Below are positions 1-32,407 of a DNA stretch of 32,407 nt, in pieces. The stretch's first letter is position 1, and each line of letters begins with the position of its first letter. Source of the stretch: a virus. Location of the stretch: the IMG/VR virus record IMGVR_UViG_3300022846_000002, positions 1 through 32,407 of that record. One strand, given 5' to 3'. A program made the translations under genes and the position numbers. The notes below the pieces were generated by a model that was given only the letters and a program-made list of their open reading frames with translations, was not told the DNA's origin and made no database searches.

Positions 1-305
1 CTGAAGCCCAACAAGAAGCGTGGGAAATGGTTATTGAGACAGCTCCAGAAGGCAAGATTACCGCCCGGCATGTCTCGAAGGTGGTGAGTGATATGCGCGA
101 CATGTATCAGCGGGAATTGAAAAAATGGATCCCGGAGGCGGAGTTTATCAAATATCACGAAAGACCAAAGAGTGCGCCTATTGCAGGAATATCTGAAAGA
201 GGGCAATTTTTTGGATACGGTATTGATCGGAGGGAAACGGGCGTGCCTACATCTGAACCGGCAGGCGGTAGCCCTAATAATGATAAGAACCTTCAGGGTC
301 GATAA
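1..305 (+). CDS. ParB-like protein, C-terminal fragment (5' end outside window)
   Basis: The reading frame is open from the left edge (first full codon at base 3), so this is the C-terminal part of a longer protein. The segment AWEMVIETAPEGKITARHV resembles the region after the nuclease-like domain in phage and plasmid ParB/RepB-family proteins, where a helix-turn-helix binds DNA. From about base 165 the translation becomes low-complexity and unlike the family (ends SPNNDKNLQGR), while another frame becomes protein-like over the same bases. Either the two genes overlap by about 130 bases or a frameshift joins them. The family call rests on one short motif seen here; role in phage DNA partitioning or regulation is inference. 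Confidence 0.55.
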   Translation, partial: EAQQEAWEMVIETAPEGKITARHVSKVVSDMRDMYQRELKKWIPEAEFIKYHERPKSAPIAGISERGQFFGYGIDRRETGVPTSEPAGGSPNNDKNLQGR

Positions 306-534
306 AAACGACGCGAAGGACTTTTGGGGGCATGTAAGAGACGGAGAATTTCTGTCAAGGGACATGCCTGAAATGAAGTTAAGAGAGTTTTTGACAAGAA
401 TTGATAGTGGAGTTCACCATCCAAGTAATCATGAATATGCATATCGATGTTCCTTGGCATGGAACGCGTGCCGAGAGAAACGAAAAACCAGCTTGGCGTA
501 TCGGAAAAACAGCCTGATTCCGAAATTGAAGTAA
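172..534 (+). CDS. conserved phage hypothetical protein (YRCxLAWNAxR motif)
   Basis: 120 aa if started at GTG 172, or 84 aa from ATG 280 (start MIRTFRVDKNDAKDFWG). Neither start has a strong Shine-Dalgarno site. The C-terminal half contains HEYAYRCSLAWNACREKR, a signature I recognise from small uncharacterised phage/plasmid proteins, with a conserved FW-hydrophobic segment ahead of it. No enzymatic motif is visible. It overlaps the end of the ParB-like frame. Because its N-terminal 36 residues are open and protein-like without a clear start, a programmed or mutational frameshift from the upstream gene is a real alternative. Function unknown. Confidence 0.55.
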   Translation: MRLLQEYLKEGNFLDTVLIGGKRACLHLNRQAVALIMIRTFRVDKNDAKDFWGHVRDGEFLSRDMPEMKLREFLTRIDSGVHHPSNHEYAYRCSLAWNACREKRKTSLAYRKNSLIPKLK

Positions 535-553
535 AGATGGGCGAGGGATAAAA

Positions 554-670
554 ATGGGGTGTTGCGGAAAAAAGAATATTAAAGCAATTAGGTATGGGTA
601 CGGGTGGGTGGCAGTCTGTCCGGTGTGTAAACGGGTAATCTACAACTCAAAAACTAAACCGATTTCATGA
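554..670 (+). CDS. 38-aa zinc-ribbon-like peptide
   Basis: ATG at 554 follows a GCGAGGG stretch about nine bases upstream. The product is 38 aa, with a Cys-Cys pair at residues 3-4 and CPVC at residues 23-26, a spacing that suggests a small zinc-binding knuckle. It is basic (several Lys/Arg). Short Cys-pair peptides recur in this phage (3624-3740, 18755-19015, 26275-26439). Function unknown; the coding call rests on start context and the paired cysteines. Confidence 0.5.
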   Translation: MGCCGKKNIKAIRYGYGWVAVCPVCKRVIYNSKTKPIS

Positions 671-758
671 CGTACCTCCTAATGTTGTTAAGGCTTGAGC
701 GGGTCCGTTCCCTCCCCCGGCAGATACGGCCAAAATGGGAGCTTTATTTAGATTGATG

Positions 759-807
759 CCCCGGTTAAATCGGCTACGCCGTTTCACTTCGTGAAAATTT
801 AACGGGG
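759..807 (+). other. stem-loop upstream of Tat-signal gene
   Basis: CCCCGGTTAAAT (759-770) pairs with ATTTAACGGGG (797-807) with one bulged G. A smaller CGGC/GCCG pair sits in the loop. It lies in a 170-base spacer between the 38-aa gene and the gene at 841. There is no T-run after it, so it is not a standard terminator. The rest of the spacer shows nothing I recognise. It could be a processing site or operator. Confidence 0.5.
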
Positions 808-840
808 TAAAATTGTTGATTGGGAAAAGAAGGGGTTGCT

Positions 841-1203
841 ATGAACAGACGTGATTTTTTAGGTATCAGTTTAAAGGCCGCCGCAGCGGCTCCTATTGCT
901 GCTGTGGCAACGATCATAGACACGCCTGACCCGTTGTTAGGGAAAGACATACCGTTAGGGCTGTCCGAGCGAGAACCGCACATTAAAGTTGATGGGACTG
1001 CATTGATTAGTAATAATAAAATTATTGCAGCAAAGCGTTTTGACTCTGGTGGGCGCTATGTAATACCCGGTGATGAACTTTATGTGAAGTGGGAGGTTCA
1101 AGAATATCACCCCGGTTTTAGTGGTGGCGATCCCATTCTTGCAACACCGGAAGAGACAAGACGGTTTGCCCTAAAGAAGATTGCTGAGAGTGAAGAGGCA
1201 TAA
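841..1203 (+). CDS. small exported protein with twin-arginine (Tat) signal
   Basis: ATG 841 is chosen because AAGAAGGGG lies just upstream and it gives an N-terminus NRRDFLGISLKAAAAAPIAA: a twin-arginine motif (RRDFLG) followed by an Ala-rich hydrophobic stretch, the hallmark of Tat signal peptides. The mature part (about residues 30-120) has no motif I recognise. A Tat signal implies export in folded form to the periplasm by the host Tat translocase. In a phage this points to an accessory gene acting on the envelope or modifying the host rather than a virion part. It lies four bases upstream of a membrane-protein gene, so the two may be co-translated. Confidence 0.65.
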   Translation: MNRRDFLGISLKAAAAAPIAAVATIIDTPDPLLGKDIPLGLSEREPHIKVDGTALISNNKIIAAKRFDSGGRYVIPGDELYVKWEVQEYHPGFSGGDPILATPEETRRFALKKIAESEEA

Positions 1204-1206
1204 AAG

Positions 1207-1500
1207 ATGGAGACTGTGAAAGAAAAGATGATCCTTAGACGGTTGATCCTGGTCCTGGGTATATTGCTTGTCGGGGTGGCGCTTGGGTATTGGTGGCACA
1301 TGATGGCAATAGTAAGGGCCTATGAGTATGTCCAGCCCGCCGGGTACGTTGCCAGCGACCGCGTTAAGGCCGCATTGGAGTATCATGGGATCAGGTTCGC
1401 AGAGTCGGACCCGGACGGGACGCTGTGGTTCGAGAGGGATGGACAGCGGTGTAAGGTGTTTACGGTTGCGTGTCTGAAGGCGGTGGAGAAGAGGCGATGA
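1207..1500 (+). CDS. small membrane-anchored protein
   Basis: 97 aa. Residues about 10-32 (LRRLILVLGILLVGVALGYWW) form one clear transmembrane helix with positive residues before it, predicting N-in/C-out topology. The C-terminal domain (about residues 40-97) is soluble, has two cysteines (RCKVF, VACLKA) and would sit in the periplasm. It starts four bases after the Tat-signal gene and its TGA overlaps a following ATG (ATGA). Function unknown. An envelope role with its neighbour is inference. Confidence 0.6.
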   Translation: METVKEKMILRRLILVLGILLVGVALGYWWHMMAIVRAYEYVQPAGYVASDRVKAALEYHGIRFAESDPDGTLWFERDGQRCKVFTVACLKAVEKRR

Positions 1501-1559
1501 ATTCGGGAACGTGGGTGTTTATTCCACCGATGTATTACTTGTGGGTTTCGTTTAATTAA
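1497..1559 (+). CDS. possible 20-aa hydrophobic peptide
   Basis: ATG overlaps the previous stop as ATGA, and its own stop (TAA 1557-1559) precedes the next gene's ribosome site. Product MNSGTWVFIPPMYYLWVSFN is hydrophobic and aromatic. It fills exactly the gap between two genes in a tightly packed operon, which is the main argument for it. Its size gives no statistical support and it may be spurious. Confidence 0.25.
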   Translation: MNSGTWVFIPPMYYLWVSFN

Positions 1560-1573
1560 TGGGAGGAAGGTGT

Positions 1574-1822
1574 ATGCCAACGGCCAGTGCAAGTCTGAAA
1601 GTTATCCTACTGTGGGAGCATGAGATCGTCGCGGCGGTTAAGGCGTTTGACAGACTGCGGCAGAAAAAGAATCCAACGTCCGAGGAGATCACGGCAGCCT
1701 TCAAAGCTGCTTATACGGCACTATACCATCCGGAGATATTGGATGGTAACCCGTTTGTGATTATGTCTGCAAACCGTGATTTTTTCCCAGGAGGCGCAGA
1801 TGGGCAAGGTGCAGAAGAGTAA
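1574..1822 (+). CDS. hypothetical protein, 82 aa
   Basis: An in-frame ATG at 1559 exists, but ATG 1574 follows a strong GGGAGGAAGG site three bases away and is preferred. The product is mostly helical by composition (KVILLWEHEIVAAVKAFDRLRQKK, then AAFKAAYTALYH). No family recognised. Its last 23 bases overlap the next gene at 1800, and the ribosome site of that gene (AGGAGG) lies inside it, indicating translational coupling. Function unknown. Confidence 0.6.
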   Translation: MPTASASLKVILLWEHEIVAAVKAFDRLRQKKNPTSEEITAAFKAAYTALYHPEILDGNPFVIMSANRDFFPGGADGQGAEE

Positions 1823-1949
1823 ACAGGCGAGGGGGGCCCGGAAAGCGGCGGTGTTTGCCGGGCTGCGGCCGAACACGGGGCATTCGAGCCACCTCCGGCA
1901 GAAGGATGGCCGGGCGGTTGCCCGGTTGCTGGAGCGACGGTATGCGTGA
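1800..1949 (+). CDS. 49-aa basic peptide
   Basis: ATG 1800 is preceded by a textbook AGGAGG five bases upstream. The product is very basic (clusters KVQKSKQARGARK, LLERRYA) with a central GLRPNTGHSSHLRQKDGR segment. This would suit nucleic-acid binding, but no family is recognised. It overlaps the genes on both sides (23 bases upstream, 8 bases downstream), consistent with a coupled early operon. Confidence 0.6.
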   Translation: MGKVQKSKQARGARKAAVFAGLRPNTGHSSHLRQKDGRAVARLLERRYA

Positions 1950-2256
1950 GGTTGTTTTCGATGAGGGTGCAAAAATCATCAAATCTCCGTGGTTGCGGAT
2001 CGCGGAGGCCGCGGCATACTGCGGGATCAGCCGAACCAGTTTCGAAGATCGGTCCTCGGATCTACCCCATGGTGGGAACAGGCGGCTGCGGCTGTATAAT
2101 GTGAGGGTGCTGGACCGGTGGTTGGAGGGACTGCTCGAAGTGCCGTTCGATCCTCCGAAGGTGGTCAAGCGGCGGCGGCGGACGGTTAGGTATCGGGCTG
2201 AGGATGATAAAGATGTGGTTTTGGTGCATCCTACCACAGGGAAAATTTACTCGTAA
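1942..2256 (+). CDS. excisionase/MerR-like helix-turn-helix protein
   Basis: 104 aa. Residues about 14-50 (SPWLRIAEAAAYCGISRTSF, then a basic wing) match the pattern of the winged helix-turn-helix of excisionase/AlpA-type regulators: an 'xxEAAxYxGIS' first helix pair followed by a recognition helix. The C-terminal part has KRRRRTVRYR, a basic tail. Start ATG 1942 overlaps the upstream stop by eight bases. Such proteins bind att or promoter DNA; with a tyrosine recombinase at 3764 a role in excision is plausible, though it could equally be a transcription regulator. Confidence 0.6.
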   Translation: MREVVFDEGAKIIKSPWLRIAEAAAYCGISRTSFEDRSSDLPHGGNRRLRLYNVRVLDRWLEGLLEVPFDPPKVVKRRRRTVRYRAEDDKDVVLVHPTTGKIYS

Positions 2257-2268
2257 GGAGATAGGGTA

Positions 2269-2436
2269 ATGGGGTACGTGGTCCACGAATGCGGCGGCTA
2301 TATGGACGGGGACCCGGAAGATTTTTATTACCATGGGCATGACCGGCAGGTAAGGGATGTAGAGGATGTTGTGTGCGGGGCGGAGAATGAGGATCTGGCG
2401 GAGGCGGGGTTGGTGGAGCTCAATTTTGATGAGTAG
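2269..2436 (+). CDS. 55-aa acidic hypothetical protein
   Basis: ATG 2269 is preceded by TAAGGAGATAGGGT, a good ribosome site (AAGGAG). The product is strongly acidic (many Asp/Glu, ending ELNFDE) with two cysteines (residues 8 and 36). It lies 12 bases after the HTH gene and 12 before the next, so it fits the operon. Small acidic early phage proteins are often inhibitors or DNA mimics, but nothing here shows that. Function unknown. Confidence 0.55.
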   Translation: MGYVVHECGGYMDGDPEDFYYHGHDRQVRDVEDVVCGAENEDLAEAGLVELNFDE

Positions 2437-2448
2437 GGCGGAGATGAG

Positions 2449-2670
2449 ATGGACCGGCGACCCAGTATTATGGTGGAGATCGACGGGATCGAGGAGATCA
2501 CGGATAAAGGGATCCATGTGATACTGCGGGGCGGCAAGAAGCTGGCGTGGCTGCCAAAGGATGAACTGGGCTATCTGCCGGGCGCCGTGGTGGTCCCGGA
2601 ATGGCTGGCCCGGAAGATACGGAGGGGTGGATGTGGACGACTTAATGAAAGCGCTGAAGAGGTTGCATAG
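2449..2670 (+). CDS. hypothetical protein, 73 aa
   Basis: ATG 2449 follows GGCGGAGATGAG. Residues about 8-55 (VEIDGIEEITDKGIHVIL, then LPKDELGYLPGAVVVPEWLA) look like a small beta-rich domain. I recall similar sequences in early regions of phage genomes but no assigned function. The 3' end overlaps the start of the next gene by 38 bases. Confidence 0.55.
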   Translation: MDRRPSIMVEIDGIEEITDKGIHVILRGGKKLAWLPKDELGYLPGAVVVPEWLARKIRRGGCGRLNESAEEVA

Positions 2671-3103
2671 GGCAATGAGGATTTTGACATTAGCGCTGGT
2701 CTTTATGCTGACCTCGGTCATAGCACGCATGTTTAATTTTCCGGAAGTTTTATGCGTTTGGGGTATGGGTTCAACGATAATTATATTTATTGTCATAGTC
2801 ATTCATCGCGACGCATTATCCAGGTTTTGTAGGTGGGCGTGGCCTTTTGTGCTAAAAAAAACGGCCATAAAAATCATCCGAGAAGAAAAAGAGATATCGA
2901 AAACGCAAGAACGGGAACGAATTACCTTTATGAAATATGATGAGCTATTTCAAGACCTGCCCGCGTATGAATTCTCCCGGGATTCTCAGGTTGAGATTTC
3001 AGGGATAGCATTAATAAGCCCCCATGGCCACCCTATGTCAATCAAGAAGTTTCAATACGCTCGATGTGTGATTGAAGACGACCAAGTACACATAACAATA
3101 TAG
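2633..3103 (+). CDS. membrane protein with two transmembrane helices
   Basis: GTG 2633 is chosen because GGAGGGG ends five bases upstream; an ATG at 2645 is the alternative. About residues 17-36 (RILTLALVFMLTSVIARMF) and 42-60 (VWGMGSTIIIFIVIVIH) are hydrophobic helices, followed by a soluble domain of about 95 aa that begins with a charged KxxxxREEKEISKTQERE segment. No family recognised. Two N-terminal helices with a long cytoplasmic tail could suit an exclusion or signalling protein, but this is speculation. Confidence 0.5.
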   Translation: MDDLMKALKRLHRAMRILTLALVFMLTSVIARMFNFPEVLCVWGMGSTIIIFIVIVIHRDALSRFCRWAWPFVLKKTAIKIIREEKEISKTQERERITFMKYDELFQDLPAYEFSRDSQVEISGIALISPHGHPMSIKKFQYARCVIEDDQVHITI

Positions 3104-3119
3104 AGGGAGATAAGTAGAT

Positions 3120-3611
3120 ATGAAATTTGGCATTATGGGGACGCACGGGACGGGTAAGAGCACGTTTGCGAGGGAGATGGCTAAACGGACGAAGGATGAA
3201 TGTAGAGATGGCAGTATGATGCTGATCAGCGGTATTGCGCGGGAGTGTCCGTGGCCCATTAACCGGGATACGAGCGAGGAGGCGCAGAGGTGGATCTGGC
3301 TGAAACAGATGCTGATGGAATTACTGGCGTCGGCTACCGGGGATAATATCATTTGTGACCGGACGGTGCTGGATTCTCTGGTGTATGCCGATGTGGCGGG
3401 GTTAGAGGAAGTGGTTGACGATTATCTGCCGGCGGCCTTGGGGTGGATGGAGGGGTATGATATCGTGTATTGGATGCGGCCGGTGGAGGGGCGGCTGGTA
3501 GAGGATGGCAAGCGGGATGTGGACCCGGCGTTCCAGACGCAGGTGGATGATGTGTTTCGGGACTGGATCCGGATCTATTCAATCCCCGTAACGGAGGTGA
3601 ACGGAAGATAA
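3120..3611 (+). CDS. P-loop nucleotide kinase-like / AAA_28-type ATPase
   Basis: 163 aa. The N-terminus GIMGTHGTGKSTFAREMA is a clear Walker A (GxxGxGKST) directly after the first beta strand, as in thymidylate/deoxynucleoside kinases and the AAA_28 (NadR-like) family. A second conserved segment DNIICDRTVLDSLVYAD (about residues 75-92) matches the DR(T/S)xxDxxxYA motif of these kinases. A C-terminal RDVDPAFQTQVDD would be the lid region. Expected reaction: ATP-dependent phosphorylation of a small substrate, possibly a nucleotide for DNA synthesis. Substrate is not shown. Length suits a single kinase domain. Confidence 0.7.
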   Translation: MKFGIMGTHGTGKSTFAREMAKRTKDECRDGSMMLISGIARECPWPINRDTSEEAQRWIWLKQMLMELLASATGDNIICDRTVLDSLVYADVAGLEEVVDDYLPAALGWMEGYDIVYWMRPVEGRLVEDGKRDVDPAFQTQVDDVFRDWIRIYSIPVTEVNGR

Positions 3612-3623
3612 GGAGGGGTGGGG

Positions 3624-3740
3624 ATGAGCGGATATGTGTTTTGTGAGGCCAGGGGGCAATGGGTACCGGTCGGGGCGTGTCCGAATTGTAAAAAAAGAAA
3701 CCGGAAAAGATGTGCTCATTATGTGAAATCGGTAAAATAG
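3624..3740 (+). CDS. 38-aa zinc-finger-like basic peptide
   Basis: ATG 3624 follows AGGAGGGGTGGGG. The product contains CPNC (residues 19-22) and a further Cys at 30 in a basic stretch (CKKRNRKRC), plus an upstream Cys at 7, suggesting zinc binding and perhaps nucleic-acid contact. It sits between the kinase-like gene and the recombinase in a + strand operon. Function unknown. Confidence 0.5.
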   Translation: MSGYVFCEARGQWVPVGACPNCKKRNRKRCAHYVKSVK

Positions 3741-3763
3741 AGAAGAAAAGGGGGTGGCGGAAC

Positions 3764-4357
3764 ATGGCAAAAGGTGGCAATGGTAATCACCCGAAAAAAG
3801 GTGATTCGATTAAGGTGGATCCGATTAAAAATTTAAAAGATGTGCGTCTGATTAAAAAAATGTTGGCAGATCGACCGCGAGACCTGGCGATCTTTACAGT
3901 GGGCGTCAATACCAACCTGCGGGCATCGGATATACTGAGCCTGCGAGTGGGGCAAGTGCGACACTTGTCTCCCAATGACGAAATTGAGATCAAAGAAAAG
4001 AAGACCCGTAAAAAGAGACGGTTTAATCTTAACGGTGCGGCCGTGATGGCGATCAACGGTCTTCTGGAGGGGCATGCGGGCGAGGACGAGGGCCACCTGT
4101 TTGTCGGGCAGCGGGGGCCTTTGACTGTGAGTACCGTGAATAACATGGTTAAGGCCTGGTGCAGAGAGATTAACCTGAAGGGTAATTATGGGAGCCATAC
4201 ACTGCGGAAGACCTGGGGGTATCATCAGAGGGTTACGTTTGGCGTGGACCTGCCCAGGCTCATGGTCTGCTTTAATCATTCATCGCAAGCGCAGACATTG
4301 GAGTATCTGTGTATCCAGCCGGAAGAGATCAAGAATGTATATGAAAACGAAATATAG
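3764..4357 (+). CDS. minimal tyrosine recombinase (catalytic domain only)
   Basis: Started at ATG 3764 (after GGGGGTGGCGG); 197 aa. All catalytic residues of the tyrosine recombinase family are visible: Arg53 in TNLRASD, a Lys near 79-80, His145-x-x-Arg148 in SHTLRKTWGY, His172 in FNHSS and the nucleophile Tyr181 in TLEYL. Typical phage integrases are 300-400 aa; here the arm-binding and core-binding domains are missing or reduced to about 20 residues. It would catalyse strand exchange at att-like sites or resolve dimers. It is not an integron integrase by length. No att site was identified beside it. Confidence 0.85.
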   Translation: MAKGGNGNHPKKGDSIKVDPIKNLKDVRLIKKMLADRPRDLAIFTVGVNTNLRASDILSLRVGQVRHLSPNDEIEIKEKKTRKKRRFNLNGAAVMAINGLLEGHAGEDEGHLFVGQRGPLTVSTVNNMVKAWCREINLKGNYGSHTLRKTWGYHQRVTFGVDLPRLMVCFNHSSQAQTLEYLCIQPEEIKNVYENEI

Positions 4358-4378
4358 CGGATACTGAGGCGGGGCGAG

Positions 4379-7243
4379 ATGGCTGGATTATTCGACCGGG
4401 TAAAAGACCTGGTGAACATCGTAACATATATTAGTTCAGAGACAGGGGTTGACGCGAAGCGGGCCGGAAGCGGGTCGTATAGAGTCAGCCCCTGTCCTTT
4501 TTGCGGTCACAGCGACTGCTTTACGATTAACGAAAAGGATCAGTTTTTTAAATGCTTCAGCTGCTCGGCCAAGGGAGATGTGATTGAGTTTGAGCAGCAA
4601 TACCGCAACATGGAGCGCCCGCTGGAGGCGGCGAAATCCATAGCAGGCAAGCGGGGGATCCCCGTCCTCGATAATGAGACCGGCGGCGGCACGGCTAAGC
4701 GGCCGAAAGAGAAAGAAAAGGGGGAGGTTGAGCCGCCTGATGCGGGGACAAAGCCGGAGATAGATCCGGACCGGGCACTGGAGGTCCGGCGGATCGCGGC
4801 GGAGTACTACCACGGTCGAATAATGGCGTCGAGGACGGCGCTGGCGTACCAGACGGACGTGCGGCAGCATAGCAGGGAGATCGTGGAGCGCTTTAAGATA
4901 GGCCTGGGCGGCGGCGGCCTGATTGGACATTGCAGGGGGCAGGATGTGACCGTCGCGGAATTGATAGCTGTCGGCCTGGTGAGAGAGCAAAAAAACACAG
5001 GGTTCAGGTCTGTGGTGAATGCGGGAATTACAGTATATCCCCATTTCAGCGGTGACAACATCCTGTTTTTTTCGTTAAAGGATCCTGAAAAGAAAAAAAA
5101 GTGGCAGTTAAAAAAGGAGTGCGCCCCGGAGGGATGGCTCTGTTATGGCCAGGACGCATTAGAGCAGGACGAGCCGGTGATTATAACGGAAGGAGAAAAC
5201 GACCGGATCACGGTGATGGACCTGGGACGATATGAACACGCCATAGCCACAATTGCGTCATACAACGAGCCTGCGATCCTGGAGCGGCTGAAGGCTATTG
5301 CCAAAGGCCGGATATGGTACCTGGCATTCGATAATGACCCTGCGCCACCTAAGTCGGCTGAGGGTGCCGGGGCGCGATATACGCGGCAGTACGCAAATAC
5401 GTTATTGGCCGGGGGCGGTGATGTGCGGGTAATCCGGATCGAGCCTGATCAGCCCGGCACTAAGGTGGACATTGACGATATATTGCGGGCGGCTAAGGAT
5501 CCGAAGGCGGAACTGGCGCGGTTGAAGGATGAGGCGGAAAAGATCACTAAACCGATTCCTGAACCTGATCCAAATAGGGGTACAAAGGCGGGCTCGGTGC
5601 CTATGTCACGCACACCGCCCGAGGCGTATCAATTTAAGAGTTTCGAGGTCCTGGGCGAGCTGAAAGACGAACGGCTGCTGTTCTGGTCGCGGGTTAATGA
5701 GCGGTTGTATGCGGTGGCGTTGAAAGATCTGAATTTAGATAAACTGACGCAAATCGGGGGGATTGAGGTAGCGGCTAAGGTGGCGCGATCATCCCAGACA
5801 ATGAGTGGCGGCCAGGTGTTGTTTTCCGGCGTCAAGAAAAGACTTATCGTGCAGGCCGGGAAGCGGCAGTTATGGGATCCGGAATATTTAGGCCAGGGAT
5901 TACATAACCTGGGCGATCGGATCTTGCTGGTTGTGGGCGGTAAAGCATGGCTATGGGATGGTAAAGACCTGGTGGAGTGGGAACACCCTGTGATCGAAGG
6001 GCGCCTGATAGACTGGCGCCAAGGGTATGATTGGGTAAGTATGCCGGAGGTGCTAAAGTTATTAAAAAAAATGGACAGGGCCGCGGCGAACAGTATCCTG
6101 GAAGAACTATTGAATATATTTTTCCAGTGGGGACTCTCGGGTAAGCTGGATGTGTGGCTGCTGGTGGGCTGGTATCTGGCCCAATGGGTGCAGTCTATAT
6201 GGGCGTGGCGGCCGCACCTGTGGTTGACCGGCACGTCAGGCAGCGGGAAATCAATCATGAAAGAACTCATGACTATATTGGGCGGACGGCTGGCTCTGCC
6301 GTGTGAGGGGCAGACATTGACTGAGCCGGGCCTGCGACAGAGTATCGGATGTGACTCGGTCCTGGTGGCAATCGACGAAATAGAGAAAAGCGAACATAGA
6401 GATAAAATTATCTACTTCATAAGATCTGCCGGCCGTGGGGGCATTACCCGAAAGGGGTCTTCCGGGCAGAAAGCAGTGGCGGCCACATTGAAACATATGG
6501 TGTTTTTGGGCAGTGTTGAACGTGGATTGTATCGCGCTGCGGAAAACAGTAGATACCTGGCCATCGAAACGAAAAAATTATCTACTTGTCAACCGAAGTT
6601 TCCGAGTAGTTCGGAGGCTGAAAAGATCCGGATCAGGATTGTTGTATATGTCCTCTGGGCCTCGTTTCAGGCAAGGGGGCTGGTGGCTAATATAGGTAAG
6701 ATCGGGGATAATGATCCAAGGTTTGTGGAGTCCTTATCTGTCGCGTTCAGCATGGCTGCAGTATCGTTTGATCAACCAGGGGAGCAAATAACGAGGCTGT
6801 TGGCTGACTACTTAACGGAATGGCGGGAGCGGTTCGAAGGTGGGACGCTGGAGGATGAGGCGAAGTTGGTAGAGGATATTATGATGGCCCAGGTGCGGTT
6901 ACCGGAGGAGGTGGACGGTGAGTTGAGGTCAGATGGCTACGAATCATCCAAAACGCTCTACGTAACTCGGACTGTGTCCCAGCTCGTAAGTAAGGAGCAG
7001 ATGACCGAGGAGTCGAAGAAAGTCCTGGAAGCAAACGGTGTGAAGGCCGTTAAAGACGGCGACAAAGGCCTATTCCTACACCCTGATACAGTCGTAAAGG
7101 CGTTGTTGGCGCGGACCCAATGGCAAGGGCTCAACATTAGAGATATGCTATTGAGGATTGCCGGGGCCAAGGCTAAACAGTTGCGACTGGGCGGCTCACC
7201 TCTCCGGGGGGTGTTGGTCCCATGGGGCATAATTGGGTTGTAA
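4379..7243 (+). CDS. primase / P-loop replicative ATPase fusion
   Basis: 954 aa. Residues 39-62 carry a CHC2-type zinc ribbon (CPFC, then C47, then KCFSC followed by AKGD), as in DnaG and T7 gp4-like primases. A Toprim-like region follows: EPVIITEGENDRITVM at about 265 (acidic Glu) and LAFDND at about 315. The C-terminal half has a Walker A (TGTSGSGKS, about 617-626) and Walker B (LVAIDEIE, about 661), like D5/DUF927-type helicase domains used by phage and plasmid primases. Expected role: priming and unwinding at the phage fork. It starts 21 bases after the recombinase stop and is followed by the putative origin. Confidence 0.8.
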   Translation: MAGLFDRVKDLVNIVTYISSETGVDAKRAGSGSYRVSPCPFCGHSDCFTINEKDQFFKCFSCSAKGDVIEFEQQYRNMERPLEAAKSIAGKRGIPVLDNETGGGTAKRPKEKEKGEVEPPDAGTKPEIDPDRALEVRRIAAEYYHGRIMASRTALAYQTDVRQHSREIVERFKIGLGGGGLIGHCRGQDVTVAELIAVGLVREQKNTGFRSVVNAGITVYPHFSGDNILFFSLKDPEKKKKWQLKKECAPEGWLCYGQDALEQDEPVIITEGENDRITVMDLGRYEHAIATIASYNEPAILERLKAIAKGRIWYLAFDNDPAPPKSAEGAGARYTRQYANTLLAGGGDVRVIRIEPDQPGTKVDIDDILRAAKDPKAELARLKDEAEKITKPIPEPDPNRGTKAGSVPMSRTPPEAYQFKSFEVLGELKDERLLFWSRVNERLYAVALKDLNLDKLTQIGGIEVAAKVARSSQTMSGGQVLFSGVKKRLIVQAGKRQLWDPEYLGQGLHNLGDRILLVVGGKAWLWDGKDLVEWEHPVIEGRLIDWRQGYDWVSMPEVLKLLKKMDRAAANSILEELLNIFFQWGLSGKLDVWLLVGWYLAQWVQSIWAWRPHLWLTGTSGSGKSIMKELMTILGGRLALPCEGQTLTEPGLRQSIGCDSVLVAIDEIEKSEHRDKIIYFIRSAGRGGITRKGSSGQKAVAATLKHMVFLGSVERGLYRAAENSRYLAIETKKLSTCQPKFPSSSEAEKIRIRIVVYVLWASFQARGLVANIGKIGDNDPRFVESLSVAFSMAAVSFDQPGEQITRLLADYLTEWRERFEGGTLEDEAKLVEDIMMAQVRLPEEVDGELRSDGYESSKTLYVTRTVSQLVSKEQMTEESKKVLEANGVKAVKDGDKGLFLHPDTVVKALLARTQWQGLNIRDMLLRIAGAKAKQLRLGGSPLRGVLVPWGIIGL

Positions 7244-7263
7244 TTTTTTTTGTTTTCCCGTAG

Positions 7264-7286
7264 CCCTCTTTATTGAAAAGGGTTTT
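7264..7286 (+). terminator. weak terminator-like hairpin after primase gene
   Basis: CCCTCTTT and AAAAGGG form a short A/T-rich stem with a TATTG-type loop, followed by TTTTG. It lies about 20 bases after the primase stop. The stem is weak, so efficiency is doubtful. Confidence 0.35.
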
Positions 7287-7999
7287 GAAAACATCAGGGA
7301 GAGATCACAAAAAATAGCCACCAATTAAAAAGAAATAGGTCTGGGGTTATCTACGGCATATTTAACAAGTGAGGCGTGTAGGGTGTTGGTGAAGGGGAAG
7401 TGGGTTAAAAAGATGGAACGGGTGGGGGCGATCGGGTTTTTTTGAGGCGTTTTCCGGTTTTTGGGGTGATTTAGGGTGATAAACGGGGGTGACGATGGTG
7501 GGTCTTCCGGGTTCGATGGTCGGCAGGTTGGCCACACTAAGGGCTCCTGGAGGGCGTGGAGTGGGGCCTGCTCCCAGTTGATAACTCCCCAACTAATTCG
7601 GAAAAGTTGGGGGATTGGGATATAGGACATTGTTTAAGTGAATCAGATAGTTATAGGCTTTCTATGTGCTTTTTTGTTTTTGATTGGATTTTGACTGATA
7701 TTGTTTTACCGTCAGGCGGCGAAAAGATAGCGGGTTTTTGCGGGCTGCTGCGGGGCCTGGGGGTGGCGGATCTGGGTCGGCGTTGTGTGTTGTGTGTTGA
7801 TCGCGAGTGCGTGCGTGTGGGTGGGGAAAAAACGGAAAACGCGAAACCGGGGGATCGGAGTCCCAGCCCCCGGTACTATTATGGAGGCCGTGGGATTTTT
7901 GAAAGGTTTAAGTCTACTTTTCCCCATAAGGTGTTGATATCGATTTTAAATATTATAGCTTTAATAGATCGGGATCTTGGAAATAGGGCTACGGGAAAG
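7287..7999. other. long non-coding spacer with two strong hairpins
   Basis: No convincing gene in about 700 bases. Open frames here (one of about 190 aa running through a TAA-repeat as poly-Asn, one on the minus strand rich in Pro) lack ribosome sites and family features. Two clear stem-loops are visible: TCCCCAACT/AGTTGGGGG at 7586-7614 and ACCGGGGG/CCCCCGGT at 7846-7874. The region leads into the iteron-like cluster from 8000. A regulatory or replication role is likely from position between two replication genes. Confidence 0.5.
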
Positions 8000-8336
8000 T
8001 GTGACAGTGTGACGGTTTGTGACGGGGTTTGTGACACAGTTGTACCACCTCCCCTTAATAATAATAATAATAATAATAATAAGTTATATTATATATATAG
8101 GGTACGGTGTCACACTGTACCACCATATTAGGGGAAGAGATACTATATGAAATTTTTTTTTAAAAAATGGAATTTTGGGGAAAAAGAAAAAATGTAAATA
8201 AAATTATAGCTAAGTATAAGTATCTTGTAAAAAGCGAATGTGACGTGACAGTGGGGCATGGAAAACGATAGAAATATAAGAATATTAATGAGTTAAATGG
8301 TTTTTTAGTGTCACATTGTCTGAAAACGGGTGTGAC
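8000..8336. other. putative replication origin: TGTGAC iterons with AT-rich stretch
   Basis: Six TGTGAC hexamers on the + strand (8000, 8008, 8018, 8030, 8239, 8331) and two inverted copies GTCACA (8109, 8310) lie within 340 bases. A TGTACCACC block occurs twice (8041, 8116). Between the clusters are nine exact TAA triplets (8056-8082) followed by TATATTATATATATAG, then a long A-rich tract to about 8220. Iterons beside an easily melted AT-rich tract, placed between primase and helicase-like genes, is the usual layout of phage/plasmid origins. Binding by a phage initiator or repressor is inference; the same repeats could be operators for the downstream gene. Confidence 0.5.
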
Positions 8337-8357
8337 AGCAGCAGTAGGATTATCATT

Positions 8358-9869
8358 ATGGAATTAGATGAAATGTTAAAGAAATACAGTGCCTTAGATG
8401 AGGATGAGGCGAAGGTGGAGGTTTTGCCGGAAGAGGCTGTTGGTGTAACAGTGGAGGGGGATAGTGTAACAACAGGGCAAGACGTTATCCAAACCGGGGG
8501 GTCTGTTAAGATTCGGGTGGAGCGGGAACTGCGGGTGGCCCTCGAGGATCTGCCTGAAGGTGTGATTGATGAAGTGGCGCGGGAATTGACGTTTAAAAAT
8601 CCGCTCTGGATCCGGGCTAAGCGAGCAGGGACCCTTACGCCTGAGATCACGAGGGAGTTGACCTGTTATTGGGAGGGGGACGGCCACCTGTTTACAACCC
8701 GGGGGTTTGCCAGCCGCCTCATACGTATCCTCCAGGCCCATAGGCGCAAAGGCGAATACGATGATTACACTAAGCGATCAGGCACGGTTTACTTTGAGTT
8801 TAAAGGGGATTTGTATCCGTATCAGGGTGAAGTGGTTGCGGTTGTGAATAGTAGAAGATTTGGAACTATCTGTGGTTCAATAGGGTCGGGGAAAAAAGTA
8901 GCTGCGTTATATTTGGCGGCAAAGCGACAGGTACCTGTGATGGTGATTGTGCAGACTAAATCGCAGGCGTATCAATGGCAGGAAGCGGCCGGTCGATTTC
9001 TGGGGCTTTCCCGGACGGATATAGGATTGATCGGAGATGGTAGGCAGGATCAAGGGAGGCCTTTTACTATAGCCATCAGCCGCGCACTTCATAAGATGAT
9101 CGACGATGTGGCCGAGTCGGTCGGGTTTTTAATAGTGGATCAGTGCGACCGGGTCGGGCTGAATGTTTTTTTTAAATTTGTCCGGTATATCCCCTCGGCA
9201 TATATGCTGGGTCTGGCGATCAGACGGAAGCGGGATGACGGTCTAACTAACCTTATACATGCCTATATAGGGCCGCATCTGGCCGAAATCGACATAGATA
9301 GGGTTTACCGGGAATCGACCGCGATCCGACCGGTTTTCCACGGCCAGGACACCGGGTTTGATTACAACTTCAGTGAAGATTACAAAAAAATGGTGGGCGC
9401 CCTGGCCGTGGATCCGGAGCGAAACGAGCGGATTGTCACCGACGTGCTGGCCGAGACCGCGATAAAAGGAGGCGCCCGGACCGTGGTCCTGGTAGAGCGA
9501 TTAGTTCACTTAGAGGCCCTGCAAAAAACCTTTAAAGCTAATTACCGCGACTGTATCTTAATATCCGGAAAGACTAAAAAAGATCAATTGCCGGTTGTTT
9601 TTGAGATGTTTAATAAAGGAAAAACTCAGATTATCTGTGTCACCGCCAAGAGTTTTAATCTGTTGAATGTGGACCGGATCACCCACCTGTTTGTGGCCTC
9701 CCCCCTACGGCATCCCGAGAATCTATGCCAGGCCGTCGGTAAGTTGTTATGGTCAAAACCCGGGGATGATCCCCCGAAGATTTTTGATTATCGGGATCGA
9801 CCGACTCACCTGCAGGGGAGTTACCGGGGCCGGGTGCGGGTGTATCGGGATATGGGGGTGGAAGTTTAA
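8358..9869 (+). CDS. SF2 (ERCC3/UvsW-like) helicase-family protein with degenerate motifs
   Basis: Started at ATG 8358 (a TTG at 8316 is in frame); 503 aa. The overall line-up matches phage SF2 helicases: a PYQ motif (about 155), motif I GSIGSGKKV (about 173-181), motif II VDQCD (about 260), motif III GLAIRRKRDDG (about 284), a second RecA fold and motif VI QAVGKLLWSKPG (about 458). Family consensus as I know it is GSGKT, DECH or DEAH, SATPxRxDG and QxxGRxxR. Thus the P-loop Thr, the catalytic Glu, the SAT motif and the motif VI arginines are all replaced while the fold and frame are kept. It probably cannot hydrolyse ATP normally. A structural or origin-binding role next to the iterons is an attractive inference. 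Confidence 0.8.
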   Translation: MELDEMLKKYSALDEDEAKVEVLPEEAVGVTVEGDSVTTGQDVIQTGGSVKIRVERELRVALEDLPEGVIDEVARELTFKNPLWIRAKRAGTLTPEITRELTCYWEGDGHLFTTRGFASRLIRILQAHRRKGEYDDYTKRSGTVYFEFKGDLYPYQGEVVAVVNSRRFGTICGSIGSGKKVAALYLAAKRQVPVMVIVQTKSQAYQWQEAAGRFLGLSRTDIGLIGDGRQDQGRPFTIAISRALHKMIDDVAESVGFLIVDQCDRVGLNVFFKFVRYIPSAYMLGLAIRRKRDDGLTNLIHAYIGPHLAEIDIDRVYRESTAIRPVFHGQDTGFDYNFSEDYKKMVGALAVDPERNERIVTDVLAETAIKGGARTVVLVERLVHLEALQKTFKANYRDCILISGKTKKDQLPVVFEMFNKGKTQIICVTAKSFNLLNVDRITHLFVASPLRHPENLCQAVGKLLWSKPGDDPPKIFDYRDRPTHLQGSYRGRVRVYRDMGVEV

Positions 9870-9873
9870 ATTG

Positions 9874-9907
9874 TCCGCATAACTCCGGTTTTGTGGAGTT
9901 ATGCGGA
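9874..9907. repeat. palindrome at left end of cassette array 1
   Basis: TCCGCATAACTCC (9874-9886) and GGAGTTATGCGGA (9895-9907) are perfectly complementary (13 bp) with an 8-base loop. GCATAAC and GTTATGC at its ends resemble the R'' and R' boxes of an attC site, but the interval is too short for a normal attC. A variant copy stands at the left of array 2. No T-run, so not a typical terminator. Confidence 0.7.
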
Positions 9908-9928
9908 TCTATATAATCACTTGTTATC
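9898..9928 (+). repeat. 31-bp leader shared by both cassette arrays (copy 1)
   Basis: The 31 bases from GTTATGCGG to CTTGTTATC are identical at 14900-14930, and similarity continues through a TCTTAGAAA block to the ribosome site of each first cassette gene. It includes TATAAT at 9912-9917, a perfect -10 box, with only a poor -35 (TTGTGG or TTTTGT) 15-17 bases upstream. It may be the array promoter or an integration platform. Confidence 0.7.
9912..9917 (+). promoter_or_regulatory. candidate -10 box for cassette array 1
   Basis: TATAAT is exact and conserved in the second array leader (14914-14919). The -35 region is not conserved between the two leaders, so activity would be weak or need an activator. 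Confidence 0.35.
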
Positions 9929-9949
9929 ATCTTAGAAAAGGAGTGTTAC

Positions 9950-10195
9950 ATGAGAAAGTTAATCGAAGACGTTGTTTATGAGAGTTTTACGGCTGGCCTT
10001 AATGAAATACAGGTGGGAACACGAGGCACAGCATTAGAAGCATACCTCATGCCGATAGAGCATCTAAATTGGCAAGAACGAGAGAAATGGCTAACAGATT
10101 ACCGGTTGCGAGATATTAAAAAGCTACTCTCAACACTGAACAATGAACAACTATTATTGTGTTTAACCGCTCAGCATTGCGAAAAGTTCAGCTAA
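9950..10195 (+). CDS. cassette gene 1.1, hypothetical, 81 aa
   Basis: ATG 9950 follows AAAAGGAGTGTTAC (AGGAG). The product is a helical, charged protein with EHLNWQEREKWLTDYRLRDIKKLLSTLNNEQLLLCLTAQH split over residues about 38-76; no family recognised. The stop TAA (10193-10195) lies inside the R'' box of the attC-like site that ends the cassette, as is normal for integron cassettes. More A/T-rich than the neighbouring helicase gene. Function unknown. Confidence 0.65.
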   Translation: MRKLIEDVVYESFTAGLNEIQVGTRGTALEAYLMPIEHLNWQEREKWLTDYRLRDIKKLLSTLNNEQLLLCLTAQHCEKFS

Positions 10196-10246
10196 CCAGC
10201 CGCTTCAGCCGACCGCTAAACGCGGCCGCTGATTAAACCGTTATGC
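10191..10246 (+). other. attC-like recombination site 1
   Basis: Begins GCTAACC (R''-like) and ends GTTATGC (R'; cleavage expected after its G). Between them TTCAGCCGACCGC and CGCGGCCGCTGA can pair imperfectly with extrahelical bases, and the arrangement and wording (TTCAGCCGAC ... CGGCCGCTGATTAAACC) closely resemble classical integron attC sites. Length 56 bp, at the low end of the known range. Confidence 0.75.
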
Positions 10247-10259
10247 GAGGAAGAAATTC

Positions 10260-10532
10260 ATGTTTGACACCTCAAAAAGCATTACAATTATTGAATGTCT
10301 AATAAAAGTTGACGGTTCCTACGAAGAATGGCGCCTTTGCAGTCGAAGATCCAGGGCGATGAGGCTTGAAAAGTGTTTCCCACCCCCCCCTGGATGGAAA
10401 GGTTTGACTATTTGCGAAAGTCAAAACAGAATGATCGATGTGGATTTAACAAAAACCAATTGCGGGAACGTTACAGTTTACCCAAAGCTTACGATTAATG
10501 AAATTGAGGCATTAGGATTACAACAAAGATAA
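10260..10532 (+). CDS. cassette gene 1.2, hypothetical, 90 aa
   Basis: ATG 10260 follows GCGAGGAAGAAATTC (GAGGAAG). It starts 14 bases after the preceding attC-like site, the usual cassette layout. The product begins FDTSKSITIIECLIKVDGSYEEW and has two cysteines in the middle and a C-terminal LTINEIEALGLQQR. No family recognised. Its stop TAA overlaps the R'' box of the next site. Function unknown. Confidence 0.6.
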   Translation: MFDTSKSITIIECLIKVDGSYEEWRLCSRRSRAMRLEKCFPPPPGWKGLTICESQNRMIDVDLTKTNCGNVTVYPKLTINEIEALGLQQR

Positions 10533-10591
10533 CAAATCGTTTAAGAAGGTTGCGGCAAAGGACCGCCGCACCTCTTAACTCAACGTTATAC
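10527..10591 (+). other. attC-like recombination site 2
   Basis: AGATAAC (R'') at the left and GTTATAC (R') at 10585-10591. The inner arms AAGAAGGTTGCGGC and GCCGCACCTCTT pair well with two extra bases on one side, the extrahelical-base pattern typical of attC. Length 65 bp. Confidence 0.75.
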
Positions 10592-10604
10592 GCTGGGGAC
10601 TACT

Positions 10605-10883
10605 ATGTGCAGAGGATGTAAAATCCAAATAAATGGTCAATCCAGCACCTACGAATATTTGGATTGGCTTGGAGATTATCATAAAATAATCCAGGACATG
10701 GGAAAGCTAAATAAAAAAATATTGGCTTTTGAGGAAAAAATTGACCGGAGCTACAAAAAACCGGTTTCAGCGTTCAGGCGTCAACTGCTAAGGGTTCGGA
10801 AGCTGTACGCGAAAGCCGATTTTATCTTAAATGATGTGTATAACGAGGCTGATTCAGCCGATTCCACTTCGTTCCACGGCTGA
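10605..10883 (+). CDS. cassette gene 1.3, hypothetical, 92 aa
   Basis: ATG 10605 begins 13 bases after attC-like site 2; the upstream TGGGGAC is a modest ribosome site. The product starts with CRGC (possible metal pair) and then is strongly helical and basic (KIIQDMGKLNKKILAFEEK, LLRVRKLYAKADFILNDVY), possibly a coiled coil. The last ~15 codons are encoded by the attC-like site itself, so the C-terminus (DSADSTSFHG) may not be functional. No family recognised. Confidence 0.6.
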   Translation: MCRGCKIQINGQSSTYEYLDWLGDYHKIIQDMGKLNKKILAFEEKIDRSYKKPVSAFRRQLLRVRKLYAKADFILNDVYNEADSADSTSFHG

Positions 10884-10897
10884 CCTGCACGTTAGAT
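10838..10897 (+). other. attC-like recombination site 3
   Basis: GTATAAC (R'') and GTTAGAT (R', matches the GTTRRRY consensus) bound a 60-bp segment. TCAGCCG and CGGCTGA form the inner stem around an unpaired CACTTCG-containing loop. It overlaps the 3' end of the upstream cassette gene. Confidence 0.75.
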
Positions 10898-10918
10898 TTT
10901 AAAAGAAAGGAGAGCAAA

Positions 10919-11254
10919 ATGACAAGAGAACATAGAACAAGCAGGGGTTGTGACAGAGACCCAGCCAGAGGCGGATCTTCTAAGACTAAGCACGGATATA
11001 ATTTAGAAAATGATGGAGAAGATGGTGCTGGAAGTGATATGTCGCACTGTTATACAAAACGACCCAAAAACCCATTAACTGTAATGCGCGAAAAATATAA
11101 TACAAAAAGTTCTAATAAAATGCGTGATAGAAAAGATATATTGCGAGATTTACACGCTTCGTATCAAGATGGCGGTGTTCACTCAAGTAATTTAACAGTA
11201 CAAATATTACTCGACATCCGAGAAATTTTATCAGAGATAAGCAGCAAAATATAA
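10919..11254 (+). CDS. cassette gene 1.4, hypothetical, 111 aa
   Basis: ATG 10919 follows GAAAGGAGAGCAAA, a strong ribosome site. The product is polar and basic in the first 70 residues (TREHRTSRGCDRDPARGG...), probably disordered, with a helical C-terminus (DILRDLHASYQDG, VQILLDIREILSEISSKI). No family recognised. It is A/T-rich. The stop TAA lies in an attC-like R'' box, placing it as the last cassette of the array. Confidence 0.55.
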   Translation: MTREHRTSRGCDRDPARGGSSKTKHGYNLENDGEDGAGSDMSHCYTKRPKNPLTVMREKYNTKSSNKMRDRKDILRDLHASYQDGGVHSSNLTVQILLDIREILSEISSKI

Positions 11255-11290
11255 CAAGCCGTTCCAGCGGACGAGCGGCTGATCTGGGCG
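11249..11290 (+). other. truncated attC-like site at right end of array 1
   Basis: ATATAAC (R'') followed by AAGCCGTTCCAGCGGACGAG and CGGCTGATCTGGGCG gives the left and central parts of an attC (AGCCG/CGGCT stem), but the expected GTTRRRY box at the right is replaced by GAAGGAG, the ribosome site of the next gene. The array therefore ends in a broken site. Confidence 0.6.
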
Positions 11291-11303
11291 AAGGAGAAAC
11301 ACA

Positions 11304-12119
11304 GTGAGTACTAAGATTGAGTGGGCGGATGAGGTTTGGAATCCGGTTACCGGGTGTTCTCCGGTGTCGGAGGGGTGCCGGAACTGTTATGCCCGGCGGA
11401 TGGCGCAGCGGTTGAAGGGGCGGTTCGGGTACCCGGCGGACGATCCTTTCAAGGTGACTTTCCATCCCGATCGGATAAACCAACCGTTGAAGTGGAAGAA
11501 GCCGCGGCGGGTGTTTGTCTGCTCTATGGGGGATCTTTTTCACCCCGAGGTGGATGAAGCGTGGATACTTAATGTGTGGCAGGCTATGGGTGAATTCTAT
11601 GACGCCGAGGGGAATATCCAACCGGCAAACGACAGACCCGGCCACACATATCTGGTTTTGACGAAGCGGCCGGAGAGGGCGTTGGACTTCCTCGGTACGC
11701 GCTACCCTGAAGGGCATGAAAGGAAAAACGTCTGGGTTGGGGTTACTGCCGAAAATCAGGAGGAGGCAGATCGACGGATACCCGTACTACTGCAGATACC
11801 GGCTGCGCGGCGGTTTGTGTCTCTTGAGCCGTTACTGGGACCGGTGAATCTGGAGTCTTATCTCGGCGGGTATAAGGAAGAGTGGGACGCATGCAACGCT
11901 CACACGATTGATGCGCCGGTATTGGACTGGGTGATAGCGGGGTGTGAGAGCGGCCCGAAGCGAAGGCGAACGGATTGGGAGTGGTTTCGATTTATAAGGG
12001 AGCAGTGTAAGGCGTATGGGCACCGGGTCCCGTTCTTCCTGAAGCAGATGGATGTTGACGGGAAGTTGGTTAAAATGCCCGCGTTGGATGGGAAGGTCTG
12101 GGATGAGGTGCCGGAATGA
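11304..12119 (+). CDS. DUF5131 family protein (phage Gp37/Gp68-like)
   Basis: GTG start 11304 after GAAGGAGAAACACA; 271 aa. The N-terminus IEWADEVWNPVTGCSPVSEG followed by CRNCYARRMA is the signature of the DUF5131/Gp37-Gp68 family: Cys18, Cys25 and Cys28, a cluster that suggests Fe-S or metal binding and distant kinship to radical SAM proteins. Further family blocks are VFVCSMGDLFH, YLVLTKRPER, NVWVGVTAEN and SLEPLLGP. Common in phages and mobile elements; enzymatic role not established to my knowledge. Length is typical. It begins right at the broken end of cassette array 1. Confidence 0.85.
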   Translation: MSTKIEWADEVWNPVTGCSPVSEGCRNCYARRMAQRLKGRFGYPADDPFKVTFHPDRINQPLKWKKPRRVFVCSMGDLFHPEVDEAWILNVWQAMGEFYDAEGNIQPANDRPGHTYLVLTKRPERALDFLGTRYPEGHERKNVWVGVTAENQEEADRRIPVLLQIPAARRFVSLEPLLGPVNLESYLGGYKEEWDACNAHTIDAPVLDWVIAGCESGPKRRRTDWEWFRFIREQCKAYGHRVPFFLKQMDVDGKLVKMPALDGKVWDEVPE

Positions 12120-12162
12120 GGGAAAGATGAACATCCAACATCGAATGGAAATGGGGTAGACG

Positions 12163-12312
12163 ATGGCGGATACGATTGTGTGGATGGCTGAGGAGCGGGT
12201 TAAGGAGGGCGGGGATAAGGACCTGGTTAGGGCGATTTATGCGGTATCGATGGAGATAGACCTATTGGTGGGTGAGAAAATGAAGGATATGAAAGGAAAT
12301 AATCATGAATGA
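12163..12312 (+). CDS. 49-aa hypothetical protein
   Basis: ATG 12163 follows TGGGGTAGACG, a weak ribosome site. The product is helical and charged (WMAEERVKEGGDKDLVRAIY, then MEIDLLVGEKMKDMKG). It overlaps the next small gene by eight bases (ATGAATGA). No family recognised. A TCCAACATCGAATGGA patch just upstream resembles the repeat units seen elsewhere in the window. Confidence 0.45.
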   Translation: MADTIVWMAEERVKEGGDKDLVRAIYAVSMEIDLLVGEKMKDMKGNNHE

Positions 12313-12454
12313 AATCGATAAGTTTGTGAACAGTTGGAAGTATGCCTTTATCGTGGGGATGACTTTTGCCGCCGTTACATGGATAAAGTTGATACTAAAG
12401 ATGCGAGATGCAGGCCTATCATGGCCAGAGTTGCTGGAAAAAGTATTCCAATAA
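12305..12454 (+). CDS. 49-aa single-span membrane peptide
   Basis: ATG 12305 follows GAAAGGAAATAATC. Residues about 12-30 (KYAFIVGMTFAAVTWIKLIL) form one hydrophobic helix with basic residues on both sides. Size and topology would allow a holin-like or spanin-like role, but there is no endolysin in the window to support that. Its last 80 bases overlap the convergent minus-strand gene. Confidence 0.45.
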   Translation: MNEIDKFVNSWKYAFIVGMTFAAVTWIKLILKMRDAGLSWPELLEKVFQ

Positions 12455-12653
12455 TCCATTTCCAGTAGCGGCGGCAGAAGCGTCCTATGCCATTGAAAAC
12501 TTTAGCGATAACCGGCGGATTGAATCTGTCGGGAAGAAGCGGTGTTTGTGGCTCACCGAACTTGTCTCTCTGGAGGTCCGTGAGGTTATCGATGCTGTAT
12601 GGGATGGGTGTTCCGCGATACCATTCTTTCATCTTACGAGAGATATTCACCAT
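12375..12653 (-). CDS. membrane protein, 92 aa (only convincing minus-strand gene)
   Basis: On the minus strand AGGAGG stands seven bases before the ATG (12651-12653), the best ribosome site in the area. The product has a soluble N-terminal part (TPIPYSIDNLTDLQRDKFGE, PQTPLLPDRFNPPVIAK) and a C-terminal transmembrane helix (WKWIIGILFPATLAMIGLHL, about residues 65-85). No family recognised. It is divergent from the BRO-N gene and convergent with the + strand small genes, the layout of a lysogeny or superinfection gene, though no repressor motif is present. + strand frames over the same bases have no comparable start signals. Confidence 0.6.
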   Translation of the reverse strand: MVNISRKMKEWYRGTPIPYSIDNLTDLQRDKFGEPQTPLLPDRFNPPVIAKVFNGIGRFCRRYWKWIIGILFPATLAMIGLHLASLVSTLSM

Positions 12654-12685
12654 TTATGATCCTCCTGTATTATTGCAGATGCTGC

Positions 12686-12715
12686 AATGTAGCAGATAAA
12701 GTGCTTCAATGTCAA
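12686..12715 (-). promoter_or_regulatory. candidate promoter for the minus-strand gene
   Basis: On the minus strand TTGACA (12710-12715) is followed after 18 bases by TACATT (12686-12691). CTGCAATGTAGCAG nearby (about 12682-12695) is an inverted repeat of CTGC/GCAG overlapping the -10, suggestive of an operator. Confidence 0.4.
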
Positions 12716-12736
12716 ATAAAAAATAAAAAAAACATC

Positions 12737-12765
12737 TTGACAAGGGATAAAGGATTTGTTATGGA
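12737..12765 (+). promoter_or_regulatory. candidate promoter for leader RNA and BRO-N gene
   Basis: TTGACA at 12737-12742 is exact. The -10 17 bases later (TATGGA) is poor. Divergent from the minus-strand promoter about 20 bases away, giving a compact control region. Confidence 0.3.
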
Positions 12766-12794
12766 AATAACTGTCATAACTCTAAAGAGGCTGT

Positions 12795-12840
12795 CCCCGG
12801 CCTTGCCGCGCCATTTTTGTGACGCGGAAGGGGGTGTTTT
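12795..12840 (+). terminator. hairpin in leader upstream of BRO-N gene
   Basis: CCCC (12795) pairs with GGGG (12830) and CCGCG (12806-12810) with CGCGG (12823-12827), followed by GTTTTTATTA. It resembles an early terminator or the first domain of a structured leader. A 51-aa frame (12761-12916) spans this and the next element but is probably not translated. Confidence 0.4.
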
Positions 12841-12858
12841 TATTAGGGCTTATTCTTT

Positions 12859-12938
12859 GCGCCCGAGTGTCCGAAGCGTGGCAACACGCCGAGGGTGGTC
12901 TCCTTTAGAGCCATGACAGCACTCGGGCGCTTTTTTTT
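12859..12938 (+). ncRNA. three-way-junction leader RNA ending in a terminator
   Basis: An 11-bp perfect outer stem (GCGCCCGAGTG 12859-12869 with CACTCGGGCGC 12920-12930) encloses two hairpins: GCGTG-GCAA-CACGC (12876-12889, a GNRA tetraloop) and TGGTCTC/GAGCCA (12896-12913, one bulge). Eight T residues follow the outer stem. The shape is that of a terminator-coupled structured leader (riboswitch-like or attenuator) 40 bases before the BRO-N gene. No known riboswitch core is recognised. Confidence 0.55.
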
Positions 12939-12979
12939 GTGCCCTAAACGTCAAACTTCTAAAGGAAGGAGAATGAATC

Positions 12980-13804
12980 ATGACTAATGTAATTCCATTT
13001 GAGTATGAGGAGCAGGATGTGCGGGTGATCCGAGATGAAAGTGGGGAGCCCTGGTTTGTTGGAAAGGATGTTTGTGTTATTTTGGAGCTTGAAAATGTAA
13101 GTATGGCACTTGAAAAGCTGGATGATGATGAAAAGGGTATCAAAAATATTGATACCCTTGGAGGCGCACAGGACATGGCGACCATTTCCGAATCCGGTCT
13201 TTACACCCTGATTGTCCGATCGAACAAGGAGGCGGCTAAACCTTTTCGGCGGTGGGTGACCCATGATGTGCTTCCCTCCCTCCGCAAAACGGGGCAGTAT
13301 GCCATACCGGGTGCGGATGAGGAGGCGGATCAGGCGGCTGTGGATGCGATATCCCAGTTGAACGAGACAATGGCCTCGGTGAATGCGGCGGTGCGGGGGT
13401 TGACGGCGGTATATGGCAGGCCCGGCTATGACGGCGATTATCTGACCGGGAAAGGACCTGCTACGAGTTTCGGAGCCAGGCCTGTATCCCGGGTCCTCCG
13501 GATGAAGGATGAAACGGTTCGGGATTTCTTAGAAAGCTGCTGTTTGATGCACGCGGATGCCTCGTGTCGCCCCATGGAACTTCATGAGGCGTATCAGGGG
13601 TGGTGCAAAGATGCGCAGGGTGTGCCCCTGGGCCGCAATACGTTTTACAGGTCCTTGCGGGAAATCGCTGCACGGATGGTTTTTACATCCCAGTCGGTAC
13701 CTGATGAGAACGGGGGTATCACCTGTATTCGTGTGGCACACGGGGTCTGTCTGAATCGGACCGGGCGGTATTATGCGGTTGCCTGGGAAGGCGGTGCATC
13801 ATGA
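12980..13804 (+). CDS. BRO-N domain antirepressor protein
   Basis: 274 aa; ATG 12980 after AAAGGAAGGAGAATGAATC. Residues about 4-105 are a BRO-N domain: VIPFEYEEQDVRVIRDESGE, PWFVGKDVC, then ATISESGLYTLIVRSNKEAA and KPFRRWVTHDVLPSLRKTGQY, all diagnostic blocks. The C-terminal domain (about 180-265: VRDFLESCCLMH, GRNTFYRSLREI) resembles the winged-helix domain at the end of phage/plasmid primases and some antirepressors. Such proteins counteract repressors or regulate early/late switching. It follows the structured leader, so expression may be attenuated. Its TGA overlaps the next ATG. Confidence 0.85.
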   Translation: MTNVIPFEYEEQDVRVIRDESGEPWFVGKDVCVILELENVSMALEKLDDDEKGIKNIDTLGGAQDMATISESGLYTLIVRSNKEAAKPFRRWVTHDVLPSLRKTGQYAIPGADEEADQAAVDAISQLNETMASVNAAVRGLTAVYGRPGYDGDYLTGKGPATSFGARPVSRVLRMKDETVRDFLESCCLMHADASCRPMELHEAYQGWCKDAQGVPLGRNTFYRSLREIAARMVFTSQSVPDENGGITCIRVAHGVCLNRTGRYYAVAWEGGAS

Positions 13805-14067
13805 CGGAACCTGAATCTTTTCCGGCTGTTAATATGTATTTGGGGCATATCGACCGGGCGGCCCAGGGGTTGACCGGTCTCGGGATGGTACTCCATGCGC
13901 TGCAGATCGGAGGTGACTTTGAGGAGCCCGGGGATCGGCTGATTGACAATATGCGGCTGACAGGCGGGTTGTATTCGTGTATTGAGGCCCTGGCATGGGC
14001 CATCTCCATAGAGCTGGAGAGTATAAAGGCGAGCTTGGAATTGTATGAGGTGCACAGGAAGGGGTAA
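13801..14067 (+). CDS. hypothetical protein, 88 aa
   Basis: ATG overlaps the BRO-N stop (ATGA), so it is translationally coupled. The product is helical, with GHIDRAAQGLTGLGMVLHAL and a C-terminal AISIELESIKASLELYEVHR. No family recognised. It may be a partner or modulator of the antirepressor, by position only. Confidence 0.6.
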   Translation: MTEPESFPAVNMYLGHIDRAAQGLTGLGMVLHALQIGGDFEEPGDRLIDNMRLTGGLYSCIEALAWAISIELESIKASLELYEVHRKG

Positions 14068-14089
14068 ACGGCGCACATTGATTAGTTTT

Positions 14090-14165
14090 TTCTCTGTGAC
14101 TCTGTGATCTCTGTGAGAGATTTTTAAAAAACGTCTCACACAGAGGCGCAGAGGACGCAGGGGAG
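14090..14165. repeat. CTCTGTG palindromic repeat (arms in reverse order)
   Basis: TCTCTGTGACTCTGTGATCTCTGTGAGAGA-type arm followed, after a T/A-rich loop, by a CTCACACAGAGGCGCAGAGG arm. The same two arms occur, in opposite order, in the virion module spacers (for example 19401-19484). Lies between two genes and ends just before the ribosome site of the next. Confidence 0.65.
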
Positions 14166-14177
14166 GGGTGAGATATT

Positions 14178-14546
14178 ATGTTATCCTGTACGTGCAATGA
14201 ATGGGAGGGAGACGGTCCTTGCTGGTTTTCTCCTGATGATTTCCAAAAATTGGATACCTCCAGGCGAAAACGCTGCGGGAGTTGTGGGGTGCTTATCGAC
14301 ATCGGGTCGGAGTGTATTGAATTTGCACGAATGAGGCCACCACGAGATGAGGTTGAGTATAGTATCTGGGGAGAGGACGGCGAGATTCCATTGGCATCCC
14401 ACTGGATGTGTGAACATTGTGGGGAAATGTATTTCAACCTTGAGGCCATCGGTTATTGCATTGATATTGATTCTAACATGAACACTCTAATGGCAGAGTA
14501 TCACGAAATGACAGGTTTTCAACGTAACGCGGGAGGTGCAGTATGA
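14178..14546 (+). CDS. Cys-rich zinc-binding-like protein, 122 aa
   Basis: ATG 14178 follows GGGGAGGGGTGAG. Three cysteine pairs are visible: CTC near residue 4-6, CGSCG at about 33-37 and CEHCG at about 78-82, with the RRKRCGSCG loop typical of zinc ribbons. Between them is an acidic, aromatic segment. The last four bases overlap the next gene (ATGA). Probably a metal-stabilised adaptor; function unknown. Confidence 0.6.
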   Translation: MLSCTCNEWEGDGPCWFSPDDFQKLDTSRRKRCGSCGVLIDIGSECIEFARMRPPRDEVEYSIWGEDGEIPLASHWMCEHCGEMYFNLEAIGYCIDIDSNMNTLMAEYHEMTGFQRNAGGAV

Positions 14547-14839
14547 AAAAGGTAATAATGGGATTAGCGGTGGTGGTTTTGGTTTTGGGAGTTTGGGTGA
14601 CGGCCTGGGGGTACCGGGTGACGATTATGGATGATTCGGGGCAGATGCGAACTTACGAGGTCCACGAGGATGGCTCCGGCGGGGCGAATATCTGGAATAT
14701 GGACACCGGGAAGCTGTATAACAGCCGGCGCCAGGGTAGTGGGCGGTATTATCTTGATATGGATACCGGAAAGTCGTTTACGGTGCGGCCGGACTATCCG
14801 TCCGTGGATGTGCCGATTATTATTCCGGGGTTGGAGTGA
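14543..14839 (+). CDS. small exported protein with signal peptide
   Basis: 98 aa. The N-terminus KKVIMGLAVVVLVLGVWVTAWG is a Sec signal peptide (Lys pair, long hydrophobic core, Ala-Trp-Gly end), with cleavage expected near residue 22-24. The mature part is polar with MDTGK occurring twice in a beta-like repeat (NIWNMDTGKLYNSRR; YYLDMDTGKSFTVRP). It ends in VPIIIPGLE. No family recognised. Likely a periplasmic accessory protein. Overlaps the upstream gene by four bases. Confidence 0.6.
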   Translation: MKKVIMGLAVVVLVLGVWVTAWGYRVTIMDDSGQMRTYEVHEDGSGGANIWNMDTGKLYNSRRQGSGRYYLDMDTGKSFTVRPDYPSVDVPIIIPGLE

Positions 14840-14875
14840 GGGCGCAGAGAAAATCGCTGGCACGAAACTTGCTTT

Positions 14876-14930
14876 TCCGCATAACCTCCAAAAACCGAAG
14901 TTATGCGGATCTATATAATCACTTGTTATC
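14876..14930 (+). repeat. leader of cassette array 2 (second copy)
   Basis: TCCGCATAAC (14876-14885) pairs with GTTATGCGGA (14900-14909). Bases 14900-14930 are identical to 9898-9928, including TATAAT at 14914-14919. The palindrome loop differs from copy 1 (CTCCAAAAACCGAA), so the stem ends rather than the centre are conserved. Confidence 0.75.
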
Positions 14931-14950
14931 GTCTTAGAAAGGAGGCTTTT

Positions 14951-15226
14951 ATGCCATTCGTAGATGGAGGATCTTTCACTTTTGCAATGAAAGGGAGTAA
15001 TGGCCGGAAAGTTTTCGGTGCCCATGCAATAGGTGAATTACAAATAAAAGGAACGTTTCATGCGCAAGGCCCACAACCAATAGACAATGATAGTGGCGCA
15101 CCTGAATGGGTTGCAGACTATTTTGATAGTCATGCAGATATTGATCAAATTGCCTTATCTGGAAAGGGTCACAGTGTCATATATGGGCGCATTGACGATA
15201 ACCAAGAAATCGAGCATACCGGCTAA
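14951..15226 (+). CDS. cassette gene 2.1, hypothetical, 91 aa
   Basis: ATG 14951 follows AAAGGAGGCTTTT, a strong ribosome site. The product has a beta-rich N-terminal half (FVDGGSFTFAMKGSNGRKVF; GELQIKGTFHAQG) and an acidic DSHADIDQIALSGKGHSVIY segment. No family recognised. The end of the gene lies inside the following attC-like site. First cassette of array 2; function unknown. Confidence 0.6.
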   Translation: MPFVDGGSFTFAMKGSNGRKVFGAHAIGELQIKGTFHAQGPQPIDNDSGAPEWVADYFDSHADIDQIALSGKGHSVIYGRIDDNQEIEHTG

Positions 15227-15258
15227 AAACACGCCGTCTGCTCATTTCCACGTTATGA
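15196..15258 (+). other. attC-like recombination site 4
   Basis: CGATAAC (R'') and GTTATGA (R') bound 63 bp. The inner arms GAAATCGAGCATACCGGC and GCCGTCTGCTCATTTC pair over most of their length with a single extrahelical base in GAAATcGAGCA, the classical attC signature. It overlaps the 3' end of gene 2.1. Confidence 0.8.
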
Positions 15259-15266
15259 GGAAAGAA

Positions 15267-15665
15267 ATGGAAAAACCGAAGATAGTAGTCATGTGCGGAT
15301 CATCGAAATTTGTTGAAATTATGGCAGTTGCGGAATGGCTGATTGAGCGCAATGAGTTGGCGATTACAATGGGGTTGAGTTTATTGCCTCAATGGTATCC
15401 AGATTGTCCTTCAGATCATCTTGCAGAACATGAAGGCTGCGCCGAAGCTATGGACGAATTGCATTTAAGGAAAATCGATCTTGCCGATGAGATATTTGTC
15501 GTCGATTGGGATGGATATATCGGAGAAAGCACGTCCAAAGAAATAAAATACGCTGAAAAAGAAGGAAAATACATACGATATTTTTCAAGTGATTTTGTTG
15601 GGCGGCAGGTATGTAAGCTCATAACCACTCATTCAAGCGGAAGCGAAAAAGACTGCTCCGCTTAA
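15267..15665 (+). CDS. cassette gene 2.2, nucleoside deoxyribosyltransferase-like (Rossmann-type) protein
   Basis: ATG 15267 follows TGAGGAAAGAA, nine bases after the attC-like site; 132 aa. KIVVMCGSSKF at the N-terminus and DEIFVVDWDGYIGESTSKEI, then KYAEKEGKYIRYF, match the N-terminal strand and the GYIGESTxxEIxYA block of nucleoside 2-deoxyribosyltransferase-like/DUF4406-type proteins. These cleave or transfer deoxyribose, or bind nucleotides. Whether catalytic residues are complete cannot be judged without alignment. The C-terminal ~12 residues are encoded by the next attC-like site. Confidence 0.65.
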   Translation: MEKPKIVVMCGSSKFVEIMAVAEWLIERNELAITMGLSLLPQWYPDCPSDHLAEHEGCAEAMDELHLRKIDLADEIFVVDWDGYIGESTSKEIKYAEKEGKYIRYFSSDFVGRQVCKLITTHSSGSEKDCSA

Positions 15666-15678
15666 TTCCACGTTATAG
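15619..15678 (+). other. attC-like recombination site 5
   Basis: TCATAAC (R''-like) and GTTATAG (R') bound 60 bp, with inner arms AAGCGGAAGC and TGCTCCGCTT around a GAAAAAGAC loop. It overlaps the 3' end of gene 2.2; the next gene starts nine bases after it. Confidence 0.75.
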
Positions 15679-15686
15679 GTGAAAAG

Positions 15687-15911
15687 ATGAGCATGAAATA
15701 TATTAGAGATACGTATGGGGTTCCAGCAAAGCGGGGAATGGAAATCACATTTCAGAAATGTGAACACGTTGAGCCATCAAGAGGTTGGATTGTCGGGTCA
15801 AGGGGACAATATTTGCGAGTTCGATTTGCTGGAAATTTAGGTATATTCACATTGCATCCAACATGGAATATTGTCTACGCTCATATGCCCCCGTCCGTCC
15901 TCAGGGTATAA
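15687..15911 (+). CDS. cassette gene 2.3, conserved small protein, 74 aa
   Basis: ATG 15687 follows ATAGGTGAAAAG; an in-frame ATG two codons on is also possible. MKYIRDTYGVPAKRGMEITF, IVGSRGQYLRVRF and FTLHPTWNIVY are blocks I recognise from a widespread small protein of unknown function found in phages and mobile elements. It looks like a compact beta-barrel. The stop overlaps an attC-like R'' half-site. Function unknown. Confidence 0.65.
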   Translation: MSMKYIRDTYGVPAKRGMEITFQKCEHVEPSRGWIVGSRGQYLRVRFAGNLGIFTLHPTWNIVYAHMPPSVLRV

Positions 15912-15925
15912 CAAGGCTAATCCAC
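15906..15925 (+). other. truncated attC-like site at right end of array 2
   Basis: GTATAACAAGGCTAATCC keeps the R'' box and the first bases of an attC, then continues into an unrelated repeat-rich spacer with no GTTRRRY box. Parallel to the broken site at the right end of array 1. Confidence 0.45.
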
Positions 15926-16192
15926 CAACCCGCAATCCGTAACCCGCAACTTGGCGCCCTTGGCCCTTCAATCATCAATCAATAATCGACAATCCCGCCC
16001 GCCTCGCCTGAAGGCGAAGCCGATGGCGGGCAGGCATCACTCCCTCTTTTTTACCCTTGTCAAGTCTTTTTTTTAAAAATCTACATTTTTTTCTTCCACG
16101 ATAATTCCCGAGAATGGCCGGGAATACCTCCAGCCGGTTTTTTGCCCACCTGTAGGCCTATCGTTTCAAAAACCCGTGCTATAATAAAAACA
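15926..16192. other. repeat-rich spacer before the packaging genes
   Basis: No gene seen. It contains a nested palindrome (GCCCGCC 15997-16003 with GGCGGGC 16025-16031, enclosing TCGCCT/AGGCGA), T-rich tracts, and ATTCCCG/CGGGAAT near 16100-16130. TATAAT stands at 16180-16185 (GTGCTATAATAAAA) without a good -35; it could start late transcription towards the terminase genes. Confidence 0.5.
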
Positions 16193-16231
16193 GTTTTGAG
16201 TTTTGAGTTTTGAGTTTTGAGTTTTGAGTTT
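16193..16231 (+). repeat. heptanucleotide repeat (GTTTTGA)x5
   Basis: Five perfect GTTTTGA units from 16193 to 16227 plus a partial sixth. One of many period-7 arrays in the virion-module spacers. Confidence 0.9.
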
Positions 16232-16255
16232 AAATGTTAATTGAATAATACCGTG

Positions 16256-16336
16256 CCGGGTTGATCACCCGGGGGCGGATAACGATATTAAAAGCGGCTG
16301 TATGGGGCCATGCTTCTCCGTACAGCCGCTTTTTTT
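16256..16336 (+). ncRNA. TGATC-loop two-hairpin element, copy A
   Basis: First hairpin CCGGGT-TGATC-ACCCGG (16256-16272, perfect). After an A-rich linker a second hairpin AAGCGGCTGTATGG ... CCGTACAGCCGCTT (about 16292-16332) runs into seven T (16330-16336), a classic intrinsic terminator shape. The same order of parts occurs at 22035, 30068 and 31991. Located 137 bases before the small terminase start. Confidence 0.75.
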
Positions 16337-16376
16337 ATGAGCAGCTTAAAAAGACGAACTCTAAGAAGACGAATAT

Positions 16377-16458
16377 CGAACATTGAACATCGAACATCGA
16401 ACATCGAATGATGAATGAAGGGCAAAAACTAATAACTAATAACAGATAACTAATAACC
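16377..16458 (+). repeat. heptanucleotide repeats (CGAACAT)n and (TAACTAA)n
   Basis: Six period-7 units from 16377 to 16418 (CGAACAT/TGAACAT drifting to CGAATGA/TGAATGA), then TAACTAA-type units from about 16426 that run up to the CCGGAG ribosome site of the small terminase gene. Confidence 0.85.
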
Positions 16459-16473
16459 GGAGCCGTAGGCGAC

Positions 16474-17139
16474 ATGGCCAACAGACGGACCAAGATCGAG
16501 CAGATGGGGCTTGACAGGCGGATTCAGGAGCTGGTGACCGAAGGGCTTTCTGCCCGGCGGATCGCGGCCCAGGTCAAGATCGAAAACCCGGATGCAAAGG
16601 TGTCCGAGTCGTCCATTGCCCGTTATGTGGGCAAGGTCCGCAATGCGGCCACGGATGAGGCGTTTAAGACCATCCGCGACCATGTGGACAGGGTGGTGCC
16701 TGAGGACCTGAAGGCCCTCGAAGAGATGGAGGGCCAGTGCCTTGAGTGGGCCAGGGAGGCGGGTAAGGACCGGGTAGACCGGATGGCCGATGCCGCAGTC
16801 GCTATCATGGGGAAAGTGCAGTTGTGGCGGTGGATGCTAATTTCAGACACGTATTTTACGGGCAAAGACGAGGATATCGATGTCCTGGTCAGAAAGATCA
16901 TCCGGGAATGCCTGATCTATATGGCCCGGGAGGACCGGCTCCAGTTACAGCGGGACAAGGCTATGAACACGGCCATCAAGATCATCGATCTGAAGTTGAG
17001 ACAGGCCGGATTATTAGACGATGAGGGAAAGAGCCCGATCTATATCGTGGATCGCACGGGCGGCAAACGTCCGGAAGACAACAAGGAAGACCATTCAACA
17101 TACAAACCCTATATCGTCGGGAGCAAGAAGGATGGCTGA
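16474..17139 (+). CDS. terminase small subunit (probable)
   Basis: 221 aa. Residues about 14-55 (RRIQELVTEGLSARRIAAQV, then SESSIARYVGKVR) form a helix-turn-helix as in DNA-recognising small terminases. The rest is helical with an acidic, Glu-rich middle and could form the oligomer core. It overlaps the large terminase by eight bases (ATGGCTGA), the usual gene order. Expected role: recognise the phage DNA start (pac/cos) and load the large subunit. Identification rests on HTH plus position. Confidence 0.75.
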   Translation: MANRRTKIEQMGLDRRIQELVTEGLSARRIAAQVKIENPDAKVSESSIARYVGKVRNAATDEAFKTIRDHVDRVVPEDLKALEEMEGQCLEWAREAGKDRVDRMADAAVAIMGKVQLWRWMLISDTYFTGKDEDIDVLVRKIIRECLIYMAREDRLQLQRDKAMNTAIKIIDLKLRQAGLLDDEGKSPIYIVDRTGGKRPEDNKEDHSTYKPYIVGSKKDG

Positions 17140-18586
17140 CGGCTGGTTTGTGGAACTCTCCGAGACCCAGGACGCCTTTGTGCATTCCGCTGCAGAGGTG
17201 GTCATGCTTATGGGTCCAATGGGCGAGGGTAAGACATTCGCCGGGGCAATCGCCCTGGTCCGTCATGCTGCGAGATGCGGGCGGCCTATAAGAGGCGCAC
17301 TTGTCAGGGACACCCACCAGAATATCAAGATATCCACGGCGCCCGACATCAGGGAGATGTTCGGGTCCCGGGTTTCATTTCACGACGACGACAAAAAGAT
17401 GATCATCCATTCCACCCCGAGGGTGGAGATGGACTGCTTCGGTATCGATGACGAGGCCTCCCTGTCAAAATTACAAGGCCCGCAGTACTCGGTGATCTGG
17501 CTTGAAGAACCCGCGCCTATTATTGAGAAGGCGAATGCGGGTCTCCCATACGAGGTGTTTGAGATGGCCCTTGCCAGGGCCGCCCGGCAGAAGGGTACCC
17601 TGATGAGATTGCAGATCACCCAGAACCCGGCGGATGAGGATCACTGGACCGAGGAATTAGCCGCCGGACCGGATATCCTTGCAGTTGATCCGGAGACCGG
17701 GTTTGAGATCCACAAAGAAATCTATCGTATTAAATACCGCGAAAACAAGTTTTTAAACCCCCAGGCCAGGGCCGCCCATATTGCCGCATTCAGCAGGGAC
17801 CCGGGAAAGAAGGCTCGGTATATCGAGGGCCGGGCCGCCCCGGTGATGAGGGGGAAGAAGGTCACACCCGAGTATAACCCCCTGAAACATTTCAGTAGAG
17901 ACACGGTTTTACCGGTGGTCAGGGGCGGTATCGGTGTACGCGGCTGGGACGGTTGGCATAGCCCCTGTTGTGTTATCGGTCAGTTTGTACCGCCAGGCAA
18001 GCTGTGGATACATGATGTGTGTGCGGGCGATAATATCGGGGTTAAGGAATTAATCGCGGAGAAGGTCGAACCCCTGCTCAACAGCCCCAAGTACAAGAAT
18101 AATATTTTTGACTGGCGGGATATCGGCGATCTGACCATGCGGACCCCGGACCAGTCCACCCGGATCGAGTCGGCGTCCAAACGGGTGGAGCGTATGCTCA
18201 AGACCCGTTTTGAACCGGGACCCACCCGATGGGTATCGCGGATCGATCCACTCAAAACCTCACTTCTCATGTCTGCCACAGACGGCTCCCCCAGGATTTT
18301 TATTTCAAAGTCGGCATACCTGCTTCACCGCGCCCTCAACGGCGGCTGGCACTGGAAAAAAGATAATTCCGGAAACATCGTGGGTACCCTGCCTGTCAAG
18401 GACAAGTTTTCGCATCCGGGCGATGCGTTTGCGTACATGGTGAGTGTGCTATTTCCGTATGTCAAGTTGCCGAAAAATAAAAGACTCAGTCTTGAAGAGA
18501 AGATGAAAAAGACGAAGTTGGCGCGGTCTTATCGCGGAGGGAATTACGGGGGCCGATCGAGGGTTGGGATGAGAGCGGTGGGGTAG
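17132..18586 (+). CDS. terL: terminase large subunit
   Basis: Started at ATG 17132 (GCAAGAAGG upstream); 484 aa. Walker A MGPMGEGKT (residues 27-35) and Walker B SVIWLEEP (about 119-126) form the packaging ATPase. The C-terminal nuclease shows RGWDGWHSP (about 268), DWRDIGDL (about 325) and HPGDAFAYMV (about 427), the acidic metal-binding set of terminase nucleases. It powers DNA translocation into the prohead and cuts the concatemer. Length matches the family. The gene is followed by repeat-filled spacer rather than a tight operon. Confidence 0.9.
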   Translation: MADGWFVELSETQDAFVHSAAEVVMLMGPMGEGKTFAGAIALVRHAARCGRPIRGALVRDTHQNIKISTAPDIREMFGSRVSFHDDDKKMIIHSTPRVEMDCFGIDDEASLSKLQGPQYSVIWLEEPAPIIEKANAGLPYEVFEMALARAARQKGTLMRLQITQNPADEDHWTEELAAGPDILAVDPETGFEIHKEIYRIKYRENKFLNPQARAAHIAAFSRDPGKKARYIEGRAAPVMRGKKVTPEYNPLKHFSRDTVLPVVRGGIGVRGWDGWHSPCCVIGQFVPPGKLWIHDVCAGDNIGVKELIAEKVEPLLNSPKYKNNIFDWRDIGDLTMRTPDQSTRIESASKRVERMLKTRFEPGPTRWVSRIDPLKTSLLMSATDGSPRIFISKSAYLLHRALNGGWHWKKDNSGNIVGTLPVKDKFSHPGDAFAYMVSVLFPYVKLPKNKRLSLEEKMKKTKLARSYRGGNYGGRSRVGMRAVG

Positions 18587-18599
18587 GATTGATGATTAG

Positions 18600-18740
18600 G
18601 GAAAAAGTCTCTCGCAGCAGGGACACCGGCGAAGGCGCAGCAGGAACGGCGAAGGCGCAAAGGGAAAAAAAGGCTCTCACAGAGCACACAGAGATCACAG
18701 AGTTTTTACGAATAACTAATAACTAATAACTAATAACCAG
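18600..18740. repeat. spacer repeats: CGCAGCAGG..., CTCTCACAGAG arm, (TAACTAA)n
   Basis: TCTCTCGCAGCAGGGACACC followed by GCGAAGGCGCAGCAGGAACG units (also near 21461 and 27026), then a CTCACAGAGCACACAGAG arm with ATCACAGAG, then AATAACTAATAACTAATAAC. It ends in the same 20-base start region (CAGCCCGGAGGGCTGCAATG) as the spacer before 21630. Confidence 0.8.
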
Positions 18741-18754
18741 CCCGGAGGGCTGCA
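18739..18754 (+). promoter_or_regulatory. ribosome site buried in a hairpin (copy 1)
   Basis: AGCCC-GGA-GGGCT is a 5-bp palindrome that holds the GGAGG Shine-Dalgarno sequence, followed by GCA and the ATG of 18755. The identical context precedes 21630. It could reduce or regulate initiation. Confidence 0.55.
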
Positions 18755-19015
18755 ATGGGGAAGTACGACAGGTATTGGGAGATGACGGAGGGGGGGCCCT
18801 ATGATCAGGAGGGTGAGAAGAATGAGATCTTTAAGTGTAAGGACTGCGGGGCCGAGACCTTTCCGGATGAGGGGCATAATGGCGAGCCGGATCCCCGGGG
18901 CTGCCATGCCGGCTGTAAGTCCAGGAGTGAGGACTGGGCGCCGGGGAGAGTGAGCAGGCCGTACAAGGCGAATTTTGACCGGATATTTCCGAATGCGTTG
19001 GGCGCGCGGATTTAG
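18755..19015 (+). CDS. 86-aa zinc-finger-like protein
   Basis: ATG 18755 with the hairpin-borne GGAGG site. Residues about 28-55 contain CKDCG, then CHAGCKS, a four-cysteine set consistent with one zinc knuckle. The rest is polar, with an acidic middle and a basic C-terminus (RPYKANFDRIFPNALGARI). Placed between terminase and portal genes; function unknown. Confidence 0.6.
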   Translation: MGKYDRYWEMTEGGPYDQEGEKNEIFKCKDCGAETFPDEGHNGEPDPRGCHAGCKSRSEDWAPGRVSRPYKANFDRIFPNALGARI

Positions 19016-19041
19016 CAATCAACAATCAACAATCAACAATC
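19016..19041 (+). repeat. heptanucleotide repeat (CAATCAA)x3
   Basis: Three full CAATCAA units and a partial fourth directly after the previous stop and before the GGAGG of the next gene. Confidence 0.85.
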
Positions 19042-19061
19042 GAAAGGGGTGGAGGAAACAG

Positions 19062-19340
19062 GTGGCTAAACGATCGATTAAGAAGGGAATGAGGAGGATG
19101 GGTGTGGACAATAGTAAGGATTTCAAGACGATGCAGGATGCGGCTATGGCGGCGGGTGGCCCGAAGATGATTGTGGGTGATGACAAGATGAGGGAAGAGA
19201 AGTGTTTGGCCGAGATTAACAGGGCTTGCAGTGCGTATGACTGTATGATGATTGCCGAGATGACTGTGGGGGGGACCACCGGGATTTTATCCCGGGTGAA
19301 GATACAGGCGAAACCGCGCACAGTGCCGAATGCGGACTGA
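19062..19340 (+). CDS. basic hypothetical protein, 92 aa
   Basis: GTG 19062 is chosen because GGAGG lies six bases upstream and the frame before it is made of repeat. The product starts KRSIKKGMRRMGVDNSKDF (strongly basic) and has a helical middle ending in SAYDCMMIAEMTVGGTTGIL. No family recognised. Position before the portal suggests a head-assembly or packaging accessory, by context only. Confidence 0.55.
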   Translation: MAKRSIKKGMRRMGVDNSKDFKTMQDAAMAAGGPKMIVGDDKMREEKCLAEINRACSAYDCMMIAEMTVGGTTGILSRVKIQAKPRTVPNAD

Positions 19341-19400
19341 ACAATCGAATAACGAATAACCGAGGTAAGCGAAGACTCCGATGATAAATGAAGGGAAAAA

Positions 19401-19510
19401 AAGTCTCTCACAGAGACCGCAGAGATCACAGAGTCTTTTATTTATAAATCTTTTCTCTGTGTCCTCTGTGTCCTCTGTGAGAGAAAATCTTTTAAACTTT
19501 GTATCTTTGC
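19401..19510. repeat. CTCTGTG hairpin repeat, uninterrupted copy
   Basis: TCTCTCACAGAGACCGCAGA... arm (19401-19435) and ...CTCTGTGTCCTCTGTGAGAGA arm (19455-19484) pair imperfectly around a T/A-rich loop; AAATCTTTTAAACTTTG follows. This copy lacks the 36-bp insert found in the copies at 26171 and 29902, so it shows the empty site (junction after 19464). Confidence 0.8.
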
Positions 19511-19535
19511 GAGAGGTAGGTTTGGAGACTGAACC

Positions 19536-21440
19536 ATGCCGATAAAAATGGCGGATCCACAATTTGAGCTTTTGAACCGGAAACGGGAGATGGATACCCT
19601 TTCTCCGTTCAAGGTACGTGATGACCAGGAGCTGAAGGAGCGGGAAGGGGCGGCCCGGGCCTATGCGGGCGAGAACGAGCAGCATTTTGTGGACTATTGC
19701 AACGACTGTATCCAGCAGTCGGTCAAGGCCCAGGCCCGGATACGCAGGATCCAGAACGATTGCTGGAATGTTTATCACGAAAACGAGCCCGAGTCTTACG
19801 CGGACAAGGAAGATTGGCAGTCGCGGTATGTGGCGCCCAAACCGTTCCAGACGGTCCAGTACGGCGCCGCGGCAGTCAAAAAGGCGTTTTCCCCCAATTA
19901 TCTGAGTGTGGAGAACGCCACCAATAAGACGGCGGCCGATTTCCACCAGAAGGTCATGGAGAGACATCTTAACAGCACCCACTCCGATTTTGTGATCCGG
20001 TTCACCGATGCCGTGACCATGGGTCTGGCCGTGGGCGTCAGTCTTGAGATGATCCCCCGCTGGGTACCCGGCAAGGGGCTGGAATTCGCCTTAGTGGAAC
20101 CGTGGAAGATACAGCGCGACCCGGATGCCCTGGCCCGTGACTGCCAATCGGGGATCTACTGGATACACCAGGAATGGCTCGATTATTTTGTACTGCTCAA
20201 GGGCGAGAAGTCGGGCCGCTATTTTGACGTGGCCCGGGCCAAGGAAACGGACGGCGAAGACCCACAGAATCCCTTTATGACAAAAGATGCGATCTCGGCC
20301 CGTAAGAATATGATCTGGGAGCGGTCGAAGTTCCGGAAATTGATACTCACCTCCGAGTTCTGGGGGATCATCCTGGATCCCAAAGGTGAGGTTCTGCTGC
20401 CCAGGGCAACCTATACCGTGGCCGGAAACCGTGTCATCCAGAAACCTAAAAGCGTTCCCTATAAACGGCTCAGATGGCCGGGTATCTCTTTTTCAGCGCT
20501 GCCGGGTCTTCTCGCATTCGGGGGCAGAGGTCTTCTCGAAGGGGTTTTGAGTGTGTGGGAGGCCATAAACACCTCAATGTGTCTTCAGCAGGATCGCCTC
20601 CAGTGGCTTGTCAACCCGCCCACGGAGGTCAATGTAGATGCCCTGGTGGACCCGACCGATGTGGAGTCATGGCCCGGCAAGACCTACGCGGTAAAGGATA
20701 CGATCAGCGGTCAGCAGGCCGTGCGCGAGGTGCAGCGGCGCAGCCGGATCAATGATGTGCTTGCCAGTGTGCAGTATCACGACCAGCAGTTTCAGCGGGG
20801 GTCGTTTGTGACCGACGCGGTCCAGGGTCTCCCGGGATACCGGCAGGATATGACCGCCCGCGAGTCGGCGCAGAATCTCGACCAGGCCATGGGTGTCTAC
20901 TCGCTTATGGGCGAAAATATCGAACGCGGGGCTATTCAGGGGATAGATGCAGGGCTGGAGATCATCGGAACCCACGCGGGATATCAGGATTACGCCCGGA
21001 TCTTCAGCGCGGACGAGTTGCTTGAATACGGAATAGCCCCCAACCCTGAAGCCGCAAACGGGGTAACGGGTGTGCCGGTCTTTGACGGATCTTTTCATGT
21101 GAGCGGCATACAGGCGCTTATGAAGGAAAACGAGACCCTGAAGGCGCTGCAGGAGATTATCGTGCCGCTGGCCGAGAAGCCAAGATTTGCGCCGTATATT
21201 TTGCCGTTCAAGACCCTGGAATCGATTGTGGAGAGGGTGAATTTGAATGACGAGGGTGTGCTTGTTTCCAAGGATGAGGCAAAACAGATCGCACAGGTTG
21301 TGGCAAAGGAAGAGGCAGAGGCAAAGGAAGCGGCGGCGGATGCCCAGGAAGTGGAGGATCTGAAAGGGGTGGTGGATCTGGCGGAGAAGCTGGAGGGGAA
21401 GGAAGAGACGAACGCTAAAAAGACGAACGTCGAACATTGA
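19536..21440 (+). CDS. portal protein
   Basis: 634 aa; start at ATG 19536 or 19548. It shows the pattern of podovirus-type portals: an N-terminal helical part, SRYVAPKPFQTVQYGAAAVK, VSLEMIPRWVPGKGLEFALV, a PTEVNVDALVDP clip-like segment and a long helical C-terminus with ALQEIIVPLAEKPRFAPYI. It forms the dodecameric ring at the head vertex through which DNA passes. The last ~12 residues (ETNAKKTNVEH) are encoded by a GACGAACG...CGAACAT repeat of the spacer type, so a repeat has set the stop codon. Position after terminase supports the call. Confidence 0.75.
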   Translation: MPIKMADPQFELLNRKREMDTLSPFKVRDDQELKEREGAARAYAGENEQHFVDYCNDCIQQSVKAQARIRRIQNDCWNVYHENEPESYADKEDWQSRYVAPKPFQTVQYGAAAVKKAFSPNYLSVENATNKTAADFHQKVMERHLNSTHSDFVIRFTDAVTMGLAVGVSLEMIPRWVPGKGLEFALVEPWKIQRDPDALARDCQSGIYWIHQEWLDYFVLLKGEKSGRYFDVARAKETDGEDPQNPFMTKDAISARKNMIWERSKFRKLILTSEFWGIILDPKGEVLLPRATYTVAGNRVIQKPKSVPYKRLRWPGISFSALPGLLAFGGRGLLEGVLSVWEAINTSMCLQQDRLQWLVNPPTEVNVDALVDPTDVESWPGKTYAVKDTISGQQAVREVQRRSRINDVLASVQYHDQQFQRGSFVTDAVQGLPGYRQDMTARESAQNLDQAMGVYSLMGENIERGAIQGIDAGLEIIGTHAGYQDYARIFSADELLEYGIAPNPEAANGVTGVPVFDGSFHVSGIQALMKENETLKALQEIIVPLAEKPRFAPYILPFKTLESIVERVNLNDEGVLVSKDEAKQIAQVVAKEEAEAKEAAADAQEVEDLKGVVDLAEKLEGKEETNAKKTNVEH

Positions 21441-21454
21441 ATTTTGAATGAAGG

Positions 21455-21612
21455 GAAAAAGTCTCTCGCAGCAGGGCCACCGGCGAAGGCGCAGCAGGAA
21501 CGGCGAAGGCGCAGCAGGAACGGCGAAGTTTAAAAGATTTTCTCTCACAGAGCACACAGAGATCACAGAGTTTTTACAAATAACTAATAACCAATAACTA
21601 ATAACTAATAAC
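21455..21612. repeat. spacer repeats between portal and next gene
   Basis: TCTCTCGCAGCAGGGCCACC, tandem GCGAAGGCGCAGCAGGAACG units, a CTCTCACAGAGCACACAGAG arm and (TAACTAA)-type heptamers ending in the hairpin ribosome site at 21614-21629, as before 18755. Confidence 0.8.
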
Positions 21613-21629
21613 CAGCCCGGAGGGCTGCA

Positions 21630-21956
21630 ATGGAATCAGGAGCTAAGGTGGATGTGGTGAGTCTGCGGCCCAAACAGCAGGCAGACCCGGAGCGCCGGGC
21701 GAGCCGCAAGGCACAGTCCGAGGCGGAACTGCGAGCCCAGGCCGAGGATCTGGCCCTGGGGGTTTCCGAAGAGGGAGAGCGGTTTAAGGATCTATTGCTG
21801 ACCCGGTTGGAACACCGGCTGCTGCAATTAATACAGGATGATCCCGAGGCCCAGGGGTATCTCGGGGTCCTGAAGGATATGGGACACAAGTTTAATGCGG
21901 CCAAGGTGGCTGTGGATAAGCTGTATCAAGCAAACATGGGGATAGGGAGTGCCTAA
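21630..21956 (+). CDS. hypothetical helical protein, 108 aa
   Basis: ATG 21630 uses the hairpin-borne GGAGG site. Residues about 20-50 are rich in Ala, Arg and Glu (RRASRKAQSEAELRAQAEDL), likely a coiled coil, followed by LLTRLEHRLLQLIQDDPEAQ and a C-terminal helix. It lies between portal and scaffold-like genes; small helical proteins here are often head-assembly factors. No family recognised. Confidence 0.6.
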   Translation: MESGAKVDVVSLRPKQQADPERRASRKAQSEAELRAQAEDLALGVSEEGERFKDLLLTRLEHRLLQLIQDDPEAQGYLGVLKDMGHKFNAAKVAVDKLYQANMGIGSA

Positions 21957-21967
21957 AGTTAAAAAAG

Positions 21968-22029
21968 GTCTCTCACAGAGGCACAGAGAACACAGAGTTT
22001 TTTCAATAGTCAATAGTCAATAGTCAATC
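21968..22029. repeat. CTCTCACAGAG arm and (TCAATAG)x3
   Basis: TCTCTCACAGAGGCACAGAG arm without its partner, followed by three TCAATAG heptamers and a partial fourth (22003-22029), directly upstream of the two-hairpin element copy B. Confidence 0.8.
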
Positions 22030-22034
22030 AAAAA

Positions 22035-22127
22035 CGGGGCGCTTTTAGGGGTTTGATCACCTTTGAGAGTCAAAATTAAGGCCGTATGGGGTCCATACAC
22101 TCCATATCGGCCTTTTTTTATGCCCCG
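22035..22127 (+). ncRNA. TGATC-loop two-hairpin element, copy B
   Basis: GGGGT ... ACCTT stem around TGATC (22054-22058); linker AGAGTCAAAATTAA; second hairpin GGCCGTATGG ... CCATATCGGCC followed by seven T (22113-22119). CGGGGC (22035-22040) and GCCCCG (22122-22127) could enclose the whole element. It ends 42 bases before the scaffold-like gene. Nearly the same second hairpin as copy C. Confidence 0.8.
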
Positions 22128-22169
22128 GTCAATATCGAATAACCAATAACAGGAAATCGGAGGTTTTTT

Positions 22170-23267
22170 ATGGGAACAGAGAAAGAGGAGACTACGCTGG
22201 ATCTGGATCAGGCGATGGTGGACGGCATGGATAAATTCCAGGGAGAACTCGTTGAGGCGGCCCGGGAAGAAGGCGCAGAGCGCATAGCGGAAAGCGCAGA
22301 GCAGAAAAAAGCGACCATTACCCCGAAATCCGATGATCAGGACAGCCCTCCGAAAAAGGAAAAGGATGCGGCGGGAACTCAGGACAAAGAAGAGACGCCG
22401 GACGGAGAGAAAAAGGAAGAGGATGCGGCGGGAACTCAGGACAAAGAAGAGACGCCGGATGGAAAGAAAAAGGAAGAGGATGCGGCGGGAACTCAGGACA
22501 AAGAGAAGACGCCGGATGAAGGTAAAAAACCACTCCGTTTTAAGAGTCAGGAAGACGCTGAGACCGGTTACCGGCATATTCAGGCAAAGGCCTCTAAGGT
22601 CGAGCAGGAGGCCGCCCGGTTGAGACAGGAACTCGATAAGGCTCGAGACGCGGAAAAACAGAGGGTAACACAGGAACAGGACGATAAGAATCTGCTGGAT
22701 TTTATGACCGAGGAGCACGAGAAGGCCTTGGTCAAAATCGACGATCTGGATCCGGAGGACGAGACTTACCGTAACAAAGTATCCCGGATCTGGGCCGAGA
22801 AAGACTCGGCGGTTGATATTAAGCGCAGGGCGCAGGGCGCAGAGAGCATGGCGGAAGGCGAAGCGGGCGCGGCGAAAGCCGAAGAGACCCCGTCGGGCGA
22901 GAGCGAGGGAACCGTCTGGGAGGCAGTGAAAGACCAGGCTAAGACCGCAGGGATCGATCCGGATGACGATTATTTCCGGATGGCCTGCAGCTTTACCCCT
23001 ACCGAAGGCCCGGACGGCCAAAAGCTCTCTTTTGACGAGCAGATAGATTTCGCCGTACAGCAGACCAAGGATTATCACTCAAAACAGGAGCAGCGCTTCC
23101 AGGAGCGTCTGAAGAAGGCGGCAGAGAAGAAGAGCGATGAACACCAGGAGGAGAATTTGCCTCTCGGTACGTCCGCGGCCGATCGGAGCGAAGAGAAACC
23201 CTCGAAGCCCAAGGCCGTGACACTCAATGACGCCCTCGACGACGTTATGGAAGAAAGGATGCTCTAA
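22170..23267 (+). CDS. scaffold-like acidic protein with 19-residue repeats
   Basis: ATG 22170 follows ATCGGAGGTTTTTT. 365 aa, very rich in Glu, Lys, Asp and Ala. Residues about 65-122 hold about three copies of a 19-aa unit (DAAGTQDKEETPDG...KKEE; 57 bp in DNA). A coiled-coil region follows (KASKVEQEAARLRQELDKAR). The C-terminus is helical and ends ALDDVMEERML. Lying just before the capsid gene with charged, helical, low-complexity composition fits a scaffolding protein. Residues about 35-48 and 218-232 are encoded by AGCGCAG/CGCAGGG heptamer repeats. Confidence 0.65.
   Translation: MGTEKEETTLDLDQAMVDGMDKFQGELVEAAREEGAERIAESAEQKKATITPKSDDQDSPPKKEKDAAGTQDKEETPDGEKKEEDAAGTQDKEETPDGKKKEEDAAGTQDKEKTPDEGKKPLRFKSQEDAETGYRHIQAKASKVEQEAARLRQELDKARDAEKQRVTQEQDDKNLLDFMTEEHEKALVKIDDLDPEDETYRNKVSRIWAEKDSAVDIKRRAQGAESMAEGEAGAAKAEETPSGESEGTVWEAVKDQAKTAGIDPDDDYFRMACSFTPTEGPDGQKLSFDEQIDFAVQQTKDYHSKQEQRFQERLKKAAEKKSDEHQEENLPLGTSAADRSEEKPSKPKAVTLNDALDDVMEERML
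22365..22535 (+). repeat. 57-bp in-frame tandem repeat
   Basis: Units begin GATGCGGCGGGAACTCAGGA at 22365, 22422 and 22479; the third is incomplete. 57 bp is a multiple of three, so the frame is kept. Near-identity implies recent expansion. Confidence 0.9.
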
Positions 23268-23336
23268 GCGCAGAGAGCATAGCGCAGAGCGCAGAGCAGT
23301 TTTGCCATGCGCCATGCGCTTACCGCTATGCGCACA
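23268..23336. repeat. heptamer repeats (AGCGCAG)n and (GCGCCAT)n
   Basis: AGCGCAG-type units after the scaffold stop, then TTGCCATGCGCCATGCGC with related period-7 units that are roughly the inverse complement, ending before the GGAGG site of the capsid gene. The same AGCGCAG units occur inside the upstream coding region. Confidence 0.75.
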
Positions 23337-23353
23337 TACGGAGGATGTAGAAA

Positions 23354-24325
23354 ATGTCTACCGAAGCTACGTTTACGTGGGAATTTGACGCCCAGACCGG
23401 CGTCTATAAGAACCACCATCTGTCGGGAAAACTCCTGAAGGTGGCGGCCAGGCAGTGGAAGTTTGTGCCGTTTACCAAAAAGGAGGATTCATTCGGCAAG
23501 GGCAAGGGCGAGAGTATTACCCTTGTATATTATAAACCCTTATCTGATCCCACATCGGCCCAGTTGGAAGAGACCACAAGGGTGCCGATCGATCAGCTCA
23601 CCATGGGAAAGCAGGATATCACCATCAAGGAATGGGGCCGGGGTGTTGAGTACACCGACCTGGCGCGTCAGCTTTCCAAGTTCGATCCCAAGCAGGGCGC
23701 ACAGGAGGCCCTGATCGACCAGATGAACCAGGCCATGGATGTGGCCGCGGCCACGGAGTTTACCGGGACCGATGCCAAGGTGATTTTCATCCCCACCAGT
23801 CTTACGGGCGGGACATGGGACACGGACGGCACGGCATCCACAGCAGGTCTGGTCAATGTGACCAAGCATCACATCTCCACCATCCGGGATTATATGGTCA
23901 AGGACCTGCACGTCCCCTTTTACGAGGGCGAGCATTATATCGGTTTAATGTCCACCAAGGCCCTCCGGGGTCTGCGTGACGACCGTGTGATCGAGGCCTG
24001 GAATATGTATCTCCGCAAAGGGGATCATCTCTATCGGGGCGAGATCGGCCAGATAGAGTCCGTGCGGATGATTGAAGTCAACAACGAGTCGGCCCTTAGC
24101 AATTCGGTCGGTACCGGTTCCGTCCTCGGCGAGGGTGTGATTTTCGGCAGGGACGCGGTTGCCCGGATCGAGATAGAGTTTCCGCATCTGAGAGCCATGC
24201 CGAACGCCAATGCGGATTTCGGCCGGCGTCATGCGGTTGCCTGGATCGGGACCGTGGCCTTCGGGGTAAAGTTTCCCGTGAACACCGACCGGCTGGCCAG
24301 GATCGTGAGGATTTCAAGCTCTTAG
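23354..24325 (+). CDS. major capsid protein (N4-gp56 family)
   Basis: ATG 23354 follows ACGGAGGATGTAGAAA. 323 aa, the usual size. The start KLLKVAARQWKFVPFTKK, then GKGESITLVYYKPL, TMGKQDITIKEWGRGVEYTD and the C-terminal FGRRHAVAWIGTVAFGVKF are hallmark blocks of N4-gp56-type HK97-fold capsid proteins. It forms the icosahedral shell with the scaffold-like protein upstream. Highest confidence among the head genes after terminase. Confidence 0.88.
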   Translation: MSTEATFTWEFDAQTGVYKNHHLSGKLLKVAARQWKFVPFTKKEDSFGKGKGESITLVYYKPLSDPTSAQLEETTRVPIDQLTMGKQDITIKEWGRGVEYTDLARQLSKFDPKQGAQEALIDQMNQAMDVAAATEFTGTDAKVIFIPTSLTGGTWDTDGTASTAGLVNVTKHHISTIRDYMVKDLHVPFYEGEHYIGLMSTKALRGLRDDRVIEAWNMYLRKGDHLYRGEIGQIESVRMIEVNNESALSNSVGTGSVLGEGVIFGRDAVARIEIEFPHLRAMPNANADFGRRHAVAWIGTVAFGVKFPVNTDRLARIVRISSS

Positions 24326-24329
24326 GCAG

Positions 24330-24428
24330 GTTATTGGTTATCGGTTATTCGGAAAGCGGATAGCCGGTAACCGGAACAAATAACAATTAACGGATAACGA
24401 ATAACTAAAATTACGGAGGAATTTTATC
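24330..24428. repeat. spacer heptamers (GGTTATT)n / (TAACGAA)n and ribosome site
   Basis: GGTTATTGGTTATCGGTTAT units, then ATAACAATTAACGGATAACG and ATTACGGAGGAATTTTATC. The last 50-60 bases are almost identical to those before 25018, so two consecutive genes share a duplicated start region. Confidence 0.8.
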
Positions 24429-24890
24429 ATGACGTTACGAAGCGATTTAACGATACCCCTTCCGCTGGATCTGTTTGTTGATTACGACGATGCCTTAGGT
24501 GTCGATTGTGATCAGGGTGCTGCGGATGTGGGAGTGTTTCATGTACCGTTCAAGTGCCAGGTTGTGAGGGCGCAGCTCGCTGTCACCGAGGTTTGCGCCG
24601 GCAGCTCTACCACGCCCGTGGTGGATTTTGACAAACGGCCCACATTGGGGTCGGACGGGTCCCGGGGCGCCGCGGATATCGCCCACTTTATCATGGGCAC
24701 CACGGCCCAGGGCAAGGTGCTGTACGACGAAGTGGCCGTAGGCACGGTCCTGGAACCGGGTGAAGAGGTGGTTGTCCAGTTGACGACTGCCGCGACCGGT
24801 ACACCTACGGGTCATTTCAGACCGGAGCTTCTGGTCCAGCAAATGCCCGAGACCAAGGCCAACATGACGGACCTGGTTGCAACGACTTAG
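24429..24890 (+). CDS. virion protein, possible head decoration protein, 153 aa
   Basis: ATG 24429 after ACGGAGGAATTTTATC. Composition is beta-rich with few charged clusters (FHVPFKCQVVRAQLAVTEV; GTVLEPGEEVVVQLTTAATG). Small beta proteins just after the capsid gene are commonly capsid decoration or stabilising proteins. No family recognised; the role is from position. Confidence 0.55.
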   Translation: MTLRSDLTIPLPLDLFVDYDDALGVDCDQGAADVGVFHVPFKCQVVRAQLAVTEVCAGSSTTPVVDFDKRPTLGSDGSRGAADIAHFIMGTTAQGKVLYDEVAVGTVLEPGEEVVVQLTTAATGTPTGHFRPELLVQQMPETKANMTDLVATT

Positions 24891-24892
24891 GA

Positions 24893-25017
24893 TGTTATTG
24901 GTTATTAGTTATTGGTTATTGGTTATTCACCCTAAGCAGGACAGGCTCTGAATGACCAATGGCCACAAATAACAATTAACGGATAACGAATAACGAAAAT
25001 TACGGAGGAATTTTATC
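24893..25017. repeat. spacer heptamers and duplicated start region
   Basis: GTTATTGGTTATTAGTTATT units, then an ATAACAATTAACGGATAACG block and ATTACGGAGGAATTTTATC, matching the spacer before 24429. Confidence 0.8.
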
Positions 25018-25392
25018 ATGACAGCTTTAGCGAGCACTGATGTCACGGTGACCGTGAATTCCAGGGATAAGGATATCGGTCACGGGGCATTGCGTAAATT
25101 TATGGGTATAGCGACCATTGCATTCGGTGATGGGGCGCTGACCTATCCCACCGGCGGGGTGGAGCTTCCGGCCATCGGTCTGTTCGGGCTTCAGCGGCAG
25201 GTGGATATCGGGCTCATCGAACAGCCCTACGGGGACGGGTATGTCTATAAGTACGACCGGACCAACCACAAGCTCCTGATGTATCAACAGAAAGACCCGG
25301 CAGATAGTGGAGGCGCGGATATCGCACTCCCGGAATTAGGCACGGGTGAGACCCCGACGGTCTCATTGAAGATGTTGTTTGTGGGAGAGTAA
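25018..25392 (+). CDS. virion protein, hypothetical, 124 aa
   Basis: ATG 25018 with the same start region as 24429. Beta-rich (TDVTVTVNSRDKDIGHGALR; TGGVELPAIGLFGLQRQVDI). No family recognised. It belongs to the post-capsid group and could be a head completion or minor structural protein. Not obviously homologous to the gene before it despite the shared upstream DNA. Confidence 0.55.
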   Translation: MTALASTDVTVTVNSRDKDIGHGALRKFMGIATIAFGDGALTYPTGGVELPAIGLFGLQRQVDIGLIEQPYGDGYVYKYDRTNHKLLMYQQKDPADSGGADIALPELGTGETPTVSLKMLFVGE

Positions 25393-25397
25393 GGGAC

Positions 25398-25497
25398 AGT
25401 TATTGGTTATCGGTTATTGGTTATTCGGGTCTGGGATGTCAGGCCCGAATGCCCGGTAACCACAAATAACAAATAACAAATAACAAATAACTAAAAA
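25398..25497. repeat. heptamers (GGTTATT)n and (AAATAAC)x4
   Basis: GTTATTGGTTATCGGTTATT just after the stop, then four AAATAAC units (about 25465-25490) next to the CCGGAGG ribosome site of the next gene. Confidence 0.85.
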
Positions 25498-25511
25498 CCG
25501 GAGGTTTTTTT

Positions 25512-26090
25512 ATGGCACAGAAACTGTTTATCAAGGTGACGAACCCGGACGGGACGACCGGGCAGAAGGAGATCAATGTGATCAGGTCGTGGCAGGAGAG
25601 CGACGGGCGGCAGATTTTCCTCCATACCAACGGGGTGTACGGGTACAAGGACGAAAGTCCGGTATTGAAAAAAGAGGATCTTAATATTATCAGCGATCCT
25701 ACACAGCACCGGCTGGCCCTTAACTGGTGGGACCGGACAGGTAAGGAGATGTCGGCAGGGTTTTACGATGCCCGTGAAAAGGAGATCGAGCGCAGACAGT
25801 TGGAGGGGGTACCGGTACCGGTAGATGGGGATGCGAGCAATTTAGATGCCATGGTCTATATCCGCAGACCGGTCAAGGACAAGCGGAAAAAAGCCTTTTC
25901 AGAGGCCAGCACATGGCCCGAGTTCGGGTTTGAGGTCCGACCCGAGTGGTGGGGAAATGCGGGAATGATCGAGTTGGGCGCGTATCATTATGAGAAGGAA
26001 GAGGCGGAGGAGCCGGAAGATACAGATCAGAAGCCAGAGACCGGAGATCAGAACTCAGAAAAAGCGGCGCCGGAGGAAGGGACGTTTTAG
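25512..26090 (+). CDS. virion protein, hypothetical, 192 aa
   Basis: ATG 25512 after AACCGGAGGTTTTTTT. Body beta/alpha mixed (FIKVTNPDGTTGQKEINVIR; EFGFEVRPEWWGNAGMIELG). The C-terminal 30 residues are acidic and repetitive (EEAEEPEDTDQKPETGDQNS), and their DNA is built of GATCAGA-type heptamers (about 26021-26056), so a spacer-type repeat has extended the coding sequence. Function unknown; likely structural by position. Confidence 0.55.
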   Translation: MAQKLFIKVTNPDGTTGQKEINVIRSWQESDGRQIFLHTNGVYGYKDESPVLKKEDLNIISDPTQHRLALNWWDRTGKEMSAGFYDAREKEIERRQLEGVPVPVDGDASNLDAMVYIRRPVKDKRKKAFSEASTWPEFGFEVRPEWWGNAGMIELGAYHYEKEEAEEPEDTDQKPETGDQNSEKAAPEEGTF

Positions 26091-26117
26091 TTTTGAATTT
26101 TTAATGAAAAAAGAAAA

Positions 26118-26267
26118 ACCCTCTCACAGAGCCCGCAGAGATCACAGAGTTTTTTATTTATAAATCTTTTCTCTGTGTCCCCTGCCCGCAATGCTTCGCA
26201 ACGCGAGGCAGGCGGGTCTGTGTCCTCTGTGAGAGAAAATCTTTTAAACTTTGTGGGCTCTGTGAGA
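26118..26267. repeat. CTCTGTG hairpin repeat carrying a 36-bp insert
   Basis: CTCTCACAGAGCCCGCAGAG arm, T/A loop, then the CTCTGTGTCC arm interrupted by a 36-bp palindromic element (26181-26216, CCTGCCCGCAATGC...GGCAGGCGGG) and resuming TCTGTGTCCTCTGTGAGAGA. Bases 26156-26236 are an exact inverse copy of 29902-29982. The right end (CTCTGTGAGAGATAATT) touches the ATG of 26275. Confidence 0.85.
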
Positions 26268-26274
26268 GATAATT

Positions 26275-26439
26275 ATGAGTGGAGTAGCGGATTTACCCTT
26301 ACGGGTGTGTAACAGGTGCGGGGGCGTCTGGATGGAGGATTCGCAGATGTATGAAGATGTGGACCGGTGCCCGCACTGCGGGGTCAGGGCCGGGTCTCCG
26401 GAGTATGAGGGGAAGCCGGACCCTGATATTGACTATTGA
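26275..26439 (+). CDS. 54-aa zinc-ribbon protein
   Basis: ATG 26275. CNRCG (residues 12-16) and CPHCG (32-36) form a classical four-Cys zinc ribbon; the tail is acidic (SPEYEGKPDPDIDY). The ribosome site is only GAGAGATAATT, contributed by the end of the hairpin repeat. Small zinc ribbons among tail genes are common but their role is unknown. Confidence 0.6.
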   Translation: MSGVADLPLRVCNRCGGVWMEDSQMYEDVDRCPHCGVRAGSPEYEGKPDPDIDY

Positions 26440-26447
26440 CCCGTTTC

Positions 26448-26543
26448 CGTCATTCCCGCGAACGCGGGAATCCAGGGGAATCAACCACTTATGGACTCCC
26501 GTTTTCGTCATTCCCGCGAACGCGGGAATCCAGGGGAATCAAC
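26448..26543. repeat. two ATTCCCGCGAACGCGGGAAT palindromic repeats
   Basis: CGTCATTCCCGCGAACGCGG followed by GAATCCAGGGGAATCAAC occurs at 26448-26485 and 26506-26543 (period 58). The core ATTCCCGCG/CGCGGGAAT is a perfect palindrome, the type of dispersed element (dRS3-like) found in many proteobacterial genomes. Confidence 0.85.
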
Positions 26544-26608
26544 GGCTTTAGAGACTTTTTACGAGACTATCACCATTGAAGGGTTGAATTGAATATTGAA
26601 GGGAGCGC

Positions 26609-26728
26609 ATGGGACGGAGAGCTGGGAGGAAGAAGACGCGGCGATGGAAGATAGCGGAAGCGAAAGCGGCAAAAGAGAGGCTGAAGGCTGCAAGGCAGGG
26701 CAGCAATCGAATAAAGGAAAGAGGATAG
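26609..26728 (+). CDS. 39-aa basic peptide
   Basis: ATG 26609 after TTGAAGGGAGCGC. Arg/Lys/Ala rich (RRAGRKKTRRWKIAEAKAAK), likely a single amphipathic helix, possibly DNA-binding. It ends five bases before a possible start of the next gene. Support is start context and composition only. Confidence 0.4.
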   Translation: MGRRAGRKKTRRWKIAEAKAAKERLKAARQGSNRIKERG

Positions 26729-26753
26729 CCCGATGAATACGGAGGAGGTAGCG

Positions 26754-27017
26754 ATGACAAAGACTAAGGAATACGCAAAGTGTAACCTGGATTTGCCGAG
26801 TGGTTCAGAGGTGAAAATTTCCGGGTTTAACAGTATCGGGGTGAACGATAAGATCACCATGGTCGTGACCGGTACCGTCAGGGAGATCTCGGAGAATGCG
26901 GACGAATGGGATCCGGGTAAGCACATGAGGATCCGGATCAAAAAGTGCAAGATTGAGGGGCCGGCCAAGAAAACCTCTATTGATGATGCGCTCAAGGATT
27001 CTGTTGGTAAAGTTTAA
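26754..27017 (+). CDS. hypothetical protein, 87 aa
   Basis: ATG 26754 is preferred (GGAGGAGG six bases upstream) over in-frame ATG 26733. The product is beta-rich (CNLDLPSGSEVKISGFNSIG; DKITMVVTGTVREIS; MRIRIKKCKIEG), like a small OB- or barrel-type domain, with a helical tail. Position between virion genes suggests a structural or assembly role. No family recognised. Confidence 0.55.
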   Translation: MTKTKEYAKCNLDLPSGSEVKISGFNSIGVNDKITMVVTGTVREISENADEWDPGKHMRIRIKKCKIEGPAKKTSIDDALKDSVGKV

Positions 27018-27019
27018 AA

Positions 27020-27164
27020 GACTGTCTCTCGCAGCAGGGACACCGGCGAAGGCGCAGCAGGAACGGCGAAGGCGCAGCAGGAACGGCGAAGGTTAAAAGA
27101 TTGTCTCTCACAGAGGACACAGAGGACACAGAGTTTTTACAAATAACCAATAACGAATAACTAA
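27020..27164. repeat. spacer repeats: CGCAGCAGG units, CTCACAGAG arm, heptamers
   Basis: Third copy of the TCTCTCGCAGCAGGGACACC/GCGAAGGCGCAGCAGGAACG block, then a CTCTCACAGAGGACACAGAG arm and ATAACCAATAACGAATAAC. No gene in this 320-base spacer. Confidence 0.8.
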
Positions 27165-27332
27165 TATCCAGTATCCAGCATCCAGCATCCAGTATCCAGT
27201 AACCAGTATCCAGCATCCAGTATCCAGTAACCAGTATCCAGTATCCAGTAACCAGCATCCAGCATCCAGTATCCAGTATCCAGTAACCAGCATCCAGTAA
27301 CCAGTATCCAGTAACCAGTATCCAGTATCCGG
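27165..27332 (+). repeat. 24-unit heptanucleotide array (YAWCCAG)
   Basis: 23 consecutive 7-bp units TATCCAG/CATCCAG/TAACCAG in perfect register from 27165 to 27325, and a 24th (TATCCGG) that runs into GGAGG. The last unit forms part of the ribosome site of the adaptor gene. Longest period-7 array in the window. Confidence 0.95.
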
Positions 27333-27340
27333 AGGCTGAT

Positions 27341-28237
27341 ATGGACGGAAAGACCCTTTATAATTACGCCGTGAAGGCTATGGGCGGGATCGCGGACGAG
27401 GACAAGAAGTTTTTTTATGATTGTCTCGATGCCGCGGCCCTGGATTTTGTGCGTCAGACCAGGATCCTGACGGCTATCGCCACTATCACCACGGTTGAGG
27501 ACCGGCAGGTCTATAATCTCCCGGCGAATTATATCGAGCCTTATCTCAAGGACCGGAACCGGCGGTTTGTGGCCAAGTATTATGACGGGACTTACTACTC
27601 CTGGCCGTATCTCACGTCCTTTGAACACCTCTATCGTGCAAATTACACGGACAGTAAGGATATTCCCGCCCGTTTTGCCGTTAGAGACAAGCCTGACGGG
27701 GAAAGTTCGGTGACCGGGACGGCCACTTCTGCGGGCGCGGCCACGGCGGGCCGATGTATCCTGACCGATACGGAGGCGGCTTTCGAGACCACGGCCGAGG
27801 TCCGGGATATCATCCACAACACCACGGACGGATCGGACGGGGTGGTTCTTTCCATAACCGATGACACCCATCTTGTCTGTGCCCTTTTCGGCGGGACCAA
27901 TAACGCCTGGACCTCGAGTGACGCCTATGTGATCACACCGGCGGCCAACTACCAGGTCTATCTCGATGCACCGTCGGCCACGGCCGACCAGACCCTTTAT
28001 GTGCCCTATCTCTGTATGCCCTCCCCTGTCTATTCGGATTATGACACCTGGCGTTTTCCGCCCATGAGCTGCCGGGCCATCTGTTACGAGGCGGGCTGGC
28101 TCTTTAACGCGGATTACGAGGAAGGTCTGGAGCGGTTTGAAAACCTGCATAATCTCTATTTGGAAGAGATTGTCCGGGTGAACCGGGAGACCGCGCTGAA
28201 GAGGCTGCAGGGCGGGAGATATTCCACGAGAGGATAA
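27341..28237 (+). CDS. head-tail adaptor protein with inserted domain (probable)
   Basis: ATG 27341 after TCCGGAGGCTGAT. 298 aa. The N-terminal helices (DCLDAAALDFVRQTRILTAI), VYNLPANYIEP and the C-terminal helix (FENLHNLYLEEIVRVNRETA) resemble podovirus portal-adaptor proteins (P22 gp4/T7 gp11 type). Residues about 123-200 (TGTATSAGAATAGRC ... DDTHLVCALFGG) look like a small inserted beta domain seen in various phage structural proteins. It would bind below the portal. The family call is from pattern and position, without alignment. Confidence 0.55.
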   Translation: MDGKTLYNYAVKAMGGIADEDKKFFYDCLDAAALDFVRQTRILTAIATITTVEDRQVYNLPANYIEPYLKDRNRRFVAKYYDGTYYSWPYLTSFEHLYRANYTDSKDIPARFAVRDKPDGESSVTGTATSAGAATAGRCILTDTEAAFETTAEVRDIIHNTTDGSDGVVLSITDDTHLVCALFGGTNNAWTSSDAYVITPAANYQVYLDAPSATADQTLYVPYLCMPSPVYSDYDTWRFPPMSCRAICYEAGWLFNADYEEGLERFENLHNLYLEEIVRVNRETALKRLQGGRYSTRG

Positions 28238-28248
28238 AAAAAAGAAAA

Positions 28249-28289
28249 AATCTCTCACAGAGGCACAGAGAACACAGAGAAAAGATTTT
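28249..28289. repeat. CTCTGTG repeat, left arm
   Basis: TCTCTCACAGAGGCACAGAG followed by AACACAGAGAAAAGATTTT. Its usual partner arm lies on the far side of the next gene (28565-28632), so a gene sits in the loop of the hairpin. Confidence 0.75.
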
Positions 28290-28344
28290 GACACAAAGAG
28301 GACACCATGAGAATCAAAAAAGTAATGATTAAGGGGGAGGATTA

Positions 28345-28563
28345 ATGGATACAGGAGAAGGAAGATTTGAAGAATTTGAGTATAAACCATCAGAGGAGTA
28401 TGACAATCTGAGGAAGAAGTACCCAAAATCAAAAGGTGTCTTTTATGTAGGAGAAGAACTGAAAATCAAAGGGAGTTTGTTTCGGGTTAAAGATATCTCA
28501 CCTTATGGGATAAAGCTGAAATTGCTCAAAGGGGAGTTATCAACAGTGAAGATTTATAAATAA
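28345..28563 (+). CDS. small conserved domain protein, 72 aa
   Basis: ATG 28345 after AGGGGGAGGATTA. YVGEELKIKGSLFRVKDISP followed by YGIKLKLLKG is a small beta domain that I recognise from phage proteins of unknown role. It is clearly more A/T-rich than the flanking virion genes and lies between the two arms of a CTCTGTG repeat, so it may be a later insertion. A 12-codon frame (28307-28345) just upstream could be a leader, with little support. Confidence 0.6.
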   Translation: MDTGEGRFEEFEYKPSEEYDNLRKKYPKSKGVFYVGEELKIKGSLFRVKDISPYGIKLKLLKGELSTVKIYK

Positions 28564-28564
28564 A

Positions 28565-28632
28565 AGACTCTGTGATCTCTGTGGGCTCTGTGAGAGAAAA
28601 TCTTTTAAACTTTGCATCTCTGTGAGAGATAA
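28565..28632. repeat. CTCTGTG repeat, right arm
   Basis: GACTCTGTGATCTCTGTGGG, CTCTGTGAGAGAAAATCTTT and a second CTCTGTGAGAGATAAATT that touches the ATG of 28636 and supplies its only ribosome-site-like GAGAGA. Confidence 0.75.
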
Positions 28633-28635
28633 ATT

Positions 28636-29895
28636 ATGCCGAGAAACGTCAAAATGAATTCGTTTACGGGTATGAACAACGTCAAGGCCTCGGAGGGATT
28701 GTTTGTGGCCAAGGGCGGTGTTGTGGAGCCCCGGATCATTCTGAATGCGGATGTGACGCAAAAGGGCCGTCTCGTCAAGCGGGATGGGCAGACCAAGGTT
28801 ATTTCGCTCACTGACGGCCATTCGGAATGGGCAGGGGCCACCTGTCATCTCGTTATGGACGGGACTACCCTCAAACGGATCAGCGGTGAGACTGCTACCA
28901 CCATCGAGGATATCGGTGGTCTCAAGACCGAGATGTTCTACGCCGAGGTCGGCGACAAGGTTTACCTGTCCAGTAAATATTATAACGGCATATTCGACCC
29001 CGAGACCGACACTATATCGGTCTGGGGCATTACCCTGCCCGAGGGGCCGGTCCTGTCTTCAACCACCGGGGGGTTGCCTGCGGGCAGGTATAAGGTCACA
29101 CTTACCCAAAACCCCGCCACTTCCGGGGACGATATAAGCGGTAACGGGCCTGTATCCGGGATTACCCTTGCGGCCGAGGGCGGGATCTCCATCAGCAACC
29201 GCCCCTCGGGCGCCATAGTCTGGTGTACGGATCCTAATGGGGATAAATTTTTTAAGGTAGGCGAGACCGATGCGATCGTCAATCCGGTATCCGTGGAACC
29301 CCTGCCATCCTTTCTCTGTTCACCCCCGCCCTTTATGGAGTGTATCACACACGCGTTTGGCCGGATGTGGGGGATGAGAGACAATTTTCTCTATTACTCG
29401 GAATCCTTTCATTTTGGCTGGTGGAAGTTGGGCGGCAACCGTTTCAGGTTTGCCACCAATGGCGTCCTTATAGCAAAGGTCTGGTCGGGTCTCTTTGTCG
29501 GCTGCGAGGACCGGACCAAATTCATGAAGGGGACTAAGCCCCAGGAGATGCAGGAGATGGACGTGGGCGCCGGGGCCGTGTCCCTGAAACCGGCATATTG
29601 CAATAATATTATCGAATTGGGAGATACCATATCCCCGCCTGAAAAAAAGCATCACAGTGTACCCGTGTGGGTGTCAAAAGAAGGGTTTGTGGCGGGGAAC
29701 CCGGCAGGAAGGCTGTTTTCGCTCAGTCAGCGAAAGGTAAAGTTTGCCCCCGGGGCTACCGGGGCCATGTTGCACAGGATGAAAAACGGGCAGTTTCAGG
29801 TTTTGTCCTCATTCCCGAGGGGCGGAGTAAACAGCGGCCTCGATATAAGTGATGATGCGACGTGTGAGGTTGTGCGCAATGGAGTGGTGATTTAA
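28636..29895 (+). CDS. tail protein, beta-propeller-like (probable tail hub/nozzle)
   Basis: 419 aa, beta-rich with repeated short strands and aromatic turns (WAGATCHLVMDGTTLKRISG; KVYLSSKYYNGIFDPETD; MRDNFLYYSESFHFGWWK; GLFVGCEDRTKFMKG), the look of a propeller such as P22 gp10 or T7 gp12-type nozzle proteins. It follows the adaptor gene, the expected order for a short tail. Start ATG 28636 abuts a repeat with only GAGAGA upstream. Exact family not confirmed. Confidence 0.6.
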   Translation: MPRNVKMNSFTGMNNVKASEGLFVAKGGVVEPRIILNADVTQKGRLVKRDGQTKVISLTDGHSEWAGATCHLVMDGTTLKRISGETATTIEDIGGLKTEMFYAEVGDKVYLSSKYYNGIFDPETDTISVWGITLPEGPVLSSTTGGLPAGRYKVTLTQNPATSGDDISGNGPVSGITLAAEGGISISNRPSGAIVWCTDPNGDKFFKVGETDAIVNPVSVEPLPSFLCSPPPFMECITHAFGRMWGMRDNFLYYSESFHFGWWKLGGNRFRFATNGVLIAKVWSGLFVGCEDRTKFMKGTKPQEMQEMDVGAGAVSLKPAYCNNIIELGDTISPPEKKHHSVPVWVSKEGFVAGNPAGRLFSLSQRKVKFAPGATGAMLHRMKNGQFQVLSSFPRGGVNSGLDISDDATCEVVRNGVVI

Positions 29896-29901
29896 AAAAT
29901 G

Positions 29902-30036
29902 TCTCTCACAGAGGACACAGACCCGCCTGCCTCGCGTTGCGAAGCATTGCGGGCAGGGGACACAGAGAAAAGATTTATAAATTAGAAACTCTGTGATCTC
30001 TGTGGGCTCTGTGAGAGAAAATCTTTTAAACTTTAC
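29902..30036. repeat. CTCTGTG hairpin repeat with 36-bp insert, inverse copy
   Basis: Bases 29902-29982 are the exact inverse complement of 26156-26236; the 36-bp palindromic element is at 29922-29957. The second arm (about 29987-30015) and AATCTTTTAAACTTT follow. Together with 26118-26267 it brackets the block 26275-29895. Confidence 0.85.
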
Positions 30037-30067
30037 GGTTCAATTAACAGATAACAAATAACTAATT

Positions 30068-30163
30068 CCGGGGTGCTTTCGGGGAGTTGATCTTCTCCGG
30101 TAGCCAAATTTAGAGGCCGTATGGGGTTTGTGTGCTCCATATCGGCCTTTTTTTATGCCCCGG
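30068..30163 (+). ncRNA. TGATC-loop two-hairpin element, copy C
   Basis: GGGGAG and CTTCTCC pair around TTGAT/TGATC (30088-30092); linker AGCCAAATTTA; second hairpin GAGGCCGTATGG ... CCATATCGGCC then seven T (30148-30154). CCGGGG (30068-30073) and CCCCGG (30158-30163) can enclose the element. It ends 57 bases before the gene at 30220, with the 36-bp palindrome in between. Confidence 0.8.
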
Positions 30164-30170
30164 CCAAACA

Positions 30171-30206
30171 CCCGCCTGCCTCGCGTTGCGAAGCATTGCG
30201 GGCAGG
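30171..30206. repeat. 36-bp palindromic element, third copy
   Basis: CCCGCCTGCCTCGCGTTGCG...GCATTGCGGGCAGG, the same sequence as 29922-29957 and the inverse of 26181-26216. Here it is not in a CTCTGTG hairpin but abuts the AAGGAGA ribosome site of the next gene. Confidence 0.9.
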
Positions 30207-30219
30207 AAGGAGAATAATC

Positions 30220-30831
30220 ATGGACAGAATAGTAATACCAAATGGAGATATGCTTGACGAACTGAGGGAAACCCCGGATTTAGCGTATAGGGCCAAGCAC
30301 CAGGTTGAGAGTAACTTGGGCCTCGTGGGGATCTGGCAGTGTGACCAGTATCGGGACGGGAAGTTGATAAGCGGGGGGTATCCGGAACCGACTCGCAACA
30401 CGTTTACGACCGAGGGGGTCGCTTATTTTCTCAATATCCTGTTTTACACGACCGCAAAGTCCGCGGCTCGTATCTGGTATGTTGGAATATACGACCTGGA
30501 TGTGACACCCGCTGTCGGGAACACCGCCGCTGTGCACCTTGGGGCAGGTGGGACTTATGGCGCGATGCAGGCTACCACTGAAATAGATGAGGCGACCTAC
30601 CCCGAATATACCGCCGCTGCCATATCGGCAGCAAGGATAGCAACAAACGCGGCAAACAAGGCCGAGTTTACCATTGCGGCCACCAGGACTGTCTACGGGG
30701 CGTTTCTCGGTGATGATAGCGATCCTACAGGCGTGGCCGGGCATTTGTTAGCGGCTAAGAAGTTCACGGCTTCACGGGATGTTATAGATAACGATGTGCT
30801 ATATGTATCGTACGTCATTACGGTGAGTTAA
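30220..30831 (+). CDS. tail fibre/virion-associated protein, paralogue 1
   Basis: ATG 30220 is chosen because AAGGAGA lies eight bases upstream; an earlier GTG/ATG frame would read through the leader element. 203 aa. GLVGIWQCDQYRDGKLISGG, then FTTEGVAYFLNILFY and ARIWYVGIYDLDVTP align with the gene at 32084 (SIWDVEHWRKGQL; CTDEGLDALLDIMF; ATWYIGIFEDDYTP). The pattern is known from phage tail-region proteins of unknown function. Preceded by two-hairpin element C. Confidence 0.6.
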   Translation: MDRIVIPNGDMLDELRETPDLAYRAKHQVESNLGLVGIWQCDQYRDGKLISGGYPEPTRNTFTTEGVAYFLNILFYTTAKSAARIWYVGIYDLDVTPAVGNTAAVHLGAGGTYGAMQATTEIDEATYPEYTAAAISAARIATNAANKAEFTIAATRTVYGAFLGDDSDPTGVAGHLLAAKKFTASRDVIDNDVLYVSYVITVS

Positions 30832-30844
30832 GGGTGAAAAAAGA

Positions 30845-30980
30845 AAAAGGCTCTCACAGAGCCCGCAGAGATCACAGAGTTTTTTTATTATAAATCTTTT
30901 CTCTGTGTTCTCTGTGCCTCTGCGAGAGATAATCTTTTAAACTTTGCGTCTTTGCGTCTTTGCGAGAGATAATCTTTTAA
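30845..30980. repeat. CTCTGTG hairpin repeat
   Basis: CTCTCACAGAGCCCGCAGAG arm, T/A loop, CTCTGTGTTCTCTGTGCCTC arm, then two GCGAGAGATAATCTTTTAAA blocks. The second ends at the ATG of 30982, so no independent ribosome site is present for that gene. Confidence 0.8.
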
Positions 30981-30981
30981 A

Positions 30982-31980
30982 ATGCCTAAATACCAACATG
31001 ACAATTTCGGCGACGTGATGGACCACATTTTCGCAAAGGGTATCATCACGTCTGTCGATTCCGAGAACGACCTTGCTGACGTGACGGTCGAAGGTTATCA
31101 GGATGGTTCTGATGTTCCCTTGTTCTATCACTGCGAACCTGACAGTGAAGAACGGTCAAACGGCGCCATCGAGGGGGCCGCCGCCGCCTTCAGCGTAGAC
31201 GATGAAGTGATAGTCATGCTGGAGGTAAACGGGGCTCCTGTGCGTATTGTGGGGTTTGTGGATGGGATTAAGAGTTGTTGTCTGTTCACTGAATTATATC
31301 CCTATGATGAAGAGAAGTGGGCAGGTCTTTGGCCGGTAACAAGCTGGTGTAATGATGGGTGGGAGGCGATTCCGTGTGACGGGTTTGTAACATCTTCATT
31401 TACTTTCGATGGAGAGACTACCTTTGTTTTTGATCGTGGTGGGTGTGGGGGGCATGGTACACCGGATCACGTACAAGTATATCATCAACAAAATCTTAAT
31501 ACGCCATTAAATATGAAGGGAGAGGAACTGTATTTCCTTCTTGATATTGATACATATTCATTTAGTTTCTCAGGACAAGAAGTGCCAGGAAACAACACAT
31601 ATAGTTATGTAAGAGTTGGGCTAATTGTAGCCAGAATCTCAAACCCTTCCATTACACCTACGCTCATTCAATTTTTTGGACCTGCTGACGCTTATCCTGA
31701 AGTAACACATAATACGACGCCTTCTGGCTCGTATTCAGATTCCGGTATATTTTACATAAATATATTGGATGTAATTAAATATCACTTTCCAGAAGAACCT
31801 AATCTTGATGATTGGCAAATAAAAGGATTTAGGGTTCATTATCTTGCAGCCGCAAATGCAACTTTGGCAAATTGCAACTTTCTTGTAAACGGTTTTATTG
31901 ACTTTAATAGCATAAAGGTTTGTGGAGCTTTGCCCACGGGGGCGAAACTTCCAGCTTATAGTGGATACGGATATGGTTAA
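30982..31980 (+). CDS. tail protein with N-terminal barrel domain, 332 aa
   Basis: ATG 30982 directly after a repeat; only GAGAGA upstream. The first ~95 residues (GIITSVDSENDLADVTVEGY; FSVDDEVIVMLEVNGAPVRI; VGFVDG) look like a small OB/barrel domain used by tail hub or fibre-base proteins. From about residue 100 (base 31280) the DNA becomes much more A/T-rich and the protein changes to a beta-sandwich-like, aromatic, Cys-containing region, as expected of an exchanged receptor-binding domain. A receptor-binding role is inference. Confidence 0.55.
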   Translation: MPKYQHDNFGDVMDHIFAKGIITSVDSENDLADVTVEGYQDGSDVPLFYHCEPDSEERSNGAIEGAAAAFSVDDEVIVMLEVNGAPVRIVGFVDGIKSCCLFTELYPYDEEKWAGLWPVTSWCNDGWEAIPCDGFVTSSFTFDGETTFVFDRGGCGGHGTPDHVQVYHQQNLNTPLNMKGEELYFLLDIDTYSFSFSGQEVPGNNTYSYVRVGLIVARISNPSITPTLIQFFGPADAYPEVTHNTTPSGSYSDSGIFYINILDVIKYHFPEEPNLDDWQIKGFRVHYLAAANATLANCNFLVNGFIDFNSIKVCGALPTGAKLPAYSGYGYG

Positions 31981-31990
31981 TTAAAATAAC

Positions 31991-32062
31991 CCAAAGAACC
32001 TGATCCCTTCTTTGGTCAACAAAAACAAGACTGGTATGGCGGTCGCTATGCCGGTCTCTTTT
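31991..32062 (+). ncRNA. TGATC-loop two-hairpin element, copy D (diverged)
   Basis: CCAAAGAA (31991-31998) and TTCTTTGG (32008-32015) pair perfectly around CC-TGATC-CC; linker TCAACAAAAACAA; second hairpin GACTGGTATGGCG (32029-32041) with CGCTATGCCGGTC (32044-32056) including three G-T pairs, then TCTTTTATT. Same order of parts as copies A-C but only TGATC and GGTATGG-like bases are kept. It ends 22 bases before the gene at 32084. Confidence 0.65.
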
Positions 32063-32083
32063 ATTGGCCGGGGGAGAGATAAA

Positions 32084-32407
32084 ATGGAAACAAAGCCGAA
32101 AATGGGAGTCTTGATAGAGGCTCACGTTGAAAAATCAATCATTTACCGCCCCCGCTTCCTGGCGAAAAGTATTTGGGACGTGGAGCACTGGCGGAAAGGT
32201 CAACTTCTTTCCAAAACACAGGACCATAACGTTTGCACCGATGAAGGGTTAGACGCCCTACTTGACATCATGTTCGGGGCAACGGCCAAGATAGCCACAT
32301 GGTACATTGGGATATTTGAGGATGATTATACGCCTCTTATCACAAACACTTATGCTGTCCCCGGCTACACCGAATCGACGGCCTATGTGGAGGCAGCAAG
32401 GGTGGAA
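32084..32407 (+). CDS. tail fibre/virion-associated protein, paralogue 2 (3' end outside window)
   Basis: ATG 32084 after GGGGGAGAGATAAA. 108 codons are visible. AKSIWDVEHWRKGQLLSKTQ, TDEGLDALLDIMFGATAKIA and TWYIGIFEDDYTPLI match the paralogue at 30220 in order and spacing. Both genes are preceded by a two-hairpin element, so element and gene may have been duplicated together. Function unknown beyond the tail-region position. Confidence 0.6.
   Translation, partial: METKPKMGVLIEAHVEKSIIYRPRFLAKSIWDVEHWRKGQLLSKTQDHNVCTDEGLDALLDIMFGATAKIATWYIGIFEDDYTPLITNTYAVPGYTESTAYVEAARVE

Follow-up and report, generated by a model that had tools for sequence, protein, structure and literature searches.

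Two arrays of integron-type gene cassettes without an integron integrase in a tailed phage genome

Whether a run of small genes in the early region of a phage genome consists of integron gene cassettes, and how such cassettes could have come to lie there, was the question raised by IMG/VR record IMGVR_UViG_3300022846_000002. The whole record of 32,407 bases, which may be a fragment, was analyzed and is referred to here as the window. It encodes a terminase, a portal-type protein, a head protein, a primase, a helicase and a phage integrase; the virus is a tailed phage, and the arrays sit in its early region. The original prediction, made from the letters of the DNA, held that seven small genes here are each followed by an attC-like site (five complete, two broken), that they form two groups, and that no integron integrase accompanies them.

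attC sites and cassettes of the early region

A gene cassette consists of one small promoterless gene and one attC site lying in the same direction and bounded by G^TT junctions; the attC site recombines with IntI as its bottom strand. For detection of attC sites, a covariance model (R1) was built without any window sequence from 34 aligned attC sites of intI-bearing Desulfosarcinaceae genomes, chosen by pairing score in stretches adjoining TIGR02249 genes. The R1 consensus has R''/R' pairs and an L''/L' helix with one extrahelical base, supported by many compensatory changes. Across the whole window, R1 matched precisely the five complete sites that had been predicted at 10191, 10527, 10838, 15196 and 15619, all on the plus strand, with E-values from 6e-6 to 4e-3. 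These values are rough, and the choice of training sites was guided by the known attC plan. The next-best match in the window reached 10.8 bits (E = 3), and the background was one match in 276 kb of related phage DNA. The sites observed were as follows.

10190-10246, plus strand: attC site 1 (R1, 26.0 bits)
10527-10591, plus strand: attC site 2 (R1, 31.6 bits)
10838-10897, plus strand: attC site 3 (R1, 24.6 bits)
11249-11290, plus strand: attC of cassette 4, complete to the crossover G (R1, 17 bits, model positions 1-54)
15196-15258, plus strand: attC site 4 (R1, 31.8 bits)
15619-15678, plus strand: attC site 5 (R1, 37.9 bits)
15906-15924, plus strand: left half of an attC, comprising R'' and the beginning of L'', at the end of array 2

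All five complete sites show the attC plan, with R'' and R' boxes (..AAC ... GTT..) around paired L'' and L' arms and an extrahelical base. When folded as DNA, the attC bottom strands folded better than shuffled sequences (z from -2.4 to -4.1), and the next gene starts 9-22 bases past the sites, the latter as in the original prediction. The two sites described as broken proved real but different in kind. That at 11249-11290 fits the model to position 54 of 60, where the crossover G of G^TT lies, and in place of its R' box stands the sequence preceding a DUF5131 gene; at 15906-15924 only the left half is present, followed by other intergenic sequence. The right ends of both arrays are thus broken, and for this reason precise insertion cannot be read by joining the flanks. 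A further stretch in the primase gene (5053-5113), flagged by a first pairing score, gave no match with R1 and was set aside.

Together with these sites, the open reading frames define seven cassettes, four in array 1 (about 9874-11290) and three in array 2 (about 14876-15924).

9924-10240, plus strand: cassette 1 (ORF 9950-10195, 81 aa)
10241-10585, plus strand: cassette 2 (ORF 10260-10532, 90 aa)
10586-10891, plus strand: cassette 3 (ORF 10605-10883, 92 aa)
10892-11290, plus strand: cassette 4 (ORF 10919-11254, 111 aa)
14926-15252, plus strand: cassette 5 (ORF 14951-15226, 91 aa)
15253-15672, plus strand: cassette 6 (ORF 15267-15665, 132 aa; widespread phage gene family)
15673-15924, plus strand: cassette 7 (ORF 15687-15911, 74 aa; cut within its own attC)

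Each has the make-up of a gene cassette, cassette 7 being cut. The layout of seven small genes plus attC in two groups was therefore confirmed by an independent covariance model and by the cassette ends. The predicted span of 9874-15925 holds as far as it encloses both arrays; it is not continuous, since 3.6 kb of phage genes with a G+C content above that of the arrays separate them.

When a cassette is a circle, its opening bases pair with the R'' box of that same cassette. Such pairing was seen in cassettes 3, 4, 5 and 6 and less so in the remaining three; over all seven, the own-pair score was 28 against a permutation mean of 21, a value reached by 1.6% of all permutations. In cassette 5 this pairing extends over nine bases, and from it the start of array 2 was set at 14925/14926. 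For the 5' end of cassette 1, the best fit was instead the R'' of cassette 5, and the first bases of cassette 1, together with the leader of array 1, were on this ground probably copied from array 2.

The two cassette stretches have G+C contents of 41.3% and 42.3%, compared with 51.0% for the whole window and 55-57% for the terminase, head protein and similar phage genes. With 41-42% G+C in a 51% genome, the cassette stretches are foreign in composition. Both arrays were also present in near-identical contigs from three other metagenome records, and array 2 alone in one more, so that an assembly chimera is not the source of the arrays. All of these copies are identical, with no gain or loss of cassettes within the population.

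As predicted, the window holds no integron integrase: there was no match to TIGR02249, and hence no intI gene of the kind that defines a complete integron. No integron integrase scored over the cut-off in the related phage records or in the other attC-bearing virus records searched, all but L096. By contrast with a complete integron, a CALIN is a cluster of at least two attC sites lying close together without an integron integrase. Given the attC clusters, and given that no integron integrase above the cut-off was found in the window or in the searched capsid relatives, the arrays are two CALINs. Here, then, small foreign genes are organized exactly as bacterial integron gene cassettes, minus the mobilizing enzyme. 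The attC model, the cassette ends, the low G+C content, the state of the corresponding slots in relatives, the lack of intI and the occurrence of cassette 6 in another phage array (see below) all support the predicted reading, and by these sequence criteria we regard the seven genes as real integron gene cassettes.

What the cassettes encode was examined by PADLOC defense-gene and NCBIfam searches, which gave no meaningful match for any cassette. No relative was found for the 81-aa product of cassette 1, and in viral contigs the only relatives of cassettes 1 and 5 were copies of this phage. Cassette 7 belongs to the phrog_2730 family, seen in unrelated phages. Searches of 389 host-class genomes with the seven genes yielded four matches, to cassettes 6 and 7 only, none of which adjoins an attC.

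The shared leader

Both arrays are preceded by a leader of about 67 bp, in which a hairpin with inverted GTTATGC boxes is followed by GGATCTATATAATCACTTG and finally by TTATC. It occurs in exactly two copies in the window (9874 and 14876), and its parts are listed here.

9874-9907, plus strand: leader hairpin of array 1 (TCCGCATAAC..GTTATGCGGA; inverted GTTATGC boxes, 13-bp perfect stem, z -9.6)
9897-9939, plus strand: direct repeat shared with array 2, with a TATAAT and, at G 9923, the presumed junction CTTG^TTATC
14876-14909, plus strand: leader hairpin of array 2 (z -7.1)
14899-14941, plus strand: direct repeat shared with array 1, with the presumed junction G at 14925

The loop of the array 2 hairpin approximates the reverse complement of the array 1 loop. 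A promoter scan did not bring either leader to threshold. The leader was found neither in the other viral contigs searched, nor in a collection of 84,980 species (one genome per species), nor in 30 genomes that represent the bacterial family of a Desulfosarcina metagenome-assembled genome (MAG); 19 of these 30 Desulfosarcinaceae genomes contain TIGR02249 matches over the cut-off. Comparison with the attI regions of 15 Desulfosarcinaceae integrons showed no likeness. As to the attI site that a complete integron would have, the shared leader has a G^TT box yet does not resemble attI sites from the likely host family and, since it also occurs in none of the genomes searched, its role as a landing site for cassettes is a guess.

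A parallel comes from published phage CALINs. In Tetrasphaera phage TJE1, a hairpin with two inverted GTTRRRY boxes lies immediately before the CALIN (PMC9892861), much as a hairpin with inverted GTT boxes stands at the array edge here; we take this likeness as a lead and not as proof of a landing site. Shewanella prophage M16-3 has similar GTT boxes at its array edges and, like the window phage, carries two arrays in one genome, each opening with a common sequence (PMC9892861). That shared start is of attI type, unlike the window leader, which matches none of the 15 attI sites examined, and M16-3, regarded as a cryptic prophage, possesses intI and with it a complete integron, whereas the window phage has no intI.

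Related phages and cassettes in other viruses

Related phages were collected by a search with the head protein, which gave 18 virus records at 65-100% identity. Near-identical records that reach the arrays repeat them unchanged. A more distant relative, G004 (contigs L013 and L086), shares 89% identity with the window phage in the head protein, 61% in the helicase and 75% in the integrase. One unrelated gene occupies its slot 1, which runs from the helicase to the start of the DUF5131 gene; its slot 2 is taken up by a plain gene related to cassette 6 (45% identity). No gene lies in slot 2 of L012. R1 detected no attC in G004 or L012. The comparison with relatives thus went the way of the original prediction: the slots are kept and are filled by other genes or empty, and these arrays are absent. 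Because the slots are otherwise filled or empty in relatives, the arrays are insertions into slots where this phage family accepts extra genes.

Elsewhere in the family, L016 carries one cassette with its attC between the portal gene and the next gene, a position at which L017 has no cassette. The L016 cassette runs into inverted copies of one repeat, and the right end of array 2 into other intergenic sequence; both edges also fit ordinary recombination. A prophage-like relative of the window phage lies in a Desulfosarcina MAG, and, as judged from phage relatives alone, the hosts are likely Desulfosarcinaceae-like sulfate reducers.

Cassette 6 belongs to a family widespread in viral contigs, with 107 confirmed relatives. 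One of these, in L109, has 81% protein identity and lies within a run of attC sites on a phage contig otherwise unrelated to the window phage. The ends of the L109 cassette are those of cassette 6, namely TTATGAGGA on the 5' side and CTCATAAC on the 3' side; the inner part of the attC is different. In L107 and L108, the gene is plain, with 83 and 85% identity to cassette 6, and lacks the shared ends. A tree groups all four with good support in a single clade and places L107 (plain) and L109 (cassette) as sisters. From this placement, the gene has switched between plain and cassette state at least twice on this tree, which does not give the direction. As to function, Pfam and PDB yielded no firm match, although a nucleoside deoxyribosyltransferase was hinted at. 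With both states in one small clade, the family offers a handle on the origin of cassettes and on their plasmid-free spread.

A pattern scan revealed attC sites in eight further virus records, and about eight other contigs have at least two sites, counting L109, L129 and L160, which were reached via cassette 6. Some attC-bearing virus contigs may include host flanks. G401 encodes a portal-type protein and phage recombination genes and has attC clusters at several places. These results suggest that attC-carrying phages are not rare in environmental collections. The two window arrays fit a picture in which phages carry, and perhaps exchange, genes with the bacterial cassette pool.

Three of these records deserve separate mention. 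In L188, the 44-kb phage contig of G401, at least three attC clusters lie at 11817-18674 around the Erf, exonuclease and NinB genes, and one G401 cassette is a DNA methyltransferase. On the phage contig L186 (G407), about eight attC sites, each 80-130 nt long, are spread over 1-4877 and have a phage integrase gene (2919-4100) among them; the stretch is either host flank or phage array. L096, a virus record of 2,039 bp (1-2039), has attC sites with equal scores close to either end and one more midway; it may be two cassettes in a circle or an artifact of assembly.

Origin of the arrays

A 2023 paper (Qi et al., PMC9892861) described phage CALINs, for example in phage TJE1, Polaribacter phage P12002L and Pseudoalteromonas phage PH101, and showed that IntI1 recombines phage attC sites. 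The window arrays therefore belong to a known kind, some details being new. With the published cases they share attC arrays in one direction, small cassettes, the lack of intI and a tailed phage as carrier. Unlike those, there are two arrays in the genome, each behind the same leader; the slots are otherwise filled or empty in relatives, a cassette could be traced to another phage array, and the probable hosts are sulfate reducers. Chromosomal integrons of Desulfosarcinaceae (for example L071, L074 and L082) have the same attC structure with its extrahelical base; they differ in that they carry intI and, in several cases, a common attI with repeats, and the phage arrays lack both. The cassettes also resemble phage "morons" as small genes of foreign composition in tolerant early-region slots, with cassettes 6 and 7 in phage-wide families, yet each gene here is packaged with an attC as a cassette.

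On balance, we consider it likely that these are real cassettes in a phage of sulfate reducers, loaded by the IntI of the host at a leader that was itself copied, kept as accessory genes and carried between hosts. During infection or lysogeny, the host integron integrase would join excised cassettes to the phage, the leader hairpin and CTTG^TTATC box serving as an attI-like landing site. At a later point, the leader would have been copied from slot to slot together with the start of its first cassette, and the cassettes kept as accessory genes in the two gene-tolerant slots. The phage would then transport them between hosts, the right ends of the arrays having decayed. The central step, insertion by host IntI of cassettes that are then carried as accessory genes, is probable; movement between hosts by this phage, which the original prediction had proposed, is plausible, but all copies found are identical.

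The fair rival, which we judge unlikely overall, is that the phage took finished pieces of host arrays by illegitimate or homologous recombination rather than through IntI, with real attC sites as passengers. Events of this type have been proposed for phage CALINs (PMC9892861). The break of array 2 inside an attC and the embedding of the single L016 cassette between inverted repeat copies agree with passive capture, and the same leader at two places can be plain duplication. Against it speak the right boundary of array 1, which is the crossover G of an attC, and the left boundary of array 2, set by pairing at the 5' end of cassette 5. These two points are cassette junctions, and breaks at random would seldom fall on them.

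Two further readings have very little probability. One holds that the sites are common terminators, or RNA hairpins, that separate small phage genes and resemble attC in looks only: attC sites are imperfect palindromes and possible weak terminators (work cited in PMC9892861), but a model derived from intI-adjacent bacterial arrays matches these sites and almost nothing else, base composition and cassette ends speak against it, an Rfam search of the window matched no family, and a terminator scan found none at the attC sites. The other, equally improbable, assigns movement of the cassettes to the phage's own small tyrosine recombinase, which lies on the same contig.

3710-4357, plus strand: phage tyrosine recombinase (phrog_216, catalytic part only)

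As a candidate integron integrase, this gene was rejected; it had no match to that family, its catalytic domain is of a phage integrase family, and a relative keeps the enzyme at 75% identity with no attC found there.

Returning to loading by host IntI, a bolder version is doubtful but conceivable, in which the leader, its hairpin with inverted GTT boxes together with a G^TT core, is a portable phage landing site, copied to two slots for loading by the host enzyme, and phages also feed cassettes such as cassette 6 to bacterial arrays. If true, plain phage genes like that of cassette 6 would become cassettes and be passed to bacterial arrays. The window itself offers a clear case, with relatives compared, of integron cassettes in a phage early region within the setting of an integron-rich bacterial group.

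Several other features of these genomes were recorded. In L086 (about 2900-2990), the DUF5131 gene beside slot 1 has shrunk to a short start of the gene. Long intergenic repeat copies, in both directions, lie between the late genes of the window at 18598-18758, 19391-19502, 21452-21633 and 26103-26254 and again at 27024-27297, 28549-28631, 29900-30036 and 30844-30981; similar repeats occur in relatives, and one such pair flanks the L016 cassette. Tandem repeats of about 57 bp (22352-22527) lie inside the gene preceding the head protein, and a strong hairpin with a T run (16285-16338) stands before a small-terminase-like gene and is kept in L012 and L013.
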